64,000 nucleotides of DNA, taken from positions 1-64,000 of the forward strand of contig JAKVBD010000002.1 of assembly GCA_022446985.1 (NCBI GenBank). Reading direction: 5' to 3'. A program made the position numbers and the translations under genes. This stretch comes from Lentisphaerales bacterium (GTDB taxonomy: Bacteria > Verrucomicrobiota > Lentisphaeria > Lentisphaerales > Lentisphaeraceae). Numbering within the stretch: the first letter of the stretch is position 1; each line of letters starts with the position of its first letter. The notes under the pieces are model-generated. The model was not told the DNA's origin. It did not search any database and saw only the letters and a program-made list of their open reading frames with translations. Of the stretch, positions 1 to 64,000 are shown piece after piece.

Positions 1-272
1 AATCGATAAAGAGCTGGACTGAGTTTATTTTGGTCAACACTACGCTTACGAAAAAAAGCTAGAATACTTCCTCCGCTCCCTCCGAGAGGAATCAAAAAAA
101 GGCTCAGATATATTAGTTCATGAACTGAATGACCATTACGCTTTTCTCCTCCACATGCTTTTACTAAATTCGAAAGCGAGAGCATTGCGCGAACCGAAAC
201 GATAGCCCGATCTAATCGACTGCCATCTTTGAAAATATCATTGATTCTTATATTGGATGACGCTATCTTCAT
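1..272 (-). CDS. Transposase N-terminus, IS4-like (partial, runs off window)
   Basis: The minus strand is open from an ATG at 272 to the window edge (90 codons). It is preceded by a good ribosome binding site (AAAGGATC, about 8 bases upstream). The translation begins MKIASSNIRINDIF and contains GHSVHELIYLSLFLIPLGG and then SILAFFRKRSVDQ. The order 'lone-copy regulator-like N-terminus, hydrophobic helix, RF/FF-K' is what I associate with N-termini of IS4-superfamily DDE transposases. The catalytic part lies outside the window, so the family is not certain. It sits just downstream of a truncated cytochrome gene in the same direction, which suggests that this element's insertion cut that gene. 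Confidence 0.55.
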   Translation of the reverse strand, partial: MKIASSNIRINDIFKDGSRLDRAIVSVRAMLSLSNLVKACGGEKRNGHSVHELIYLSLFLIPLGGSGGSILAFFRKRSVDQNKLSPALYR

Positions 273-404
273 TGAAAGTGATCCTTTGAACTGTATTTGG
301 AATTAATTTGTAACTAATTACAATATAGCACATTGGGTCACTTTTTCTGCCTGAATAAGGTGGCGCCTACTAGTTTTTTAAGCTCGATAATGAACTGTCA
401 AACT

Positions 405-590
405 TCAGTTATTAATCAAATCAGCCAAATTATCGAGACGTACACCACCTTTATCCTTATCTGCATTGTGACAATCGTAGCAATACTTGCCTACAAACTT
501 TTTAACGTCAGACTGAACTGTTTGACCGGGCGGTTGAGCACATATCGCAATAATAGACAGCAAACTGCATCCAAAAAGAAATCTTCGCAT
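405..590 (-). pseudogene. Truncated N-terminus of a planctomycete-type cytochrome c protein
   Basis: This 61-residue frame has a strong ribosome binding site (GGAAGAAG before the ATG at 590) and a signal peptide (MRRFLFGCSLLSIIAICA). One heme-binding CxxCH motif follows (KYCYDCHNADKDKGG), then VRLDNLADLINN and a TGA. The spacing and the KGGVRLDNL run match the PSCyt1 module that opens DUF1587/DUF1592 proteins; compare the intact copy at 12210-14627 (RYCTDCHDEDIQKG). Those proteins are around 800 residues, so only the first exported domain remains. A transposase lies immediately downstream, so the rest was probably lost by insertion or deletion. A short exported heme peptide could still be made, but a function is unlikely. 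Confidence 0.7.
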
Positions 591-946
591 CTTCTTCCTT
601 ACACATAAATTTTTCTTACTGTTAACAAACAGAAAGATTTAAACAGCGTTACATGAAAATGATTTTTTTTGAATAAAAGCGCTGTGTTTTATAATAAAGC
701 CATCAGCTGATAGGTTAAAAAAATCCTTAAATATCGGGGTTACTGTATAGACTGCTTTTCTCAGAGAGTATGTATAACAAATCATATTCAAATTAAGCTG
801 AGGCTATTAACACTAGGATTGCTATAAAAATTCCTATTTTTAGAAGCTGAGCAGGTTATTTTTAGCCTTGTGTATAAAAAGTTTGTGTTGGTGCATTTGA
901 TTAGAGTGAAATCAAAGTAATGACTTAAAAGTTTTGGAGAAAATTT
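591..946. other. Intergenic, no gene recognised
   Basis: About 355 AT-rich bases separate the divergent cytochrome fragment and the 947 gene. I see no open frame with a ribosome binding site. The arms ACAGCG (643) and CGCTGT (680) could pair, but the loop is over 30 bases, so I do not call a terminator. The end of the interval carries the GGAG ribosome binding site (935-938) of the downstream gene. Confidence 0.5.
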
Positions 947-3900
947 ATGTTTAAGCGTTTACTCGCTTTCAGCGGTATTGCTTCCGCACTTCTAGGAGCT
1001 ACATGTGTGCAGGCTCAAAGCAAGAGCGACCTGGCTAAAAATCCTAAATATATTAAACACAGCGAAAATAATTTAACGCTGGATGACAAAGTTTTTGAAA
1101 CAACACTTTTTGCGGCTCCGCCATATGTTGAGTATGTAACGGCAGTTTCTCCTGATCTGGACGGCACTGTATATGTTTCAGTAGATCCAAATGGCAGTCT
1201 TGGTCACATAGAAGGGATTGGTAGTGTTGTTACTGCTAAAGATACAGATGGCGATGGCAAAGCTGATAAGTTTGTTGATTTTATTCCGCACGTTTCCAGT
1301 CCACGCGGTGGTCATATCGTTGCTGACACTTTCTACCTACTACACCCTCCTTACCTGACGTCTTATAAAGATACTGATGGAGATGGCAAAGCTGACGAAA
1401 TAAAGCGTCTGGCTGATGGTTTTGGTGGTGGTATAGAACACCCGCGTGGTGCTGATCACACTACAAACGGCGCTCGTATGGGAATTGATGGTTGGTTATA
1501 CATCTCTGTTGGTGACTTCGGCATGATGGATGCCAAGGGCGCTGATGGTGCAGTGGTTCGCCAACATGGTGGCGGTGTTGCCAGAATTAGACCTGATGGT
1601 TCAGAACTTGAAGTCTATGTGTACAATACACGTAACCAGTTTGACGTTGCCATATCCCCTACCCTTGAACTTTTTACACGTGACAATACCAATGACGGAA
1701 AAGGCTGGAACTTGCGTATTCATCGCCAGGTTCCAGAATCCGATATGGGCTACCCGCGTCTTTATCAGAATTTCCCGGATGAGCACCTTCAATCACTTGC
1801 TGATTATGGCGGTGGTTCTGGGATGGGCTGTTTATGGCTCGACGAACCAGGTTTCCCTGAAGGAGTCAATGATAAACTCTACACTGCTGACTGGACTTCT
1901 GGTAAGATCTTTAAATTCGACATGACTCAAGATGACGCAACTTATAAAGTTGAGCAAAAAGTTCTGACTGATTTGGTTCGTGCAACAGATATCGATGTCG
2001 ATGGTCAATCAAACCTTTACCTTGCTGACTGGCAAGGTGGTAGATTTAAGTTTGGCGGCAAAGGCGTGCCTGTAAGTCGCATTTTTAAGGCTAAACTAAA
2101 AGGTTACAATGCTTCAGCTGTACCAAACCTGAAAATAGCTGACGAGACAACACTCATCAAGCATCTTACGGGTAACAGCTCCTCCATACGCTTACAAGCA
2201 CAGCAATACCTTCTCAATAAAGGAGTCTCAGCTAGGGGGCTTGAAGCTTTAATAAAAGTTGCATCAGATGCCGGACAACATGTAAATATTCGTGTAGCAG
2301 CTCTATTTACCCTAAAACAAGCTCAAGGCGAAAAGTGCCACGATGTTTGTAAGAAACTTCTTACTGATAAGGTAATGAGTGAATTTGCCATGAAAGCTCT
2401 TACAGACCGTAAGACTCAGCTCTCAAACCTCAGTCCAGATCTATTTATCCCTTACCTAAGTGACAGCAATCCTAAAGTCAGACTACAGGCTGCTGTAAGC
2501 TTGAGAAGACTCAATAAATACAGCGCTAAGTCTGTTGATGCACTTATCAAGATGGCTTCTGCTTCATGGAAAGAAGACAGTGTTGGCAAACTTGGAACTA
2601 AAGCACTGCCACACACAGCATCACGTGCTTTATCCGGACTAGGCCAAAGCCACACACAAGCCTGGAAACAATACCTTGAAGCTTTCAAAAAAGGTGACTT
2701 TAAAACTCAGAAAGCTCTTTCTTATGGTTTGAAAACTATTCACAGCCCAGAACTTATAAAAGCTTTAATTTCTGAACTTGCTTCAGATCAATGGAAAGAT
2801 GACAGTCGTCTTCTTATCCTCGATATTTTAGCTCGATTAAGTCATGAAGATGGTGAATGGGATCTTAAAGCCTGGTGGGGAACTCGCCCAACTGATCACG
2901 GTCCTTACTACCAATCTGTTGAGTGGGCACAAACTAAGCCGATCATTAGCGCCATTGAAAAGAACTTTACAAAATTCAGCAGTGCTTCACAGCTCAAAGT
3001 TCTTGACATTCTCGCTCTGAATCAGATCGATGCTTCAAAACTAAAACTGGAAGGTGTTGATACTCTTTTCACTGCTTTAGAAGCCACTGTACCAACTAAG
3101 CAATTTATCTCAACGCTTAAGAGTGCTGCACAGGATAAGAGTCGTGACTGGAAAGTTCGTTCAAAAGCAGAGAAGAAACTTGTTGAGTTTCAAGACTGGA
3201 TGGATCCCAAAGCAATCACCTTTACAGGTAAGAAGAAGAACAGAAAGAAGAAAGTCGATGAAGCTAAAGTTAAAGCATCTCTGGCTTTAAGAGCGGACTC
3301 TGCGAAAGCTCTAATTGAAGTTCTTGCTCAATGGCAAACTGAACTACCTGGTCTTGGCACAAAATCTGAAAGCCGCGACATGGTTGAAGCAGCGATTCAC
3401 GACTACTGGACATTTCAGGTAAAACATCAGGAAGATCTTGCTGTTCTGGCTGACACTGCAAATAAAGTAAGCGATGGTGCTGCGACTCTGGCTTGGAAGA
3501 AGATTATGTACTCTTTTTACCGTCCAATCGGTGAGAAAGTAATAAGCTCTCAAAAACTAATCGATGGTAAAATTGGTGAGCATAACGCCGGTTACTACAA
3601 TGCAATTGCAGATATGTACTTAACTGATGAAAAATTCATTTCACGTGCTAAAGCGAATGTCAACTGGGATCACGAAGGAACCCGTAAAGGTGCGAAAGCT
3701 GTTTTGGCGATGCACAAAGCCAGAGAAGCTCATGCTAAGTCAACTCAAGTTATGACTGCTGGCATGGATCAAGCAGCAGAATATGCTCTGAAGAACAAAG
3801 GCGACATAAAATTAGGTGAAGCACTCTTTAATAAACAGGGATGTATCACATGTCACGCAGTGAATAACTCTGGTATCCAAAAAGGCCCATTCATGGGTAC

Positions 3901-4216
3901 GGCTGGCAGTCAGTTTACTCGTGAATTCCTTATTGAGTCAGTTCTTAACCCAGCTGCTGCCATTGCTCAGGGTTTCCCGACTTACATGTTAACTCCAAAG
4001 CAAGGTAGAGGTGCTCCTTCTCTAGGGTTCCTCGTTGAAGAAGATAACACTTACTACACACTTATGAATATTGCCGGTCTTTACCAGGACGTAACTAAAG
4101 AGTTTCTGGCTAAGAAAGAGATCGTCCAAAGTTCACAGATGCCTCCTGGCTTGGCTTATACACTGACTCTTCACGAGTTTGCATCCTTGATCGAGTACCT
4201 CGTAACAAAGAAATAA
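947..4216 (+). CDS. PVC-type exported heme-binding dehydrogenase (beta-propeller, HEAT repeats, cytochrome c)
   Basis: An exported 1089-residue protein. Residues 1-23 are a signal peptide ending at VQA. The first 380 residues resemble the DUF7133-type membrane-bound dehydrogenase propeller of planctomycetes, with two DTDGDGKAD calcium-binding-like loops and blade motifs such as GIDGWLYISVGDFG. The middle (roughly 390-700) has alpha-helical HEAT-like repeats. The last 130 residues hold one CxxCH heme site (GCITCHAVNN) followed by SQMPPG, a likely distal methionine ligand. Family knowledge suggests periplasmic oxidation of a sugar or sugar alcohol, passing electrons to the heme; the substrate is unknown. 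GGAG lies 8 bases before the ATG. A hairpin terminator follows directly, so the gene is probably transcribed alone. Confidence 0.8.
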   Translation: MFKRLLAFSGIASALLGATCVQAQSKSDLAKNPKYIKHSENNLTLDDKVFETTLFAAPPYVEYVTAVSPDLDGTVYVSVDPNGSLGHIEGIGSVVTAKDTDGDGKADKFVDFIPHVSSPRGGHIVADTFYLLHPPYLTSYKDTDGDGKADEIKRLADGFGGGIEHPRGADHTTNGARMGIDGWLYISVGDFGMMDAKGADGAVVRQHGGGVARIRPDGSELEVYVYNTRNQFDVAISPTLELFTRDNTNDGKGWNLRIHRQVPESDMGYPRLYQNFPDEHLQSLADYGGGSGMGCLWLDEPGFPEGVNDKLYTADWTSGKIFKFDMTQDDATYKVEQKVLTDLVRATDIDVDGQSNLYLADWQGGRFKFGGKGVPVSRIFKAKLKGYNASAVPNLKIADETTLIKHLTGNSSSIRLQAQQYLLNKGVSARGLEALIKVASDAGQHVNIRVAALFTLKQAQGEKCHDVCKKLLTDKVMSEFAMKALTDRKTQLSNLSPDLFIPYLSDSNPKVRLQAAVSLRRLNKYSAKSVDALIKMASASWKEDSVGKLGTKALPHTASRALSGLGQSHTQAWKQYLEAFKKGDFKTQKALSYGLKTIHSPELIKALISELASDQWKDDSRLLILDILARLSHEDGEWDLKAWWGTRPTDHGPYYQSVEWAQTKPIISAIEKNFTKFSSASQLKVLDILALNQIDASKLKLEGVDTLFTALEATVPTKQFISTLKSAAQDKSRDWKVRSKAEKKLVEFQDWMDPKAITFTGKKKNRKKKVDEAKVKASLALRADSAKALIEVLAQWQTELPGLGTKSESRDMVEAAIHDYWTFQVKHQEDLAVLADTANKVSDGAATLAWKKIMYSFYRPIGEKVISSQKLIDGKIGEHNAGYYNAIADMYLTDEKFISRAKANVNWDHEGTRKGAKAVLAMHKAREAHAKSTQVMTAGMDQAAEYALKNKGDIKLGEALFNKQGCITCHAVNNSGIQKGPFMGTAGSQFTREFLIESVLNPAAAIAQGFPTYMLTPKQGRGAPSLGFLVEEDNTYYTLMNIAGLYQDVTKEFLAKKEIVQSSQMPPGLAYTLTLHEFASLIEYLVTKK

Positions 4217-4238
4217 TCTAAAGCCACACTGAAGATTT

Positions 4239-4268
4239 AAGCCGGTTCATTTGAGCCGGCTTTTTTTA
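4239..4268 (+). terminator. Rho-independent terminator of the 947-4216 gene
   Basis: Inverted arms AAGCCGGTTCA (4239-4249) and TGAGCCGGCTT (4252-4262) are followed by seven T residues. It begins 23 bases after the stop codon. Confidence 0.9.
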
Positions 4269-4379
4269 TTTTATAGATTGGTTGAAGTCAACAACCGCCT
4301 ATTACGTATATTCAAAACTAGGCTCGTGGTTCCATAAGGTGCACCGACATAATACATGAGATTAAAAATCTGTAATTCT

Positions 4380-4759
4380 GGCGTATTTACACTACTTTGA
4401 CGACAGTGGAAAATGCTTTTCGTGCGATGAAAAGTGACTTGGGCACAAGGCCGGTTTTTCACCGCAAGACTGAAAGGACCGAAGCTCATCTTTTTATTTC
4501 AATTCTGGCCTTTCATATGCTTAATAATATCGAGCATCGGTTAAAGATGAAAAACAGCTCCATGCGCTTTGCAAGTCTGCGCAAAATCGTCGCCAATCAC
4601 AGACGAACCGTTATTCAATGGAATGACGCAAAATCAAAAGTATGGCAAAAGCATTGCAGTTCAAAACCAGAACCCGAAGTGTTGGATATATATCGAAAAT
4701 TAGGTATCAAGAATCCACTGAGAGATAAAATATATTTAGCAACGAAAACCAAAATGTAG
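4380..4759 (+). pseudogene. Transposase C-terminal remnant (IS1634/IS4-like)
   Basis: An open frame of about 120 codons (from an in-frame ATG at 4397) contains AFRAMKSDLGTRPVFHRK, then TEAHLFISILAFHML. This pattern (KSDLGxRPxFHxKxxRxxxHLFIxxLAxxL) is the C-terminal block around the last catalytic acidic residue of IS1634-type DDE transposases. The upstream four fifths of such a protein (usually over 450 residues) is absent and there is no ribosome binding site, so this is a dead fragment. It lies between the terminator at 4239-4268 and a prepilin pseudogene. It is not obviously the same element as the transposase at the window's left edge. Confidence 0.7.
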
Positions 4760-4787
4760 TACCTAATAAAAATACAGGCGTTGATTA

Positions 4788-5411
4788 TTAAGTACTTACA
4801 AATATTTCGGGGAAAGATGGGTTAGTATTTTTGTACTCATAATTCAGATGCCCATTTAATGTAGGGTTATAGTTACCATTCCTAAAAGTTGGCACAGCCT
4901 TTAGTAAATTTCGGGCTGTCGCCGGAGCATATATAGGCTCTTTCACGCCTTTGGTGATCTGTGCTATGTTTCTATAGTCTCTTAAGTGTTTATTCATGCT
5001 ATATTCACTGGCGCCTTGTTGGCCATGATCATAGCCGTCTCAATTTTGACGAATAACCGAGCAATGCATGACATCTTTATAAGGACCATTTGTCATTTGT
5101 AGAACATCTCATGTCCTACCAAAAGCCCTTCCTTGAATAGCTTCATAGACTATACGACTAAAATTGATGGCATCACTGCCTATCTCTTCATGGTGATTAT
5201 TATTTGGTTTAAAAAGGAAATTACTATTCGATTTGGCATAAAGCATGGAACCGGTATAAAGCTGCTTGAGATTACTAATAGATACTGCCGTGATAATAAC
5301 TACTCTTGCATCCCTAAATGAAGGGATAAGCAGGGTCATCAAAACACCAATTACTGCTGTAACAACCAACAACTTTACTAGAGTAAATTTCTTTACCGAA
5401 AAACCTTTCAT
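4788..5411 (-). pseudogene. Decayed prepilin-like (H-X9-DG type) secreted protein
   Basis: Reading from the ATG at 5411, the N-terminus MKGFSVKKFTLVKLLVVTA is a type IV prepilin signal followed by the hydrophobic helix VIGVLMTLLIPSF. The usually invariant glutamate five residues after the cleavage site is lysine (FTLVK instead of FTLIE). The frame closes at 5109. Homologous-looking sequence continues in other frames (MTNGPYKDVMHCSVIRQN, then DGYDHGQQGASEY and on to 4788). At least two frameshifts are needed, so the gene is dead. Intact relatives are about 230 residues (see 11419-12120). It may have been damaged together with the neighbouring transposon remnant. Confidence 0.7.
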
Positions 5412-5499
5412 ATTTTCACTTCCTGTAAAATTATCTTTATCTGGTAACAGAAAGCTTTTTAGAATCTAAATAAAAAATAGAATATTTTTTAACATAAAT

Positions 5500-5529
5500 A
5501 AATAACCGCGAACTAACATCAATTCGCGG
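5500..5529 (-). terminator. Probable terminator of the 5561-7057 sulfatase
   Basis: Arms CCGCGAA (5506-5512) and TTCGCGG (5523-5529) form a hairpin 32 bases past the stop codon. On the minus strand it is followed by an interrupted T-rich tail (TTATTTATTT). Confidence 0.65.
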
Positions 5530-5560
5530 CACTCATACATACACCTCAATGGAGGTTTGA

Positions 5561-7057
5561 TTACTTTTTAGGCAGCCACTTAAAACTGTCGCCTTCAACA
5601 ACCATTTTGAGTGTCTTTTTAGCAGTTCCGCGAGGTGCAAACTTCTTGGGAGCCATAGCTTTCATCTTGGCTTTAGTTTGAGCATACTCGGGATTATCTG
5701 CCAAGTTAATCCATTCATGCTGGTCTTTACGAACATCGTAGAGTTCTTCGCCAGCATCTTTGTAGTAAATATAACGGAAATTTTCATTGATTATGGCATA
5801 GCTACCTGGGTGATCATGAGGAAGTAATATGCTTCGTTCAGTTTTGATTTCCGGTTTTTCCAATACTGGTTTTAGAGATTCTCCTTCATGCCCTTTATCT
5901 GGAGCTAAACCACAAAGGTCCAAAAGAGTCGGGTACATATCGAGAAGTGTTGCTGTATTATTTGTACTTTTACTTTTGGCAATACCTGGACCGGCCCACA
6001 GGAAAGGAACATTTGAAGTTCTCTGCCACATAGTGTGTTTTCCCCAGTGACCTTTTTCACCAAGTGCATAACCATGATCACTCCAGAAAACAATGATGGT
6101 ATTTTCCATCTTACCAGTTTCTTCAAGAGTATCTAACACCTTGCCAAGATTATAATCGGCATAAGAGATACAGGCCAGGTAGCCCTGTACACTTGATTCA
6201 ACAATACCTAATGCCTGAAGTTTATCCTCGATGCCTTTTTTACGACCTATAAGTTTTTTACGGATTTTCTCTGGTAAATCATTTATGTCATCATTCTTAA
6301 TGGGGCCTCTTTTTACAGACTCGATTGGATACATATCAAAAAACCTTTGAGGTGCATAGTTTGGATAGTGCGGCGCATACAAGCCCAAAGCCAGAAAGAA
6401 AGGTTTATCGTGCTTCTTTTTAATAACCTCACAGGCCCAGTCAGTACGTACGGTATCGACTATTTCACTTTCCTTGTCATTTGGAATAGAACCGACTTCC
6501 ATGAAAGGCTTACCTTTCCATTTTTTATTCGCCTGATTGAACTTGCTGGCAGGATACTCTGCCGGCAATGGTGAACCGTGTGCCCAGGTATCCATAGCCC
6601 AACCATTCTGTTTTTGTTCTTTGCTTCTAATGAGAAATTCAGTCCAACCACGTTGATCTATCTGACCTGCAGGATGGTGAAATAGTTTACCAGCACCATA
6701 AGTGTTATAACCACCTTCATGAAAGGCTAGCTGAAGAGGTTTGTACTCTGGGTGATCATAAAAATAAATCTCTTCACTGTAGCAGCCTGTCGTTGTCGCA
6801 AAACGACCAGTAAAAATTGCCGAGCGCGATGGTGCACAGTAAATACCTGCAGTATGACCATTTTGAAAAGTCACCCCCATTTTTGCTAATCGGTCAAGAT
6901 TGGGAGTATACGCCATTTCTGATCCCATAGGACCGATCCAGTCATTCATATCATCGACTGCAAAAAAGACAATATTCGGCTTGGTCTCAGCCATGGCAAA
7001 ACAAGCTGAGAAAAGGAAGTTTAAGGACAAAAGTATTTTCTTCATAAAGCTACTCAT
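5561..7057 (-). CDS. Exported sulfatase, iduronate-2-sulfatase-like
   Basis: A 498-residue type I sulfatase of the alkaline phosphatase superfamily. A signal peptide (about residues 1-23, ending FAMA) precedes the metal-binding start NIVFFAVDDMNDW (Asp35, Asp36). The modification motif is C74-A-P-S-R78, whose cysteine is converted to formylglycine. WSDHGYALGEKG gives the second metal-site Asp-His pair and GHWGKH follows. VDDMNDW and the length fit the iduronate-2-sulfatase-like S1 group. It would remove sulfate esters from a polysaccharide in the periplasm or outside the cell. The Met codon at residue 5 (7045) begins the more typical signal peptide MKKILLSLNF and is an alternative start. A tandem repeat lies just upstream. 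Confidence 0.9.
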   Translation of the reverse strand: MSSFMKKILLSLNFLFSACFAMAETKPNIVFFAVDDMNDWIGPMGSEMAYTPNLDRLAKMGVTFQNGHTAGIYCAPSRSAIFTGRFATTTGCYSEEIYFYDHPEYKPLQLAFHEGGYNTYGAGKLFHHPAGQIDQRGWTEFLIRSKEQKQNGWAMDTWAHGSPLPAEYPASKFNQANKKWKGKPFMEVGSIPNDKESEIVDTVRTDWACEVIKKKHDKPFFLALGLYAPHYPNYAPQRFFDMYPIESVKRGPIKNDDINDLPEKIRKKLIGRKKGIEDKLQALGIVESSVQGYLACISYADYNLGKVLDTLEETGKMENTIIVFWSDHGYALGEKGHWGKHTMWQRTSNVPFLWAGPGIAKSKSTNNTATLLDMYPTLLDLCGLAPDKGHEGESLKPVLEKPEIKTERSILLPHDHPGSYAIINENFRYIYYKDAGEELYDVRKDQHEWINLADNPEYAQTKAKMKAMAPKKFAPRGTAKKTLKMVVEGDSFKWLPKK

Positions 7058-7060
7058 AGT

Positions 7061-7096
7061 TATTTAAATTATTTAAATTATTTATATTATTTAAAC
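7061..7096. repeat. Four tandem 9-bp repeats upstream of sulfatase
   Basis: Four consecutive 9-mers, TATTTAAAT, TATTTAAAT, TATTTATAT and TATTTAAAC, end 3 bases before the sulfatase start codon. Each carries a self-complementary ATTTAAAT-like core. They occupy the leader or promoter region, so a change in copy number could alter expression. Confidence 0.8.
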
Positions 7097-7149
7097 CACA
7101 ACGCAGATCTTTCCTTAACAGCTCCTTTCAAAAAATTAGTTTCAGGAAG

Positions 7150-9150
7150 TCATCTTGGATCAAACTGAATAGATTCCGGCAAGTGTCTGGATTCCTCTTC
7201 AGGCAGCTGATCTTCATTCGCAATAAGACGATTAATATTCAGCACTAAATTAATTCCACGAACTGACCTCATGGATGAACCTCTGATATCTAAAGTCTTA
7301 GCCGATGTTCCATTGATCTGCCTCATGGAGGCTATTTGACTATTTGCAATATTTAAATGGTTCACCTTGATAAGACGCAGGAAAGACAGCTTCGACGACT
7401 CATTGTTACTGCCTGCAAGAATTTTCAGATTGGGACCGGTCACTTTCAAAATCAAGTTTTCATTATTGTAGTCAAACCTATTTCGACGCCACTCTGGGTT
7501 CCAACATTTAATCAATTCCACTAAGACTTCCGGCCTGACATAAGCCCGTTTATTGAGTCTTAGGTTATAGATAATCATGCGTTCCATAAGACTTTTCCTA
7601 AGCCCATTCCTCAGTGAATTATTCATTTCCTTAAGTAAGGCTAAGAAGCTTTTGCGATTTAAAGCCCCATCGGCATTCAGTTTTTCGTTGGCATACTTTT
7701 TTGCCAAATCTGTCATGCTCTTTCTGTCTGGAATATCCAGTTTCACCACCTCGGAAAATTTCTGATGAATAAAATTCACTTCTCCAATTAACCGGTAAAC
7801 ACCCTTGTGTTTAGTCACTTCGTGATATTTCTTTAAAGCTACAAGTCCCTGCATGCCACTTTCCAAAGGCATTGTATAAAACAGTGGATTTCGTGTTTTG
7901 GCAAGAGCTGTATCGTAAGACTTCTGAAGTAGTTCTTTACTCAACTCAATCTGTTTAGCATTTTGAACTTTATAGAGTTCGAATGATTTTTTTTCATTTT
8001 CACGGGCAATCTCTAAATCTGAATAAGTTCTGGTCAATTCACTCAGTGCCTTTGCTGTTTCCTTATTACTTTCTTTAAGTTTAACCAGAAAAGCTGAAGT
8101 TCCTATGAGGATCATCATTAAGGCGAGTAAAACAACATAGCAGACGACTTTATTCCTCTTGTAGAAAAGTCTTGCTTCTTTGAGGAATCCGGCATTTTCT
8201 GCTGTTGTCGAGTGCCCTGTCAAATACTTATTCACCTCATCTTTTAAGGCCTCTACATTTTGGTAGCGCTCATTCAATTCAAGCGACATGGCTTTGCGCA
8301 CTACTGCATCGAGGCTGGCAGGGATTTCTTTTTTAGGAAAACGATCAATCGGGGAGCGTATCTCGCCATTTATGGTATCGCGAATAACCGTATCCATACC
8401 ACCTTTACCGGGTGCTTTATCTGTTAAGATCGAATATAAAAGAGCGCCTAATGAATAAATATCTGACTGGCAATTCTTCTCCTTGTGAGGCTGACTTTGT
8501 TCTGGCGACATATAACCGGGAGTACCTTTGATTTTCCCTCCGCTTTCACAAAGCTTGTCTATATGTGAACCAAGTCCCCAATCACAAAGTTGCACTTCAC
8601 CAAACTTACCGACCTGTATATTATCTGGTTTTATATCCAAATGAATTACACTTTCAGAGTGAGCATATGCGACGGCATCGCATACCTTAAGGAAAATATC
8701 CAGCAATTTAGTTAAAGGGTATTCTTGTATGTACTGCTTATGTCGTGATGCTCTTTGCTTAAGAATTGTCAGTAGGGAATCACCAACCTTTAACTCCATA
8801 GTAAAGTAAGGGTTAAAGTCTTCATCCTTACCAATTTCATACACAGAAATGATATTCGGGTGTTCTAGTTTAGCAGTTAGATAGGCTTCCTGTAGAAAAT
8901 CTTCGGTGCACTCTGTAGCAATATTCTGGTGCAGCTTTGCCATGGCTATATGACGATTTGTCTTGGAATCGTAAACTTTATAAATGTCTTTCATGCCGCC
9001 TGAGGCGATCAATTGTGAATTCTGAAAGCGTACTTGCTCTTTTTCTTCTGCTTGTGATACCTCAAGCCAGTCGTCTTCATCTGTATCGTCATAAAACTGA
9101 TTCAAATTACTTTTAAGCAAGGAACTCTTCGGGGCATCACTCAAATTCAA
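7150..9150 (-). CDS. Transmembrane Ser/Thr protein kinase, sigma-factor partner
   Basis: A 666-residue Hanks-type kinase. The kinase domain spans about 44-312: ATP lysine K72 (IAMAKLH), helix-C glutamate E88, catalytic loop HLDIKPDN (D172, N177), metal motif DWG at 190-192, activation-segment end GTPGYMSPEQ. The catalytic loop has Leu in place of the usual Arg, so it is a non-RD kinase, and DWG replaces DFG. A membrane helix is at about 335-357. The outside part has a coiled-coil-like stretch and ends in short leucine-rich-like units (LDIRGSSMRSVRGINL). The start overlaps the upstream sigma gene by 14 bases, so the two are translationally coupled. In PVC bacteria such kinases are thought to control the co-encoded ECF sigma factor; here that is inference. 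Confidence 0.85.
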   Translation of the reverse strand: MNLSDAPKSSLLKSNLNQFYDDTDEDDWLEVSQAEEKEQVRFQNSQLIASGGMKDIYKVYDSKTNRHIAMAKLHQNIATECTEDFLQEAYLTAKLEHPNIISVYEIGKDEDFNPYFTMELKVGDSLLTILKQRASRHKQYIQEYPLTKLLDIFLKVCDAVAYAHSESVIHLDIKPDNIQVGKFGEVQLCDWGLGSHIDKLCESGGKIKGTPGYMSPEQSQPHKEKNCQSDIYSLGALLYSILTDKAPGKGGMDTVIRDTINGEIRSPIDRFPKKEIPASLDAVVRKAMSLELNERYQNVEALKDEVNKYLTGHSTTAENAGFLKEARLFYKRNKVVCYVVLLALMMILIGTSAFLVKLKESNKETAKALSELTRTYSDLEIARENEKKSFELYKVQNAKQIELSKELLQKSYDTALAKTRNPLFYTMPLESGMQGLVALKKYHEVTKHKGVYRLIGEVNFIHQKFSEVVKLDIPDRKSMTDLAKKYANEKLNADGALNRKSFLALLKEMNNSLRNGLRKSLMERMIIYNLRLNKRAYVRPEVLVELIKCWNPEWRRNRFDYNNENLILKVTGPNLKILAGSNNESSKLSFLRLIKVNHLNIANSQIASMRQINGTSAKTLDIRGSSMRSVRGINLVLNINRLIANEDQLPEEESRHLPESIQFDPR

Positions 9151-9763
9151 TTTCCTTCTTTAGAATCTGAATCTCTTTTTTAAGACGATTTTTAACTCGG
9201 CTGCGAAGGACAAAAACACTGTCTTCACTCATCTTTAATTCTTGGGCTATTTGTCGAGCACTTATGCCCTCCAGGCTTTTTGTAAAAACTTCCACGGCAT
9301 ATCCCGAAAAAGATTTTGAAACCTTCTCCATTGCCTTAGAAGTCAGATACCCGACCCACTCAGTCGCGATCACTTCTTCAATATCTGATTCTGATATTTT
9401 AAGATAAGCTTCCTCTGTAAGTTCAACGCTCTTGTCCCTGCCCTTTCTCTTGGACTTAGACAGATGATTTAAAATGGTATTTTTAATTAAAACACTTAAC
9501 CAGGTTCTAAATTTGGCTTTTTCTTTCTTGTATTCATAATTTGGCAAACCTCTCCATATTCTAAGAAGGATATCCTGAATAATGTCATCCATATCATTCA
9601 GTGATATCTGCGACTGATGAAGAACCATTCTTATAAAAGCTTCATAGTAACTGACAAAGTCACACCAAGCCGACTGATCGTCTGGATTCTGGGCTCGCTC
9701 AATCAAGGTTAATCTGGTATTCCAGTCTTCCTGCATAGCCTCACCATACTTTACATAGCACAC
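9137..9763 (-). CDS. ECF-type RNA polymerase sigma factor
   Basis: A 208-residue sigma-70 family protein of the extracytoplasmic-function class. Region 2 is seen as FIRMVLHQSQ followed by DMDDIIQDILLRIWRGL and KFRTWLSVLIKNTILNHL. Region 4 is a helix-turn-helix (EGISARQIAQELKMSEDS, then VFVLRSRVKNRLKKEI). The N-terminal TRLTLIERAQNPDDQSAW is characteristic of planctomycete/Lentisphaera sigma factors linked to protein kinases. No anti-sigma gene is adjacent; the next gene is a transmembrane kinase overlapping by 14 bases, probably the signal input. GGAGAG directly before the ATG at 9763 supports that start, although the Met at residue 10 is possible. Confidence 0.85.
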   Translation of the reverse strand: MCYVKYGEAMQEDWNTRLTLIERAQNPDDQSAWCDFVSYYEAFIRMVLHQSQISLNDMDDIIQDILLRIWRGLPNYEYKKEKAKFRTWLSVLIKNTILNHLSKSKRKGRDKSVELTEEAYLKISESDIEEVIATEWVGYLTSKAMEKVSKSFSGYAVEVFTKSLEGISARQIAQELKMSEDSVFVLRSRVKNRLKKEIQILKKEIEFE

Positions 9764-9878
9764 ATTTAACTCTCCTCTCTAAAATAGATTTCCCAGAGAA
9801 GAGAAGTGATTTTATTAACTAGTATATAAAGAAATACGCCGAGTATTACGGTAAATACAAGACTTTAAGGTAAATGCG

Positions 9879-11303
9879 TTACTTCTTCTTAAGCTTTTTG
9901 GCGTCCACTCGATCCTGCCCACTTAGCAAAGTTGCTGTTTGTAAACTGACTGTTGGCGCTTCGTTTTGGGGTAGCATAGCTTTCATTTTTGCCTTTTGAG
10001 AATTGTACTCAGGGTTAGAAGCAAGATTGTGCCACTCATGCTGATCTTTGGCATGATCGTAAAGCTCTTCTGAACCATCGAAGTAATGATTGTAACGCCA
10101 GAACTCTGTTCGCACTGAGTAATTTCCTTTTCCCCAACTTATATATGCAGGCAGCTCCACTGGCTCCTCAGGATCTTTGAGCTGTGGTACCAGACTGCGG
10201 CCATCGACGTATTCTGGTACTTTTAAGCCAGACATATCTGCTAAAGTTTTATAGACGTTTATCAGAGAAATTGCCTGCGTACACTTACGACCTTGAGCGG
10301 CATTTTTATTTCTCAGATCGCGGATAATGAATGGTACTCTTGTGGACTCCTCCCAAAGGGTAAATTTCCGGAACTCCTGTTTTTCGCCCATGTGGTAACC
10401 ATGGTCTGACCAAAGAACGATGATCGTATTATCCGCATATTTACTTTTCTTGAGTTCATCCACAACACGTCCAATGTTATAATCTGCCCAGGCGATACAA
10501 GCAAGATAAGACTTTCGCACTCTTTCCCAGGCCTTATCTTTTTTAAACTGCTTATCGTCTCTTGGGTTACTCAAACGGCCTGCTTCTCCAGTTAAATCAT
10601 CAACATCATTTGCTAAAATCTCTGGAGGTTCAATTCTTTCCGGCAAGGCGTCAAAGAATTGCTTTGGAGCATCAAATGCCAAATGCGGCTTTACGATTCC
10701 AACAGCGAGGAAAAATGGTTTACCGTGCTCCTTATTCAAAATATCTATGCCATAACTGGCAACTTTATAGTCCTGATGATCTTTCAGAGCATTAGTTGTT
10801 GGGCGAAAAGACATCTTAGAAGAATTACCAATTTGATATCCTTCCCCTGATTTAAACTCCTTTTTCACTCCACTAAGTTGAAGATAATCAGTCCACTCTT
10901 CATCAGTTCCATTTTGTCCATGATGAATCTTTCCTGAGCCATAAGTATTGTAACCATTATCCTTAAAAAACTTTGGCAGAGTTGTGTATTTCTTACGCAG
11001 GCCAATGTGTACATCTTTGTGATTATAAAAAGGATAAAGCCCAGAATTAAATGGTTCTATGCCATAGAGAAGAGCATTACGACTTGGTGAACACCCTGGG
11101 GCAGAACAGTGCGCATTTGTAAAGTTCATTCCTTCATTTGCCAACTTATCCATATTTGGTGTCATTGCTTGAGGATGTCCCCCAAGAAATCCAGTCCAGT
11201 CATTCATGTCATCTATAGCAATAAAGAGAATATTCGGCCTTTTCTCAGCCTGAAGGCCAACCACTAATACTGCCGTCACTATAAGAATTATAAATTTTTT
11301 CAT
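9879..11303 (-). CDS. Exported sulfatase, iduronate-2-sulfatase-like
   Basis: A 474-residue sulfatase with a signal peptide (MKKFIILIVTAVLVVGLQA). Metal-site aspartates are D31 and D32 (FIAIDDMNDW), the formylglycine motif is C71-S-P-S-R75, and VLWSDHGYHMGEK is the second metal block. It differs clearly from the sulfatase at 5561 (CSPSR versus CAPSR, different internal loops), so the two probably remove different sulfates from one glycan. It is transcribed alone; the next gene downstream, the sigma factor, has its own leader. A degenerate half of the 18-bp palindrome described for this region lies at 11329-11346, 26 bases upstream, but its geometry differs from the five good copies. Confidence 0.9.
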   Translation of the reverse strand: MKKFIILIVTAVLVVGLQAEKRPNILFIAIDDMNDWTGFLGGHPQAMTPNMDKLANEGMNFTNAHCSAPGCSPSRNALLYGIEPFNSGLYPFYNHKDVHIGLRKKYTTLPKFFKDNGYNTYGSGKIHHGQNGTDEEWTDYLQLSGVKKEFKSGEGYQIGNSSKMSFRPTTNALKDHQDYKVASYGIDILNKEHGKPFFLAVGIVKPHLAFDAPKQFFDALPERIEPPEILANDVDDLTGEAGRLSNPRDDKQFKKDKAWERVRKSYLACIAWADYNIGRVVDELKKSKYADNTIIVLWSDHGYHMGEKQEFRKFTLWEESTRVPFIIRDLRNKNAAQGRKCTQAISLINVYKTLADMSGLKVPEYVDGRSLVPQLKDPEEPVELPAYISWGKGNYSVRTEFWRYNHYFDGSEELYDHAKDQHEWHNLASNPEYNSQKAKMKAMLPQNEAPTVSLQTATLLSGQDRVDAKKLKKK

Positions 11304-11418
11304 AAAAGATCCTTAAATAAACATTTAGTTTACGCTATTTACGAAAACAGAATTTAAAACGGGATATTAACAATAAAAAATTGGCTAAAATTCGGGCCGT
11401 AACCCCATAAATAGGTTT

Positions 11419-12120
11419 CTACTGAAAATCAAAATAAATATTCCCAACATTACTCCGCCAATCAGCAACTGTCGTAGCAGAAACATGACCGTCTCCATAG
11501 ACTGCATTTGCCTTTTTTCCAGGATTATGAACGGTCCAGATCTTTCCCCAGTTTGTGTCCCGGAAAGAAAAATGATTTCTGTACGAATTATTTTGTTCTA
11601 AATGGTAACGACTGACTGTATCTCCAATCAAAATGAATTCTGAGGGCTCTGGTAAAAGAAGTAAATTTATAGTGCAATTCATCTCAGTTCCAGGCCCACC
11701 CGGCCTGTCTGTCAGCAACCAGTCTCTATCTGCCCAAACAGTATTTTTAAACATTCCAAAAACATTAAAGCCATAAGTTTGCTGATAATAAATCCATTTA
11801 TTATTATAGGGCCCTGGACCGATATCATCTTTGGGACAGAAAAACGATTCATTTGGATCTTCCACATAACCATTATCATACAAAGGTGCCACCCAGCCCT
11901 TCACGGGATCGTTTTCCTTCACCATTATTTTAGAATCATTCTGATTGGTAAAGATGTTCATTTGAATATAGGACTGACGCATATTCGATATGCATAACGC
12001 TCCTATAGCTTTTTCCCTTGATTGCTTGATTGATGGCAAAAGTAAGCTACTCAATATACCAATCACAGCAATAACTACTAACATTTCAATAAGAGTAAAT
12101 TTTTTCATATGCATACACAT
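11419..12120 (-). CDS. Prepilin-like secreted protein with H-X9-DG tail
   Basis: A 233-residue protein with a type IV prepilin signal (MKKFTLIEML, cleaved before Phe) and the helix VVIAVIGILSSLLLP. The C-terminal part has CPKDD, then NAVYGDGHVSA, the DG end of the prepilin-type processing-associated H-X9-DG domain. Such proteins are numerous in Lentisphaera and Planctomycetes; they are minor pilin-like or pseudopilin-like, and their substrate or role is unknown. Translation may begin at 12120 or, more typically for a prepilin, at the Met codon at 12108. Neither has a clear ribosome binding site. A TATAAT at 12134-12129 would make the mRNA almost leaderless. One copy of the regional palindrome lies 56 bases upstream. 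Confidence 0.85.
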   Translation of the reverse strand: MCMHMKKFTLIEMLVVIAVIGILSSLLLPSIKQSREKAIGALCISNMRQSYIQMNIFTNQNDSKIMVKENDPVKGWVAPLYDNGYVEDPNESFFCPKDDIGPGPYNNKWIYYQQTYGFNVFGMFKNTVWADRDWLLTDRPGGPGTEMNCTINLLLLPEPSEFILIGDTVSRYHLEQNNSYRNHFSFRDTNWGKIWTVHNPGKKANAVYGDGHVSATTVADWRSNVGNIYFDFQ

Positions 12121-12175
12121 TTGTTTATATTATATTAAATAAAGCACTAAGCGATCTATTTCATAAACATTAAGT

Positions 12176-12193
12176 TTTACGATTTATCGTAAA
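12176..12193 (-). promoter_or_regulatory. Operator-like palindrome, copy 1 (prepilin-like gene)
   Basis: TTTACGATTTATCGTAAA has 8-bp perfect arms and a 2-bp centre. It lies between the stop of the DUF1592 gene and the start of the prepilin-like gene, 56 bases upstream of the latter. A TTTATT hexamer sits at the same distance (41.5 bp from palindrome centre) as the -10-like hexamers at copies 2, 4 and 5; a better TATAAT lies 9 bp further on. Confidence 0.7.
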
Positions 12194-12209
12194 TTCAGTT
12201 ACCTGAGCC

Positions 12210-14627
12210 CTAATGATTTGCAAGCATAGATGAACTGGCAACCAGCTTGACCAGATCACGCATTTTGTAATTGTTTTTTCGCCATTTCACTTCAAGTCTT
12301 CGCACTTCTGCTTTATCTGCAAAATTTAAATATCGTCCTGTTGCAAACATGAGCATTTTTTCGAGTACACAGTGTGCAACTTGATCAATATTTTGCTCAA
12401 AAAAGTTCACCAGTTCATCAGCATTTCTAATCTTACTATCCCTATAAACCGCGAAAGTATCAATAGGTTTTTTATTTGGATACTTTTTGCGAAAAGCACC
12501 TACAGGATCAAAGGCTTCCAAGGTAAAACCAAGTGGATCGATTTTCTGGTGACATGAATTACAGGTCTCAACATTTCTATGCTTAGAAAGTTGCTCCTTA
12601 ATAGTCGTTGCACCTCGTATATCCGGTTCTATTGCCGGAACATCCGGTGGGGGTGGAGGCGGTTCAATCCCCAGAATATTCTCTAAAATCCAAACGCCTC
12701 TAACAATAGGTGAAGTTTCAACGCCATTTGAAGTCAAAGTTAAAATGCTGCCATGACCGATAATCCCTCTTCTTGGAGAATATTCTGGTAGAGTTACTTT
12801 AGTAAAAACACCTTCTTTAAGTCCTTTTGTACTTATGCCATAATGGATGGCCAACGATCGATCAACCCAGGTCGAGTTTCCGGCTATAACTTCCGTTAAT
12901 GTCAAGTTTTTTTCAAAAGCTTCAGTCAGTAATAACTGACTTTCTTTTTTCATTTTAGATTCAAGGTAATTGCGATGATACAATTTAAACTTTTTGTCCG
13001 GGGGCATCATTCCAAGTCTATGAAGTTGTAGCCACTGATCTGCAAAGTGGCTTCCAAGATACTCTGCATTGTCTTTCGATAATTGCAGATCCACTAAAGT
13101 AGAGATTTCACTGCCTCTTTTAAGTTCTTGAAGTAAATGTTCGTCTGCAGGTTCTCCTTTCAGAAAGTAACTCAAGCGATTAGCATACTGTCTGACGCCT
13201 AAAGTTTTATTATTTGACTTCGCTTCCACCATGTACAAAAATTCTGGATGAGTTAACAGATAACGATAAGTGTTTGCCAAGGCTTTATTCATATCTCCAG
13301 ACTTCTTATGGAGAGCAGCAGTCCTACTGACCAAGGCATCCAATTCACCTTTACGTAGTGGACGGCGCAAGATTTTTTCAGCGGCTTTTGAAAGTGTGGA
13401 GTTTAGATTAGCACTACCAAAGAATTCCTTGTATACCGGCATAGGCCACTGTGGATAAAAAGGTCCTCTCAATTTTGCATCCCAGATACGTATTCTTGGA
13501 CCTTGGTAAGCGTCAGTCTCCACTATTCCGCTTCTTTTTCTGTCACGGCGGGACAATTTTTTGTAGCTGTCAGGCAGAAGTTCAGGGTAATACTTGCCCA
13601 GTAAAGCTGCCGCGTTAAAATTTGAGTTTGCAGGAGGACCATTTAAAAAGAGCATCGATGGTGATTCTCCCTTATTCAGCCATATTCTCAGCTTAAATGT
13701 CTGTCGTTGATTATCCTCTAATTCAATTAACTTTAAGGTTTCTCCGGCATCCTGACAATTACCATCACTAGTGTCTTCATATACTTCTGCGCCAATCTGC
13801 AGAACAAATTTATCTTCCATACGCATCGGAGAATAAACCCATCTCGGAAACTTATGAATCCGGCCATGTGCTTCAACATCGATTATGAAGTCATAGTAGC
13901 CATCGGCATGAACGCCTTCTTTCAAATATTTTGACATGGCTTTCGAAAGTTTTGGAGAACAATTAAAAAGCGACACACAGTCCCTTTCTTTTTCCATTCT
14001 TATACTGGTTCGGCCATTTTTGGTACGGAAAGACTTTGGTGGCATCTTAACAGTGCGAACTTTAGGTTTTTCGCCTCCTTGTGCTAAAGCATGGATGACA
14101 ATATCATTAGCTGCTTTAAGAGCACTGTTCATGTAAATCGGGGAGTTTATCTGAGCTTCTCCGATGTTTTTAAAACCGTGATTTATCTCATCTTTGGGCA
14201 AATGCCTGGCTGGAGAAAATCGTTTTGATTCGAACTTAAAAATGCTGTGCGTTGTTTGGTCATATTCATATTGGGTCATCTTACGCATCGTTACTGTAGA
14301 TGCATGGCCGTTAAACTTCTGCTCAGCTTTTGCCAGTTCTTGAGTCAACCAGTCCACTGCACCAAGAAGCTCCTCATTTGAAGGCTGCTTTTTCTTTTTC
14401 GGGGGCATCTCTCCAAGGTTTAAAACATCGAGTACTTCCTGCCAACGCTCAGCTATGTCCAAATCAGCTATATCTGGATTTAAGTCATCAAATCGCCTAT
14501 CACCTTTTTGAATGTCTTCATCATGACAATCAGTGCAATAACGCTCAACAAATTTTTGGATATTGAAAGAGGGCTCTGCGGCGATCAAAGAAAAGTTAAT
14601 TGCGAAGATAATAAAAAAAACTTTCAT
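12210..14627 (-). CDS. Exported DUF1592 planctomycete-type cytochrome protein
   Basis: The frame opens at 14651, but the Met at 14627 is preferred. It has GAAGGG 8 bases upstream and begins the signal peptide MKVFFIIFAINFSLIAA. It starts 4 bases after the DUF1552 stop, giving 805 residues. Heme site 1 is CTDCH near the N-terminus (PSCyt1 module, followed by GEMPPKKKKQP). Heme site 2 is ETCNSCHQKIDPLGFTLEAFD near the C-terminus (DUF1588). Between them lie DUF1587, a carbohydrate-binding-like beta domain and the DUF1592 helix region (RLSYFLKGEPADEHLL). The family is exported, redox-linked and nearly always encoded beside a DUF1552 protein, as here. The reaction is not known. Confidence 0.9.
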   Translation of the reverse strand: MKVFFIIFAINFSLIAAEPSFNIQKFVERYCTDCHDEDIQKGDRRFDDLNPDIADLDIAERWQEVLDVLNLGEMPPKKKKQPSNEELLGAVDWLTQELAKAEQKFNGHASTVTMRKMTQYEYDQTTHSIFKFESKRFSPARHLPKDEINHGFKNIGEAQINSPIYMNSALKAANDIVIHALAQGGEKPKVRTVKMPPKSFRTKNGRTSIRMEKERDCVSLFNCSPKLSKAMSKYLKEGVHADGYYDFIIDVEAHGRIHKFPRWVYSPMRMEDKFVLQIGAEVYEDTSDGNCQDAGETLKLIELEDNQRQTFKLRIWLNKGESPSMLFLNGPPANSNFNAAALLGKYYPELLPDSYKKLSRRDRKRSGIVETDAYQGPRIRIWDAKLRGPFYPQWPMPVYKEFFGSANLNSTLSKAAEKILRRPLRKGELDALVSRTAALHKKSGDMNKALANTYRYLLTHPEFLYMVEAKSNNKTLGVRQYANRLSYFLKGEPADEHLLQELKRGSEISTLVDLQLSKDNAEYLGSHFADQWLQLHRLGMMPPDKKFKLYHRNYLESKMKKESQLLLTEAFEKNLTLTEVIAGNSTWVDRSLAIHYGISTKGLKEGVFTKVTLPEYSPRRGIIGHGSILTLTSNGVETSPIVRGVWILENILGIEPPPPPPDVPAIEPDIRGATTIKEQLSKHRNVETCNSCHQKIDPLGFTLEAFDPVGAFRKKYPNKKPIDTFAVYRDSKIRNADELVNFFEQNIDQVAHCVLEKMLMFATGRYLNFADKAEVRRLEVKWRKNNYKMRDLVKLVASSSMLANH

Positions 14628-14631
14628 CCAA

Positions 14632-15861
14632 TTACCCTTCGACAAGTTCATTTATATTACCATCGCTGGTACCAAACTTATCTATTTCCAGGCCATGGCT
14701 TTGAAGAAGCGTTGTGTAAAGATTACAAAGTGGTCTTTGTCCTTTGGCCTGAATAAACTTTCCTCCTAGAATGTTGCCCCCCATTACAACTTGAGGTAGG
14801 TTCTTGGAGGAATGTGAAGAGGCATTTCCAAGACCACTGCCAAAAATAATTTGGGTCGAGGAGAACAGGCTTTGGCCATCTGTCTGCTTCGTTTGCTTCA
14901 TCTTCTCAACAAATGCCGCCAACTCTTCCATGAAAAAATTTTCAATAGACAGTAACTGCTTTAACTTTTCCGGATTCTTACCATGGTGAGATAAATCATG
15001 GTAACCTTTTGTGATACCAGGCAATTCGTTGATTCTGATCGTTTGCCCAAGGCTGAAAGTTATGAACCTGCTTGAGTCTGTCTGAACCGCCAGGTGAATT
15101 AAGTCGTAAAGCACCGGCATAAGTTCATTGATAGCCTTAGATACCGAAGGCAGCTTATATCTCGTTTTAGGCTTTGGAACATCAAACCATCTTTGCTGTT
15201 GAACGATCTTCTTCTCCAACTCTCTTACTGATGTATGGTACTGTTCAAAATGTTCGCTGTCTGTTTTATCTAATTTTGGTTTGAGTTTGCGAAAGCTTTC
15301 CAAATGTTCATCCAGAATAGAACGGTTTTCAGCAAGGAGCTTCTTATGTTGCTTTTTAGCGTTTAGATCATCTTTCAAAAACATTTTCTGGAAAATCAGT
15401 TTAGGGCTGTCGATGGTCGGAAGAGGCACTGCATTTCTAGTCCAGGACATTTGCCCACCAACACCAATTTCCAGAGATGGATATCTCGTTTTATAGCCAA
15501 GCTCTTCTACCAGCTTTTGATCGACAGTAATATTCCCTTCCTGAAAGCTGCTAGCTTTATCCTTTGTAACACCGCTTAACCAGGCATGCGCACCGCCATG
15601 TGAACCTTTCATACCTACGTGGTTGAATCCATTGATAAACGACAAATCTTCTTTGTGCTTTTTCAACGGCTTAAGAAGTGGAGAAAGTTCAAAGCTGCTT
15701 GCCGTCGATTTGGGGATAAAGCTGTCAGGATGCATTCCCAAATCTGTTCCGATACAAATTAATCTTAGAGGAGATTTCGAATTGTTCCCCAAAGAAGCCA
15801 TGGTTGGTAAAGCAAGTGAAGATGCAAGAGCTGTTAAAAAAGTACGTCTGGTTGATATCAT
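14632..15861 (-). CDS. Exported DUF1552 protein (Tat signal)
   Basis: The frame is open from 15957, but I choose the Met at 15861. It begins with a twin-arginine signal (ISTRRTFLTALASSLALP), and the palindrome and -10-like element at 15893-15948 lie within the longer version. The protein is then about 409 residues. Family-typical segments include GSHGGAHAWLSG, LSPLLKPLKKHKEDLSFINGFNH, YHDLSHHG and GSGLGNASSHSSKNLP, a layout like the DUF1501/alkaline-phosphatase-like fold. The Tat signal implies export in folded form. The DUF1592 cytochrome gene follows after 4 bases, so they form an operon. These two-gene units are frequent in PVC genomes but have no established substrate. Confidence 0.85.
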   Translation of the reverse strand: MISTRRTFLTALASSLALPTMASLGNNSKSPLRLICIGTDLGMHPDSFIPKSTASSFELSPLLKPLKKHKEDLSFINGFNHVGMKGSHGGAHAWLSGVTKDKASSFQEGNITVDQKLVEELGYKTRYPSLEIGVGGQMSWTRNAVPLPTIDSPKLIFQKMFLKDDLNAKKQHKKLLAENRSILDEHLESFRKLKPKLDKTDSEHFEQYHTSVRELEKKIVQQQRWFDVPKPKTRYKLPSVSKAINELMPVLYDLIHLAVQTDSSRFITFSLGQTIRINELPGITKGYHDLSHHGKNPEKLKQLLSIENFFMEELAAFVEKMKQTKQTDGQSLFSSTQIIFGSGLGNASSHSSKNLPQVVMGGNILGGKFIQAKGQRPLCNLYTTLLQSHGLEIDKFGTSDGNINELVEG

Positions 15862-15930
15862 TTTCTGAGACCCGGTTTTCCAATTTTTAAGAAAAATACT
15901 CAAAGGTCCAGGCCCCAACCAGAGGTAATC

Positions 15931-15948
15931 TTTACGATATTCCGTAAA
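15931..15948 (-). promoter_or_regulatory. Operator-like palindrome, copy 2 (DUF1552-DUF1592 operon)
   Basis: TTTACG-ATATTC-CGTAAA has 6-bp arms and 18 bp in total. It lies 69 bases before the preferred DUF1552 start codon. A -10-like TATTTT occupies 15898-15893, with its 5' edge 41.5 bp from the palindrome centre. The same spacing recurs at copies 4 and 5. Confidence 0.75.
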
Positions 15949-15989
15949 CCCATTCATAGTTGGCCGTAAATATCACAGCTAAAATGAAG

Positions 15990-16023
15990 TAAAAAAAGGC
16001 CGGCTCGATTTCTCAGGCCGGCC
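15990..16023 (-). terminator. Orphan minus-strand terminator
   Basis: Arms AGGCCGGC (15997-16004) and GCCGGCCT (16016-16023) are followed on the minus strand by seven T residues. No minus-strand gene lies upstream; the only open sequence is a short in-frame tail reading VKFTKQVFSEV and two stops at 16045-16080. It either insulates the DUF1552 promoter or is left from a lost gene. Confidence 0.75.
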
Positions 16024-16093
16024 TCAAGTGTGTGTTGTGTGAATTATTACACTTCACTGAACACCTGCTTGGTAAATTTAACGAGGAGTAAAA

Positions 16094-16111
16094 ATTACGA
16101 TATATCGTAAA
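16094..16111 (+). promoter_or_regulatory. Operator-like palindrome, copy 3 (thioredoxin-like pseudogene)
   Basis: ATTACG-ATATAT-CGTAAA. The inner 16 bases (TTACGATATATCGTAA) are a perfect palindrome. It lies 122 bases before the start of the decayed 16234 gene. A TAAAAA hexamer at 16142-16147 lies 39.5 bp from the centre, a slightly different spacing from the other copies. Confidence 0.65.
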
Positions 16112-16233
16112 GGTCCAAAAAGTTCTGAATATACTTTCCAATAAAAATAAAATTCTCATACAATATTCAGTAATGACCTACATTGTTTAGAATAAGAATT
16201 AATAAAAATTTATTTAAGATGAGAGGAGGTTTT

Positions 16234-17281
16234 ATGTTCACAAAAGTAATCACCTGTTTATTAGTTCTTAGCTTCACAAGCGAACTACTCTCCAAAAAAC
16301 ATGGAGGCAAAAGTTCGAAAGGTGGTGGCATGCCAGATGCATAAGTCCCTACCAGAGCCGGCATGATTGGCAACTTGCTCTGAAGGAAGCTAAACGCAGC
16401 AAGCGCCCAATTCTCTTTATGGCAGATACTTCTCAATGTGGTGGTGTTCCTGGAGTATTTTGACCGGGGTATACCAATTTTGCAAGCCGTGCTCTTGTTG
16501 ATAAAAAAGTTATCGAAGACTCCCGAGATTTCGTCTGTGTACGTATCGAGACATACGAGAGTGAAGAAAATCAAAAACCAGTTCGAAAATTACCGAATGG
16601 CAGACTCGCAAATTCTGCAGGGGTCATTTTTGCTCCGGATGGGAAAAAGAAACTAACCAGCTCGGGTCGTGGTATTGATGAAAGTGACTTAAGAAATTTG
16701 AGCGCGTATGCGAAAAAGTACCCTGCTAAAGCTGATACTTCCAAAGCACTTATACCGGATTTCAAATACCTTAAAATGGGTTTGGCAACAGCCTCAGCAG
16801 AACAACGTTTAATCCTGGTTTTTGCAAGGAGTGACAATCAAGCGACTGCCGTGCAAGGAGTATTAGCACCAGTAGTCTGGGATGAGTCTATACAAGGTAA
16901 ATTCCATATTGATCTTGAGTCAAATATCAACAAATACCGAGATGTCATTAAAAACTTAAGAGTAAACAATAATGGTTCTATATTGATCATAGAGCCAGAT
17001 GAATATGGCATTGAAAACAATTTCCTTTGAACCAAAGCTCACAGACATTTATTCGGGATATTGCTGCATGCTATGACAATTATATGCGAACTATGAAAGC
17101 CAAGTCTTATCCTCAGCATGTTAGAGAAGGTAAAAAGAAGGAGCATACCGCGATTTACCAATGCCTCTTGGAGAGGAATCTAGATGCCGTTGTTAAAGTC
17201 GATGACAATAATCAAAAACGATTTGGTTCGGCTAAGGACAAAGCCAAAAAGTCCGGCAAAATCATTAGAATTGATGATTAG
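16234..17281 (+). pseudogene. Decayed secreted thioredoxin-fold protein
   Basis: An excellent ribosome binding site (GAGAGGAGG) precedes an ATG at 16234 and a signal peptide (MFTKVITCLLVLSFTSELLS), but the frame stops at 16344. A second frame, overlapping the stop, continues as DWQLALKEAKRSKRPILFMA and DTSQCGG, a thioredoxin-like fold start with one cysteine. It meets an in-frame TGA at 16461-16463 and then runs on to 17030. A third frame (17027-17281) completes the tail ending KKSGKIIRIDD. Two frameshifts and one nonsense codon mark it as dead, though each change is small and the decay looks recent. Its promoter region still carries the palindrome. Selenocysteine at the TGA is unlikely because the frameshifts would remain. 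Confidence 0.75.
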
Positions 17282-17286
17282 AAAAA

Positions 17287-17323
17287 ACTGCGGTTCATAG
17301 AAAGTATAAACCGCAGTCTTCTT
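17287..17323 (+). terminator. Terminator after the thioredoxin-like pseudogene
   Basis: Arms ACTGCGGTT (17287-17295) and AACCGCAGT (17309-17317), then CTTCTT. It begins 6 bases after the pseudogene's last stop. Confidence 0.75.
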
Positions 17324-17369
17324 ACTCACCTACCTCATAAAGTAATTTTCTAAAAAAGAAAAAAGTGTA

Positions 17370-18002
17370 TTATTCACTAATTTCCCAAATGCGAATAAGG
17401 TCTATTAGAAGTTTTCCTTTTGGAATAGCTTTCATCGCGATTTTTAGGCGATCACCAGTTTCTATATTTGCCCCCTCATAGACTTCTGTTTTACCATTAA
17501 TTGACAGGCCTATTTTGCCTTTTTTAATTTCGATTGTTACATTCAGCCATTCATTCAAAGGCAGCATATTCCCATGCCGCTTATTATTAATTTTTCTTTT
17601 TTCTAAAGGCTTATCTTCAGAACTAAAGAGAACCATATCCTCTTTGAATCTAAAGTGATTGCGATGACCGCCGCCGACATCCAGCCATGGATTTTTAGGA
17701 GTGTAACTACCACCAGTCATTTTAATGCGCATATTACAAACAGATTCTTGAGGAATCTTATTGCAATGAATAACCGGTCTGGCACCATTCTTTTTATCGT
17801 TATTAACGACAGTTAAAATGCTATTCTTTGTACTGGTCGTACTTCCTGATCTCGCTTCAAAAACTTTTGGAAGTTTATCTCCGTTAAACTCTTCACTGAA
17901 ATACAACTTACCCTTATCGAGAAAAAGAGACGGAAAAGCCTTAACTCCGTGAGATTGACATGAAGTCAATAAAACGATCAGTGCCAGTACAAAAATTTTC
18001 AT
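17370..18002 (-). CDS. Lipoprotein with concanavalin-like (LamG/DUF1080-type) fold
   Basis: A 210-residue protein with a lipoprotein signal (LIVLLTSCQ, Cys15 lipidated). The body has beta-sandwich features of LamG or 3-keto-disaccharide hydrolase-like domains: LYFSEEFNGDKLPKVFEA at the start, HRNHFRFKEDMVLF, LPLNEWLNVTIEIKKGKIGL and LIDLIRIWEISE at the end. Planctomycete relatives bind or modify sugars; no catalytic residues can be assigned here. AAAGGTGG precedes the ATG. It has its own palindrome and -10 element, and lies directly downstream of the two-component operon in the same direction. Membrane-anchored glycan binding is the most likely role. Confidence 0.65.
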   Translation of the reverse strand: MKIFVLALIVLLTSCQSHGVKAFPSLFLDKGKLYFSEEFNGDKLPKVFEARSGSTTSTKNSILTVVNNDKKNGARPVIHCNKIPQESVCNMRIKMTGGSYTPKNPWLDVGGGHRNHFRFKEDMVLFSSEDKPLEKRKINNKRHGNMLPLNEWLNVTIEIKKGKIGLSINGKTEVYEGANIETGDRLKIAMKAIPKGKLLIDLIRIWEISE

Positions 18003-18067
18003 AAACCACCTTTTAGTTATCTGTGCTAACTATTACTCCGTCACATACCAGGAAGCGTCATGGAATT

Positions 18068-18085
18068 TTTACGATATACCGTAAT
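18068..18085 (-). promoter_or_regulatory. Operator-like palindrome, copy 4 (lipoprotein gene)
   Basis: TTTACG-ATATAC-CGTAAT, 65 bases upstream of the lipoprotein ATG and 13 bases past the response regulator stop. A -10-like TAATAG at 18035-18030 begins 41.5 bp from the palindrome centre, the same as at copies 2 and 5. Confidence 0.75.
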
Positions 18086-18098
18086 TATAGGGGAATTA

Positions 18099-18749
18099 TT
18101 AACGCAACAAACCGGACTTAATCGCCTTACTTACTGCTGCCGTTATATTATTAACTTCGAGCTTCTTACAGATTTTCCGGCAATTAAAGTCAACTGTGTG
18201 CTTCGGTATTTCGAGCTTTTCTGCCACCTCTTTTTGAGCGTAGCCATCTGCGATCAATTCCAAAATACTCAGTTCTTTGGTAGATAATTCAACGTTCAGA
18301 ACTACCGGTTGTTGTTTATTCAATGAAGCAACCAGATGCTTTGCAACATCTGGGTTTAAAGGTGAGCCTCCCTTTATCGCATCTTCCATAGCTTTGGCAA
18401 TTTCTTTAGAAGGAGACCGCTTTAATAGGTAACCTGAAGCACCTGCATTTAGGGCTTTTATAACTTTCGGTCGATCATCAAATACTGTTAAAATCAAAAT
18501 GTGAGTTTCTGTTGAAGCCGCTTTTATCTTCTTAATAGCATCTAAACCACCAATACCTGGAAGCCCAAGATCCAAAAGTAAAATATCCGGTTTTTCTCCG
18601 CCACCAGCCTCTAATAGATAAATGGCACTTTCACACTCTCCAAAGTGGTCATCACAAACTAAATTGGCTTCACGCTCAAGATTGCGTTTAAGTAACTTTC
18701 GGTACTTTTCATTATCTTCTATGATCCAAAAATTTATGGTGTCATCCAT
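18099..18749 (-). CDS. NarL/LuxR-family response regulator
   Basis: A 216-residue two-domain regulator. The receiver has the acidic pair E11-D12, phosphoacceptor D60 (DILLLDLGLPG) and K110. The C-terminal GerE-type helix-turn-helix runs from LSTKELSILELIADGYAQKE to AVSKAIKSGLL. It overlaps the sensor kinase gene by 8 bases and is its cognate partner. NarL-family dimers bind inverted repeats, so it is the natural candidate to bind the five TTTACGAT-type palindromes found at 12176-20717, one of which lies in front of its own operon. That link is inference from position and symmetry. Confidence 0.9.
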   Translation of the reverse strand: MDDTINFWIIEDNEKYRKLLKRNLEREANLVCDDHFGECESAIYLLEAGGGEKPDILLLDLGLPGIGGLDAIKKIKAASTETHILILTVFDDRPKVIKALNAGASGYLLKRSPSKEIAKAMEDAIKGGSPLNPDVAKHLVASLNKQQPVVLNVELSTKELSILELIADGYAQKEVAEKLEIPKHTVDFNCRKICKKLEVNNITAAVSKAIKSGLLR

Positions 18750-20628
18750 TCTTCTTTTGACTCCTGATTTTTAGCTTGAGCTTATTAACATTGTCGTCAG
18801 AATGACCGATTTGAAAATCCCAGCCGAGTTTATCGGCTCTTGAGTAAAGTGAAGGCGCCGCTTTTTTTAACGGCACTGAACCATTGTCTTCGATATCCAT
18901 AAAAAATATTTTGCTGTCAAAGCCCATACAAATATATGTTGAAGTAGCTTTACTGTATTTTTGTAAATTATTCAGGGATTCTTTATAAAAGAGAATAAAA
19001 TTTCGAATGAGATCTATGGGCCAACTCTCAATATGTTCAAAATTTTTAAATTGTATATTAAATTCAATATTCCTTAAGAGCCTTTCAGTAATTTCAGCTA
19101 AGTGTTTTTTGAACTCTTCTGGACCTTTCCTATTTGGATCCAGCATCCAGACTATGTCGTGCATAAACGCTGAGGTCTCATTTGTAATATCCATAATTTC
19201 ACGGGCATTTTCCTTGAGTTCCTCAGGGTCAATATCATCCTGATTGAGGTACTCTCCTATAAGATTTATACAGGCTAGGTTACTGCCAATTTCATCATGT
19301 AAATCGCTGGCAATTTCACGGCGCAACTTTTGTTGATGCAAATGACTGTCGTAACGACTTTTGACAATAACTCCAAGAGCTATCAATAATAATGCAGAGA
19401 TGATATAGGCAATGCTTTTGTATAGGGATAGAAAATAGGCTTCGCTTTTATATTTGCGTTTATTCAAGAGTGCCAGTTCTACCTCCAATTGATTGCGCTT
19501 AACTATGCCATTCAACCAATCTTGCAGGGGAATAATTTCGCCATAGCGTAATTTGCCATCATGCATAGCAGAAATACGATCTAAATTTATACTTTTAATT
19601 TTCTTTATTGAGCTCGATACCATAGCATCTTGAGTGATACTCTTGTGCCAATCTACCAGCTCAATTTCCGACATATTGCAATCATTCTTCTGGTTATAAA
19701 CTGCCAAAAATTCAACCCGGAACTTTTGAGATCTGACCTCTGGGAATTGAATTGCTAAAGGATTATCTCCAATAGTGATTACAGAGCTGCGCTTTTTTTC
19801 ATAAAACTTTTCCCAGGAATTCAACTTTTTGTTAAAAGAGTAAAATCTAATCTTACCAGGTAAATTATCCGGCCGACTGTGATTTGGTAACCAGGAACTG
19901 TAAAGGCGAATTTCATCTAAACGTCTTTCATTTTTAAAAACAAAATCAAAGCTTAATGATTTTTGCTGAGTCAGTAAACTTCCAATCCACAAAGACTGAG
20001 ACTCTTGAGCTCTGTGAGTTAAGATAGGCATCCCTAAAGACGATAGCCCGTCAACCAGGCACTCAGGCCCCTCTTTGTTTTTTTCACAATCTGTGGATAT
20101 GCTTTTATTCAGCGCTACATTTCGTCCATTACTGAAAACAAAGACTTCACCAAGTGCGTAGTAGTGTTGAACTAATAATTCAAGTAAATCTATTTTGAGG
20201 TAACGCACTTGTTCTTCATCCAAGTCGATTAGAATAGGCAAAGAGCTGTCAATATTTGACTCATCGCGAATGATTTCTTTGATCTCCTTAAAGTGGGAGT
20301 CGTCATTTTGAGAGACTGAGACTTTTAATTTTTTGGGAAAGCAATGAGCTTTGTTGCCATCCGGTGCCGGTTCAAGAGCAGGAACTATAACAATTTGATC
20401 TACGGCAAAAGCCTCACCAAGATCAATTGTCAGGTAACGTTTTGCTTTATCGTAGTGTAACCACTCACTTTTAAAGCCCATGGGCGCCCCTGATTCGTGC
20501 AAGGATGCTTTAGGTAGTTTGGTTAACCGAACCTGAATATCACTTATCTTTTGATTGAGGTCTTCTGCTGACGTCAGACAACACATCAACATAAGAGTAC
20601 TTATAAAGATAAATTGAGTGATTTTCAT
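18742..20628 (-). CDS. Sensor histidine kinase (HisKA_3) with discoidin-like outer domains
   Basis: A 628-residue membrane sensor. Residues 1-21 are a signal peptide. Residues about 30-170 and 170-330 each resemble an F5/8 type C (discoidin) beta-sandwich: YLTIDLGEAFAVDQIVIVPA and later NVALNKSISTDCEKN with LVDGLSS, LDEIRLYSSW and KFRVEFLAVY. One membrane helix spans about 403-423. The HisKA_3 dimerisation domain carries His444 (REIASDLHDEIGSNL). The ATPase N-box is NNLQKYSKA and the G1 box DIEDNGS; the catalytic domain is short. Discoidin folds typically bind sugars, so the ligand may be a glycan. It heads a two-gene operon with the LuxR regulator (8-base overlap). A palindrome and TATAAT lie just upstream, so it is probably autoregulated. 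Confidence 0.85.
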   Translation of the reverse strand: MKITQFIFISTLMLMCCLTSAEDLNQKISDIQVRLTKLPKASLHESGAPMGFKSEWLHYDKAKRYLTIDLGEAFAVDQIVIVPALEPAPDGNKAHCFPKKLKVSVSQNDDSHFKEIKEIIRDESNIDSSLPILIDLDEEQVRYLKIDLLELLVQHYYALGEVFVFSNGRNVALNKSISTDCEKNKEGPECLVDGLSSLGMPILTHRAQESQSLWIGSLLTQQKSLSFDFVFKNERRLDEIRLYSSWLPNHSRPDNLPGKIRFYSFNKKLNSWEKFYEKKRSSVITIGDNPLAIQFPEVRSQKFRVEFLAVYNQKNDCNMSEIELVDWHKSITQDAMVSSSIKKIKSINLDRISAMHDGKLRYGEIIPLQDWLNGIVKRNQLEVELALLNKRKYKSEAYFLSLYKSIAYIISALLLIALGVIVKSRYDSHLHQQKLRREIASDLHDEIGSNLACINLIGEYLNQDDIDPEELKENAREIMDITNETSAFMHDIVWMLDPNRKGPEEFKKHLAEITERLLRNIEFNIQFKNFEHIESWPIDLIRNFILFYKESLNNLQKYSKATSTYICMGFDSKIFFMDIEDNGSVPLKKAAPSLYSRADKLGWDFQIGHSDDNVNKLKLKIRSQKKNG

Positions 20629-20699
20629 AGGAGCTTAAGAGAACCTCTGCCAGTTTGGCAAATTATACTAAAGCTAAAGAGAAAATTAAAGAAAGATAA

Positions 20700-20717
20700 T
20701 TTACGATAAAACGTAAA
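20700..20717 (-). promoter_or_regulatory. Operator-like palindrome, copy 5 (sensor kinase operon)
   Basis: TTTACG-ATAAAA-CGTAAA, 71 bases upstream of the kinase start codon. A perfect -10 (TATAAT on the minus strand, 20667-20662) begins 41.5 bp from the palindrome centre. That puts the site at about -53 from the expected transcription start, a usual place for an activator. GGAG lies just before the ATG. Confidence 0.8.
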
Positions 20718-20778
20718 CAAGAAAAACGGATATATGAAGGAATTGTTTAGGCCTGTAAGAAATATAGAATGCAGACAC

Positions 20779-20812
20779 AAAAAAACGCCAATGAATAAAA
20801 TCACTGACGTTT
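20779..20812 (-). terminator. Terminator of the small cysteine-protein gene
   Basis: On the minus strand, arms 20812-20801 and 20794-20783 (AAACGTCAGTGA pairing with TCATTGGCGTTT, with wobbles) are followed by a run of seven T residues. Confidence 0.8.
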
Positions 20813-20833
20813 AAAAATTTCGCTAAAAAAGAA

Positions 20834-21007
20834 TTACTTAACGTCGCAAGTAGTTTCTTCTTTTACGTTACCAGCTTCGATCTCGTCGATACATTTCTGG
20901 TAAACATCGTTAACAGGGCAGCCACATTTGTGGTCGCCATTTGTTGCGTGTAATCTAGCTTGTTCCATGTGCCACTGGGCAACTTTAAGGTGTTGATCAA
21001 CGTTCAT
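20834..21007 (-). CDS. Small four-cysteine protein, 57 residues, unknown function
   Basis: The translation starts MNVDQHLKVAQWHMEQARLH, with AAAGGAT about 9 bases before the ATG, and ends EETTCDVK. It has no signal peptide. HKCGCPVNDVYQKC holds three cysteines and a fourth is near the end; together with histidines they could bind a metal. It has its own terminator (20779-20812), and a near-perfect palindrome lies 28 bases upstream, so it is a single-gene unit with regulation of its own. I do not recognise a family; a cytosolic metal- or redox-linked role is only a guess. Confidence 0.75.
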   Translation of the reverse strand: MNVDQHLKVAQWHMEQARLHATNGDHKCGCPVNDVYQKCIDEIEAGNVKEETTCDVK

Positions 21008-21034
21008 TGTATAATCCTTTTGTGTTTTACGTAC

Positions 21035-21051
21035 GCAGGGTTTAACCCTGC
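21035..21051 (-). promoter_or_regulatory. Palindrome GCAGGGTT-T-AACCCTGC upstream of the small cysteine protein
   Basis: Arms of 8 bp are separated by one base, too tight for an RNA hairpin of full length, so a DNA-binding site is more likely. It lies 28-44 bases upstream of the 21007 start codon. Confidence 0.55.
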
Positions 21052-21176
21052 CTTACTCTATACCCGCTACAGTAAGTTCAAGAAACATTTATCCAATAAT
21101 TTAGGATAATTCTAAATTTTGACTGAATTTTTAGCTCATTTCCTGTAAAACTTCACTATCTGCATGGCCTGAATAT

Positions 21177-21200
21177 AAAAAAGCCCGCAAAAGCGGGCTT
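21177..21200 (-). terminator. Terminator of the FKBP gene
   Basis: Arms AAGCCCGC and GCGGGCTT flank a four-base loop (21181-21200). A short T run follows on the minus strand, 17 bases past the stop. Confidence 0.85.
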
Positions 21201-21216
21201 AAACTAAAGCGAACTG

Positions 21217-21909
21217 TTATTTCTGGATAGAAATCAATTCAATATCGAAAACCAAAGTTGCGTTTGGTGGGATTCTTGGTGGAGCACCGCGCTCGCCATA
21301 AGCCAACGCACCTGGGATTTTAAATCTGTATTTTGAACCAATAGTCATTAGCTGAACTCCTTCAGTCCAACCTTTAATAACCTGATTAAGACCAAATGTT
21401 GCCGGCTGGCCACGATCTACAGAACTGTCAAACTTTGAACCATCTGTCAAGTAACCTGTATAGTGTACTGTCACTTTATCAGTAGCTTTTGGCTTGTCGC
21501 CGGTACCTTCTTTGATGACTTTGTACTCAAGGCCAGACTCAGTCTTAGTCAGGTTTTTTGCTTCCAAAAAGCTTTGAAGTTCTTTTCGGTTTTTTGCTTT
21601 TTGTTCATTCTGAATGACCTCAAAAGCTGCTTTCATAGCCATCTGATCAATTGGGTTTTTACCGCCCTTAACTGCATCTTGGACAGCCTTAAGAACCACA
21701 TCGATGTCAACGTATTCTTTCTGAGAAGAAAATTGACCACCGATTTGATAGCCATAAAAAGTACTCACAGTTTTCACAGCATCTTCTAGACTTGGAGCTG
21801 CAACGGCTTTAACTGTGGCTTCTGCTTTTGCAGCGTCCTGAGCTGATAAAGTCAGTGATGCACCAAACAGGCTACATGCTAGAGCCTTCTTAAAATTGGT
21901 CATTTTCAT
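21217..21909 (-). CDS. FKBP-type peptidyl-prolyl isomerase, exported
   Basis: The frame opens at 21969, but the Met at 21909 fits best. It has AAGGA upstream and begins a signal peptide ([20 protein letters not shown], cleaved after LSA), giving 230 residues. The first half is the helical FKBP N-terminal dimerisation domain ([20 protein letters not shown]). The second half is the FKBP catalytic domain: [58 protein letters not shown]. The layout matches Mip/FkpA-like periplasmic foldases. It has its own terminator. Confidence 0.9.
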
Positions 21910-22010
21910 TCTCGAATCCTTAATTTTTAGAAAAGTCGTAATATTTTTAAATAAAAGAGACTGCAGCAATTATTTAAAACAAGAACAAAACAGACTTTTT
22001 TCGGCCTATC

Positions 22011-22619
22011 ATGTTCCAAGATGATCTATTTAAAAACTCAGAAGAGACTCACCTCCTCAAAGAAGGGAAACTTGTACTTATCAGAGGCTTTTTGGATAGT
22101 AATGACGCTAAGTCCTATTTTGAGCGTTTTATAAGGGAGCTAAACTGGCACCAAGACCTTATTACCATTCATGGTAAAACTATGCCAATCCCACGTTTAA
22201 ATGCATGGTATGCTGACGCTGACCACAACTATCAATATTCAGGAATTAAACTCCAAACAAATCAATGGACTAACACTTTACGGCGAATCAAAGAAAAACT
22301 TTTTGAGCAATTTGGTGAAAACTTCAACTCATGCTTAGCCAATCTTTATAGAGATGGTAAGGACTCTGTATCATGGCACTCAGATGATGAACCCGAACTC
22401 GGTAAAAACCCTACTATTTTTTCCATAAGTCTCGGTGAAGAAAGGAAATTTCACATTCGCAACAAGAATAACCACTCGGATAAACTCATCCTGAACCTTC
22501 CTCATAATTCTCTACTCATCATGATAGGTAGTTTGCAGCATATCTATGAGCATCAAGTTCCAAAAGAAAAGTCGAAGCTGCACTCAAGAGTAAACCTTAC
22601 ATTCAGAAAAGTTTACTGA
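22011..22619 (+). CDS. AlkB-like alkylated-DNA dioxygenase
   Basis: A 202-residue 2-oxoglutarate/Fe(II) dioxygenase, length and motif order as in ALKBH2/3-type AlkB proteins. Iron ligands are H123 and D125 (SWHSDDEPELG) and H181; R193 (SRVNLTFRK) binds 2-oxoglutarate. NLYRDGKDSV and GEERKFHIR are family blocks, and the P-R-L-N-A-W-Y stretch forms the base-recognition region. It would oxidatively remove methyl groups from adenine or cytosine in DNA. It has no signal peptide and stands alone, divergent from the FKBP gene. No ribosome binding site is obvious and the intergenic gap is only about 100 bases. Confidence 0.88.
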   Translation: MFQDDLFKNSEETHLLKEGKLVLIRGFLDSNDAKSYFERFIRELNWHQDLITIHGKTMPIPRLNAWYADADHNYQYSGIKLQTNQWTNTLRRIKEKLFEQFGENFNSCLANLYRDGKDSVSWHSDDEPELGKNPTIFSISLGEERKFHIRNKNNHSDKLILNLPHNSLLIMIGSLQHIYEHQVPKEKSKLHSRVNLTFRKVY

Positions 22620-22710
22620 TTTTCAAAGAGTTACTGCTAAAGAGTTTGACGCATTTACAATCACCTCTAAACTTGGGTATTATTTTTCTTAAATTTATAT
22701 GGATTGAACA

Positions 22711-23559
22711 ATGTACGCAGTTTTAACACTGAATTGTTTAGATAAACGCGGCATAGTCGCTGATGTAACGACTTTTATAAATGAAGTCGAGGGAAATATC
22801 CTTGACTCTCAGCAACACAGAGAAGAACTTGGAAACCAGTTCTTTATGTTTACTAAGTTTGATATTTCTTCTTTAAATTGTACTCGCAAAGAACTTAGTG
22901 AAAAAATGTCAGAAATTGCCAGTAAGTACGATATGACCTGGTCTCTCACTTTCTCGGATAAACAGAAGCGCATGGCAATTATGGTTTCAAAGTACGACCA
23001 CTGTTTATACGATCTTCTTCTTAGACACAAATACGGCGAACTCAATACTGAGATTGCTTTGATTGTCAGTAACCACCTTGATTTGGAAAATGTTGCTGAA
23101 CACTTTGGGGTTCCTTACTTCTATATCCCTCGAGATAAGGACAATCGCGAAGAAGCAGATAAAAAAGCTATCGAGCTTTTCCAAAGCCATCAGGTAGACT
23201 TCATTGCTATGGCTAGATACATGCAGATTCTTACCCCTACTCTGCTTGATTGCTATCCGGATAAAGTCATCAATGTTCATCACGGATTCCTTCCAGCCTT
23301 CAAAGGTGCTAAGCCATATCATCAAGCTTATGAAAAAGGTGTTAAACTCATTGGTGCCAGCAGTCACTATGCTACAGCTGAGCTTGATATGGGCCCGCTT
23401 ATTGAACAGGAAACTGCCCGCGTTGACCACTCTTACTGCGTTGAGGATCTAATACAACTTGGTAGAAGCATTGAGTCTCGCGTTCTTGCAGAAGCTGTAA
23501 AGGCTCACATCGAGGATCGCATCATTGTCTTCAATAACCGAACCATAGTATTTTCTTAA
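22711..23559 (+). CDS. purU: Formyltetrahydrofolate deformylase
   Basis: A 282-residue enzyme hydrolysing 10-formyltetrahydrofolate to tetrahydrofolate and formate. An N-terminal ACT domain (NCLDKRGIVADVTTFINEVE) precedes the formyltransferase-like catalytic domain. The catalytic triad is N188, H190 (INVHHGFLPAFKGA) and D226 (ELDMGPLIEQ). KPYHQAYEKGVKLIGA is the folate-site block. Most PurU proteins have HHSFLPAF; the Ser-to-Gly change here is slight. A small secreted protein gene starts on the very next base, so the two share a transcript. Confidence 0.93.
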   Translation: MYAVLTLNCLDKRGIVADVTTFINEVEGNILDSQQHREELGNQFFMFTKFDISSLNCTRKELSEKMSEIASKYDMTWSLTFSDKQKRMAIMVSKYDHCLYDLLLRHKYGELNTEIALIVSNHLDLENVAEHFGVPYFYIPRDKDNREEADKKAIELFQSHQVDFIAMARYMQILTPTLLDCYPDKVINVHHGFLPAFKGAKPYHQAYEKGVKLIGASSHYATAELDMGPLIEQETARVDHSYCVEDLIQLGRSIESRVLAEAVKAHIEDRIIVFNNRTIVFS

Positions 23560-23946
23560 ATGAGAAGGTTCATTCTACTTTTAATGCTGGTACCAGCCTT
23601 GCTTCTGGCAGAAAAGCCAGTTAACCACAAGGAAGCTTTTTTTGTAAATGCTTTGAACTTAACTGAAAAACTTGCGAGTATTCTAGAAGCGGCCAAAAGC
23701 AGTAAAAATATGCAGGCTGCTGCAGTAAGAATAGAGCAACTCGTTCCTAAAGCTTTAGAAATAAAAAAGAAAGCTCAGGAATCAGGAATGAATCAGCTCA
23801 GTAAGCAAGAACGCAAAAGGCTTACAGAAAAGTATAAAGATAGAATTGTCAAAGCCTCAACGAAAGTCATGACTCTTAGCCGTGAATTAAGCAAGTCTCC
23901 TGAAATACTTCAGGCTATTATGAAAATTCAAAAGGCAATGAATTAA
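23560..23946 (+). CDS. Small exported helical protein of unknown function
   Basis: A 128-residue protein with a signal peptide (MRRFILLLMLVPALLLA) and an all-helical, lysine-rich, partly coiled-coil body (NALNLTEKLASILEAAKSSK, KKKAQESGMNQLSKQERKRL). There is no cysteine and no recognised motif. Its ATG abuts the purU stop codon without a gap, so it is translationally coupled, although the two products should be in different compartments. Function not known. Confidence 0.7.
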   Translation: MRRFILLLMLVPALLLAEKPVNHKEAFFVNALNLTEKLASILEAAKSSKNMQAAAVRIEQLVPKALEIKKKAQESGMNQLSKQERKRLTEKYKDRIVKASTKVMTLSRELSKSPEILQAIMKIQKAMN

Positions 23947-23982
23947 TAAAAAAGGCCGACTCTTTCGAGTCGGCCTTTTAAT
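23945..23982. terminator. Bidirectional terminator
   Basis: Arms AAAGGCCGACTC (23951-23962) and GAGTCGGCCTTT (23967-23978) with a four-base loop. An A run on one side and T residues on the other serve the convergent 23560 and 23999 genes. Confidence 0.9.
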
Positions 23983-23998
23983 GAAATTACAGAGAAAC

Positions 23999-24586
23999 TT
24001 AAGAAAGTACCTGGCGAAGCTTTTCGACAAAAGCTTTAATACCAATTGGCTTACTGATGAGATCGTCTGCTTGGATCTCTTCAATCTCTTGCTTAGTCTC
24101 TTCGTCTGCATAGGCAGTCATGATGATAATTTTAACATCCTTGAAGTCTGCATTACCACGCATTTGGCGGCAAAACTCAAAACCGTTCATTTTAGGCATT
24201 CTTAAATCAAGAAGAACAATGGATGGATGCCAACTACCAACGATAAGAGCTGCATCTATACCATTTGTTGACTCTTTAACTTCAAAGTCACCAGCAATAC
24301 TCAAACAATCTTGAGCAAACTGACGGAAATTCTCATCGTCATCTACGATTAAAACTTTTGCTCGGTCAGATTCAGCACCATCCTTGGCTTTCTTCTCAGT
24401 ATTTACGTTGATATCAAAGCCGCGCTTTTCTGCAAATTCTATAAGATCTGAGCGGCGGAATCTTCTGTGCCCACCTGGAGTTGTCGCAGGAGTCAATTCT
24501 CCTCTTTCGACCCAGTTAATCAAACTGGTACGAGCAATCCCCAACAAATCTGCCGCTTCATTTGTTGTTAATATTTCTTTAGACAT
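23999..24586 (-). CDS. DNA-binding response regulator: MerR/excisionase-type HTH fused to receiver
   Basis: A 195-residue protein in which the DNA-binding domain comes first. Residues 1-55 are a MerR-like/HTH_17 domain (TTNEAADLLGIARTSLINWV, then GGHRRFRRSDLIEFAEKRG). A charged linker leads to a receiver at about 77-195 with the acidic pocket D82-D84, phosphoacceptor D127 (VLLDLRMPKMNG) and SKPIG lysine. Most response regulators have the opposite order. There is no kinase adjacent, so it is an orphan. It is monocistronic, with -10-like TATTAT/TATACA sequence upstream around 24615-24625. Confidence 0.88.
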   Translation of the reverse strand: MSKEILTTNEAADLLGIARTSLINWVERGELTPATTPGGHRRFRRSDLIEFAEKRGFDINVNTEKKAKDGAESDRAKVLIVDDDENFRQFAQDCLSIAGDFEVKESTNGIDAALIVGSWHPSIVLLDLRMPKMNGFEFCRQMRGNADFKDVKIIIMTAYADEETKQEIEEIQADDLISKPIGIKAFVEKLRQVLS

Positions 24587-24787
24587 TATTTAATATTTTC
24601 CAAAATTCGAATCTGTGTATAATAGATAATATAAAAAGTTTAAATAGATAAACAAGTCTGTATTAGCATATTTGTCACTTTGAGCACAATTTTACAAATT
24701 TAAACTGCTAACAGCAAGACCAGAATCAACTCTGCCACTTTAAACACTTAGTTGATATTTCATGGAGTATTTAGTTACATAAAAAAG

Positions 24788-24864
24788 TGGGGTAGCTAAC
24801 CGGATTTGAACCGGCGACAACCGGAATCACAATCCGGCGCTCTACCGACTGAGCTATAGCTACC
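24788..24864 (-). tRNA. tRNA-His (anticodon GTG)
   Basis: On the minus strand, 77 bases fold as a tRNA. The acceptor arm starts GGTAGCTA and ends TAGCTACC, the D arm reads AGCTCAGTCGGTAGAGC, the anticodon stem CCGGA/TCCGG encloses TTGTGAT, and the T arm holds GGTTCAAATCC. The 3' end CCA is encoded. An extra 5' G pairs with the discriminator C, the tRNA-His hallmark. Confidence 0.97.
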
Positions 24865-24936
24865 ACATCAAAAATGTGCTAAACATTAATTCGCATTTAC
24901 ATGCTGTCAACTCTGCTTTTACTATATATTCACATT

Positions 24937-25614
24937 TTATCTAATCAAAGGATCTTTCTGCCCCGCTTTGCTGAATGCAAGCTCTCTCTCAACACAACTT
25001 GGACAAACTTTACATGGTTTCTCACCGCCACGGTAACAGGTCCATGTACGACTAAAATCAACGCCATTTACAATTCCTATAGTCACAACGTCTGCTTTAC
25101 TCTTATGAACAAAAGGAGCTTTGATGGTAACACTATCTCGTCGGTTCAACGAAAGAACGTTGTTTATATTGTCCAAAAATGCTTCAGTACAGTCCCAATA
25201 ACCATACTCATCTTGAGCCTGGGCTCCATAAAAGACCTGTCGACAGCCACAACTCTCTGCATAAGATGCCGCCAATGAAAGGAGCATCATATTTCTATTT
25301 GGAACGTATGTTATTGGCTGATCAAGGTCTTTCTCTGCGATGCTCTCAAGTTCCGGGACTTCAATTGCATCGCCGACCAGTGAAGATGAGTTTTTAAGAA
25401 TCTCCTTCATAAAGCCAAGATCCAGTACTCTATGCTCTTTAACCTCAGGAAATTTTTCGCAGTTCCAACTTGCTTCTTCTAACTCTCTCGAATGCTTCTG
25501 ACCATAATTAAACGACAGAGCATAGACCTCGTCCACTTTTAAAGTGTTTATTGCGTAGTGAAGAAGGGTTACGGAATCCATCCCTCCACTTATCAAAATA
25601 ACGCATTTACTCAT
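24937..25614 (-). CDS. queC: 7-cyano-7-deazaguanine synthase
   Basis: QueC makes preQ0 from 7-carboxy-7-deazaguanine, ammonia and ATP in queuosine synthesis. The PP-loop SGGMDS lies near the N-terminus (CVILISGGMDSVTLLHY). The family blocks YVPNRNMMLLSLAASYAE and CTEAFLDN are present. Four zinc-binding cysteines close the protein (CYRGGEKPCKVCPSC). The frame is open from 25629, but the Met at 25614 starts the canonical N-terminus MSKCVIL and has GGTGAAAAG upstream. The preceding tRNA-His gene is one of the four tRNAs that normally carry queuosine; the adjacency may be chance. No other queuosine gene is in the window. Confidence 0.95.
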   Translation of the reverse strand: MSKCVILISGGMDSVTLLHYAINTLKVDEVYALSFNYGQKHSRELEEASWNCEKFPEVKEHRVLDLGFMKEILKNSSSLVGDAIEVPELESIAEKDLDQPITYVPNRNMMLLSLAASYAESCGCRQVFYGAQAQDEYGYWDCTEAFLDNINNVLSLNRRDSVTIKAPFVHKSKADVVTIGIVNGVDFSRTWTCYRGGEKPCKVCPSCVERELAFSKAGQKDPLIR

Positions 25615-25633
25615 TGTTCTTTTCACCATAAAA

Positions 25634-25660
25634 CAAAAAAGGCAGCCAAGGGCTGCCTTT
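25634..25660 (-). terminator. Terminator of the 25687 pilus ATPase gene
   Basis: Arms AAAGGCAGCC (25638-25647) and GGCTGCCTTT (25651-25660) with a three-base loop, followed on the minus strand by six T residues in total. Confidence 0.9.
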
Positions 25661-25686
25661 AAAATTAACTAACTAAAGTTTTAAAC

Positions 25687-27945
25687 CTAGAAGGCAACTT
25701 TTCTAACTTGTACAAGGTCTGTGTGGCCCATAAAGATTTTAGCAATACCATCTTGCTGAAGAGTACGCATACCATCTTTAACTGCCTGATCTCTGATTTC
25801 TGGTACTGTAGCAGCTTTAGCTACAAGCTTTTTCATAGCGGCTGTACCGTCCAGGGCTTCATGAATACCCATTCGACCTTTATATCCTGTGTGACCACAC
25901 TTATCACAACCATTTGGTTTGTAAAGTTCAAGCTCATCGAAATTCAAATTCAATTCATCAATATACTCTTCTCCATAAAAATGAACTAGTTTGTCGATTT
26001 CTTCCTGATCTGGTCTATATGGCTGCTTACACTTACAAAGAGTACGAATAAGACGCTGAGCCACAATACCAACTAAGGCATCTGCAAAGTTCATCGGGTC
26101 TAGACCGATGTCCAGAAGACGAATAATTGTCTCAGGAGCGGAGTTCGTATGCAGTGTTGAGAATACCAAGTGACCTGTCAGTGAAGCCTCTATACCGGAA
26201 CCGGCCGTTTCCTCATCTCGCATCTCACCAATTAGGATTACGTCCGGGTCACATCGTAAGAATGATCTCAATGCCGCGGCAAATGTCAGACCAGCTTTAG
26301 GTAGAACCTGTACCTGCTGAAGACCATTTTGAGTAATCTCCACCGGATCCTCTGCTGTCAAAATCTTTCTTTCTTCTGTATTCAGTACCGCTAGAATTGC
26401 GTGAAGAGTCGTTGTTTTACCAGAACCTGTTGGTCCCACCACAAGAACGATTCCGTGCGGGTGAGCAATCATATTATGTATTGCTTCAGCATTTCTCTCA
26501 GAAAACATCAGCTTTTCAAATGGAAGTGCACCACCACCGGCAAGAATACGCAAAACGGCACTTTCGCCATTTACAACAGGAAGCGTAGCTACACGAAGCT
26601 CTAGTGGCTTACCTTTTAAACGAACGGCCATCTTTCCGTCCTGAGGTTTACGTCTTTCAGCAATATCCAGATTAGACAAAACTTTGATACGAGCGACAAC
26701 AGGTCTCATAAGACTAGCAGGAATATCGAAAACCTTACGACAAACACCGTCAACCCTCATTCGAACTTCACCAGGTGTTTTACCTTTCATTGGCTCAATG
26801 TGAATATCTGAAGAACCTTCCTGAACGGCACGGATAATGATTTTGTTTACCAACTGGATAATCTTTGATTCTTCGTCTGAATCAAGATCTTCGGAAAGGG
26901 CTTCACCTGCTTCTTCTGTAAGTTCATTGGTATCTCCACCATCTTCGAGAAGGTTATCAATATCGGCAATCGACAAACTCTTAACCTGAGCACCCGATGG
27001 ATCGAGACCAAGGTAACGAAGAATATCTTCACCAAGACCTACATGAAATTCATAATTCATCGCCTTGACGATGTTTTGAATTTCCATAACCAGTTCGTGA
27101 TTGTTCGGATCTGAAATTAAGATTGTCGCTCTATCACCAGTATTTGATAAAGGAACCCAGTGATTACTGGCTAAGAAACTAATATTCAGGTTGCCCATTA
27201 ATTCTTCATCAAGAATCAAGTTTTCATCATGTGAGTGGAAAGGCACCTGATAATAAGTGGAAAGACATTCGCCAATTTCTTCAGCTGTAAGATCAAACAT
27301 TGTACGAAGGGCATGACTTAAAGGAACTTTCTCACTGGCAGCTTTATCTTCAGCTAAATCTAATTGCTCCAAATTGATTCTTCCACTCTGGACGATAAGA
27401 TCGTAGGGCCCAGATGATGTACGCAGTTCATAACGGAAACTTTCAGAGATAACTTCCGCTAATTGAACAGCTTTGTAATAAGTATCATCTTCAAATGGAC
27501 CGCCTTCAACATTATTAATGACCTGTAGTACGCCATAGAGCTTTTCATGGTGAACAATTGGCACCACAACCATGGCTTCAGTCAGATAACCTGACGCGCC
27601 ATCATAACTGTGATCGAATTGTAGTTCCTGATTCAAAGATTCGAGATAATCTGTATCATAAGCATCATCGACAACAAAAGCTTGCTGGGACATGGCACAA
27701 TAACCAGCAATAGAAGCTGGACTAATCGGAACGCGGACTTCCTGCACTGAGTCATTGGAAGTTCTGTACCAACTGACAATTTCAGAGTCATTGGCATCTT
27801 TCTGGTAAATCGTAAAGCGCTCAGCACTAAAGGCGTCTAGAAGTTCACCTTCCAGTTCCCACATAGCATCATCAAAGCGCTCAGAAGCTTTTAACCTTTC
27901 AAGTATTGAATTCATCTCTTCCTGACCGTTAACTGCTTCTTCCAT
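25687..27945 (-). CDS. GspE/PilB-type assembly ATPase with N-terminal GAF domain
   Basis: 752 residues, longer than usual for GspE/PilB (about 500-570). Residues 20-175 form a GAF domain (DAFSAERFTIYQKDAND, KLYGVLQVINNV). About 185-310 is the MshE/GspE N-terminal domain. The ATPase follows with Walker A GPTGSGKT (504-511), Walker-B-like ILIGEMRDEET (570 onward) and histidine box GHLVFSTLHTNSA. Four zinc cysteines are C637, C639, C680 and C683. It would power a type II secretion or type IV pilus machine; prepilin-like substrates are encoded elsewhere in the window. The GAF fusion suggests direct control by a small ligand or redox state. It is monocistronic, with a TGGCA-N5-TGCCA palindrome 38 bases upstream. 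Confidence 0.9.
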   Translation of the reverse strand: MEEAVNGQEEMNSILERLKASERFDDAMWELEGELLDAFSAERFTIYQKDANDSEIVSWYRTSNDSVQEVRVPISPASIAGYCAMSQQAFVVDDAYDTDYLESLNQELQFDHSYDGASGYLTEAMVVVPIVHHEKLYGVLQVINNVEGGPFEDDTYYKAVQLAEVISESFRYELRTSSGPYDLIVQSGRINLEQLDLAEDKAASEKVPLSHALRTMFDLTAEEIGECLSTYYQVPFHSHDENLILDEELMGNLNISFLASNHWVPLSNTGDRATILISDPNNHELVMEIQNIVKAMNYEFHVGLGEDILRYLGLDPSGAQVKSLSIADIDNLLEDGGDTNELTEEAGEALSEDLDSDEESKIIQLVNKIIIRAVQEGSSDIHIEPMKGKTPGEVRMRVDGVCRKVFDIPASLMRPVVARIKVLSNLDIAERRKPQDGKMAVRLKGKPLELRVATLPVVNGESAVLRILAGGGALPFEKLMFSERNAEAIHNMIAHPHGIVLVVGPTGSGKTTTLHAILAVLNTEERKILTAEDPVEITQNGLQQVQVLPKAGLTFAAALRSFLRCDPDVILIGEMRDEETAGSGIEASLTGHLVFSTLHTNSAPETIIRLLDIGLDPMNFADALVGIVAQRLIRTLCKCKQPYRPDQEEIDKLVHFYGEEYIDELNLNFDELELYKPNGCDKCGHTGYKGRMGIHEALDGTAAMKKLVAKAATVPEIRDQAVKDGMRTLQQDGIAKIFMGHTDLVQVRKVAF

Positions 27946-27982
27946 ACAATAATCCTCAGTAAAATTTCATTAGTAACGTTTA

Positions 27983-27997
27983 TGGCACTTTTTGCCA
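27983..27997 (-). promoter_or_regulatory. Palindrome TGGCA-N5-TGCCA upstream of the GAF-GspE gene
   Basis: Perfect 5-bp arms with a five-base centre, 38 bases before the start codon. It resembles a sigma-54 -24 element at first sight, but the GG-to-GC spacing is 10, not 12, so I call it an operator candidate only. Confidence 0.4.
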
Positions 27998-28026
27998 AAA
28001 TACTAGTTCGATTGATTTATTCAACA

Positions 28027-28890
28027 CTATGAAACAAGACTTTCAATAGTTGAGCCCTGATTAACCTTAAAAATTATCTCATTACCAGCAGGAAAACTCA
28101 TTCTGGGTAAACAATGCCCAAATTCAACATTTTTGATTATCGGGCCATCAACATATTGAGAATACTTTTCAATCAGAAAATTTAATTCCTCTTCTGTTCC
28201 ACAATTACTAAAGTCACCCCAAATAAGACCACCAACTTCAGCAAGGACTCCAGATATTTTCAATTGAGACAGATAGGCATCCAGCCTGTAAGGCGACTCA
28301 TTTATATCTTCTAAACATAGAACTACTTCTTTTAAAGCAGGCATATAAGAACTACCCAAAAGACTGCAAAAAACAGATAAAGTCACAGGTAAAATACGCC
28401 CCTGTACCAAGCCCTGCCTAACTACTTCACCCTTAAGATTAATTGCTGCATTTGTGCTTAGACAACTCTGAAGAGAGACTAAGCTAAAATAATCTAAATC
28501 TTCACTTGCAAATTCGACTGCCGGCATAATTCCAGAAACAGAGCGTGAAATTCCATACTTCATGAAAGCCATATGTAATATCGTTACATCAGAGTGCCCA
28601 CAAAGAACTTTCTCATGCTGTTGCATTTTTTGCCAATTGATTAGATCGAGCAGATGAATACACCCAAAGCCTCCTCGAGCTGCAAAAACAAGATCAATCT
28701 CAGGGTCAAACCAAAAGTCCTCAAGTTCTGCAGCTCGAATTTCTGCAGGTGCAGAATTCCAACGGTGCTCACTGTAACAACTTTCGCCTATGGATATATC
28801 CCCATAACCAAGGCTTTTTAACCTCTTAACGCCTGTTTTTAATTTTGATAGATTTACAGGTCCTGCTGGTGCTGTTATTGCAATGTTCAT
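28027..28890 (-). CDS. LD-carboxypeptidase (peptidase S66)
   Basis: A 287-residue S66-family serine peptidase, as in LdcA/MccF, which trims the terminal D-alanine from tetrapeptides of recycled murein. Family blocks: ITAPAGPV at the start, DLVFAARGGFGCIHLLDLI, the nucleophile motif GHSDVT with its serine, CLEDINESPYRLD (catalytic Glu), and FGHCLPRMSFPAG (catalytic His). No signal peptide, so it is cytosolic. It lacks an obvious ribosome binding site and is transcribed divergently from the 29033 kinase. Confidence 0.9.
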   Translation of the reverse strand: MNIAITAPAGPVNLSKLKTGVKRLKSLGYGDISIGESCYSEHRWNSAPAEIRAAELEDFWFDPEIDLVFAARGGFGCIHLLDLINWQKMQQHEKVLCGHSDVTILHMAFMKYGISRSVSGIMPAVEFASEDLDYFSLVSLQSCLSTNAAINLKGEVVRQGLVQGRILPVTLSVFCSLLGSSYMPALKEVVLCLEDINESPYRLDAYLSQLKISGVLAEVGGLIWGDFSNCGTEEELNFLIEKYSQYVDGPIIKNVEFGHCLPRMSFPAGNEIIFKVNQGSTIESLVS

Positions 28891-29032
28891 AGGTATATAA
28901 TATTGTTAGAATTGCTAATTGTGTTAATATTTTCAATAAGTCTTAATTGTACCAATTGAATCTTACCTTATATGCGCAAAATTGATATATCAGTACAATT
29001 AATGAAATTATTTTTGAGACGTTTTACAATCC

Positions 29033-31600
29033 ATGATTGATCATAATGAGTTACTCCCCCCAGGCAAAGAACTTGGAGGCTTTCGCATAGAAACTCAGCT
29101 TGGCCATGGAAATATGGGTATTATTTACCGGGCTATTCAAATCAACTTGAATCGACCTGTTGCCCTAAAAGTCTTATTCCAAAGAGTTGCAGCTGATCAA
29201 GATTTCGTTAGATCATTTTTTCGTGAAGCTCAAGCCGCTGCCGCATTTACACACCAAAATATCGTCCAGGCCTTTGATGTTGGCCAATCTAATGATGGTA
29301 TCTACTACTTTGCCATGGAGCTTATTGAAGGTGGAGACATAGATGACCGCCTCAAAAATGAAGGCCCATACACTGCTGAAGCTGCAATAGAGTTAATGAT
29401 TAATATAGCAGATGGTCTGGACTATGGTTCATCTCTCAGAAAATTGACTCATGGTGATATAAAGCCAGCTAATATTATGCTGACCAAAGGTAAAAAGCCC
29501 AAACTTGCAGATTTGGGTCTGGCCAGAATGGGTGGTGAAATCCAGGGCGAGAGTGACGACATTATGTTAACTCCTCTCTATGCAGCTCCCGAAATGATTC
29601 AAGGACAGTGGGTAGTCGGAGACCCCAGAGCGGACATGTACTCAGTAGGAGCAACGCTCTACCATATGATTACCGGTGCCCCGCCATTTCAGGATGATGA
29701 TTACCGAAATGTGATCCACATGCAGGTCAATAACCAGCATATTCCTCTCACTGAATTTGATTCTTCGATTCCTGCCAGCATTTCACAACTCATAGATAAA
29801 CTTCTGGCTAAATCTCCAGATGACCGTTTCCCAACATGGGAAGATGCCAAAAAAGCTATGACGCATGCTCTTGAGACTGCTCATGTCAAAGAAAGTAAAA
29901 AGAAGAAAAAAGTTCTTCACTATCATAAGTCGAACGATCATCTGCATAGTAAGAAAGCGAAAAGCAAAACCTCACTCTTAACATTTTTAGTAATTATCCT
30001 GACAATTGCAGGGTTCTTTGCCCTCACTCTAACCAAAGACAATTCACTGACCGAGTACGAAAAACTTCAAGCGACTATGCTAAATGACAGCGTCGACGAT
30101 AAAATTCTTAAATTGGAAGATTTTATTACTCGACTTGGTAGCAAAGCTCCCGAAGAGGCGAAAACTGAATTATCCAATCTACTCAACTCCCAACCGTCTG
30201 GTATATTCAATACTAATTTAAAAGAAGTAAGCAGGCGACTTGCTGAGTTTCAAACTAAACTCAAAGCGAATGATCCAAGCTTTATAAATAGAGCAAAATA
30301 CAATCCACAAGACTTAGCTCAAGAATTAGATAAAAGCTTTACAGATCAGCTAAACTTGCACATTCCATTTCAAAACACAGCCCAAAGCTTTGCCAACTTC
30401 ACACCCTTAGCAAATATATCGATTAAAGGCTCTCCAAAATATACCGAAGGAAAAATCAAGCAAGCTGTAAAACTTGAAGGCGACTCCTTTAATTATGGAG
30501 ATCTACCTGAAACACGCTTTTCCAAATCTGGTTCCTTCACTATTAGCTTTTGGCTAAAGCCTCAAAAACTGACATTTCCGATATTAGGTAAATGTGAGGT
30601 AGGTGATGGGCAACTTAAAAAAGGTTACCTAGTCTCTCTCAATAATGGCAAAGTTCAACTCTCCCTGTATGGCGACAAAACAGATGATATTATGAATGCC
30701 CTTTCCTCCAACGTCATTGAAGTCGATAAGTGGAGTCATGTAACGGTTCAATACTCCAACATGACTCCAAAAATTTTCATAAGTGGCATAAACCAGGATC
30801 TACAGCTTTCATCAACTTTAACCAAGGACTTTGCCTGCTCCGGTCCATTTGTTATTGGCTTTAAATATTTTAGTGGCACAATCGACGAAGTCAGAATATG
30901 GAGCCACCAGCTTTCTGCAAAAAATATCTCAGAGGTATCCAGTCTAGATTCACCAACTAATCTAGAGAAGACTATTAACAACTTTCAAAAAGTTCTCGAT
31001 AAAAGCAAATCCAGTACAGCCCATACATCCTCAAGCACTGACCTACAAAATAAAAACTTCCAGGCAGCTGGCTTTACGTTAAACAAATACTTGATTGAAC
31101 TCTCTCAAAACACTCATAAATGGCAAGTCTATTCAGAAAAAACCCTAACTGCTATAGAGCAACATAAACAAGATACAGAGCTACCTTTATTTAGATTTGT
31201 CACCACAAATCTTCAAGGTGCAAAACTAGAACTCATAGAAACGCTTAAGACAAGAGCGCATATGCGCTTCTTGGGAAAAGAAGCCCTCAAAGATGAAAGA
31301 TTTAAAGATCTTAAAATTCGTAAACTCGATAAAGATTTTATCACTTTCTCAACCATCACACCATACGGTATGGTATTAAATAGATATTATTTAGATGAGC
31401 CAGCCTCCCAAGCTGCCTTGGAAGCCCTAGTCAAACAAGCCATTATATACACGCCCCAAATCTTCAAGGATTCTCCTCAAAGCTTGCTTGCTGCGATGAT
31501 CATATCAAAAGGCAAAGCCTATAGCCAACTCGCAAAATCCATTTCCGATCAACGTTATAGAAAAATGCTTAAAAGGGTGTCGATGGAGCTTCAACCATGA
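29033..31600 (+). CDS. Transmembrane Ser/Thr kinase with LamG-like outer domain
   Basis: 855 residues. The kinase domain (about 17-282) has lysine K46, E65, catalytic loop HGDIKPANI (D142, N147), metal motif DLG (160-162) and LTPLYAAPEMIQG. HGD and DLG instead of HRD and DFG make it a non-RD kinase. A Lys-rich linker is followed by a membrane helix (about 314-333). Outside, residues about 440-635 form a LamG/concanavalin sandwich (SFTISFWLKPQKL, KWSHVTVQYSN, GTIDEVRIWSHQLSA); the tail after 640 is helical. The LamG fold probably binds a carbohydrate, making this a receptor kinase. The stop overlaps the ATG of the next gene by four bases (ATGA), so the pair is coupled. Confidence 0.88.
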   Translation: MIDHNELLPPGKELGGFRIETQLGHGNMGIIYRAIQINLNRPVALKVLFQRVAADQDFVRSFFREAQAAAAFTHQNIVQAFDVGQSNDGIYYFAMELIEGGDIDDRLKNEGPYTAEAAIELMINIADGLDYGSSLRKLTHGDIKPANIMLTKGKKPKLADLGLARMGGEIQGESDDIMLTPLYAAPEMIQGQWVVGDPRADMYSVGATLYHMITGAPPFQDDDYRNVIHMQVNNQHIPLTEFDSSIPASISQLIDKLLAKSPDDRFPTWEDAKKAMTHALETAHVKESKKKKKVLHYHKSNDHLHSKKAKSKTSLLTFLVIILTIAGFFALTLTKDNSLTEYEKLQATMLNDSVDDKILKLEDFITRLGSKAPEEAKTELSNLLNSQPSGIFNTNLKEVSRRLAEFQTKLKANDPSFINRAKYNPQDLAQELDKSFTDQLNLHIPFQNTAQSFANFTPLANISIKGSPKYTEGKIKQAVKLEGDSFNYGDLPETRFSKSGSFTISFWLKPQKLTFPILGKCEVGDGQLKKGYLVSLNNGKVQLSLYGDKTDDIMNALSSNVIEVDKWSHVTVQYSNMTPKIFISGINQDLQLSSTLTKDFACSGPFVIGFKYFSGTIDEVRIWSHQLSAKNISEVSSLDSPTNLEKTINNFQKVLDKSKSSTAHTSSSTDLQNKNFQAAGFTLNKYLIELSQNTHKWQVYSEKTLTAIEQHKQDTELPLFRFVTTNLQGAKLELIETLKTRAHMRFLGKEALKDERFKDLKIRKLDKDFITFSTITPYGMVLNRYYLDEPASQAALEALVKQAIIYTPQIFKDSPQSLLAAMIISKGKAYSQLAKSISDQRYRKMLKRVSMELQP

Positions 31601-32829
31601 GCTATATCATAAAAAAAATCATTCTACTAAGTCTTTTATTCATCCCCTCACTACATGCTCAAGAGCCCCTTGAATACTTAAAAGAAGGCTCCTTGATTCT
31701 AGCGAAACAATTTCATGATGAAGGCCAAAAGCTTAAAGCTGTGACTTTACTGACATTCTGTCTGGAATTAGACGAAAGCAACCAGGAAGCTCAAAAATTC
31801 ATTTCTATTATTAACTCTCAAGAAGAAGTCAGACTATATCAAAGACTGCCTGATAAAGGCCGTAATTTTTCAAAATTTATAAATAAGATTGTGCAAAATA
31901 ACACGGATCTTCCTGGCGGCAGAATTAAACACATGGCATACATAGCTAAAGTTCTCGATCCAAATTCACCTACTGCTCATATAAGTGACGAAGAAAACTA
32001 CTTTGACACATTTAAAAAATACTTCCCTGATTACTCTCCAGAAACTTCAGAAAAAACAGCCATGCTTGGCTCTACAGTAGACCATGAGCTCATCCGCAAA
32101 CTTGTCGGTAAAAAGCCTTTTGAGATCGCCAAAAGCGTCACTGTGCATAAGCTCACTCACAATCCCAGAAATTTACTCTATACAATCAATGAGCTCAACA
32201 AACTCCTCCATCCCTTCAAAACTTCAATTCAAATTCAGACAAATGCTATACCAGTTCAAGAAGAGGCCATAGTCCATGGAGTTAAAAAATACATTGGTGA
32301 AGAACTTGATGTTAGAAGTATAACTGTGTCATTTAACGAGGCTACAATCTACGAAATTCTCAAATATATCGAGCACACGCTAGCATTAACCTTCTTGCAG
32401 GACAGTAGCCAGATTGTTATACGAGAAGGTGTGCGTGGCAAAAATGGCAGACCTGAACTGTTTAAACTGGGCAGTAAGCTTGTACCAGACATCAAGCAAT
32501 CTACAATCAAAGCCAAAGCAAAATACCACATGAAAAGCATCCAGATCAAAGGCAATATCACTCAACTAAAAGCAGAGTCCAGCAAGCTCCTTGTGGAAAT
32601 AGATAACCACTTTGTTGCAGAAATCGACAACCGTCTATTAAAAGCCAGCACAATCCAACTCATGAAAGACTACCTTCAAAAGCAAAAAATGGAGCCTTCT
32701 TCTGCTGAACAAATGCTCAATGTCAGCTTACGCGGCTTCATAAAGATTCGTACTATCTCCCGGACAGACATCATCAAATGCACTTCTATAATAGCTGAAG
32801 ATGCTCCTCATTTTTATTTAAAACATTAA
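31597..32829 (+). CDS. Exported protein with secretin/STN-like domain, partner of the kinase
   Basis: A 410-residue protein with a signal peptide (residues 1-21, ending LHAQ). About 25-75 resembles a TPR pair (LAKQFHDEGQKLKAVTLLTF, CLELDESNQEAQKF). Near 225-265, LDVRSITVSFNEATIYEILK and the following YIEHTLALTFLQDSSQIVIRE look like an STN/secretin N0-type beta-alpha-beta fold. The rest is unassigned. It starts inside the kinase stop codon, so it is likely made with the kinase and may contact its outer domain in the periplasm. The role is inference. Confidence 0.6.
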   Translation: MSYIIKKIILLSLLFIPSLHAQEPLEYLKEGSLILAKQFHDEGQKLKAVTLLTFCLELDESNQEAQKFISIINSQEEVRLYQRLPDKGRNFSKFINKIVQNNTDLPGGRIKHMAYIAKVLDPNSPTAHISDEENYFDTFKKYFPDYSPETSEKTAMLGSTVDHELIRKLVGKKPFEIAKSVTVHKLTHNPRNLLYTINELNKLLHPFKTSIQIQTNAIPVQEEAIVHGVKKYIGEELDVRSITVSFNEATIYEILKYIEHTLALTFLQDSSQIVIREGVRGKNGRPELFKLGSKLVPDIKQSTIKAKAKYHMKSIQIKGNITQLKAESSKLLVEIDNHFVAEIDNRLLKASTIQLMKDYLQKQKMEPSSAEQMLNVSLRGFIKIRTISRTDIIKCTSIIAEDAPHFYLKH

Positions 32830-32840
32830 ACATACAAATC

Positions 32841-32855
32841 CGGCACCATTCCTGC
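32841..32855 (+). promoter_or_regulatory. Candidate sigma-54 promoter of the HDOD gene
   Basis: CGGCAC-CATTC-CTGC has the GG and GC dinucleotides exactly 12 bases apart, as a -24/-12 element needs. It has T-to-C changes at the first base and in TTGC. The expected start would be near 32867, 24 bases before the ATG. Confidence 0.35.
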
Positions 32856-32890
32856 GAAATTTTCTTCTACAATGAAAATTGGAGTGTCAA

Positions 32891-33721
32891 ATGTACGAAA
32901 ATATTATTGGGCAGCTGCGTGAGGAGCTGACTTCGGGCTCAATAGAATTGCCAATGCTTCCAGAAGTCGCTCAAAAAGTGATTGCGATGACTTCAAATGA
33001 AGATTGCGATGCCTCTCAACTTTCCAACCTAATCCATAGAGATCAGTCTCTTGCTGGCAATATATTAAAAATAACTAATTCCGCCACCTATGCCGGTAAT
33101 ATAAAAATAGTCTCGCTACAACAAGCGATAGCCAGATTAGGTATCAATCGACTGAGGGAAATTGCTCTGGCTGTATCAGTTCAAAATAGCTTATTTAATG
33201 TTCCCGGACAGGAAAAGGCCGTTCATTACTTATGGAAACACTCATTGGCCTCAAGTGCTTATGCCAAAGAAATCGCCAGAAGCAGAAGGCGAAATGTTGA
33301 AAGCGCCTACCTCTGTGGTCTTCTGCACACAATTGGTAAACCCATTGTCCTGAAAAGCCTGCACCAAATTTGTCGAAAAGAAAAAGTTGAATTTACTCTA
33401 GAAGAAACTTTACAAATTCTTGAAGAAGAACATAAAGCTATGAGCCTACGCATGGCCAAAGAGTGGGATTTACCTGAGCAAGTTATCCAGACCGTTGAAT
33501 TTTTTGATCACTTTCAAGATTGTGACAACTTTGAAGATGAAGTCTACACCGTCGTCCTCGCGCACTTATGCGCAGATGACCTAACAGACGTCAATGCTCT
33601 TTCTGAAGAAGAGTTAAGCGAACATGACATCATTGACCTTCTCAATATGTACCTGGAAGACCTTGAAGAAGTTCTGAATAAGAAAGAAAAAATACTCGAA
33701 CTTATCAGCTCCATGGGCTAA
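32891..33721 (+). CDS. HDOD-domain signalling protein
   Basis: An in-frame TTG at 32879 is possible, but the ATG at 32891 has GGAG six bases upstream (32881-32884), giving 276 residues. The HDOD domain covers most of the protein: LPMLPEVAQKVIAMTSNEDC, HRDQSLAGNILKITNSATYA, SLQQAIARLGINRLREIALA, YLCGLLHTIGKPIVLKSL. HDOD proteins resemble HD phosphohydrolases but usually lack the metal residues and act as output adaptors of signalling. The C-terminus is very acidic (SEEELSEHDIIDLLNMYLED). The next gene starts 3 bases later, so they may form an operon. Confidence 0.88.
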   Translation: MYENIIGQLREELTSGSIELPMLPEVAQKVIAMTSNEDCDASQLSNLIHRDQSLAGNILKITNSATYAGNIKIVSLQQAIARLGINRLREIALAVSVQNSLFNVPGQEKAVHYLWKHSLASSAYAKEIARSRRRNVESAYLCGLLHTIGKPIVLKSLHQICRKEKVEFTLEETLQILEEEHKAMSLRMAKEWDLPEQVIQTVEFFDHFQDCDNFEDEVYTVVLAHLCADDLTDVNALSEEELSEHDIIDLLNMYLEDLEEVLNKKEKILELISSMG

Positions 33722-33724
33722 ATC

Positions 33725-35122
33725 ATGAAATACGATTACGACTTTATTATCATTGGTAGTGGCCCGGGTGGTCACAATGCCGCAATTCACGCTAAGAGTG
33801 CTGGCAAAAAAGTGGCCATTATCGAAAAAGAACGCGAAATTGGCGGAGCCTGCGTCCACCAGGGAACAATCCCCAGTAAAACTCTAAGAGAAACCGCATC
33901 AAACCTTTCAAGATTCACCAAAAGTGCTGATGGCTTCCAATTCTCTTTAAAAGAAAATGTTCAAGTAGAAAGCCTCATGAACCGCAAGGTTCAAGTTCGA
34001 AAAGGCCATGTTAAATACATGACTGCTCAACTCGATGGCATAGATTCATTTCGCGGTAAAGGAACTTTTGTCGATGACCATACAATCTGCATTAAAGACA
34101 TAAAAGGCAATGAAACGACAATCAGTGGTCAGCATATAATCATTGCCACTGGTTCGCGTCCAAGAGATCCCGAAGAAATCCCTACGGATCACGAACACAT
34201 ACTCGACAGTGATTCTATACTTTCAATGATCTATCTACCAACATCCTTAACCGTACTTGGTGGTCGAGTCATTGCCTGTGAATACGCTACGATATTCTCC
34301 GAGCTTGGCGTTAAAGTCACCATAATCGATACAGCAGACCGACCCCTGCGTTTTCTCGATCCTCAACTGACTGATAAGTTCATTGAGAGTTTCGAAAGTA
34401 AAAACGGCACTTACATGGGAAGTAAAAAAATTGCTTCTGTAGAATGGGATGGCATAAGTGAAGTTGTCACAAAACTTGAAAGTAGCGAAGAGATACGCAG
34501 TCAAAAACTTTTTGTCGCTCTTGGCCGCTTGGCAAATGTCGAAATCCTTAACCCTAAAAAAGTTGGTGTTGAACTAAGCCCAAGAAATCTGATTTTGGTT
34601 AATGAAAATTATCAAACCAACATTCCACATATTTATGCTGTAGGAGATGTCATTGGCTTCCCAGCCCTTGCATCCACCTCCATGGAGCAAGGTAGGCGTG
34701 CAATTTGCCATGCACTTGACCTGAATATGGGAACACCTTTTGAAAATGTCCCCATGGGTATCTACACCATTCCAGAAATTTCATGTATCGGACTACCAGA
34801 ATCCGAAGCTCGAGAAAAACATGGTGACAACATTGTCGTTGGCTACGCTAATTTCGATGAAGTTGCCAGAGGTCAAATTTCAGGAATTACTGATGGCTTA
34901 TTGAAAATCATCTGTGCAGAAGATGGCCAGACCATCCTAGGTGTTCATATTATCGGTGAGGGCTCAACAGAATTGATCCATGTCGCCCAAATGGCAATAC
35001 TCGGTAATCTTCCATTGGACACCTACATCGAAAACGTCATGAACTTCCCTACACTCGCCGAGGCTTACCGAGTAGCGGCGCTGGATGTCAGGAACAATTA
35101 CCTGAAAAACCACAAGAAATAA
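33725..35122 (+). CDS. sthA: Soluble pyridine nucleotide transhydrogenase (Si-specific)
   Basis: A 465-residue flavoprotein disulfide-reductase relative. The FAD motif GSGPGGHNAA is at the N-terminus; GGACVHQGTIPSKTLRE shows C43 with Thr at 48 where lipoamide dehydrogenase and glutathione reductase have the second active cysteine. Loss of that cysteine is diagnostic of SthA rather than of the disulfide oxidoreductases. An NAD(P) domain follows (VLGGRVIACEYATIFSELG), then YAVGDVIGFPALASTSMEQG and the dimerisation domain. It interconverts NADPH and NAD with NADP and NADH in the cytosol. It follows the HDOD gene by 3 bases. Confidence 0.85.
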   Translation: MKYDYDFIIIGSGPGGHNAAIHAKSAGKKVAIIEKEREIGGACVHQGTIPSKTLRETASNLSRFTKSADGFQFSLKENVQVESLMNRKVQVRKGHVKYMTAQLDGIDSFRGKGTFVDDHTICIKDIKGNETTISGQHIIIATGSRPRDPEEIPTDHEHILDSDSILSMIYLPTSLTVLGGRVIACEYATIFSELGVKVTIIDTADRPLRFLDPQLTDKFIESFESKNGTYMGSKKIASVEWDGISEVVTKLESSEEIRSQKLFVALGRLANVEILNPKKVGVELSPRNLILVNENYQTNIPHIYAVGDVIGFPALASTSMEQGRRAICHALDLNMGTPFENVPMGIYTIPEISCIGLPESEAREKHGDNIVVGYANFDEVARGQISGITDGLLKIICAEDGQTILGVHIIGEGSTELIHVAQMAILGNLPLDTYIENVMNFPTLAEAYRVAALDVRNNYLKNHKK

Positions 35123-35183
35123 TATTTTTTAACAAAAGCAGTAACACGTTCATAATTTTCGCAACAATAAACCTGTAAAACAG

Positions 35184-35212
35184 AGACCTTTAATATGTGT
35201 AAAAAGGTCTTT
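35184..35212 (+). terminator. Weak terminator-like hairpin after sthA
   Basis: Arms AGACCTTT (35184-35191) and AAAGGTCT (35203-35210) form a stem but only two T residues follow. It sits about 60 bases past the stop. Confidence 0.4.
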
Positions 35213-35241
35213 ACGGAGAAATATTTATTGGAGAATCTTTT

Positions 35242-36670
35242 ATGTGTAAGTGCGTGGTGTCGCTGTTTTTATCTCTCATGCTGAGTCTCTCTGCACAGGA
35301 TAAAAATAGTTTAATTGATAAAAGCTATAGTACAAAAATAGATAAGATCGTCTTATATGTTGTTAAAAAGCTAAAACTACGACCAAACAAAAACAGTATA
35401 GACAAAGTCTTCCTAAGACGTATCTACCTGGACACTATCGGCAGAATCCCGACCTACTATGAATATACAAAATTCATCAAAATGTCACCGGCAACCCGCC
35501 GTTCACAAATCATCGATCAATTATTAAACAGTGAGGCCTATGTCAGTCACAACTTCAATTATTGGGCAGATATTCTTCGGCCAAGGTCAGTAGAAGGCGG
35601 CTTGACTTCCCCTGAAAATTACATCGCCTACATTAAGGAATCGCTCAGAACAAACAAACCTTACAATCAATTCATGCACGAAATGCTGACCGCCAAGGGA
35701 GAAGTATTTAAACCTGGGAATGGCACTACCGTGCTACTACATGCGAGATGCCGGCATGCTGCTGGACAACCTGTCAAATACCATGAAAATATTCTTGGGG
35801 ACAAGTATGGAATGTGCCCAATGCCATGACCATCCATACAGCAAATGGACTCAACTTCTATAAACTGGCTGCATTTACATCAGGCATTCAAACAGTCCTA
35901 AACATCAACAATCGAAATCCAATTGGAAGAATGTATGCTAAAGATCGCGACAGCTTCAAAGGTGACTTTGTAAAATCTCAGATGTACAGAGCCTTTCTAA
36001 GTGTTAAACATGCACATGTCTCCACAACGGTATTGCTGTAATCCGTCTTCCACACGATTATAATTACGATGATGCCAAACCTCAGCAGGCAATCAAAGCT
36101 GAAGTCCCTTATGGTCTAAAAGTGGAGCTAAAGTTCACTAGCTCGCGAATTAATGCTCCAGACATAAATTCGCGACAGGCTTTTGCAAACTGGATAACTT
36201 CAAAAGAAAACCTACTCTTTGCTAAGTCTATAGCCAATCGCATGTGGGTAAAACTGATGGGAGCCCCATTTGTTGGTAACTTGACAGACATATCGTCAAA
36301 GTCACGAGGCGTGAACTCTTTCCTCACTGCAGAGCTTCCCAAAATCATGTTTGCTGTGAATTTTGATTTAAAAAGATTCCAGAAAATCATTTTTAATTCT
36401 CAAACTTACCAAAGGGAAACTTCCAGAACAGGCTTGGAGCAAGGACAAAAATACGCCTTTCATGGTCCGCGTCTAAAACGTTTATCGGCAGAGCAAATCT
36501 GGGATTCAGTTTTGTCCTTGGCATTGGCCAATCCTGATGCATCTATTAGCCATAAGCGCCAATATGGCAGACACGATTATTTCTACACCAAAATTGGTCA
36601 GATGTCGCCAGATGAAGTCGTTAAGTATATCGATGGGGCAAACTTCAATCGAGAAGGTTTTAATCGCTAA
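35242..36670 (+). pseudogene. Decayed DUF1549/DUF1553 planctomycete-type cytochrome protein
   Basis: GGAGA and the ATG at 35242 start a signal peptide (SLFLSLMLSLSA) and a DUF1549 region (VFLRRIYLDTIGRIPTYYEY, QLLNSEAYVSHNFNYWADIL). Around 35735 the frame changes and continues as DAGMLLDNLSNTMKIFLGTS followed by MECAQCHDHPYSKW, the hallmark CxxCHDHPY of this family. Another shift gives FYKLAAFTSGI. After more damage (LPHDYNYDDAKP is still readable near 36055) the DUF1553 part (INSRQAFANWITSKENLLFA, LSAEQIWDSVLSLA) runs from 36122 to 36670. At least three frameshifts and a shortened end relative to usual 700-1000 residues show the gene is dead. Confidence 0.85.
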
Positions 36671-36784
36671 TACAGAGTACATCTGAGTCTTACTTGACCC
36701 AAAATTCTATGGATTGACGATTAACTGAGGCATTGCACTTGTTACTCGAATTCAGCATTCACTAAATCCACACTTTACCCTTTT

Positions 36785-36814
36785 TTGTCATGAATTTTAA
36801 AAACGTGCTATACA
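36785..36814 (+). promoter_or_regulatory. Candidate sigma-70 promoter of the HNH gene
   Basis: TTGTCA (36785-36790), an 18-base spacer and TATACA (36809-36814). A transcript would start near 36821, about 67 bases before the ATG. Confidence 0.5.
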
Positions 36815-36887
36815 AAATGACTTTTTTAGGAATATTTCACATTATACAGTAACTATGAAAGACTTCTAAAACAAACTAATTGGCATT

Positions 36888-37208
36888 ATGGACTTCAGTA
36901 ACTTCTTCTCACCAGCAGATGAAAAACACGTCAAAAAAGAAAAAGAGAAAGCCCGCGAGATGCGTAAATCTCAATGGTGGAAGAACCAGTGCGGCAAAGG
37001 TCAATGCAACTACTGTAAAGCAAAAATTCACCCCAAAGAACTAACACTTGATCATGTTGTACCGATTATTCGTGGTGGCAAAACAACCAAAGGCAACTGT
37101 GTCCCTTGCTGCAAAGAGTGCAACAGTCAAAAAAAATACCTTCTCCCCATAGAGTGGCAGGAGTATTTAAACAAACTCCAACAGGACGCCAAAGACAATC
37201 TAAAGTAA
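36888..37208 (+). CDS. HNH endonuclease
   Basis: A 106-residue single-domain HNH nuclease. Zinc cysteines occur in CNYCKAKI and CCKECNSQK, with the catalytic HNH core LTLDHVVPIIRGGKTTKGNC. The N-terminal 35 residues are charged and helical. No signal peptide, no neighbours in an operon and no clear ribosome binding site. It is much shorter than restriction HNH enzymes and lacks intron or intein context. It may act in DNA repair or have arrived with mobile DNA (two pseudogenes flank it), but the substrate is not predictable. Confidence 0.85.
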   Translation: MDFSNFFSPADEKHVKKEKEKAREMRKSQWWKNQCGKGQCNYCKAKIHPKELTLDHVVPIIRGGKTTKGNCVPCCKECNSQKKYLLPIEWQEYLNKLQQDAKDNLK

Positions 37209-37279
37209 TTTACCAAAAATTTATTTTTACTCCCTGCAAACCAGCAGGTTAAGTGCAAGACTATTTTGAGGGACGTCAA

Positions 37280-37961
37280 ATGAAAAAATTTACTTTAATG
37301 GAACTTCTGATTATCATAGCGATCATCGGCAGACTGTCGTCTACACTGATGCCTTCCCTACAAAAAGCTCGCAAGAAAGGCATCACTGCCGTCTGTATAA
37401 ACAACTTAACGCAGATGTAGAACGGATATGGCATGTATGTCGATGACAATGATGGTACGCTTGTTAGGAATTTTAATGGAGTTGTGATTAGTACTGGGAA
37501 TACAGAAGCAAATATCATGAGCACATCTTTGATCTGTAGTTACGTTGGTCACACTCAGGTTTATAAGTGTCCGTCTGACCCGTCCCACCGTCTCTAGAAA
37601 CCAACTTTGCCGTTAAATCATATGGGTTAAATAGTTATCTCAATGATGGTCTAACTTGCAGTGTTGAGAAATTAAGTTTGATAAGTACAAATCATAATAA
37701 CGTTATGAGATTCATTGATGAAGCCGGCAATGTCCAAAATGGTTTCATCAGACCTAACGCTGACTGGAAGGGAGGCTGGCATGACAAGTCTTAAAACTTT
37801 CTTTCATGGATGGCCACATTCAAAATGTAAAACTTATATCGAAACAATCATGGATCTTCATTGAAAACATGATCAGCTCCGGCAATAGAGACTTTTCATC
37901 TATCGGTGGTGCTAACCCCGATCGAATCAGACTGCTCGACTTCATAAACATAAACGACTGA
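37280..37961 (+). pseudogene. Decayed prepilin-like secreted protein
   Basis: Starting with MKKFTLMELLIIIAIIGRLS, a type IV prepilin signal and helix, the frame meets an in-frame TAG at 37418-37420 where relatives continue with NGYGMYVDDNDG. It then reads on to CPSDPSHRL and a stop near 37596. A shifted frame continues VKSYGLNSYLNDGLTCSV and ends DWKGGWHDKS, and a last piece (SSIGGANPDRIRLLDFIN) ends at 37961. One nonsense codon and at least two frameshifts. It ends 2 bases before the convergent fetB-like gene. Confidence 0.8.
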
Positions 37962-37962
37962 C

Positions 37963-38739
37963 TTAGATAGTTAGTCGGTGATCTTCAGAAAAACATTTCT
38001 TAGCGACTGACCATGTAACCAAACTACAGCCTAAAGCTGTTGACGCCGATATCATCACCATAATCAAAATTTGGTAGTTACAGGCGAATACCGGATCCTG
38101 GCCACCAAGAATTTGTCCCGACATCATCCCTGGAATGAAAACCAAACCAACTGACATCATTGAATTAATGGATGGAATCATCCCGGTACAAACAGCTTCC
38201 TTCAACGCACTTTGAACGGCCTGCTGAGAAGTGGCACCAAAAAGTAAAAGCTGCTCGACATAATCACGCTTATTCCGCAACTCTGCAAACAGTCGATCAA
38301 GCGAAAGAGCTATGGCATTCATCGAATTCCCAACAACCATTCCAGCTAGAGGAATAAACAGCTCAGGCTTATACCAGGGATCAGACAACAAGATTCCGCC
38401 TGTAGTTACCGATGAAACTAATATGTATGTAACCGCCATGCATAGAAATATCGTCCATTGTAGATCAAAAGGCTTTTCCTTTATCCGATTATTTATGATT
38501 CTTGCGGCCCAAAAGACCATCCATAAAAATAAGCCAACAATGAAAAAGAAGTTTGAGTTCGAAAATATAAATTTGAGAACAAAACCCATCAGAAACAATT
38601 GACAGAATGTCCTTACTGAACCGACCCACAAATCTTTCACAAGTCCCAATTTTAGGAGTATCGATGCAATCGACGATGCCAAAATAAAACCGGTAAAAGC
38701 AAACATTTGCAATGTACTTATTTCAGGAGGTGCATTCAT
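37963..38739 (-). CDS. fetB: ABC exporter permease, FetB/YbbM family (UPF0014)
   Basis: A 258-residue integral membrane protein with about seven hydrophobic segments. The family blocks IPLAGMVVGNSMNAIALSLD, LLFGATSQQAVQSALKEA, MIPSINSMMSVGLVFIPGMM and SGQILGGQDP match FetB. FetAB was described in E. coli as an iron exporter that lessens peroxide stress; the substrate here is by analogy. The ATPase gene upstream overlaps by four bases. No signal for regulation is seen. Confidence 0.8.
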   Translation of the reverse strand: MNAPPEISTLQMFAFTGFILASSIASILLKLGLVKDLWVGSVRTFCQLFLMGFVLKFIFSNSNFFFIVGLFLWMVFWAARIINNRIKEKPFDLQWTIFLCMAVTYILVSSVTTGGILLSDPWYKPELFIPLAGMVVGNSMNAIALSLDRLFAELRNKRDYVEQLLLFGATSQQAVQSALKEAVCTGMIPSINSMMSVGLVFIPGMMSGQILGGQDPVFACNYQILIMVMISASTALGCSLVTWSVAKKCFSEDHRLTI

Positions 38740-39386
38740 CCATTTACCTCCATTCCACTTGAACTTAACTGTAGAGTCACAGAACTCTCATTCTCAACAA
38801 AGCTATCATCATGGTGACTTATATACACGACCATTTTATCTGGCTGACTTTTGAAAAATTCATTAATCTCGGCATCAACAATTTTTCTCGATGCTGAATC
38901 AAGAGCAGACGTCGGCTCATCACAAAGCAAAACTTGCGGATCTAATAATAAAACACGCCCAACCGCCAAACGCTGTTTTTGACCATGGGAAAGAGATTCG
39001 GCATCTTTATCTAAAGAAACACCTTCTGGGAAAAAGCGATCAATAAGTTCCTTTAAAACCTTATCACTCGGACTCTTATCCTTATTCATTGGCAACTCAA
39101 AAGGTAAAAGTAAATTCTGCTTAACTGAACCAGAAATAATAACCGGCAATTGAGGCAAAAGTTGAACCTGTCTCCGTCGCGTTAGAATATCCATATCCAG
39201 AGAAAACTTGATTTCACCGCTGTCCGGCTTCAATAGATTTACAATCATCTTGAGTAAGGTTGATTTCCCGCAACCGGAACCGCCCTTAAGAAAATAAAAA
39301 GTGCCTTCCTCAAAAGTAAAACTAAGCTTACTAAAGAGATTCTGCCCTTCAAATTTATGGCTTAACTCATTTAGGAAAATGTTCAT
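38736..39386 (-). CDS. fetA: ABC exporter ATPase, FetA/YbbL family
   Basis: A 216-residue ATP-binding subunit. Walker A GGSGCGKSTLL, Q-loop region QLLPQLPVIISGSVKQNLLL, signature LSHGQKQRLAVGR, Walker B VLLCDEPTSALD and the switch His in VVYISHHDD are all present. Signature Q/H variation (SHGQ for SGGQ) is tolerated. It overlaps the permease gene by four bases (ATGA), forming a two-gene exporter unit, probably for iron. Confidence 0.82.
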   Translation of the reverse strand: MNIFLNELSHKFEGQNLFSKLSFTFEEGTFYFLKGGSGCGKSTLLKMIVNLLKPDSGEIKFSLDMDILTRRRQVQLLPQLPVIISGSVKQNLLLPFELPMNKDKSPSDKVLKELIDRFFPEGVSLDKDAESLSHGQKQRLAVGRVLLLDPQVLLCDEPTSALDSASRKIVDAEINEFFKSQPDKMVVYISHHDDSFVENESSVTLQLSSSGMEVNG

Positions 39387-39508
39387 TAAACAACCTTATA
39401 GAATATGCAAGTGAGTATTTTAACCTTTACCCGGCGTATTTCATCGCAAACGCAATTATTGGTACTATTATTTATCTTTGAGTTTGAGCAAACTACCAAG
39501 GGAGTCTT

Positions 39509-41536
39509 ATGGAATTTTCTAACAGTATTTTACTGTGGACATCCATTGCCGGCCTCCTCCCAGTGATCATCCACTTGCTTAATAAAGAGAAGCCAAAGCC
39601 TGTCAGCATCCCGACAGTTAAATTTATTCTAAAAGCTGTAGAGAAATCCGCCGGTAAGAGAAAAGTCAACAGCCTCCTCTTACTCGCCATACGCATACTC
39701 ATACTACTGACGCTCTCTTTCCTTATAGCTAAACCCTTCTTTGCAGAACCAAAGCACCAACAAAACTCTGATATTTATACTGTATTAATAATCGATAACT
39801 CCTTCTACACCAGTCATACAAACTCAGAGGGCACACAATTCAACAAGATCAAAAATACCGCTTTGAAGATCATTAACGAATTGCCACATGGTGCTTACAT
39901 AAGCATCTCTGACAATGATGCCCCGAGTCCATTCACAAATATTAAAGACTATGCCAAAAACAAAATAACAACATTACCTATTTCGAATAATTACATCGAC
40001 ATTCATTCAAAAATACAACAGGCAATAACTCTACTTAATACACAGAAAGTCAAAGGTAAAATTTTTATAATTTCAGACCTTAACAAAGGGGCTTGGAACG
40101 AAAACTATCAACTCCCTGAAAACAACAGGCACAAAATAACTGTCATCCCCATATCACAGCGTAAAGGTAATATTTTTATAAATGAAGTTTTTACACAGGA
40201 CGCCTCTGGCCAGAACATCACCAAAATTCATGCAAACAGAAGTTTTTATTTCTCCATATCGGTTATGGGCGACAGACTTCTAAAAGGGACTACAGTCTCT
40301 CTGACTATTGATAATCAGGAAATCAATGAGCAAGTCATCCTGGAAGAAAGCAACAGCGCCAATTTAAAACTTAACCATAGTTTTGCAAAAGCAGGCACAT
40401 ACCGTTGTAAAATCGAGATCCATTCCGAAGATGGTATCGTGGCAGACAACATCTACTATCTAACGCTAAAAATCAGCCCTCCCGATAACATCGTCATTAT
40501 TCATTCGGGAAACAAATCCGCCCTCTATCTTAAAGCTGCTCTTTCTCCTTCTGGCTGGCACGGGAAACAAAGGTTCTACACTTCACTGTTAACCAAACTT
40601 GAATTTAATGATACTTCTCTGAATTCAACGGGAATCATAATACTGACAGGATATATGGCCCTCAGTGATTCACAATGGCAACTACTAAATCAATTTTTAG
40701 ACAATGGCGGCCATATTATTTTTGCTCCGGATGAACACAGTAATCCAGAAGTTATCAATCAGTCTTTCTTCCCCTTCTTCCAAACTAACCTGGTCCTTTA
40801 CCGGAAGAATCTACAAGTAATTGCAGATACCGAAAACCAGCATAATTTTCTCAGCTCATCACTAAAAGGAAAATTAACATCTCTTCAAACAAAGCAGAAT
40901 TTTACATTACACAGTACCGAAAACTCCAACGACTACAAAAGTCTGCTTAAATATTCCGATGGACACACTGCTCTCGCTCAAAGCATGTTACACGAGGGTA
41001 GAGTTTATTTCTTTGGTTTATGCCCAGGCACAGAATTTACTAATCTTTTAAGCTCAAACACTTTTGCAGTCTTGTGGCACCAATTCATAAACTACTGTTC
41101 TCCAAAAGCTCAACTCCAGAAAAACTTCTTCTGTGATAAAGAGATTGAACTTTGGGCCACTCCCGCAGAAGCAAAATTATTTAAAGTCTCTTCTCCTGGA
41201 GGCACGGTCGACCAAATCCCGCAAAACAGTTTTACCCAAAATGGCAAACTATTAACTTCGAGTTATTCCTCAACTCCTATAGCTGGTCATTACACTTGCA
41301 CGTCTGATATTCTACCTGGTTTCTCTTGCAATCTTAGAAGAGCTCCGAACTACTCTTTCTTTCCTAATCAAGAAGTAATTCAGGAGTTTGGGGAGAATAT
41401 AAGGTCAACAGATGTCAAAACCCACGAAGTGAGTTTTATCTCGAAAGATACTCCTCTTCAATTACTGATACTCTTAAGTTTTTGCCTCTTCATGCTGGAA
41501 ACCCATCTGGCAAACAGGAGACACTGTTATGCTTAG
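39509..41536 (+). CDS. BatA-domain membrane protein
   Basis: 675 residues. The first 80 are the BatA/aerotolerance N-terminal module: a membrane helix (SILLWTSIAGLLPVIIHLLN), the KPVSIPTVKFI segment and a second helix (LLLLAIRILILLTLSFLIA). A periplasmic VWA-like region follows (TVLIIDNSFYTSHTNSEG, KGKIFIISDLN), but its MIDAS is incomplete (DNSFY for DxSxS). Later there is a GATase-like segment (GIIILTGYMALSDSQWQLLN) and a C-terminal helix near 648-665. In PVC bacteria such proteins lie with MoxR and DUF58 genes; here only the following VWA gene is present (8-base overlap). The role is unclear. Confidence 0.75.
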   Translation: MEFSNSILLWTSIAGLLPVIIHLLNKEKPKPVSIPTVKFILKAVEKSAGKRKVNSLLLLAIRILILLTLSFLIAKPFFAEPKHQQNSDIYTVLIIDNSFYTSHTNSEGTQFNKIKNTALKIINELPHGAYISISDNDAPSPFTNIKDYAKNKITTLPISNNYIDIHSKIQQAITLLNTQKVKGKIFIISDLNKGAWNENYQLPENNRHKITVIPISQRKGNIFINEVFTQDASGQNITKIHANRSFYFSISVMGDRLLKGTTVSLTIDNQEINEQVILEESNSANLKLNHSFAKAGTYRCKIEIHSEDGIVADNIYYLTLKISPPDNIVIIHSGNKSALYLKAALSPSGWHGKQRFYTSLLTKLEFNDTSLNSTGIIILTGYMALSDSQWQLLNQFLDNGGHIIFAPDEHSNPEVINQSFFPFFQTNLVLYRKNLQVIADTENQHNFLSSSLKGKLTSLQTKQNFTLHSTENSNDYKSLLKYSDGHTALAQSMLHEGRVYFFGLCPGTEFTNLLSSNTFAVLWHQFINYCSPKAQLQKNFFCDKEIELWATPAEAKLFKVSSPGGTVDQIPQNSFTQNGKLLTSSYSSTPIAGHYTCTSDILPGFSCNLRRAPNYSFFPNQEVIQEFGENIRSTDVKTHEVSFISKDTPLQLLILLSFCLFMLETHLANRRHCYA

Positions 41537-43667
41537 TATAAATCCTGTATTCCCTCTACCTTTTATTGTTGCCCTTGCTCTTCTAGCTGCAACTATAAGT
41601 GTTACCGCCTACCGCAAAATAACTCATACAAATACAACCTCTCTTTTATACCTGCGTCTTTTGAGTCTTTTCTGTTTATTTTTACTGGCACTCAGACCCA
41701 GTATGAAATCTGTCGATTACCTGACTCAAAAAGACAGACTCTACATAGTGACAGATAATTCTGACTCAATGACAATTAAAGATATGCCAAATGGCCAAAG
41801 CCGCTCACAGGCCATAGAACAAAACTTCAAGAGAAACGTACCTCTCTTTGAAAAGCTCCAGAAAGTATACGATGTAAAGAAGCATGCTTTCGCATCTGAT
41901 CTCAATCAATCTACGACACAAGATATATCCCCTAAACTAACTGCTATTGGCAGCGCATTAAAGAAAACTGCAGTTGATCCACAGATTCGTAAAGTTAAAG
42001 GTATTCTTCTATTCAGCGATGGTTTGAGTAACAGCGGCACTTCAATAAATAAAGCAATTGCTACTCTAAATAAAAAAAACATCCCAGTCTATAGCATCAC
42101 ACTTGGGCAAGAAAGCTATCAGGGAGAAATTGTCGATGGCAGGATCACACAATTTGACTGTCCCCAAACGATTAGGCAAAAAAATGACCTTAACTTAAAG
42201 GTTTCTTTTGCTCTCAAAGGCTTCAAAGGTAAAACAGCTAAATTACAAATTTTAATTGATGGAGAGCTCGTTCAATCACATCAAATCATCCCTTCTGAAA
42301 CCGAACAGTCTTTTGAACAAGAACTTTCCCTTAAAACAAATTCTCTGTCTGCCGGCTACCATAAAATCACTGCTCACTTAGTTACGAATGAAAAGGAAAT
42401 CACTCCATTAAACAATCATTTCGATAACTACCTGCAGGTTACGAAGGGCTCTTTGCAATTATTAGTAGTTACAACGGCTCCATCTCCAGAGTTCAAATTT
42501 CTCAATCGAGTCCTTTCCAGCTTTGATGATATCGATACAGATGTTCCCAATCCATTTTACCTACGTTCTGAAGAAGGTAAAAAATATCTAAATGATTTAA
42601 ATATCGAAGAATATGATCTGGTGATTTTTCAAAACCCTGACTTAAATATAATTCCCACGTCATTTATAGAAAAGTGTCAACAGAGCATGAACAGTCGCAA
42701 TCTTGGCATCTTATTCAGTGGAGCTTCTATCAATAGCAAATTCCAACAAAAAAAACTGCTATTGGACTACCTTTATACGAGTCAGTCAACAGCCAAGCTC
42801 ATTTCAGAACCGAAGCATGTATCTTTGACTCAACAAGGTTCTTCACACTTCATCACTGCCTTTTTAGAAGAGCAAAATTTAAAGCAATGGCCTTCACTCG
42901 ATGGCGTAAGCAATACTGCACAAGTTACTCAAAGTGCCCAATGTCTACTCAGGCTCGATGAGACCCCGCTATTATTAACATCTACTCATAAACAAAACCG
43001 TAGTGCATGGCTGAATACCAATGCCTTTTGGCAGTTGGTCAATCATGAGAAGAGTAAGATTGCCTGTAGAACACTCTGGCTAAGAATAATCTATTATCTT
43101 ACTTCTCGGGAAAACATCCTTTCTGCTAATCTTTCCTTGTTTACTTCGAAGACTAGAGTTCAGGTAACGACTCCTTTTTCACTCAAAGCAGATTTTATTG
43201 ATGCCCAAAGCCTGCCCATCAAAAAAGCAAAGGTATTACTAAAAAACCAAACGCCAGACCAACAGAAGCATGAAGTCCTCATGCCTTATAATAAAGATTT
43301 CTATAACCACCAAATAAGCCTGAATACTGGCGGCTTATATACGTTTTCAGCATATTCGTCTTGGGAAGGTCATCAAATTATAAGTAATGAAGTAAAAGTT
43401 CATATTACTGAACCACGTGTAGAATTTGATCGAATCCTGACAGATAAAAAACTTATGGCCAATATAGCCAAAGCTACTAATGGCCAGAATCTCACTCTCG
43501 AAGAACTACCAGAATTACTCAACTCACTCATCAAAAACGCCCAATTAAGAACTGTTTCTCAAGTCACAAGTGATAAAGAATTATGGGATAACATTTTTAC
43601 GTATCTACTTATCACACTATTACTTTGTGCAGAATGGCAGTTCAGGCGCAGAAAGGCTCTCCCTTAA
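41529..43667 (+). CDS. Membrane VWA-domain protein
   Basis: 712 residues. Two N-terminal membrane helices (about 10-26 and 40-57) lead into a von Willebrand factor A domain with a complete metal site D76-N-S78-D-S80 (LYIVTDNSDSM) and KGILLFSDGLSNSG. Ig-like beta regions and a GATase-like segment (LLVVTTAPSPEFKFLNRV) follow, and a final helix (YLLITLLLCAEWQF) anchors the C-terminus. The gene overlaps the BatA gene by eight bases. Such pairs are thought to act in envelope assembly or chaperoning with MoxR ATPases, which are not in the window. Confidence 0.75.
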   Translation: MLSINPVFPLPFIVALALLAATISVTAYRKITHTNTTSLLYLRLLSLFCLFLLALRPSMKSVDYLTQKDRLYIVTDNSDSMTIKDMPNGQSRSQAIEQNFKRNVPLFEKLQKVYDVKKHAFASDLNQSTTQDISPKLTAIGSALKKTAVDPQIRKVKGILLFSDGLSNSGTSINKAIATLNKKNIPVYSITLGQESYQGEIVDGRITQFDCPQTIRQKNDLNLKVSFALKGFKGKTAKLQILIDGELVQSHQIIPSETEQSFEQELSLKTNSLSAGYHKITAHLVTNEKEITPLNNHFDNYLQVTKGSLQLLVVTTAPSPEFKFLNRVLSSFDDIDTDVPNPFYLRSEEGKKYLNDLNIEEYDLVIFQNPDLNIIPTSFIEKCQQSMNSRNLGILFSGASINSKFQQKKLLLDYLYTSQSTAKLISEPKHVSLTQQGSSHFITAFLEEQNLKQWPSLDGVSNTAQVTQSAQCLLRLDETPLLLTSTHKQNRSAWLNTNAFWQLVNHEKSKIACRTLWLRIIYYLTSRENILSANLSLFTSKTRVQVTTPFSLKADFIDAQSLPIKKAKVLLKNQTPDQQKHEVLMPYNKDFYNHQISLNTGGLYTFSAYSSWEGHQIISNEVKVHITEPRVEFDRILTDKKLMANIAKATNGQNLTLEELPELLNSLIKNAQLRTVSQVTSDKELWDNIFTYLLITLLLCAEWQFRRRKALP

Positions 43668-43703
43668 TTCATAAAAAAAATCATATGAAAATCCAAAATA
43701 TGT

Positions 43704-43732
43704 TTGACTTTCCCATTATTATAACATAAATT
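43704..43732 (+). promoter_or_regulatory. Candidate promoter of xylAB
   Basis: TTGACT (43704-43709), 17 bases, TAAATT (43727-43732). The spacer and -10 are made of two direct copies of TATAACATA, which a repressor could cover. No xylose regulator is adjacent. Confidence 0.5.
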
Positions 43733-43761
43733 ATAACATATAGTTTAACATGGAGATAAAA

Positions 43762-45075
43762 ATGGATCGCTTCTTCCCAAATATTGACAAGATCAAGTAC
43801 GAAGGCCCAAAGTCTAAAAACCCACTGGCTTTCAAATACTACGACGAGAACCGCGTCATCAACGGCAAGACAATGAAAGAGCACTTGCGCTATGCAGTTT
43901 GTTATTGGCACACATTCCGTGGTCTTGGTCACGACCCATTCGGTCCGGGTACTGCTGTTCGCCCTTGGCTTTCAAGCGATGACCCAATGACTCAAGCATT
44001 CGACACTATGGATGCTGCTTTCGAATTCTTTACAAAACTTGGTGTCCCTTTCTGGTGCTTCCACGACCGTGACATAGCTCCTGAAGGTGCAACTGTTGAA
44101 GAGTCTGAGTCAAACCTAAGAGAAGTCGTTTCATATGCTAAGAAAAAGCAAGATGAAACGGGTATGAAGCTTCTTTGGGGTACCGCTAACCTATTCAGTC
44201 ATCCGCGCTTCATGAACGGCGGCGGTACAAACCCTGACTTCGACGTTTTCTGCTACGCTGCAGCTCAGATCAAGAATGCTCTTGACGCGACTCACGCTCT
44301 TGGTGGTGAGAACTATGTATTCTGGGGTGGTCGTGAAGGTTACGATATCCTTTTCAACACAGACATGAAGCGTGAGCTTAAACACTTCGCTGATCTTCTT
44401 AAACTGGCTAAAGCTTACGCTGACGAAATTGGTTTCAAAGGCCAATTCCTAATCGAGCCTAAGCCAATGGAGCCAAGCACTCACCAGTACGACTTCGATA
44501 CAGCTACTGTTATTGCTTTCCTTAAAGAGCACGACATTGACTTCGTTAAAATCAACATGGAGCCAAACCACGCGACTCTAGCACTTCACACAGCTGCACA
44601 CGAACTACAAGTTGCTGCAGATGCAGGCCTTCTTGGTTCTATCGATGCCAACCGTGGTAACTTTCAGAATGGTTGGGACACTGACCAGTTCCCAACAAAT
44701 ATCTATGATGCCGTTGAAATGATGCTTGTCGTTCTGAAAGACGGTGGTTTCGAAACTGGTGGTCTTAACTTCGATGCTAAACCACGTCGCGCGTCTACAG
44801 ATCTTGAAGATATGTTCTACGGTCACATCGGTGGCATGGACACATTCGCACGTGCTCTCATCATCGCTTCTGAAATGATCGAAGGTGGTGAGCTTTCTGA
44901 CATCGTTACTAAGCGTTACAGCTCTTTCGATGACGGCAAAGGTGCTGAATTTGAAGCTGGTAAGCTTTCTCTAACTGATCTTCGTGACATCGCTGCGAGC
45001 AAAGCTGAAGAGCCTGCTCAAACAAGTGGTCAGCGTGAGCTTATCGAAATCATCTTCAACGACTACATCCTTTAA
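43762..45075 (+). CDS. xylA: Xylose isomerase
   Basis: A class II xylose isomerase, 437 residues from the ATG at 43762, which has GGAG at 43752-43755; a 43750 ATG is too close to this site to be preferred. Xylose and xylulose are interconverted. Family signatures: [17 protein letters not shown] (metal and substrate site), [16 protein letters not shown] (metal-bridging Glu and Asp), [23 protein letters not shown] and the catalytic His in FCFHDRD-like [11 protein letters not shown]. The codon choice looks richer in C and G than the neighbours, as expected for a highly expressed gene. Xylulokinase follows 11 bases later. Confidence 0.96.
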
Positions 45076-45086
45076 GGAACTCGACT

Positions 45087-46616
45087 ATGGCAAAGTATCT
45101 GGGTTTAGACCTAAGCACTCAAAGCCTGAGTGCCATGATCATCGATGATCTGAGTGGAGACATCATTTGTGAAGACTCCGTAAACTTTGGACAAGAACTT
45201 CCCGGATACAATGCCCCGAGTGGTTTTGTAAACGGCTCAAATGAGGGAGAAATTTTTAGCGATCCTCGTATGTGGCTCGATGCCGCAAACATTCTCTTTG
45301 AGCGTTTACAGTCAAAAACCGCCTTGAGCCAGGTTGCCGCGATCTGCGGCTCTGGCCAACAGCATGCTACTGTTTACCTAAACAGTAAATTTGAGTCAAC
45401 AGTCAATAGCTTAGACTCTCGAATAAGTCTAACAGAAAACCTGACAGACTGTTTCTCCAGGAGCCTTAGTCCAATCTGGATGGATAACTCAACAACTGTT
45501 GAATGTAATGAGATTGCCGACTCAGTTGGCGGTAACAATACAGTACTTGATAAATCAGGTTCTTTTGCCATTGAAAGATTCAGTGGTCCACAAATTCGTA
45601 AGTTTGCTAAAACAGATTCTGAGGCTTATGAGAATACCTCTACTATTCACCTCGCAAGTTCATTCCTCTGCTCAGTAATTACTGGAGAGAATACCAGCAT
45701 AGATCATGGTGATGGTGCTGGTATGAATCTAATGTATTTAAAGACTCGTAATTGGGACGTTGATCTTCTAAATGCGACAGCACCGAATCTTATTTCAAAG
45801 CTTCCTGCACTAAGCTCTGCAGACTCTAAAGCAGGGACTATCAATTCCTACTTTGTTGAAAAATTTGGCTTTAACTCTGACTGTTCTGTATATGTCTTTT
45901 CTGGCGACAATCCCAACAGTCTTATCGGTTGCGGTGGTGCACTTCCTGGAACTGCAGTCATCAGTCTTGGTACCAGCGATACTTTCTTTGCTGCTATGAG
46001 TAATCCGGTTTCTGACCCAAATGGTTTCGGCCATGTTTTTGGCAATCCTGCCGGAGGCTTCATGTCTCTTATCTGTTTCAGGAACGGTTCATTAACTCGC
46101 GAGAAACTGAAAGATAAATTTAACTTGGATTGGGACGCTTTCAGCAAAGCAATCTCTCAGACAACTGACGATATTCAACTCCCTTGGCTTATAGATGAAC
46201 TGACTCCAAGAGTCTCAGCGAGCCAGGCTTCTATCGATATACTTGAAAAATCTACTGACGGAAAAGTGATAAGAGAGTTTATCGAAGGTCAATTCTTAAA
46301 TATGCTTTATCACAGTGAATGGATGGGAGAAAAGATCGACCACGTCATCCTCACTGGTGGAGCTTCTCAAAATAACGAGATCGCTCAGATTATTGCTGAT
46401 GTTTTCAATGCAAATATTGATCGTTTGGAAGTCTCAAATTCTGCAGCATTAGGAGCTGCTATGAGAGCTGCACAAGCGCACTCAGAAACTGACTGGAATA
46501 CTATCAATAGTAAGTTTATCAAACCAGCTGCAGATAAATCATTAACGCCAAACAGCTATGATAATTCCGGCAAGCTCGAGCTATTTAAAAACTTATTTAA
46601 AGCTCATACTGCCTAA
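45087..46616 (+). CDS. xylB: Xylulokinase
   Basis: A 509-residue FGGY-family kinase phosphorylating D-xylulose to xylulose 5-phosphate. The ATP domain begins LGLDLSTQSLSAMIID; AAICGSGQQHATVYLN is the substrate-side block; DHGDGAGMNLMYLKTR and SGDNPNSLIGCGGALPGTAV are family motifs, with ISLGTSDT and DHVILTGGASQNNEIAQIIA near the end. AAGGAAC precedes the ATG. With xylA it completes xylose entry into the pentose phosphate pathway; no xylose transporter is present nearby. A hairpin terminator follows. Confidence 0.94.
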   Translation: MAKYLGLDLSTQSLSAMIIDDLSGDIICEDSVNFGQELPGYNAPSGFVNGSNEGEIFSDPRMWLDAANILFERLQSKTALSQVAAICGSGQQHATVYLNSKFESTVNSLDSRISLTENLTDCFSRSLSPIWMDNSTTVECNEIADSVGGNNTVLDKSGSFAIERFSGPQIRKFAKTDSEAYENTSTIHLASSFLCSVITGENTSIDHGDGAGMNLMYLKTRNWDVDLLNATAPNLISKLPALSSADSKAGTINSYFVEKFGFNSDCSVYVFSGDNPNSLIGCGGALPGTAVISLGTSDTFFAAMSNPVSDPNGFGHVFGNPAGGFMSLICFRNGSLTREKLKDKFNLDWDAFSKAISQTTDDIQLPWLIDELTPRVSASQASIDILEKSTDGKVIREFIEGQFLNMLYHSEWMGEKIDHVILTGGASQNNEIAQIIADVFNANIDRLEVSNSAALGAAMRAAQAHSETDWNTINSKFIKPAADKSLTPNSYDNSGKLELFKNLFKAHTA

Positions 46617-46634
46617 GATAAAAAATAACTTCCT

Positions 46635-46658
46635 AAAGCTCCTCCGGGAGCTTTTTTT
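46635..46658 (+). terminator. Terminator of xylAB
   Basis: Arms AAAGCTCC (46635-46642) and GGAGCTTT (46647-46654) with loop TCCG, followed by T residues to 46658. Confidence 0.92.
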
Positions 46659-47209
46659 GTGCCTGGATATAATCCTTAAGCATTCACCACTTTCTTCATA
46701 GACCTACTCAAATAGCTCTATTTCTTTTAATAGCCCAAAATACTCTTAATGCTGTATAACAAAGGCCAAGCCCCCATCTCATACAAATATGTTCAAATGA
46801 AATACTAAGGCCTGTTTAAATAGCCTTAAAACTCATCTTGCACTGGCCCAAAACCCATAAACCGATAGGTTAATATTCTTTATTTATATGGGGTAATTAT
46901 ACTACTAGGTGACTGTGTGAATTAGATGACAATATAAATAATATTAACAAATTATATAATTATTGAGTGCTAAAGGTTAATATAATTAAAAAATTAAACA
47001 TAAGTCAATTATAGTATACTTTAGTGGACTAGATATTTATTAACACCGTTGCAAATGACGCAAAAGCTAAGTGGTAGATTATTTAGCTAATAGAGTGACT
47101 CAAAGGATAATTGCAAAAGCGAATTCCGGAATTCATAAACATTTTATACACTTTTTTGAAAACTGGCCCGAAAAATGATTATTGGACTGGGCTTGGAGCT
47201 TTTTTCGGT
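46659..47209. other. 550-bp AT-rich intergenic region between convergent units, no gene seen
   Basis: The stretch lies between the xylAB terminator and the end of the RsmC-like gene. I see no frame with a ribosome binding site. Hairpin-like arms AAGGC/GCCTT surround 46811-46836. A GGCCCG / GGGC pair (about 47166-47193) could be a weak minus-strand terminator for the RsmC operon. The rest is A/T runs (46925-47025). Confidence 0.5.
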
Positions 47210-48352
47210 TTATCCCTTAAAATGCCCAAGAGTTATATCGTACCCTCGTCTCTTTGAAGTACTGGCTTCAAACCCATAAGTCTCCATTAATTCTTCCATT
47301 TCTGCAGCATGTTTAGAAACGATATAAACGCGACCAGACTCTTTCAAATACTTTGCAGCCGTTATTATAAAGTATTCGGCAATTCGGTGGTTCGCATAGT
47401 AAGGAGGATTCCCCGCAAAAACATCAAACTTCTGTTCCGTTTCATATTTATCGGCAAGCTCACAACTTACTTTAGTAAGCTTCAGATTATCTATATTTTC
47501 TTTTGCACAATCAATAGCTCTGACACTCGAATCAACCATATGAATCGTGTTGGTTTCCTCACCCTGATTGTCTCTTTCCCTAACAGCTGCGAGTAAACTA
47601 ACAAGCCCTGCTCCACAACCAAGTTCTAAAAGGCTCTCACCTTTACTCAACTCTAAAGAATCGTACAAAGCCAGACCGCCGGCATCAACACGACCATGAC
47701 CGAAAACTCCTGGTCGACTTAACATCTCCATATAAGCTCCAAGAGCATCTACTTCGACATTTTTCCGACGTGCCGTCCAGATATCTTTTTCTGAATCTGT
47801 CAATCCACGGAACAATGAAGCATCACGAGTCTTACCAATGATCGTTCCCTTTGAAAAGATTTTGTTGAGCTTCTTCACAAAGTCTTTTTGCCGGTTCTTG
47901 GCAATCAATAAATAAACCTCTGAACCGGCTGGCAGAACTTTTGATAGACGTTCCAATATATCAAATGCTAATAGGCGATCAGCATTTTTGTCTATCTGGT
48001 AAAATACATGAACGGGGCCTTCTTCGACTATATCCAAGTCACCTTTTAAAGTCATTTCTACATTTCCAAAATGACCAACACTACTACTCATCATGCGGTA
48101 ATCATGAGCATCCATTTCATTTACTAAAACGGTGGCATCTGGATTCATCGCTGCAGCACAAGCTGGAATAACCGGCGCATTTCCAGTCATCGGAAAAACG
48201 ATCTTTCCTGTGGTCTCAGGTAGATGATTCAACAAGAGTTTTATGCCTTCATTGTAGAAGCGCAAATGATCTATTTCGAAGAGATAACCTTCAGGTCCTT
48301 TGAGAGATTTTGGCTTGCCTCCGGCATTGATGTGAACTTCAATTTTATTCAC
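47210..48352 (-). CDS. RsmC/RlmG-like rRNA guanine-N2 methyltransferase
   Basis: 380 residues, two-domain layout as in RsmC: an N-terminal non-catalytic methyltransferase-like half, and a catalytic C-terminal half with the AdoMet motif LLELGCGAGLVSLLAA and the catalytic GNPPYY (NPPY) motif, then HRIAEYFIITAAKYLKESGR. Family knowledge points to N2-methylation of a guanine in 16S (G1207) or 23S rRNA; which one cannot be told. It overlaps the DUF420 gene by four bases, which places it at the end of the heme synthesis operon without an obvious functional link. Confidence 0.78.
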   Translation of the reverse strand: MNKIEVHINAGGKPKSLKGPEGYLFEIDHLRFYNEGIKLLLNHLPETTGKIVFPMTGNAPVIPACAAAMNPDATVLVNEMDAHDYRMMSSSVGHFGNVEMTLKGDLDIVEEGPVHVFYQIDKNADRLLAFDILERLSKVLPAGSEVYLLIAKNRQKDFVKKLNKIFSKGTIIGKTRDASLFRGLTDSEKDIWTARRKNVEVDALGAYMEMLSRPGVFGHGRVDAGGLALYDSLELSKGESLLELGCGAGLVSLLAAVRERDNQGEETNTIHMVDSSVRAIDCAKENIDNLKLTKVSCELADKYETEQKFDVFAGNPPYYANHRIAEYFIITAAKYLKESGRVYIVSKHAAEMEELMETYGFEASTSKRRGYDITLGHFKG

Positions 48353-48816
48353 TGAGCAAGCTCTTTAGCTGGCTGCTGAGATATCTTATCTTCGCTGGAT
48401 AAGTTACCTGGAAACCAGACATATATATAGAGGTATAAAATCACCCCGGTTAGTGAAACATAAAGCCAGATCGGCAAAGTAACTTTGGCGATTTTTCTAT
48501 GCTTCTCGCGTTCATCTTTAAACGCTAAATAGAACGTTCTTAAAATCATTGGCACCATAACCATGGCTAACAGAATATGCGGGACTAAAATGATAAAATA
48601 GATGGTGCGAATTGTCCCCTCACCCGTAAATTTAAAATGGCCGGCTGTAAAATGGTAGTAGAGATAACAGGCCAAAAATAAAGCCGATGTTGCAAATGCC
48701 GTGATCATCAGCTTCTTATGAGCTTCAACTTTATTCTTTTTTACAGTTACCCAGCCTGAGATCAGGAAGACTGAGCTCAGCATGTTCAAACAGGCGTTTA
48801 TGAGAGGTAAGTCCAT
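48349..48816 (-). CDS. DUF420 membrane protein (cytochrome oxidase maturation)
   Basis: 155 residues with four to five hydrophobic segments. The DUF420 pattern HKKLMITAFATSALFLACYL, then HFTAGHFKFTGEG, then IYFIILVPHILLAMVMVPMI and YVSLTGVILYLYIY matches the YozB/CtaM group, whose members assist maturation of heme-copper oxidases. It lies directly behind ctaB (2-base gap), as in other oxidase loci. No oxidase subunit is in the window. Confidence 0.78.
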   Translation of the reverse strand: MDLPLINACLNMLSSVFLISGWVTVKKNKVEAHKKLMITAFATSALFLACYLYYHFTAGHFKFTGEGTIRTIYFIILVPHILLAMVMVPMILRTFYLAFKDEREKHRKIAKVTLPIWLYVSLTGVILYLYIYVWFPGNLSSEDKISQQPAKELAQ

Positions 48817-48818
48817 TA

Positions 48819-49706
48819 CTAAGTCCTATCAATCATTAATAAAGTTAAAATAAAAGGCAGCCAGATGATTGATGCATAAAAGTAAAGTTTCATGTACTTG
48901 TTTCTGTCTTTAATCAGCAACAAGGCAGTCATCATATTTAAAACATTTGCCACAAATGCCCCGAAAAAATAAAGGATACCAGTTAAATCAACAAGAAACG
49001 GAATAAAAGAAGTAAAACCAAGCGCAATGGTTCCGACATTTATTAAAACAACTGCCTGTTTACCGGTTTTATCGTACAAAGAAATCATCTTGTATCCGGC
49101 CTTCATGTAATCTTCTTTGTAAATCCAGGCTATGGAAAAGAAGTGTGGTAACTGCCAGACAAAAACAATGGCAAATACACTGAACCCCTGAAAATCTGCT
49201 ACTCCTCTATAAGCTACCCAACCAGTCAATAAAGGTAAAGCTCCTGGGAAGGCACCCACTATTGTATTCATGCTGGACTTAGTCTTCATCGGTGTGTAGA
49301 CACACACATAGGAAATGAAAGTCAGGAATGCCAAAATAGTCACTAAAGGCTTCTTAGGGAACACAATATAAAGATAAAGTAAGCCAATCGCAGCACATAC
49401 AATCGATAAAGCCTTGGCTTCCATCTCTTCTACTTTACCGGATGGAATCGGACGATCTGAAGTACGATCCATAATTTTATCGAGATTATGCTCCATCGCC
49501 TGATTCATAATATTTGAAGCAGCTCCGACGAATCCAAGAGCAATCAGTAAGTGCAAAACTGTCATCCATGGAATGGCCATTCCAGCAGGAACTGCAGCAA
49601 CATAACCGACAGCACCCGAAAATAGAGCCATTGCCGTTAACCTGGGTTTTACCAGTTCTATGTAGTAGCCAACTTTTTGCATTTCTCTTTGAATCGCTGT
49701 TGTCAC
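48819..49706 (-). CDS. ctaB: Protoheme IX farnesyltransferase (heme O synthase)
   Basis: A 295-residue UbiA-family membrane prenyltransferase. The aspartate-rich motif NQAMEHNLDKIMDRTSDRPIP and the second one, YTPMKTKSSMNTIVGAFPGA, are typical of CtaB/CyoE and bind farnesyl diphosphate; heme b becomes heme o. Nine hydrophobic segments are seen. It starts 4 bases after ctaA and is followed by DUF420, so it is the middle gene of a heme A synthesis operon. Confidence 0.93.
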   Translation of the reverse strand: MTTAIQREMQKVGYYIELVKPRLTAMALFSGAVGYVAAVPAGMAIPWMTVLHLLIALGFVGAASNIMNQAMEHNLDKIMDRTSDRPIPSGKVEEMEAKALSIVCAAIGLLYLYIVFPKKPLVTILAFLTFISYVCVYTPMKTKSSMNTIVGAFPGALPLLTGWVAYRGVADFQGFSVFAIVFVWQLPHFFSIAWIYKEDYMKAGYKMISLYDKTGKQAVVLINVGTIALGFTSFIPFLVDLTGILYFFGAFVANVLNMMTALLLIKDRNKYMKLYFYASIIWLPFILTLLMIDRT

Positions 49707-49710
49707 AATC

Positions 49711-51072
49711 CTAACTTCCGGCTTCTTCGTAATTAAATAAATTATTACAGAAATAAGCAGCTAAAGCACAAAGGGCTAGAAGAACTGCACCATTTGCCAA
49801 ATGGGCTGAAGTAAGGATTGTCTTCAATTGATCATAAATATTTTTCTGTCTTTCACTGACTGTAAGCAGTGCAACAAGCCCAAGTAATAGCTGAACTATT
49901 AAAGAAATCAACACATATTTACCAATTGATTTCAAAGTCGCATTTCCATGATCTTTTTTGATTAAATAAAAACCCATTAGAAGAACAAATACTGTGACAA
50001 CTATGGCGAAAGCGATGTGAGACCAAAGCAAATGTTTATTACCTTCAAGTACTTCTTTATATACAATGCGGAAATCGAGTTCACTGCTTTCCTCTGATTT
50101 CAAAAAGTCGACTCTCTCCTGACCAATCAACTGCACCTCAGTAACATCAGCATTGAACCTAAGGCTATACTTTAGTCCTTTTTCTGCTGTAAATTTTCCA
50201 AGAGTTATAAATTCATCGGCACTTTCCTGCTCAAAATCCTTATGCAATTTCACAACTTCGCCAGTCTCAGAAAGAACCTGAGCATCAACACTTTGATTAT
50301 TCTGGTGTTTAACTTTTACAGAAACTTCACCTGGTAATCGAAAGCTTACGCTTCCTTTTTCTGAAGCCATCGCCATGATATGAGCTTCGTTCATCACACT
50401 GGCAAAATTAGCGACTTTCATTTTATGTCTAAATGAGGCACCAAGAACCAACTGTATAAGAACTACAACACAGACTATTTTTGGAAGTTTGGTTAACCAA
50501 GAATCATCCACTTTAGTAACATTAACATTTTTGAGTGATTTACTCACCGAAAAATATAACAGCACCATGTAACAGAGGACTAACTGGGCTACGACTCCAT
50601 GAAGAGAAGACGTCCACCAAGCCGTAAGGCGCTTTACTGTTAAACCGCCAAAAATCCCCTGAATGATAATCACTGTTAAAAGTATCAAGGCCGGCTTAAT
50701 ATATTTTTTATCGTGTACAAAAAATGACCAGATTAAAGTACAAATAGCCAGATAACCGACACCTTCAGCAATCAGCCTGTGAATATGCTCCCAAAACATA
50801 TCCTTTTGATGAATCCATTTATCCAGCCCAGGCCATATTAAACCATTTGAAGTCGGCCAATCCATAAACGCCATACCAGATCTGGTACTGGCAACCATCG
50901 CGCCAACAAAAATTAAAACTAGAGTACTTATACTTAAGAGGCCTAATATTCCGCGAAAAAGAAATTCTTTCTTTTCAACACTCTGCCGAGCAAACATAAC
51001 TGACAGCGAGAATAGTATGGCCACAAATATACCTAAAACGGTATAGTGAAATTGTGCTTCTTCAGGGTTCAT
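49711..51072 (-). CDS. ctaA: Heme A synthase with extra periplasmic domain
   Basis: 453 residues, about 100-150 more than usual CtaA/COX15. The conserved heme-ligand histidines are in WEHIHRLIAEGVGYL (H96, H98), TSSLHGVVAQL (H158), LLWSHIAFAIV (H352) and TSAHLANGAVLL near the end. Between the two four-helix halves, residues about 232-345, is a beta-rich insert (SVSFRLPGEVSVKVKH, FITLGKFTAEKGLKYSLRFN) predicted to face the periplasm. The enzyme oxidises heme o to heme a. It heads the ctaA-ctaB-DUF420-methyltransferase operon. Confidence 0.88.
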   Translation of the reverse strand: MNPEEAQFHYTVLGIFVAILFSLSVMFARQSVEKKEFLFRGILGLLSISTLVLIFVGAMVASTRSGMAFMDWPTSNGLIWPGLDKWIHQKDMFWEHIHRLIAEGVGYLAICTLIWSFFVHDKKYIKPALILLTVIIIQGIFGGLTVKRLTAWWTSSLHGVVAQLVLCYMVLLYFSVSKSLKNVNVTKVDDSWLTKLPKIVCVVVLIQLVLGASFRHKMKVANFASVMNEAHIMAMASEKGSVSFRLPGEVSVKVKHQNNQSVDAQVLSETGEVVKLHKDFEQESADEFITLGKFTAEKGLKYSLRFNADVTEVQLIGQERVDFLKSEESSELDFRIVYKEVLEGNKHLLWSHIAFAIVVTVFVLLMGFYLIKKDHGNATLKSIGKYVLISLIVQLLLGLVALLTVSERQKNIYDQLKTILTSAHLANGAVLLALCALAAYFCNNLFNYEEAGS

Positions 51073-51168
51073 ATACTTAACTTCTATCTCTACTGTTAAA
51101 AATTTAACAGCCTAAGTTACGCAGAAAGTGAATCTCGTCAAGACCCTAAGTAGCGATTTAGGAAGATT

Positions 51169-51203
51169 AAAAAAGGCATTAACTCCAACTGGAGTTAATG
51201 CCT
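51169..51203 (-). terminator. Terminator of the minus-strand signalling operon
   Basis: A perfect 14-bp stem (51174-51187 with 51190-51203, loop of two, realistically four) lies 30 bases past the HDOD stop. It is followed on the minus strand by six T residues. Confidence 0.92.
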
Positions 51204-51232
51204 CTTCTAGGGATTAATCTGTAAAACTATTT

Positions 51233-52045
51233 TTAGGCCGTCGCGTTCAAGACTTTGTTTTGCTGTTCCATCCAATAATCAATATCAATGTTCTCAAAAC
51301 CCGCAGCTTGCAACAATTCCATTGGTACCCTGTGGCAAGGGAAACCTCTCAAGTGTTCATCGATATAATCAGCTAACTGTAGAATTGCTATTTCTTTTAA
51401 GTAAACCTCTGAGACCTCATCGTGACTATGATGATACGCCACTGGCACCACGATATCCTCATCCAGCTGCCATGCTTCCATAAGCCAACTACCTACTAGA
51501 GCATGATCTACGTCCAAAATAGCTCTTTCTGCTTCATGTAAAGGCATACCCTCTTCATCAACTTTAGATTGAGCCATTTTCTCACCATTCGGGTTAAACA
51601 TTTTAAGAATAACCTGACCGATATCATGTACTAAAGCCGTGATGGTAATATTTGAACTTACCTGAATTCTTTCCTGCTTGACTATTTTGGCAATCAGAGC
51701 AGCTGTAGTAAACGAGTGATCCCATAACTTCGCATCGGCATTATTAATGGTGTCCATGACTGAAGCACTTAGAACAAGCTCTTTAATTTTTCGTACACCA
51801 AGTAGCGTTACAACCATTTCAACTGTTTCAATTTTTCTCGGAAGTGAATACAAACTTGTGTTAACGACCTTCAGCATCTTGGTTACTAAGATGGGGTCTC
51901 TCTTTATGCACTCAAAGACAGGATTAAGATCTACTTCTTCCTGACTTAACAGGCGTACCAGCTCAACAACATTTGCTGATAGAGTCGGCAAGTCCGGCAA
52001 TGATAGAATTTTTTTCTTGAGAATTATTTCTCTGGCGCTCAACAT
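51233..52045 (-). CDS. HDOD-domain protein, last gene of the signalling operon
   Basis: The frame opens at 52078, but the Met at 52045 is preferred: AGGGGG lies 6-8 bases upstream. That gives 270 residues. HDOD blocks: LSLPDLPTLSANVVELVRLL, FECIKRDPILVTKMLKVVNT, METVEMVVTLLGVRKIKELVLS-like (VEMVVTLLGVRKIKEL), ALVHDIGQVILKMFNP, and ALVGSWLMEAWQLDEDIVVP with YHHSHDE. The metal-type residues of HD hydrolases are only partly kept. It is the closing gene of a stimulus-response operon, overlapping the MotB gene region upstream in frame choice, and would be a non-catalytic output adaptor. A second HDOD gene lies at 32891. Confidence 0.88.
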   Translation of the reverse strand: MLSAREIILKKKILSLPDLPTLSANVVELVRLLSQEEVDLNPVFECIKRDPILVTKMLKVVNTSLYSLPRKIETVEMVVTLLGVRKIKELVLSASVMDTINNADAKLWDHSFTTAALIAKIVKQERIQVSSNITITALVHDIGQVILKMFNPNGEKMAQSKVDEEGMPLHEAERAILDVDHALVGSWLMEAWQLDEDIVVPVAYHHSHDEVSEVYLKEIAILQLADYIDEHLRGFPCHRVPMELLQAAGFENIDIDYWMEQQNKVLNATA

Positions 52046-52055
52046 AGTAATCCCC

Positions 52056-52859
52056 CTATCTCTCTGATTCTTGATCACTGTCTTTCAACAGCTCACTTAT
52101 ACTTACATTTTTGACATTCAAAGCTTCCATAAAGATGATCTTTACTCGGCTAAATGATTGGTTTCTGAATTTCATTTCTTCATTTGTTAAAACACTTGTA
52201 CCAACTGAAAATCGACTATTTTCTATACCAAATCTATCATTTAGAACATCGGCTAATTTCATATTCCTTTCAAGAGCTGTCACCCAGGCATCTCCTAAAT
52301 TTGTACCAACCATGCCTTCCGGATTTAGATAAGCCATGATTCTTATTTCATTCTGAATATTTATGGCAACGTTAGCTACTTCCTGTACAAGTTTTTGACC
52401 ATTAAATGTCAAATTCTTAGTATCGCCCTCAAACATATCCTCAATGGAAACCTCAATCGCAATTCCTTGATCAAGCTTATTAACTTGCAGTGGATACTTA
52501 AAACCTACATCACTCAGACTCTCGGACATGTCTTTGAACTTTTTCTGAATACTATTACTGCTCAGACGGATAGTCGATGGGTTGGAAGGGTTTTTTACCT
52601 TTGATTGATCAGAATCTAAATTATTGTCATTGAAAGCAGACTCTTCGCGTTGAAGAACATTGTGACTTTCGATAAAACTAAATGCCCCTTTCATAACACC
52701 GATTACATCCATCAAACGGGACTTGGATGTCGTGGAAAACGTCAACAAAAGAACAAAGAATGTCAACAGAAGTGACATACAATCCCCCATGGTCATCATC
52801 CATTCAGGACAGGTCAACTCTTCTGGTGCTGACTTTCCTTCCTCTTCCTCGTCTTCCAT
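52056..52859 (-). CDS. motB: MotB-like flagellar motor protein
   Basis: 267 residues. A single N-terminal membrane helix CPEWMMTMGDCMSLLLTFFV carries Asp26, which by alignment is the proton-conducting Asp of MotB. A basic segment after the helix (SKSRLMDVIG) resembles the plug. The C-terminal half is an OmpA/MotB peptidoglycan-binding domain (NEIRIMAYLNPEGMVGTNLG, ALERNMKLADVLNDRFGI). A MotA gene is not next to it, which is unusual. It sits in a signalling operon between a hybrid kinase and an HDOD gene; its start codon shares one base with the hybrid kinase stop. Confidence 0.82.
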   Translation of the reverse strand: MEDEEEEGKSAPEELTCPEWMMTMGDCMSLLLTFFVLLLTFSTTSKSRLMDVIGVMKGAFSFIESHNVLQREESAFNDNNLDSDQSKVKNPSNPSTIRLSSNSIQKKFKDMSESLSDVGFKYPLQVNKLDQGIAIEVSIEDMFEGDTKNLTFNGQKLVQEVANVAINIQNEIRIMAYLNPEGMVGTNLGDAWVTALERNMKLADVLNDRFGIENSRFSVGTSVLTNEEMKFRNQSFSRVKIIFMEALNVKNVSISELLKDSDQESER

Positions 52860-54382
52860 TAATCAACCTGTAAAGGGTTTAAAGTAATTTCAAAATAAAA
52901 GCGTGATCCTTTGCCTGATTCACTTTCAACTTTTAACTCTCCATTCATTAACCGCACAATTCGTGCCGAAATCGACAAACCCAAACCTGTTCCGCCTCTT
53001 TCTCTAGCGGTTGAATCTTTCTCTTGTCTAAAGGCTGTAAATATTTCTTCTTGCTTTTCTTTATCAATCCCCGGACCTGTATCGATTATTTCAAAAAGGT
53101 ATCGATTATTTCCAAGCCCCTTACACCCCACTTTTACAGAGCCTTCACCAGTAAACTTTAATGCATTAGAAAGTAGATTTATCAGCACTTGCTGTAAGCG
53201 AAGAGAATCTCCCGCAACAGGAGGCAAGTCGTCTGATACAACCATTTCCAGCTCTACCCCTTCGCGGCGGTTTCCTTCACAAAGCACTAAAGCATCTGAA
53301 ATAGTTTGAGATATATCAAAAAGTTGACTTTCTATCTGCAGTGAGCCTGCTTCCAGCCTCGACAAATCAAGTGTATTATTGATCAGTTTCATTAAGTTTT
53401 CACAACTCATTTTTACCGAACCTAAGAAATCAGTCTGCATTTCATTCAGACCACTGCTGTCCAGTAACTCCAAAAAGCCAGATAAACTATTCATCGGAGT
53501 TCTGATTTCATGGGAAAATGTTGCTAAAAACTCAGCTTTGTGACTGGCAGCTTCTTCTGCCTTTTGTCTAGCTTTTTCTATTTCATGCTGTGCCTGGCGC
53601 TGCAAAGTCACATCTCTAAAGTACCAAATTCGCCCAAAAGAATTTTCCTGGCTATCCTTCATCGGAGTCGAATAAAGCTCGTAAAACTCGCCACTCTTAA
53701 GTTTAAGATCTTCATGCTTGCGATCGACTGGATTCATAATCGCTGCGACATTCATAATCGACGTTAGGAACTTCGATCTCTCAATAAGTTGCATTGACAC
53801 TCTATCAAACAAATCATTTGAAGACATGCCTTCTTGAAACTCTGCATCTTTCCATAATTGATAGAATCTATGATTCATAGAAATAACCGAACCATTATCG
53901 TCAACGACAATCACTCCATCCAAAGACAATTCATAAACTGCAGATAATATGGCATTTTGATAATTAATTTCTTTTCTGGCTGCTGTTAGTTCTTTCTCTA
54001 GGCCAAGATCAGTCAGTGTTTTTTTAACAGTCGGTGCGAGGACATCTAAAAACGCCTTATCTTTTACCAGATAATCCCGGGCCCCTTCCTTCATCATATT
54101 AACCGCAATCATTTCTGATCCGACACCCGTACAGACAATAAAAGGAACTTCACACTTTAAAGACTTTATGTTTGCAATGATCGCAGCGGCATCAAAATCA
54201 CTTAAATTATAATCTAAAAGCATAAGATCGGCCTGAAAACCAGATTTTAGATAATCAAGTAAAGCGCCTCCAGAAGCGATTCCCTCTACCTCATAACCTT
54301 CACGCTCTAAACGCCTGCACAACAGCTGATTAACTGCAGCGTCATCCTCTACAACAAGTATTTTATACTTTGCATCATTCAT
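52859..54382 (-). CDS. Hybrid receiver-PAS histidine kinase
   Basis: The frame opens at 54409, but the ATG at 54382 overlaps the preceding stop as ATGA and starts the canonical MNDAKYKILVVEDD, 507 residues. Receiver at 5-120, with phosphoacceptor D57 (LMLLDYNL). A PAS-like sensor covers about 135-260 (YELSLDGVIVVDDNGSVISM). HisKA contains ATFSHEIRTPMNSLSGFL, and HATPase ends with DTGPGIDKEKQEEIF and GGTGLGLSISARIVRLMNGE. No membrane helix, so it is cytosolic. An N-terminal receiver lets the upstream kinase or receiver feed into it. Confidence 0.9.
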   Translation of the reverse strand: MNDAKYKILVVEDDAAVNQLLCRRLEREGYEVEGIASGGALLDYLKSGFQADLMLLDYNLSDFDAAAIIANIKSLKCEVPFIVCTGVGSEMIAVNMMKEGARDYLVKDKAFLDVLAPTVKKTLTDLGLEKELTAARKEINYQNAILSAVYELSLDGVIVVDDNGSVISMNHRFYQLWKDAEFQEGMSSNDLFDRVSMQLIERSKFLTSIMNVAAIMNPVDRKHEDLKLKSGEFYELYSTPMKDSQENSFGRIWYFRDVTLQRQAQHEIEKARQKAEEAASHKAEFLATFSHEIRTPMNSLSGFLELLDSSGLNEMQTDFLGSVKMSCENLMKLINNTLDLSRLEAGSLQIESQLFDISQTISDALVLCEGNRREGVELEMVVSDDLPPVAGDSLRLQQVLINLLSNALKFTGEGSVKVGCKGLGNNRYLFEIIDTGPGIDKEKQEEIFTAFRQEKDSTARERGGTGLGLSISARIVRLMNGELKVESESGKGSRFYFEITLNPLQVD

Positions 54383-54819
54383 TTTTGTGGCACCTGTGGT
54401 AAAATACAAACATTGGCAAAGCTGGCTATCTCGCGTACTGTCGACATAAAGGCTTTATAGTCAACTGGTTTTTTTACATAAAAATTACATCCCAGTTCAT
54501 AACATTCTTTAACTTCTTCTGGATTATCTGTCGTCGTCAGCATCACAACTGGCAAAACTTTTAAAATAGTATCCTCTTTAATTATCCTAAGAGTCTCCAT
54601 ACCATTAAAGACTGGCATATTTATATCCAATAGCATAAAAACCCGGTGAATATTTGCCTTAGCTTCGCCTCGTAAATAATCTAAAGCTTCCTGGCCATTT
54701 TTAGCCCATTGAATATGCTTGACGCCTGCACGCTTCAAATTCATCTGAATTAAATTTGCCGCAGCTTCGTCGTCTTCAGTTAATAAAATTAAAAAATCGT
54801 TATCCATCACTTTCTCCAA
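54379..54819 (-). CDS. Single-domain response regulator (Rcp1-like)
   Basis: 146 residues consisting of a receiver only. The acidic pocket is E15-D16-D17 and the phosphoacceptor D65 (FMLLDINMPVFNG), with T-T-T-D at the switch and KKPVD for the conserved lysine. The ALDYLRG and VKKPVDY runs match Rcp1-type regulators that pair with phytochrome-like or KaiC-type kinases. The start at 54819 or Met5 at 54807 both overlap the previous gene. It probably shuttles phosphate between the two kinases on either side. Confidence 0.9.
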   Translation of the reverse strand: MEKVMDNDFLILLTEDDEAAANLIQMNLKRAGVKHIQWAKNGQEALDYLRGEAKANIHRVFMLLDINMPVFNGMETLRIIKEDTILKVLPVVMLTTTDNPEEVKECYELGCNFYVKKPVDYKAFMSTVREIASFANVCILPQVPQK

Positions 54820-56419
54820 CCGACGCCGTCTTTTGAACTTTAGGGAGTATTACTGTAAAGCAACTACCCTCACCAAGGGTAGAACTGACCTCAAGCTTTC
54901 CACCGTGTCGTTCTACTATTCGGTTCGCAATTGTTAAACCTAAACCTTCTCCATTCGCGTCACTGTTACTGACCCTATAAAAAGTTTTGTAGATATTTTT
55001 TAGATTCTCTTCCGATATCCCCAAGCCATTATCCTTTATATCAAAACACAAGATCTCTCCCTCGTTTCGACATGAAACCTTAATCTCGCAATCTACTTTT
55101 GGGTTGCGATACTTTATGGCATTGACAATAAGGTTAGTGAACACCTGCTCGATCTTATCTTTATCGGCTTCACAACCTTCAAGCTTCTCCACACTGATTT
55201 GTGCATTGGCACTCTGAGCCTGAAAACTTAAACCATCGACGATCTGCCTTAACAATTCATCCATATTCACTTCGGCAAACTTGAAATCTTCCAGCCCTAC
55301 TCGTGAAATCCTTAAAAGCCCTTGGATCATTGTATCCATTTTATTTGAGCCCTTCAAAATAAAGTCTACAGAACTCGGGATATCCTGTTTAATGATATCC
55401 CTCAACTTCTCTGAATTCTCAATATCGACGACACTCTCCTTGAGCTCATCAAGCAGCATTTCTGCGAGGTATTGTAATTCTTGGCTAAATCCTTGAATCC
55501 CTATAAGCGGCGTTCTTAAATCATGCGAAGCTGCATAAAGAATTTGCTCCAATTCTTCATTTTTACGGGATAATTGTTCATTTGCCTTATGAATTTCTAT
55601 ATTACTTTTCTCAACTTCCACTTCTAGCTTTTCTGTGGACTGTCTGGCCTGCGTTACCTGTTCCTTACTCAGCATGCTTCTATTTCGCAAAGCAATTTCC
55701 ATATCCTCGAAAGCTAAATGTAAATCGTTTGTTTCTTCCAAAAGGCATTTCGATTCAGGGATCTGGCTGTCTGCTCCTTCTGTAATCGATTTAGCAACAT
55801 TAACCAGAGAATCGATGTCAACTTCAACACCTTTAAAGAGCTGTCTGGAAATCATTAACAAGACTAAAAGTACAGGAACATTCAATAATACTGAGAGTAG
55901 GAAACAAGATTGAATTACAAACTCTGAAGTTTCATTTTCACTGATTACCGACTCAAGAATACTCGACACAATGGATTGTCTTGTGTAAAAAACTTTTTTC
56001 TCAAGCATCAATGCTTCTTCTGCTGTAGAATAGTCACCAGTCTGAATTTTAGACGTAACATCTTGAAAGTTTTCAAGGCGCCTGATTTCATCATTGACCA
56101 ATGACTGAGATAATAAACCCTGCTCAACATTTTCTCTGCCCCAATCACTCACCTCTTCTTTTAGAGAAAGAATTTCTTCGCGAATCTGCCCAAGATATTG
56201 AGTCGACTGGTTCTCAATAGACTCAACCAATCTCTTGTAAATACTATTCTGCTCTTTGACCAGTCTCATAAATTGGTTAACATTATCATTTGCTTGCAAA
56301 AGCTTCGAATTATTGCGCAGGTGCAAGCCATACAACAACAGCATTTGAATAGCAAACAGCACTGCTAGTAAGCTGAAAACCAGTCTTAATTGTTTATATT
56401 GTCCTCTAACGCTTCTCAT
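54800..56419 (-). CDS. Membrane sensor histidine kinase
   Basis: 539 residues. One membrane helix at about 14-35 and another near 168-190 (SCFLLSVLLNVPVLLVLLMI) bracket a helical outer sensor domain of about 130 residues. A HAMP-like and long coiled-coil linker leads to HisKA with ILYAASHDLRTPLIGIQGFS and HATPase with IVNAIKYRNPK, DNGLGISEENLKN and GEGLGLTIANRIVERHGG. The group with DLRTPL is common among Rcp1-associated kinases. It overlaps the PhnD-like gene upstream and the receiver gene downstream, so all three should be co-translated. Confidence 0.9.
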   Translation of the reverse strand: MRSVRGQYKQLRLVFSLLAVLFAIQMLLLYGLHLRNNSKLLQANDNVNQFMRLVKEQNSIYKRLVESIENQSTQYLGQIREEILSLKEEVSDWGRENVEQGLLSQSLVNDEIRRLENFQDVTSKIQTGDYSTAEEALMLEKKVFYTRQSIVSSILESVISENETSEFVIQSCFLLSVLLNVPVLLVLLMISRQLFKGVEVDIDSLVNVAKSITEGADSQIPESKCLLEETNDLHLAFEDMEIALRNRSMLSKEQVTQARQSTEKLEVEVEKSNIEIHKANEQLSRKNEELEQILYAASHDLRTPLIGIQGFSQELQYLAEMLLDELKESVVDIENSEKLRDIIKQDIPSSVDFILKGSNKMDTMIQGLLRISRVGLEDFKFAEVNMDELLRQIVDGLSFQAQSANAQISVEKLEGCEADKDKIEQVFTNLIVNAIKYRNPKVDCEIKVSCRNEGEILCFDIKDNGLGISEENLKNIYKTFYRVSNSDANGEGLGLTIANRIVERHGGKLEVSSTLGEGSCFTVILPKVQKTASVGESDG

Positions 56420-57360
56420 TTACCGCTGAATCCATTCACTATTTCTTTATTGTAAGTAAAGCTCTTACCACTGATCCGAAAGCTCCAGTCTTTGAGAGTG
56501 ACCAATGACTCATCGAAAGGTTTCCAGTATTCCCCCAGGTCATTTTTACCTTTAAACAGTTGCTGTGAATAACTTTGTAACTCTGGAGATAAATTACTTC
56601 TCATGACCACAACCTTGCTGGGCAGTTGCTCCGAATACCATATTACCTTGAATGCTGCTCTCTGCTCTTCGTTATACATTCTTTTAAAATCAGATTCCAG
56701 AATGAGCACCAGATCTGTAGCTTTCGATGTCAAAAGCTTCATAGCGTAATCTACAGTCATCGCTACACTCACTTTGGAAAACCATTTATTGATATCTTTT
56801 AATTTATAATGAAGAAACTTTTCGGATACTACCCTCTCTACTTTGCCACTCACTCCAGTCAGCATTAAACGCAGCCCCTTAGTCTGCATCAAAAACTCAG
56901 GGACTTTTTTATGCCCCAGCAACAATAACCTTTCCCAGGCGATTTCATTGTCTTCATCTTTGAGATATGCTAAAGGTACAGCCAGCTTATTTTTAACCAG
57001 GTAATCTGCTGCTAAAAAATCCGTACAAACAACATCATAAACGTTGGAACTTATACCATGAATAGCCTCCAGCCCATGAGACAGATCGTAAAGGCCATGG
57101 TCAATCTCTGCTGACTTCATTGAAATCAACTGCTTATTCAAGTCTTTAGTAGAAGTCGCCTCGATACCAACTCTCAGGTACTGCTCTTTTTCCTTTAAAA
57201 CTGATTTTTGCTTCTCAGGCATAAAAATAAACAACGCCATAAAAGCCATCACTAACTCTGTAAAAACAAACAGAATAAGACTGGTAATGATGAGACGTAG
57301 ACAAATGCTACGAAGATTTTCCGCGGTGGATTTCAATAGTGAATACTCCACATTGATCAA
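56416..57360 (-). CDS. Membrane-anchored PhnD-like (phosphonate-binding-type) domain protein
   Basis: About 314 residues. A membrane helix at about 18-47 (LIITSLILFVFTELVMAFMA) is followed by an outer domain that resembles a PhnD/ABC solute-binding fold: SSNVYDVVCTDFLAADYLVK, VAMTVDYAMKLLTSKATDLV and AAFKVIWYSEQLPSKVVVMR. There is no transport permease, so it more likely serves as a sensing subunit for the kinase coded next (ATGA overlap). The start is uncertain: 57360 is TTG and 57351 GTG, both inside the CheX gene. Family assignment is tentative. Confidence 0.55.
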   Translation of the reverse strand: MINVEYSLLKSTAENLRSICLRLIITSLILFVFTELVMAFMALFIFMPEKQKSVLKEKEQYLRVGIEATSTKDLNKQLISMKSAEIDHGLYDLSHGLEAIHGISSNVYDVVCTDFLAADYLVKNKLAVPLAYLKDEDNEIAWERLLLLGHKKVPEFLMQTKGLRLMLTGVSGKVERVVSEKFLHYKLKDINKWFSKVSVAMTVDYAMKLLTSKATDLVLILESDFKRMYNEEQRAAFKVIWYSEQLPSKVVVMRSNLSPELQSYSQQLFKGKNDLGEYWKPFDESLVTLKDWSFRISGKSFTYNKEIVNGFSGK

Positions 57361-57778
57361 CTAAGTAACTCACTGAGAGTCCTATTGACTTAGCTGATTT
57401 ATTGGCTGAAACATCATCCCCGACCAAAGCTAACGGTGGGGTAAATTGAAGCTTCATTTCCTGTTCTTTGCCAGAAGCACCGCCATTTACGATACCTGCA
57501 AACTCTTTCATACCATCCAGAACATCCGAATTAAGCGCTGGAGGCTGCTCACCTAGATACTTTTCATAAAGTCTAAGGACCGCGGCAGCTGAACTTTTCA
57601 CAATCATACTGCCGCTAACATTCCCCTTGAAGCCAGAAATAAGAAGAAACTCAATTCCCTCTTTATCTCCCTTCTCTGAAACCTCTAAGCGTTCGACAGA
57701 CAAACCCGTCATAGAAGCCACAGACTCATGGAAGGAATCTGTAAAAGCTTTAAAGACTCTATAATCTTCATCTGTCAT
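57308..57778 (-). CDS. CheX-family protein with altered active site
   Basis: 156 residues, CheX/CheC-type fold: GFKGNVSGSMIV, a helix, then LDGMKEFAGIVNGGAS, and LGLP-like QFTPPLAL. In active CheX-type phosphatases the helix carries ExxN; here E92 is kept but the Asn position is Gly95. It is therefore probably catalytically weak or dead and may compete for or bind a phosphorylated receiver. It follows the intact CheX gene by 22 bases and is the second gene of the signalling operon. Confidence 0.72.
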   Translation of the reverse strand: MTDEDYRVFKAFTDSFHESVASMTGLSVERLEVSEKGDKEGIEFLLISGFKGNVSGSMIVKSSAAAVLRLYEKYLGEQPPALNSDVLDGMKEFAGIVNGGASGKEQEMKLQFTPPLALVGDDVSANKSAKSIGLSVSYLVDQCGVFTIEIHRGKSS

Positions 57779-57800
57779 TTGTTCACTCTAAAATTAAGAG

Positions 57801-58265
57801 CTAGACCTCTTCCATAGTTATTGCCAATTCGAAAAGGCCACAACCTTCAATTTTCATAGGAATCACGATCCAGGGAGAATTCAAATCGGCAAACATCTTA
57901 TGGTCTTTTCCTGCTAAAACCGTCGGTAAACCAAGACCGATCTTAAAGTCTGCCAGCTTTGCCGCAGCAGCTCCGGCGATGATATTTAGAATTTCACCAA
58001 TACCATCTAATACATCGGCATCGACTTCAGGAATTTCTTTATCTAGAAACATGCCAACGGTACTACAGGCCATCTCTTCCTTCATACCAATAAGCATAGC
58101 GCCTCTAACTTTACCCGTAAGGCCTATAACCCCCATTACGTCAGAAATTGGAAAAACTCCCGTTTTCACTTCAAGCTTACCAGCTCGAACAGGAGTCACT
58201 CCCAACATTGTTTTATAAGTATCAACACATGCTTCAATACATGGATTAATGTGTTCACTCTTCAT
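57801..58265 (-). CDS. CheX-like CheY-P phosphatase
   Basis: 154 residues. The CheX family active-site motif is complete (LDGIGEILNIIAGAA, E91 and N94). GLTGKVRGAMLIGM and GLGLPTVLAG are other family blocks. CheX proteins dephosphorylate CheY-type receivers, so the substrate may be one of the receivers encoded downstream. GGAG before the ATG at 58265 and a -24/-12-like element 48 bases upstream mark this as the first gene of the minus-strand operon. Confidence 0.8.
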   Translation of the reverse strand: MKSEHINPCIEACVDTYKTMLGVTPVRAGKLEVKTGVFPISDVMGVIGLTGKVRGAMLIGMKEEMACSTVGMFLDKEIPEVDADVLDGIGEILNIIAGAAAAKLADFKIGLGLPTVLAGKDHKMFADLNSPWIVIPMKIEGCGLFELAITMEEV

Positions 58266-58312
58266 TTACGCTCTCCAGCTTCGTATTTATTTTCTGGTGC
58301 CTGACTGAAATC

Positions 58313-58327
58313 GCAAGTAGTATACCA
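58313..58327 (-). promoter_or_regulatory. Candidate sigma-54 promoter, minus-strand operon
   Basis: On the minus strand, TGGTAT-ACTAC-TTGC has GG and GC exactly 12 bases apart and a perfect TTGC. The -24 box is weaker (TGGTAT for TGGCAC). The start would be near 58301, 36 bases before the CheX start. Confidence 0.4.
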
Positions 58328-58441
58328 CAAAAAATAAACCGGAAAAAATATCTTATTCTTTAACAAAAACTGGCGAAAGACTTTTTCCGCTCAGGCTCAA
58401 AGATGAGTTATTTTCACTCAAAACATGTGTCTAAAAATTGC

Positions 58442-58456
58442 TGGCACTTTATTTGC
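58442..58456 (+). promoter_or_regulatory. Sigma-54 promoter, plus-strand operon
   Basis: TGGCAC-TTTAT-TTGC matches the -24/-12 consensus TGGCACG-N4-TTGC at all but one of the fixed positions, with GG and GC 12 bases apart and a preceding C. Transcription would start near 58468, 30 bases before the LysM gene ATG. Confidence 0.75.
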
Positions 58457-58497
58457 GGCGTCTCATACCAAAGAAATTATGCTGAGGATTTTCCAAC

Positions 58498-59253
58498 ATG
58501 TTCAGATCTATATTAACTACACTTTTATGTATGGGAGCGGCCTACTCTGAAACGACTGTTCCAGCGCCTGAGATCATTGATGAGAAAGAGCTAAAAAAAC
58601 TAGAAGTACCTACTTACCTCTTAAGCTCTACGAAGATCAGCAAAGAAACTGAATCTCTATTAATTGAACATGACCTTATACTCGACCATCTTGTAAAAGC
58701 TGACGAAACCGTCAAAGAACTCGTGGCTCAGGCGCATAAATGGGAGCAAGAACAAAACATTTTTAAAAAAGGTGAAATAGATGCCCTCAAAGACAAAGCT
58801 GAGCGTCTAGCTACGAGCAACCTGCTCAGAAGAAAAATTATCACCCAGCTGCAACAGGTATCTTCCTACATAAATCAGCTTAAAACTAATCGTGATCTAC
58901 TCCGTGAGCAAAGAATTAAAGACGAAAAGCGCTGGGCTATGGAAGCATATAAGCTCAAGCTCAAAAAGCTAGAAGAAGAGAAGAAGCTTCTTGAACAGCA
59001 GTTGAAAATTGCAGCACCAAGTGGCAAAAAACCGACAGACGGCAAAACTCTTACTGAAGAAAATGTCCAATATGAAACTGTCAAAAAAGATCGTACACTA
59101 CAGGACATTGCCTGGCAATATTACAACGATAATGAAAAATGGAAAACCATTTATAACTATCCAGGGAATAAAGAAAAAATTAGCGAAGAATCACCTTCTG
59201 CTCTTATTCCGGCCGGCACAACCTTAACTATCCCCAACCTTGACGAAGAATAA
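58498..59253 (+). CDS. Exported LysM-domain protein with coiled coil
   Basis: 251 residues. Signal peptide (MFRSILTTLLCMGAAYS), a long charged coiled coil (about 75-185, e.g. KKLEEEKKLLEQQLKI), and a C-terminal LysM-type domain (VKKDRTLQDIAWQYYNDNEK, then WKTIYNYPGNKEKI, ending PAGTTLTIPN). LysM binds peptidoglycan; the spacing is like XkdP/YgaU LysM units. GAGG precedes the ATG at a spacing of 10. It is the first gene of the plus-strand operon, 2 bases before the receiver gene. Confidence 0.78.
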   Translation: MFRSILTTLLCMGAAYSETTVPAPEIIDEKELKKLEVPTYLLSSTKISKETESLLIEHDLILDHLVKADETVKELVAQAHKWEQEQNIFKKGEIDALKDKAERLATSNLLRRKIITQLQQVSSYINQLKTNRDLLREQRIKDEKRWAMEAYKLKLKKLEEEKKLLEQQLKIAAPSGKKPTDGKTLTEENVQYETVKKDRTLQDIAWQYYNDNEKWKTIYNYPGNKEKISEESPSALIPAGTTLTIPNLDEE

Positions 59254-59255
59254 CT

Positions 59256-59720
59256 ATGAATCCGATTAAAGGCAGAATTTTAATATTAGATGATGATGTT
59301 CTAGTCGCTGTCAATTACAAAGACAGACTGGAAAGTCAAGGTTTTAACTGCCGATTGACTCATTCTGTCAAAGATGCCTATCACTTTATAAAAAACAATG
59401 CCTTTGATCTCGTCTTATGTGACCATGACTTACCTGATGGAAAGGGGCTTGATCTAATTAAAAAAATTCAGACAGAAAGTAAAATGATCCCCTTCATCTA
59501 TTTCTCTGCTGCCACTCAAAGAGTCCTTAAACAAGCAGCTGCAAACCCCTTGGTTATGAAAGTCCTGACAAAACCCGTTTCAGAAGATGCCATAATTCGA
59601 AGCGTCGTCGATCAACACATCACACCTCCTACAGATCACAAACGCTTCATTGACCCTATTGAAAGAAAACTAATTCTGGAGATAAATCGCGATGAAAGAA
59701 GCAAAGAAAATAAGCGATAA
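59256..59720 (+). CDS. Single-domain response regulator
   Basis: 154 residues. A receiver with acidic residues D12-D13-D14, phosphoacceptor D56 (DLVLCDHDLPDGKG), a Ser/Ala switch (YFSAATQ) and lysine in LTKPVS. The 35-residue tail is charged and helical and has no known DNA-binding motif. It lies between the LysM and TPR genes and overlaps the latter by 29 bases. It is a plausible target of the CheX-like phosphatase coded divergently. Confidence 0.88.
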   Translation: MNPIKGRILILDDDVLVAVNYKDRLESQGFNCRLTHSVKDAYHFIKNNAFDLVLCDHDLPDGKGLDLIKKIQTESKMIPFIYFSAATQRVLKQAAANPLVMKVLTKPVSEDAIIRSVVDQHITPPTDHKRFIDPIERKLILEINRDERSKENKR

Positions 59721-62022
59721 ACAACCTTCCAACAAGCTCATTAAAATTGGCTCTATCATTATCGCCGCAGCCATCTCTGCAGTATCTGTACCAGCTATCA
59801 AACAAGCTGCGACTCAACTCGGCGAGCAACGGGATAAAGAGAAAAAAGAGATACTAAAAAAGTCCGACAAGTATATATCCACCTGCTTGGATATGGCTGA
59901 AGAGGGCAACTTCCACATCGCTAAAAGAAGCTTGGAGAAGCTCAATCCAAATGAATTAAACCCGGATCTGAGAGCGAAATGGTTCACCACTATGACGACC
60001 ATATTTCAAATGGAAGCCGAAGTCTACAAAGACAGAAAACAGTTATTGATCATGCAGGCCCTTACCTATGCCCAGCGAGGCATACTTGCTGGAGCCAAGC
60101 AAAGTGTCGTTGACAACTTAAACCAAATGAAAGCTCAACTCTACCTCATGAGTGAACAATGGGCACCTGCTGCTGACATACTACAAGATCTTCAAAGTCG
60201 GACACGATCTCCTAAAGAGCGTTGGAAATACCGCCTGACGATTGCCAGTTGTCACAGTAAGCTGAGACAATACCAAGATGCCTTGCGCCTGCTCGACTCT
60301 GTGATCGATGAAACAGATGAACTATCAACCTGGGCTACTGCCTTGCGCCGTAAGGCAGATATTCTTTTTAGCATTTCACAAGTAGAACATAATATCTCTG
60401 AAGTTCCATTTGATCCTCAAAACAGCCTTCTAACACAGACTGTAAATTCTACCTTGAAAAATATGAATACTCTTTTAGAGGCAGAAGCGTACTACTTAGA
60501 ACTCGTCGAAAATATTCCAAGCAACGTTCATCCAGATAAAATGAAAGCCCTTGAAAAGTTACTGGAGATTTACGTAAATCGCAAACAAAGTGTCGAAGCC
60601 TATCAATATGCAAATATGCTTAAAAGAGCTGCCGGTGATCGCCCCTACTCGGCTCCAGTCTTTAAACATATGGCGCGACTGGAAATAGATAAAAATAATT
60701 TGAAACGTGCTGAAAATTACTTACTTAGACTCATAAAATCACATCCTGACAGCGAACATACCGAACCTGCTCTGATGAGTTACTATGAGCTCCTAAAAAA
60801 ACGCCAGGAATGGGCCAGAGCCTTCAACCTTGGCTACACAATCACCCAGTCTAATATCACGATAGACTCTAAAATAAAAATCATCCAGGACCTCATTCTT
60901 GGTGAACCGCTTATTTCAAATAATGACTTAACCTTACCTGGTGCCCAGATTAAAGTTAAAAAAATGCTCGAATCTATAGTCACCCAGGACCATGATCTCT
61001 TAAGTATTTTGCAATTCGCTAAAGCAAGTGACAAATTCAATCTTGGCCAATACTATGAAGCCGATAAACACTTTTCAGAATACCTGCAAACTCCAGGCTT
61101 CAATCAATTCAAGGAACAGGCACATTTTTACTATCTCCTATCCTCAGTAAATGCTGGCTTACCTCCAGTCGTACAAGCATTAAGAGCCAAACTTTACCTA
61201 AACAACACCTACAATGCCAAACGCTCACAGCAGGTGATGATTTACCTTATGTCAGCCTACTACGATATGGATTTATGGGATAAATCCATTGATGCCGCCA
61301 TGAAAGTCTTTGTCAGTGAAATTGTCCGTATGGGTGAAGAAAACGAAAACTACCAGGCCAGCGATGAATGGCTGAAAGCTGTGGCTAGAATTGGTCAAAG
61401 CTATGAAAGGCTTGGACAAAATACTAAAGCTCAATCTGTGTTCAATACCTGGGCCAAAGAATTCCGCAAAAGCCCCTACGCAGCATCGATCTATGCAGAT
61501 TGGGCTCAAATCGCCTCAGAAAAAGGTCAACACAGAGAAGCCTTAAGACGTCTAAATATAATACTGCCTTATATAAAAAGATCCGAAGACTTTCTCTTAC
61601 TGATAAGTATGAGCTGCATTCAAAAACTCAAAGTAAATGACGCCACTGCCTGGAAGGATGCCAACGTCCTGATTAAACAATTACCAAATAAAAAAGATAA
61701 ATTGGGGGCGGAAAAAGTTGCCGCTTTACTCAAAGGTATTTATATGGCAATGCTTGAAAATTCCATAGTACATAACCTCGAAAAAACTGAAGACACGTTT
61801 AATCTTGCTCTAGAAAAATACAAAAACAATCCATGGCCTTACCAACTTATAATCAAATGGTTACAAAATAACAAAAACTCTCCTAACTATAAAAAAATAA
61901 GCAAATTCTTACAAAGCTCAGTAGCTGGCCCGCTTACTGCGCTTACTGAAGGCAAACTAAGAAAAGCGATTAAAGACCAAGCTGATCTTTTAGTCGCTAT
62001 GGAAAATGAAAATGTCTTCTAA
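59692..62022 (+). CDS. Membrane-anchored TPR-repeat protein
   Basis: 776 residues. A lysine-rich N-terminus and one membrane helix (about 17-36, GSIIIAAAISAVSVPAIKQ) are followed by helical TPR repeats to the end (for instance WAPAADILQDLQSRTRSPKE, YQDALRLLDSVIDETDE, AENYLLRLIKSHPDSEHTEP, GQHREALRRLNIILPYIK). It has no enzymatic motif. TPR scaffolds of this kind assemble envelope complexes such as pili, flagella or gliding machinery. The ATG is inside the receiver gene (29-base overlap) and GGAG lies about 6 bases upstream. Confidence 0.8.
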   Translation: MKEAKKISDKQPSNKLIKIGSIIIAAAISAVSVPAIKQAATQLGEQRDKEKKEILKKSDKYISTCLDMAEEGNFHIAKRSLEKLNPNELNPDLRAKWFTTMTTIFQMEAEVYKDRKQLLIMQALTYAQRGILAGAKQSVVDNLNQMKAQLYLMSEQWAPAADILQDLQSRTRSPKERWKYRLTIASCHSKLRQYQDALRLLDSVIDETDELSTWATALRRKADILFSISQVEHNISEVPFDPQNSLLTQTVNSTLKNMNTLLEAEAYYLELVENIPSNVHPDKMKALEKLLEIYVNRKQSVEAYQYANMLKRAAGDRPYSAPVFKHMARLEIDKNNLKRAENYLLRLIKSHPDSEHTEPALMSYYELLKKRQEWARAFNLGYTITQSNITIDSKIKIIQDLILGEPLISNNDLTLPGAQIKVKKMLESIVTQDHDLLSILQFAKASDKFNLGQYYEADKHFSEYLQTPGFNQFKEQAHFYYLLSSVNAGLPPVVQALRAKLYLNNTYNAKRSQQVMIYLMSAYYDMDLWDKSIDAAMKVFVSEIVRMGEENENYQASDEWLKAVARIGQSYERLGQNTKAQSVFNTWAKEFRKSPYAASIYADWAQIASEKGQHREALRRLNIILPYIKRSEDFLLLISMSCIQKLKVNDATAWKDANVLIKQLPNKKDKLGAEKVAALLKGIYMAMLENSIVHNLEKTEDTFNLALEKYKNNPWPYQLIIKWLQNNKNSPNYKKISKFLQSSVAGPLTALTEGKLRKAIKDQADLLVAMENENVF

Positions 62023-62046
62023 TAAAAGCAGGAATGAGGCAGATAA

Positions 62047-62565
62047 ATGCAGACACAAAATCTCATCGAAGAACAAATCACTAACTGCCGCGAACTTTTA
62101 AAAATTTTCAAAGATGAAAGAGAAACTTATGGAGACTCAAGCTCTATAAACCTCGACCAAGTCGTCATCATGATTAAACGCAAGCAGGAAATCCTAACGA
62201 CTTTCAGCAGGCAAAAAGAAATCATGCAAGGCATTAAAGAGCATGGCCACCAAAACGAAGAAACAGAGAAAAAACTTCTAAGAGAACTTGGCGGCATCCT
62301 CGAACAACTGCTTGTAATCGATCAGGAAAATGAAGTCCTTCTTAAAAACCTTCTGCGCAAAAGACCAGTAGACACGACCAAAAGCAGTCAAACTTCATCA
62401 ATTAGTCAAACTCCTGACTTACCCTTTTGTCCAGGTAAGCGTCGTCAACCAAGGAAAGTAAAACAAACTGTATCGTCTGTTAAAAATGACGTAAAACAGG
62501 CTGACCTTTTACAAAATAAACTGAACCACTTTTCGCGCAATAAACTGCGCGCCTACGGAGCTTAA
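62047..62565 (+). CDS. Small coiled-coil protein, FlgN-like
   Basis: 172 residues. The first 110 form two long helices (NLIEEQITNCRELLKIFKDE, LDQVVIMIKRKQEILTTFSR) of the kind seen in FlgN-type flagellar chaperones, which keep hook-associated proteins unfolded before export. The C-terminus is basic and low in structure (KRRQPRKVKQTV), ending NKLRAYGA. The homology is weak by eye. The flagellar-type kinase gene follows after 10 bases, consistent with the idea. Another coiled-coil role is possible. Confidence 0.45.
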   Translation: MQTQNLIEEQITNCRELLKIFKDERETYGDSSSINLDQVVIMIKRKQEILTTFSRQKEIMQGIKEHGHQNEETEKKLLRELGGILEQLLVIDQENEVLLKNLLRKRPVDTTKSSQTSSISQTPDLPFCPGKRRQPRKVKQTVSSVKNDVKQADLLQNKLNHFSRNKLRAYGA

Positions 62566-62575
62566 AGGATCAATC

Positions 62576-63784
62576 ATGACAAGAATTCTGAAAGCTAGTG
62601 ATGATCCAAGATACGCAACTTTGCTCAATGCATTTGAGGCATTTCAGCAGCAAAGCAGCCAACTTGAAGAAAGTCATAAAAAACTAAAAGAACAACTCAA
62701 GCATTCACAAATCGACCTTGCCGAGAAGAACAAAGAGCTGGCTAAAAAAGTCACTGAAGTTCACGATATGAAAGAAAGGCTTTCAAGTATTCTCGAGTCA
62801 ATTACCGACGCTGTTTTCATGATTGACAAAAAAGGCTCCATTGTCACTGCGAACCATGCCGCTTGCAGCTTTTTTGAGAAAGATAAATTCGATGAACTGG
62901 ATAAACTCTCATTAACTGAAGTTCCAGAAATCATGAGTTTCATTGAAGCTGGTAAAAAAATCCAGGACAAAGACCTTTGTTGTAACATCCACAATGAAGA
63001 AAAAGTACTTATGCTTTCAATTTTGCCGATCAAAAAAAATCAGGCAAGATCAGTTCTCATTATTAAAGACATCACTGATTACCAACAATTAAAAGTTCGC
63101 GTCGAACGCGAAGACCGCATGACTGAACTAGGTCAGGTCGCCGCCTCAGTAGCTCATGAAATCCGCAACCCACTTGCAGCTGTAGAAGGCTTTGCCAGAC
63201 TACTCGAGCGTGATTTACCGGACAATCAAAAAAGAATGGCGGGCAAAATCGTCCAGGCGACAAGACAACTCAACTACGTAGTCACCAACCTTTTGACCTA
63301 CACAAGGGATCAGGCTATCCATCCTTTCCCTCATGACATGTCACAAGTTGTCGAAGAGGCAGCAGAACTGGTTATTCCTATGGCAGAAGACCGAGACATC
63401 GGCTTCGATATGAAACTCCAGAAGGCCGTTTCTGCACAAGTTGATGGCATTCAAATCAAACAGCTTCTACTCAATTTATTCATAAATTCTGTTCAGGCAT
63501 GCCCGGTAAAAGCCGACGGTCAAATAAATGTCGTTATGAAAAAAGTTAGAAATAAAATTTCAATTACCGTCGAAGACAATGGTTGTGGAATCCCAGCCTC
63601 AAAAGTCGCAAGACTCTTTGAACCGTTCTTCACCATGAAAGATGGCGGAATTGGACTTGGCCTGGCCATGTGTCGTCGTATTGCTGATATGCATGCCGGA
63701 AAACTCACAGTTAAAAGTACCGAGGGCAAAGGTACCTGTTTTACACTTACCTTGAACCAAAATGGAGCGCGTCAAAATGATTGA
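62576..63784 (+). CDS. PAS histidine kinase, FlrB/FleS-like
   Basis: 402 residues, cytosolic. An N-terminal coiled coil (about 20-70), a PAS domain at about 70-170 (SILESITDAVFMIDKKGSIV), then HisKA with H194 (VAASVAHEIRNPLAAVEGFA) and HATPase with LNLFINSVQACP, DNGCGIPASKVAR and GIGLGLAMCRRIADMHAG. This layout and the LGQVAA-AHEIRNPL block match the FlrB/FleS/AtoS kinases that phosphorylate sigma-54 activators. Its stop overlaps the start of a receiver gene, and a sigma-54 promoter drives the operon. Confidence 0.88.
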   Translation: MTRILKASDDPRYATLLNAFEAFQQQSSQLEESHKKLKEQLKHSQIDLAEKNKELAKKVTEVHDMKERLSSILESITDAVFMIDKKGSIVTANHAACSFFEKDKFDELDKLSLTEVPEIMSFIEAGKKIQDKDLCCNIHNEEKVLMLSILPIKKNQARSVLIIKDITDYQQLKVRVEREDRMTELGQVAASVAHEIRNPLAAVEGFARLLERDLPDNQKRMAGKIVQATRQLNYVVTNLLTYTRDQAIHPFPHDMSQVVEEAAELVIPMAEDRDIGFDMKLQKAVSAQVDGIQIKQLLLNLFINSVQACPVKADGQINVVMKKVRNKISITVEDNGCGIPASKVARLFEPFFTMKDGGIGLGLAMCRRIADMHAGKLTVKSTEGKGTCFTLTLNQNGARQND

Positions 63785-64000
63785 TAGAATTCTCGTAGCC
63801 GATGATGAATTCATGATCAGGGAAGTCCTGGAAGAAACAATCCGCAGGCACAACATAGAAGTCATTACCGCCTCAAATGGTGATGAAGCTAAAAAAATGC
63901 TTGAAAAACACGATTGCCAAATGGCATTTGTCGACCTTAAAATGGGTAAAACGACCGGCATGGATGTTCTCGAACACTGTCGTGCCAAAAGTCCTTCTAC
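63777..64000 (+). CDS. Response regulator, FlrC/NtrC-type likely (partial)
   Basis: Starts ATG inside the kinase stop region (8-base overlap) and runs off the window after 74 codons. A receiver is seen: ILVADDEFMIREVLEE, phosphoacceptor D53 (AFVDLKMGKTTGMD). The central AAA domain that would prove a sigma-54 activator lies outside the window, so NtrC-type is inference from the FlrB-like kinase. Confidence 0.75.
   Translation, partial: MIDRILVADDEFMIREVLEETIRRHNIEVITASNGDEAKKMLEKHDCQMAFVDLKMGKTTGMDVLEHCRAKSPS

Follow-up and report, generated by a model that had tools for sequence, protein, structure and literature searches.

The two-component systems DesK/DesR, VraS/VraR and NarX/NarL each pair a HisKA_3 kinase with a NarL-type regulator that acts on an inverted-repeat operator. 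The HTCS of Bacteroides, single proteins that carry a kinase, a receiver and an AraC-type HTH, couple periplasmic glycan sensing to polysaccharide utilisation loci. In Pontiella agarivorans, HK (PF07730) and RR genes have been described near sulfatases and glycoside hydrolases (PMC10880615), in passages where neither a sensor domain nor an operator, a recognition code or a cytochrome operon is mentioned. Regarding cytochrome genes, the functions of the PSCyt/PSD gene pairs of Verrucomicrobia have been called unknown (PMC5615132), and it has been suggested that an ECF factor regulates a PSD1 gene of Rhodopirellula baltica (PMC2754498); the relevant passages of both papers name no two-component regulator for PSCyt/PSD genes. 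Here, a gene cluster within a 64-kb stretch of DNA (the window) was analyzed, which likely forms a dedicated, autoregulated and glycan-responsive two-component regulon, with one response regulator (RR, 18099-18749) acting on a palindrome at five transcription units. No earlier description of such a discoidin-sensor/palindrome regulon was found in the open-licence literature.

The sensor histidine kinase (HK, 18742-20628, minus strand) displays a signal peptide and a membrane helix, as read from the sequence, followed by two discoidin/CBM32-like sandwiches and a HisKA_3 domain (Pfam E 2.3e-7); the putative periplasmic part covers about residues 24-345. The phospho-acceptor histidine lies in DLHDEIG (442-448), KESLNNL and DIEDNG are also present, and Pfam gave no match for the HATPase domain at 0.001. 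A discoidin-like sensor had been proposed in the preliminary description, and this agrees well with the Pfam match to F5_F8_type_C (E 1.2e-7, residues 55-150) and with the AlphaFold2 model (mean pLDDT 78.7), in which both sandwiches are predicted. Foldseek matched the model to the tandem domains of neuropilin b1b2 (2qqi, E 3.8e-7) and to a CBM32 pair (7jnf, E 4.5e-7), with TM-scores that are low over the multi-domain chain, while DesK was the best match of the kinase part. The kinase is of the DesK type. The partner RR (minus strand) combines a receiver (Response_reg, E 4.3e-20) with a GerE/LuxR HTH (GerE, E 5.7e-13); its best PDB sequence matches are VraR (5hev) and NarL (1a04), residues 16-204 aligning with the latter, and its recognition helix HTVDFNCRK presents D187, F188 and R191. 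The pair thus shares with DesK/DesR, VraS/VraR and NarX/NarL the HisKA_3 kinase, the NarL-type regulator and an inverted-repeat operator of similar size, but differs from them in its tandem discoidin/CBM32-like sensor and in its targets, planctomycete-cytochrome operons. The working of the Bacteroides HTCS, glycan sensing in the periplasm tied to gene clusters, would be analogous; in contrast to these, HK and RR are separate proteins here, the HTH is of the NarL-type GerE kind and the sensor is discoidin-like, and the pair does not belong to the HTCS. The P. agarivorans genes, as far as they are described there, share the kinase family and the context (PMC10880615). Among the homologues retrieved, the best for the HK belongs to a Pontiellaceae locus (L115/L155). 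No full-length HK relative was found in 58 relatives, the single match (G047) covering the kinase part only.

The remaining genes of the cluster comprise an exported lipoprotein, a broken frame, a cytochrome operon and a prepilin-like gene. The lipoprotein (17370-18002, minus strand), whose export signal was read from the sequence, matched no Pfam family at 0.001 and shows at most a very weak likeness to Alginate_lyase2 and 3keto-disac_hyd (E 0.071 and 0.14, below the cut-offs). The plus-strand frame at 16234-17281, beginning at ATG 16234, contains frame changes and an in-frame TGA in three-frame translation, and has no homologue in 38 relatives. It had been called a thioredoxin-like pseudogene; the broken frame stands, while the thioredoxin identity is weak (Thioredoxin_7, E 0.11, below the cut-off), and the frame is treated here as a probable broken gene or an error of the draft sequence. 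Selenocysteine at the TGA was considered and rejected, there being no homologue among the 38 relatives for comparison and the frame changing as well. The operon consists of a DUF1552 (HXXSHH) gene (14632-15861, minus strand, Pfam E 5.3e-70), the genome having 63 DUF1552 places in all, and a PSCyt1-DUF1587-DUF1592-DUF1588-DUF1585 "planctomycete" cytochrome gene (12210-14651, minus strand), so that PSCyt1 and PSD domains stand beside a DUF1552 partner. The likely DUF1552 start is 15861, since the listed start at 15957 would overlap a palindrome. The prepilin-like exported protein (11419-12120, minus strand) matches N_methyl with E 8.8e-4, just under the cut-off. The GC content is 0.396 for the window and 0.386 for the cluster, just below the 0.387-0.441 of 20 other genome stretches, and this composition does not mark the cluster as foreign.

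The five palindromes of the preliminary description were all recovered. In the scan of the window, TTTACGATNNNNCGTAAA occurs exactly on the plus strand at 12176, 15931 and 20700, and with one mismatch at 16094 and 18068. The first copy (12176-12193, TTTACGATTTATCGTAAA, exact) lies upstream of the prepilin-like gene. The second (15931-15948, TTTACGATATTCCGTAAA) precedes the DUF1552/DUF1592 operon, its centre being 78.5 bp from the likely start. The third (16094-16111, ATTACGATATATCGTAAA) is upstream of the broken frame, the fourth (18068-18085, TTTACGATATACCGTAAT) separates the stop of the RR from the start of the lipoprotein, and the fifth (20700-20717, TTTACGATAAAACGTAAA) precedes the HK-RR operon, as autoregulation would require. 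The distances to the starts are 55, 69, 122, 65 and 71 bases, close to the 56-122 previously given, and no other position in the window has both TTACG arms intact, again as claimed. With up to three mismatches, the window holds 22 matches in comparison with 7.9 +/- 3.4 in shuffles, a number reached by 0 of 100 shuffled windows. Across the 6,344,669-bp genome, exact TTACG-N6-CGTAA occurs five times and every copy is inside 12177-20716, the 8.5-kb cluster; uniform chance would give about 6 genome-wide and 0.008 in that span, and the reversed-pattern control occurs twice. For TTTACG-N6-CGTAAA with at most one mismatch there are 19 places, five in the cluster and 14 elsewhere, against 36 for the control. 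Eleven of the 14 were inspected, seven being inside ORFs of at least 80 aa and four outside ORFs. Among the extra places, C90:7659 is upstream of a sigma-54 activator and C12:12873 comes before a 312-aa ORF without Pfam match; the intact pair of TTACG arms is absent from both.

In the proposed mechanism, a periplasmic glycan or glycan fragment would be sensed by the two discoidin/CBM32-like domains of the HK, a signal class which the genomic context supports. The HK would autophosphorylate at the HisKA_3 histidine and pass the phosphate to the RR, whose dimer would bind the 8-2-8 palindrome with its TTACG-N6-CGTAA core through the D-F-x-x-R recognition helix. Compared with the 7-2-7 site of NarL, whose consensus is general knowledge, the TAC arms of this core are two base pairs closer. 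The HK-RR pair itself, the lipoprotein, the broken thioredoxin-like gene, the DUF1552/DUF1592 planctomycete-cytochrome operon and the prepilin-like gene would then be under RR control, presumably by activation. The earlier reading is supported as to the local regulon, the NarL-type control, the discoidin-like sensor and, from context, a glycan signal; it is weak as to the sensor itself reading a sugar, the thioredoxin and, as follows, a common -53 position.

A -10 hexamer had been placed at a fixed 41.5 bp from the palindrome centre at three sites. This offset is indeed the best-scoring of 59 for the five window sites, but 226 of 5000 random rotations equal its score, which leaves weak support for a shared -53 position. 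A full TATAAT at 41.5 bp is present at the HK site (20700) only, the other two hexamers matching TATAAT at four and three of six bases, and the prepilin site (12176) has its own full TATAAT at about 50.5 bp. One shared promoter layout was not found among the five sites, and the spacing varies among sites and species. For nine DUF1549 promoters, a -10 distance of 31.5 bp chosen by eye was not significant and was rejected; their best offset was 47.5, with a score reached in 819 of 5000 rotations. These positions bear on whether the RR is instead a repressor of its targets and of itself, the palindrome blocking the promoters until the signal relieves the block. At L155 and L156, the palindrome of the HK promoter abuts a TATAAT/TTTAAT-like hexamer, as such a block would have it. 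In the window, however, the full TATAATs at about 41.5 and 50.5 bp set the site upstream of the promoter, the usual position for activators, and NarL-type regulators often activate, so that repression is considered unlikely.

Beyond the preliminary description, the HK-RR pair belongs to a broad family, with homologous pairs across Verrucomicrobiota and rare members in Planctomycetota; planctomycete-cytochrome operons adjoin the pair at 34 of 114 loci. Carriers include Rhodopirellula rubra CECT 8075 (L215) and Chthoniobacter flavus Ellin428 (L172). Of 112 regulators, 14 carry a D-[Y/F]-x-x-R recognition helix, and 13 of these have a matching palindrome at their own locus, with one mismatch each at L119 and L172 and in the form CTACG-N6-CGTAG at L155 and L156; L208 has the helix without the palindrome. 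Exact TTACG-N6-CGTAA was found for 0 of the 98 regulators with other helices, and its 15 copies in D-[Y/F]-x-x-R loci compare with 0 in the ~1.67 Mb of remaining loci. The shorter TACG-N6-CGTA matches seven times at loci whose helix is a different one, and at L187 a gene follows the match after 68 bp. These counts exclude L115, L128, L129 and L147 as repeats of L155, L187, L185 and L210, and also L130, though it shares no stretch with L230; L130 has two pairs with other helices and no TACG-N6-CGTA site, and its inclusion would bring the regulators to 114, of which 100 lack the helix. When 5-mer dyads with 15 spacers were ranked blindly over the upstream segments of 115 loci, from which the window was left out, TTACG-N6 came joint second with five loci, behind ATTTT-N1 with seven, while 60 permuted half-sites reached a mean of 0.1 loci in the same segments. 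With at most one mismatch, TTACG-N6 marks seven loci, all D-[YF]-x-x-R, where it precedes the HK or PSCyt1-DUF1549-DUF1553-type genes. Judging by these sequences, the operator is common to loci that would target a different cytochrome operon, with DUF1549/DUF1553 and DUF1501. A single clade of 11 regulators (SH-aLRT 100) has the site at 10 loci. The window RR is located on a long separate branch (1.26), which makes a relationship with the D-Y-x-x-R clade uncertain.

Among new loci, the palindrome was exact at five of seven with the D-[Y/F]-x-x-R helix, had one mismatch at one and was missing at one, compared with 0 of seven loci with other helices (L287, L288, L289, L290, L292, L293 and L296, where L288 has D-T-x-x-R and L293 D-N-x-x-R). 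The seven held-out D-[Y/F]-x-x-R regulators are not independent, since six share ~90% identity with L121 and the remaining one closely resembles L116. Six further loci repeat earlier ones and are outside these counts, L276 and L281 carrying the palindrome and L285, L286, L291 and L294 not; L295, a 100-base fragment, is outside as well. The covariation of helix and operator over the 112 regulators and the new loci, which reaches across phyla, supports the earlier proposal that the neighbouring NarL-type RR would control both the local regulon and its own operon.

It is quite improbable that another regulator, encoded elsewhere, binds the palindrome and that the HK-RR pair is one of its targets. 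The site does precede the pair itself, and in three other genomes (G422, G485 and G478) the PSCyt operon keeps its palindrome away from HK-RR, 33 kb off or on another contig, a separation that makes a trans factor conceivable, while the retained site is counted in favour of RR control as well; in G478, a different, by reading LytTR-type, response-regulator-like gene is directly before the displaced operon. Against this, the motif tracks the helix residues of this regulator family, every exact copy in the genome of the window sits around the RR at 18099, and in G404, where the kinase is a remnant, the genome has 0 exact sites. Less favourable to RR control is G102, which has an intact HK-RR pair and 0 exact sites, its own site (L119) having a mismatch. 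In 12 other genomes only position, not number, marks the motif, because it is rarer there than the reversed control (27 vs 62). That the palindromes are a repeat element, such as a terminator or mobile repeat, without any regulator deserves hardly any credence: they are clustered, and the copies at 12176 and 18068 each follow closely on a stop codon (DUF1592 gene and RR), but no T-run follows them in the printed sequence, all five are upstream of starts, the genome has no exact copy outside the cluster, spacers and flanks differ among copies, other phyla conserve the arms but not the spacer, and Rfam gave no match in 11000-22000 at gathering thresholds.

With control by the RR at 18099 as the preferred reading, one set among the numerous planctomycete-specific cytochrome genes and partners (63 DUF1552 places in this genome) gains a candidate regulator, DNA site and signal class, backed by distant loci, and its inducer and regulon become directly testable. 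D-[Y/F]-x-x-R with TTACG would also be a first recognition-code entry for a large regulator family. The discoidin/CBM32-sensor family, expanded in Verrucomicrobiota and used by a few Planctomycetota, may, with a little less than an even chance, provide switches that each respond to a specific glycan and control clusters of planctomycete-cytochrome, sulfatase and glycoside-hydrolase genes, with a different helix and a private palindromic operator in every paralogue clade. If so, operator scanning could match orphan cytochrome operons to sensor and substrate. Regarding other helices, CGCAC-N4-GTGCG (10 of 24 D-T-x-x-R regulators) was rejected as coding sequence because its copies in those loci sit near the HK-RR junction and none occurs in the 200 bp that precede a listed start, and GTTCC-N6 for D-K-x-x-R was set aside as resting on near-identical orthologues; CCCGA-N4 is a candidate dyad for D-E-x-x-R. 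In favour of the preferred reading, the only other D-F-x-x-R regulator, at L211, has five TACG-N6-CGTA sites around its HK-RR pair, and the neighbours of these sites are a beta-helix protein, a sugar-isomerase-like protein, a GFO/IDH oxidoreductase and a TonB receptor.

The palindrome TTACG-N6-CGTAA was recovered by a motif scan of the window at all five positions of the preliminary description (12176, 15931, 16094, 18068 and 20700), which had regarded it as the mark of a regulon of the neighbouring sensor kinase-LuxR pair. The minus-strand series of genes begins at 20628 with the discoidin-sensor histidine kinase (HK, 18742-20628), overlapped over 8 bases by the NarL-type response regulator (RR, 18099-18749), and continues with genes for a lipoprotein (17370-18002), for a DUF1552 protein (probable start 15861), for the PSCyt1/DUF1592 cytochrome (12210-14651), which the DUF1552 gene overlaps, and for a prepilin-like product (11419-12120). 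On the plus strand, pointing away from the DUF1552 gene, is a broken frame with weak thioredoxin similarity (16234-17281); an in-frame TGA, for which selenocysteine was considered, follows 'GVPGVF', and the reading frame changes in addition. Each of the five units possesses one palindrome upstream, 55-122 bases from its start codon; about 0.008 copies of the exact core are expected by chance in the 8.5 kb span. A whole-genome scan, also proposed in that description, yielded 5 exact copies in 6,344,669 bases, all of them the window's, vs 2 for the reversed-pattern control. Because the cluster is one of 63 DUF1552 places in this 6.3 Mb genome (G000), and the whole-genome scan found the exact palindrome at no other, the site marks a single DUF1552 cluster among many. 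Elsewhere in the genome (C90:7659, locus L048), a one-mismatch palindrome lies ~21 bp before a GAF-domain sigma-54 activator, behind a CBM9-domain gene. The stretch adjoining the cluster (5561-11303), where the window motif scan found no palindrome, encodes two sulfatases around a serine/threonine kinase (7150-9150) and an ECF-like sigma-70 region 2 protein (9137-9763), and 5109-5411 holds a second, short prepilin-like frame, a relative of the cluster's own (phmmer E 2e-12).

A full-length HK homologue was found in 0 of 58 relatives, G047 alone matching, over the kinase part. Phylum-wide, 75 of 387 genomes (own genome counted) match, many across most of the length. Few Planctomycetota genomes do (4 of 294 with E <= 1e-45, 3 of them already known). 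Homologous loci were fetched as a first set of 40, in all of which RR adjoins HK, and 80 named loci. Neighbouring genes were identified by phmmer with 14 query proteins at 114 loci, the window being set aside and four duplicates and, in error, L130 being left out. RR lies within 7 kb of HK at 108 loci and a PSCyt, DUF1552 or DUF1501-type gene at 34; a sulfatase occurs at 21, and at least one of PSCyt/DUF1552/DUF1501-type, sulfatase or rhamnosidase at 54. At L116 (gene types from Pfam), L119 and L121 (both from phmmer), RR is followed by a DUF1549/DUF1553-type gene, whose start bears a TTACG-N6-CGTAA-like site, and then by a DUF1501-type gene.

In a blind ranking of 5-mer dyads over 171 upstream segments from 115 loci, with the window's own segments uncounted, TTACG-N6 was joint second (5 loci, tied with TAAAA-N13 and CCCCG-N6) behind ATTTT-N1 (7 loci); 60 half-site permutations gave a mean of 0.1 loci under exact matching. 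At one mismatch TTACG reached 7 loci, with GTTCA near at 6. Six-base spacers were in excess (80 vs 49.8 +/- 5.5 in shuffles), as were four-base spacers (75 vs 49.5 +/- 5.5).

In a tree of 112 regulators, 10 of the 11 loci of one clade (SH-aLRT 100) carry the site, with one arm mismatch each at L119 and L172; the exception is L208, whose locus has none. Helix residues were scored at positions which we take, in numbering and contacts, to match K188, V189 and K192 of NarL. D-[Y/F]-x-x-R is present there in 14 of the 112 regulators, namely the clade of 11, L155, L156 and the window's RR (D187-F188-R191), and 13 of these 14 loci carry a site, in the form CTACG-N6-CGTAG before HK at L155 and L156. 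The exact palindrome occurs at 0 of the 98 loci of regulators with other helices, and the 7 loci whose tested upstream segments contain a site with no more than one mismatch all belong to the 14. As counter-evidence, seven shorter TACG-N6-CGTA matches fall in loci with other helices. Since the window's RR is on a long branch and its tree position is unsure, the shared helix and site may be either old or convergent; judged from sequence, either origin would point to recognition of the site by the regulator. Two planctomycete HK-RR loci (L191, 3020; L199, 12526) have a common perfect palindrome, TCGCAC-GTTC-GTGCGA, before genes, and a helix, H-[T/A]-x-x-R, that differs from D-[Y/F]-x-x-R; this palindrome is possibly that class's own operator.

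Among seven new D-Y-x-x-R loci, the site is exact at five, has one mismatch at L282 and is absent from L279; it was found at 0 of 7 new loci with other helices. Because six of these seven regulators are ~90% identical to that of L121, they test upkeep of the site and not independent origin. At L279 (genome G404, 5069-5967), a natural remnant, only an 85-residue piece of the kinase, from its sensor part, was found before an intact, 89.6%-identical regulator, and G404 has zero exact palindromes genome-wide. Thirty short Pontiella-order loci were also scanned: L297 repeats L115, whose HK-promoter site falls outside the short stretch, and the remaining 29, some seen earlier, have other helices or no helix match (L303), with a TACG-N6-CGTA match at one.

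The site is also kept where the cytochrome operon is away from the HK-RR pair, 33 kb distant in genome G422 and on a separate contig in G485 and G478. Twelve other genomes contain 27 exact sites vs 62 for the reversed control; 15 are placed at HK, DUF1549/DUF1553 or DUF1501-type gene starts, and the other 12, on inspection, are not. Of the two sites in G478, one falls within a DUF1501-type frame, 50 bases past its listed start, and the other precedes a DUF1549 gene adjoining a different kind of response regulator (L331, 5256-5969), which in our reading has a LytTR-like tail.

Regarding the sensor, two discoidin-like sandwiches are visible in the AlphaFold2 model of HK (11 sequences, mean pLDDT 78.7), the first of which is detected by Pfam. 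Foldseek matched the sensor part to neuropilin b1b2 and the tandem CBM32 of ZmpB, and the kinase part to DesK; RR aligned with VraR over residues 34-215 and with NarL over residues 16-204. At L211, where the helix is D-F-x-x-R, five TACG-N6-CGTA sites surround the HK-RR pair: three precede, by 38-76 bases, the genes of a beta-helix protein, a sugar-isomerase-like protein and a GFO/IDH oxidoreductase, the fourth falls within a TonB receptor gene, 56 bases past its listed start, and the fifth is within a predicted ORF. At L115/L155, GH106 and GH78 rhamnosidases lie behind RR. Such gene surroundings favour a glycan as the signal of the pair. In the accessible parts of earlier reports, HK/RR pairs are described near sulfatases and glycoside hydrolases in Pontiella agarivorans (PMC10880615), PSCyt genes of unknown function near sulfatases in freshwater Verrucomicrobia (PMC5615132), and an ECF factor is proposed for one PSD1 gene of Rhodopirellula baltica (PMC2754498); in the open-licence literature, as far as its text was available, no description was found of the operator, of the discoidin sensor, of the covariation of helix and site or of any link between such a pair and PSCyt operons.

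On meeting its glycan, the sensor would cause phosphorylation of the regulator, dimers of which would sit on the palindrome and recruit polymerase to the five units. Activation is the favoured direction of control, and is the weakest step of this proposal. The preliminary description had noted, at three of the sites, a common distance of 41.5 bp between the palindrome centre and a -10-like hexamer; this spacing proved only weakly significant, 226 of 5000 rotations doing as well, and a full TATAAT hexamer does lie at ~41.5 bp for HK, whereas that of the prepilin lies at ~50.5 bp. At L155/L156 a -10-like hexamer directly borders the palindrome of HK, an arrangement of sequence which suggests that the regulator may repress the HK promoter there.

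Follow-up and report, generated by a model that had tools for sequence, protein, structure and literature searches.

A predicted divergent pair of sigma-54 promoters between two flagellar and chemotaxis operons in a Lentisphaerales bacterium

The sigma-54 flagellar programme has been described mainly in Proteobacteria and Campylobacterota. A polar flagellar programme has been described for the kinase–activator pairs FlrBC, FleSR and FlgSR (PMC7064773), and transcription of flrBC in Vibrio cholerae and of fleSR in Pseudomonas aeruginosa requires FlrA or FleQ, respectively (PMC7064773). In Caulobacter, FlbD occurs without a cognate kinase (PMC7064773). An rpoN gene located within the flagellar cluster is known from Xanthomonas (PMC7280030) and Rhodobacter (PMC7277832). 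For Lentisphaerota and Verrucomicrobia, titles and abstracts in the open literature yielded no description of a sigma-54 flagellar programme, which is weak evidence of novelty.

The locus analyzed here lies in a 64,000-nucleotide stretch (the window) of a contig from an uncultured member of the Lentisphaeraceae (Lentisphaerales, phylum Lentisphaerota). Its sequence resembles a sigma-54 flagellar programme of the FlrBC/FlgSR type that includes a flagellar RpoN. Like FlrBC of V. cholerae and FleSR of P. aeruginosa, it has an NtrC-family kinase–activator pair together with sigma-54 (PMC7064773); FlhF, FlhG, FliA and a FlgM-like gene are present, and sigma-54-like sites precede the hook and rod genes flgD and flgF. 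Unlike FlrBC and FleSR, the pair shares an operon with LysM, TPR, MptE/PseD-like, FliS and FlgM-like genes behind a sigma-54 site of its own, and a non-exhaustive look through the genome identified no FlrA/FleQ-like master. Campylobacter jejuni FlgSR also combines a kinase–activator pair and sigma-54 with no known master regulator (PMC7064773), but here a sigma-54 site lies before the pair's operon and before flhB, and the fliF operon has a weak match only (10.4). As with rpoN2 of Xanthomonas and Rhodobacter sphaeroides, an extra rpoN is found inside the flagellar cluster (PMC7280030, PMC7277832), although in another phylum and in a different setting: it follows fliA, usually beside fliW, and the two RpoNs of the genome keep an identical RpoN box (ARRTVAKYR). 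The activator resembles Caulobacter FlbD as an NtrC-family flagellar activator (354 bits against the NCBIfam FlbD model, below the cut-off of 750), whereas here the kinase gene overlaps the activator gene.

The two divergent operons are separated by a gap of 232 bp that holds both promoter elements (Table 1). The first-pass annotation had read this gap as a divergent sigma-54 pair, and that reading is supported: both elements are present at the coordinates and on the strands it gave, and the 40–48 bases it reported to the first ATG of each operon were measured as 41 nt between the last C of TGGCACTTTATTTGC and the ATG at 58498 on the plus strand and as 47 nt between TGGTATACTACTTGC and the ATG at 58265 on the minus strand. 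The plus element, described as near consensus, has zero mismatches to TGGCAYN5TTGC (GG and GC with N10 between them, within TGGCAC-N5-TTGC) and is the sole perfect match in the window. The minus element, for which the right GG-GC spacing had been claimed, does have the correct core and spacing (GG-N10-GC) and is among the few one-mismatch matches in the window. An Rfam search of positions 57000–60000 gave no match.

Table 1. Predicted promoter elements and genes of the two divergent operons (window coordinates)
Feature	Position	Strand	Remark
Predicted sigma-54 -24/-12 element TGGCACTTTATTTGC	58442..58456	+	no mismatch; transcription start predicted ~58468
Probable sigma-54 element TGGTATACTACTTGC	58327..58313	-	GG-N10-GC core; transcription start predicted ~58301
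Exported coiled-coil protein, C-terminal LysM-like region; first plus-operon gene	58498..59253	+	NCBIfam LysM weak, E 0.0017, below cut-off
Single-domain response regulator	59256..59720	+	Pfam Response_reg
TPR protein, 776 aa	59692..62022	+	orthologues in G002, G015, G342
Conserved small protein	62047..62565	+	conserved in G015, G049, G342
FlrB/FlgS-type PAS histidine kinase	62576..63784	+	gene overlaps the activator gene
NtrC-family activator (FlrC/FlgR/FlbD-like), N-terminal part in window	63762..64000	+	full gene G000:C112:63762-65174
CheX-type phosphatase, first minus-operon gene	57801..58265	-	PF13690 E 6.8e-21
Second CheX-like protein	57308..57778	-	minus-operon gene 2
PhnD-like substrate-binding protein	56416..57360	-	minus-operon gene 3
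Histidine kinase	54800..56419	-	minus-operon gene 4
Response regulator receiver	54379..54819	-	minus-operon gene 5
Receiver-PAS-histidine kinase	52859..54409	-	minus-operon gene 6
MotB-like protein	52056..52859	-	MotB_plug
HDOD protein, probable last minus-operon gene	51233..52078	-	no terminator found past this gene

Both operons are flagellar/chemotaxis operons, a point absent from the first-pass annotation, which also had the plus operon end with the kinase and a receiver. In fact, the genes 3' of the activator gene encode an unknown protein, then an MptE-like protein that also matches PseD (below cut-off), then FliS, a pair of small proteins, one of 212 aa and finally a FlgM-like protein (a sub-threshold match), with an intrinsic terminator hairpin ~26 nt past the last of these. 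The operon is thus ~11 kb long and extends to ~69.45 kb of the contig. Because it reaches through FliS and the FlgM-like gene to a terminator, it is taken as a flagellar regulatory operon, and because no intergenic gap exceeds ~45 bp, a single transcript is likely, as predicted from gene spacing. Blocks of it recur in four other genomes (G002, G015, G049 and G342). The conserved small protein has no credible Pfam match and is perhaps a FlgN-like chaperone, a guess from sequence appearance. Two candidate internal promoters were rejected: a sigma-54-like TGGCAC-N5-ATGC within the MptE-like gene of several genomes is interpreted as coding constraint (protein motif GTSHA in the copy studied here), and the matches in the TPR gene of this genome and of G002 do not align with each other and differ in the peptide encoded. 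The minus operon comprises eight genes for chemotaxis and signalling, with CheX first and a MotB-like protein among the products; its probable last gene encodes the HDOD protein, and no terminator was found past that gene.

The first-pass annotation had asked whether 63777 encodes an AAA activator with GAFTGA and would have counted the lack of an AAA domain against its reading; that check was passed. Read beyond the end of the window, the ORF that starts at 63762 (or alternatively at 63777) encodes a protein of 470 aa with a receiver, an AAA+ domain, an AAA lid and a Fis-type HTH, matching Response_reg, Sigma54_activat (PF00158, 240.7 bits) and HTH_8, and GAFTGA is present. Against curated families all matches stay under the cut-off (AtoC 463/714, FlbD 354/750 and FlgR 310/750 bits), and NCBIfam gives no equivalog name for either kinase or activator. 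Because the best curated matches fall short in this way, the name "FlrC-like" is taken from the neighbouring genes only.

The reading that we consider probable is that two sigma-54 promoters of a flagellar regulon diverge from the gap, with an 11-kb plus operon, an eight-gene minus operon, positive feedback and a flagellar RpoN. The plus promoter would drive the operon from the LysM gene through the FlgM-like gene, and the minus promoter would drive the CheX-led operon with its MotB-like protein. The kinase, sensing flagellar assembly, would phosphorylate the activator, which would then open sigma-54 polymerase at both gap promoters and at other flagellar promoters; the sigma-54 in use would probably be the flagellar-cluster RpoN. 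By acting at its own promoter the activator would create positive feedback; we infer such self-activation from the fact that the activator gene belongs to the operon preceded by the plus promoter. Another activator may act at the gap promoters, given the 16 strong sigma-54 activation domains in the genome. These 16 domains also favour a different hierarchy, possible although on balance unlikely, in which both promoters depend on sigma-54 but are activated by an FlrA/FleQ-like master encoded elsewhere, with no self-activation and with the kinase–activator pair subordinate to it by one tier, the arrangement of Vibrio and Pseudomonas, where flrBC and fleSR transcription requires the master (PMC7064773). 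However, no FleQ-like protein was identified, with the other activators viewed in less detail, and the activator of the plus operon is the only one found among flagellar genes.

How far the two elements can be distinguished from chance was assessed in the whole genome (G000, a draft of 6.34 Mb in 271 contigs with 5.36% contamination) and in relatives (60 in a first round; 388 genomes of the phylum in a second). TGGCACN5TTGC occurs 12 times in G000 versus once for the reversed control pattern, whereas the looser TGGYAYN5TTGC occurs 51 versus 21 times (2.4-fold), so that, judged by the pattern alone, only about one in two minus-type matches would be real. For sites ≤160 bp upstream, comparison with 1000 dinucleotide shuffles gave p = 0.001 (plus) and p = 0.002 (minus) with a hand-made matrix of 15 columns, in which GG is fixed and the frequencies follow the published consensus and do not derive from a data set; its scores are relative only, as thresholds varied between scans from 9 to 13 and background base frequencies also varied slightly.

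Among the 60 relatives, FliS was found in G002, G015, G024 and G049, besides the copy of G000, and CheX homologues were found in the same four, with a paralogue in G001; the second draw added five genomes with CheX (G342, G374, G159, G368 and G371), all with upstream regions new to the analysis, and a separate CheX query against contigs found no relative. The divergent gene order is also that of G342, a member of another family, with CheX on one side and LysM, receiver, TPR, small protein, FlrB, FlrC, unknown, MptE and FliS on the other, and in G002 the two operons are on separate contigs, each with its own site. The plus-type site recurs before the LysM gene clearly in G002 (AGGCACGGCATTTGC, score 14.9, 21 nt before a listed ATG that is perhaps not the true start) and in G342 (TGGCATATATACTGC, 43 nt before the likely ATG at 9314), and weakly in G015 (score 10.1 at 111 nt, p 0.018). 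In G342 the mechanical ORF begins at 9278, 7 nt from the site, and 9314 was used instead because a signal peptide follows it. This amounts to three of three LysM genes outside G000 at a background level of 5.3% (396 windows; product 1.5e-4), with a denominator set after the data were seen and excluding a LysM-like match in G024 of doubtful orthology, which has no upstream site. Match quality, position, genome-wide excess over the control and recurrence before the LysM gene support the plus-strand element, which is almost certainly a real sigma-54 promoter as predicted.

Upstream of CheX, sites were found in G002 (17.1), G015 (12.4) and G024 (9.8), and before two CheX paralogues, in G000 (C217, 10.0) and G001 (C96, 11.1); a third paralogue (G002 C1) has no upstream site, nor do the orthologues of G342, G049, G374 and G159. 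Three of seven orthologues outside G000 thus carry a site at a background level of 6.6% (396 windows; binomial p 0.008), again with a denominator set after the data were seen and omitting G368 and G371, whose more distant CheX (38–41% identity) has no site before it and whose inclusion gives 3/9. Because the site precedes CheX in three relatives and is absent in four, the minus promoter is less certain: it is a probable sigma-54 promoter with weaker support than the plus one, likely in G000 yet not general among relatives. It is rather unlikely that only the plus promoter depends on sigma-54, with the minus match being a sigma-70 extended -10 (TG-G-TATACT) or chance and a housekeeping sigma transcribing the CheX operon. 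The minus-strand sequence does fit an extended -10 (TGGTATACT), the looser sigma-54 pattern has just the 2.4-fold excess over control, and CheX of G342 lacks a site despite the same divergent arrangement, as do those of G049, G374 and G159. Conversely, what is common to CheX of G002, G015 and G024 and the two paralogues (TGGCATTGCATTTGC, TGGTATAAACATTGC, AGGCATAATAACTGC, TGGTACCAATGCTGC and TGGTATCATTGCTGC, all 41–57 nt from the start codon) is GG-N10-GC and not TATAAT, and scanning for complete sigma-70 promoters gave no match at the minus site, although an extended -10 needs no -35. That both matches are chance similarities is very improbable, for although the consensus with up to two mismatches is no commoner in the window than in shuffles (87 found versus 97 expected), the perfect match, the position, the sites that recur in further families and the setting within a flagellar regulon argue against it.

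Sigma-54-like sites also occur elsewhere in the genome. Of the 12 perfect TGGCACN5TTGC sites, seven are followed ~33–51 nt downstream by a start codon in frame; the genes concerned are the LysM gene, flgD, a fliW, those of an RGP-family protein and an unnamed exported protein, and two that are rhomboid-like and asparagine-synthase-like. Of the remaining five, four fall inside genes and one is located 132 nt upstream of an rpoN, within the gene that precedes it. Sigma-54-like sites precede flgD, motA, flgF and two fliW genes, and flhB has one 39 nt upstream of a start codon in frame; for flhB, flgF, the RGP gene and a fliW the second in-frame start was taken as the start codon. Flagellar operon leaders score above others (Mann–Whitney p 8e-6, 11 versus 171), a result biased in its own favour in that several of these leaders were first spotted through their sites. 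Thirteen had been labelled beforehand, flhB and flgK were lost by the gap rule, and low-scoring leaders were kept in the test (fliF 10.4; two flagellins 0.3 and -0.8). No sigma-28 site was detected upstream of the flagellins. When ten flagellar sigma-54 sites were compared for palindromes or words in common, AT-rich words were all that emerged, with no enhancer motif. The 8-bp inverted repeat CGGAAAAA/TTTTTCCG (58340-58347, 58382-58389) was rejected as a shared enhancer, its occurrence being about the chance expectation in 232 bp, and the base after TTGC was rejected as a mark of one RpoN, G being frequent there in both flagellar and non-flagellar sites.

Several further features were observed. 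On the plus strand of the window, CGGCACCATTCCTGC (32841-32855, score 12.5 with the hand-made matrix) lies 24 nt upstream of an HDOD-like gene that starts at 32879. Genes resembling fliW are found at three places in G000, one of them a run of FliW-like, flagellin, FlgB-like, FlgC-like and FliE-like genes (C195, L187:9140-11976) where TGGCACGGTCACTGC is found 45 nt upstream of a start codon in frame. Two fliW genes (L114:7439 and L187:11976) have in their upstream regions a candidate common inverted repeat (CTAGGAA...TTCCT type), located ~130 nt upstream of the sigma-54 site. In G002 (L099, L150) the translated motif LSTFQPFNLSTFQ appears in several ORFs, a sign of a genome-wide DNA repeat.

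The extra RpoN in the flagellar cluster of G000 is also absent from the first-pass annotation. The cluster (G000:C57, ~57.7-68.7 kb; L104) encodes FliP, FliR, FlhB, FlhA, FlhF, FlhG, FliA, an FHA-domain protein, RpoN and FliW; for the FHA protein there is a further match, to a Yop-YscD-like domain of type III secretion. Two full RpoN genes were found in G000, G001, G002, G015, G024, G049 and G051, and a second fragment in G018, whereas most other first-round genomes have one and three have none. The copies outside the FliS-positive set include G018:C210:1-270 and those on C241 and C261 of G051, the latter very divergent. In the first six of the genomes with two, the extra RpoN lies inside the flagellar cluster after fliA and adjoins fliW in five, no FliW match adjoining that of G049, and these RpoNs form one clade (support 100/99; G024 was read as two overlapping ORFs, with the longer one alone in the tree). 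The five second-round genomes with CheX have the same RpoN type adjoining FliW and within the same clade in a quicker tree with no bootstraps, so that the clade-specific RpoN is found in 11 of 11 checked genomes with a CheX homologue and beside fliW in 10. A "second" RpoN is not universal, because in the incomplete assemblies of G159, G342, G368 and G371 the clade-type copy is the only full RpoN found. The single RpoN of G008 groups next to the clade, though no FliS was found there.

The finding extends the sigma-54 flagellar programme to Lentisphaerota, and the class-wide flagellar RpoN is the more interesting by-product. The flagellar trait is patchy in the family, because another genus of it (G003–G005) gave no FliS match. 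We propose, tentatively and as a possibility that is still doubtful, that flagellated Lentisphaeria share an inherited switch: a flagella-specific sigma-54 paralogue encoded beside FliW in the flagellar cluster and a kinase–activator pair driving its own 11-kb operon without an FlrA/FleQ-type master. If this is true, flagellum building would be a self-sustaining decision, and should the feedback and the dedicated RpoN both prove real, the class would be a natural test of a flagellar hierarchy without a known master regulator.
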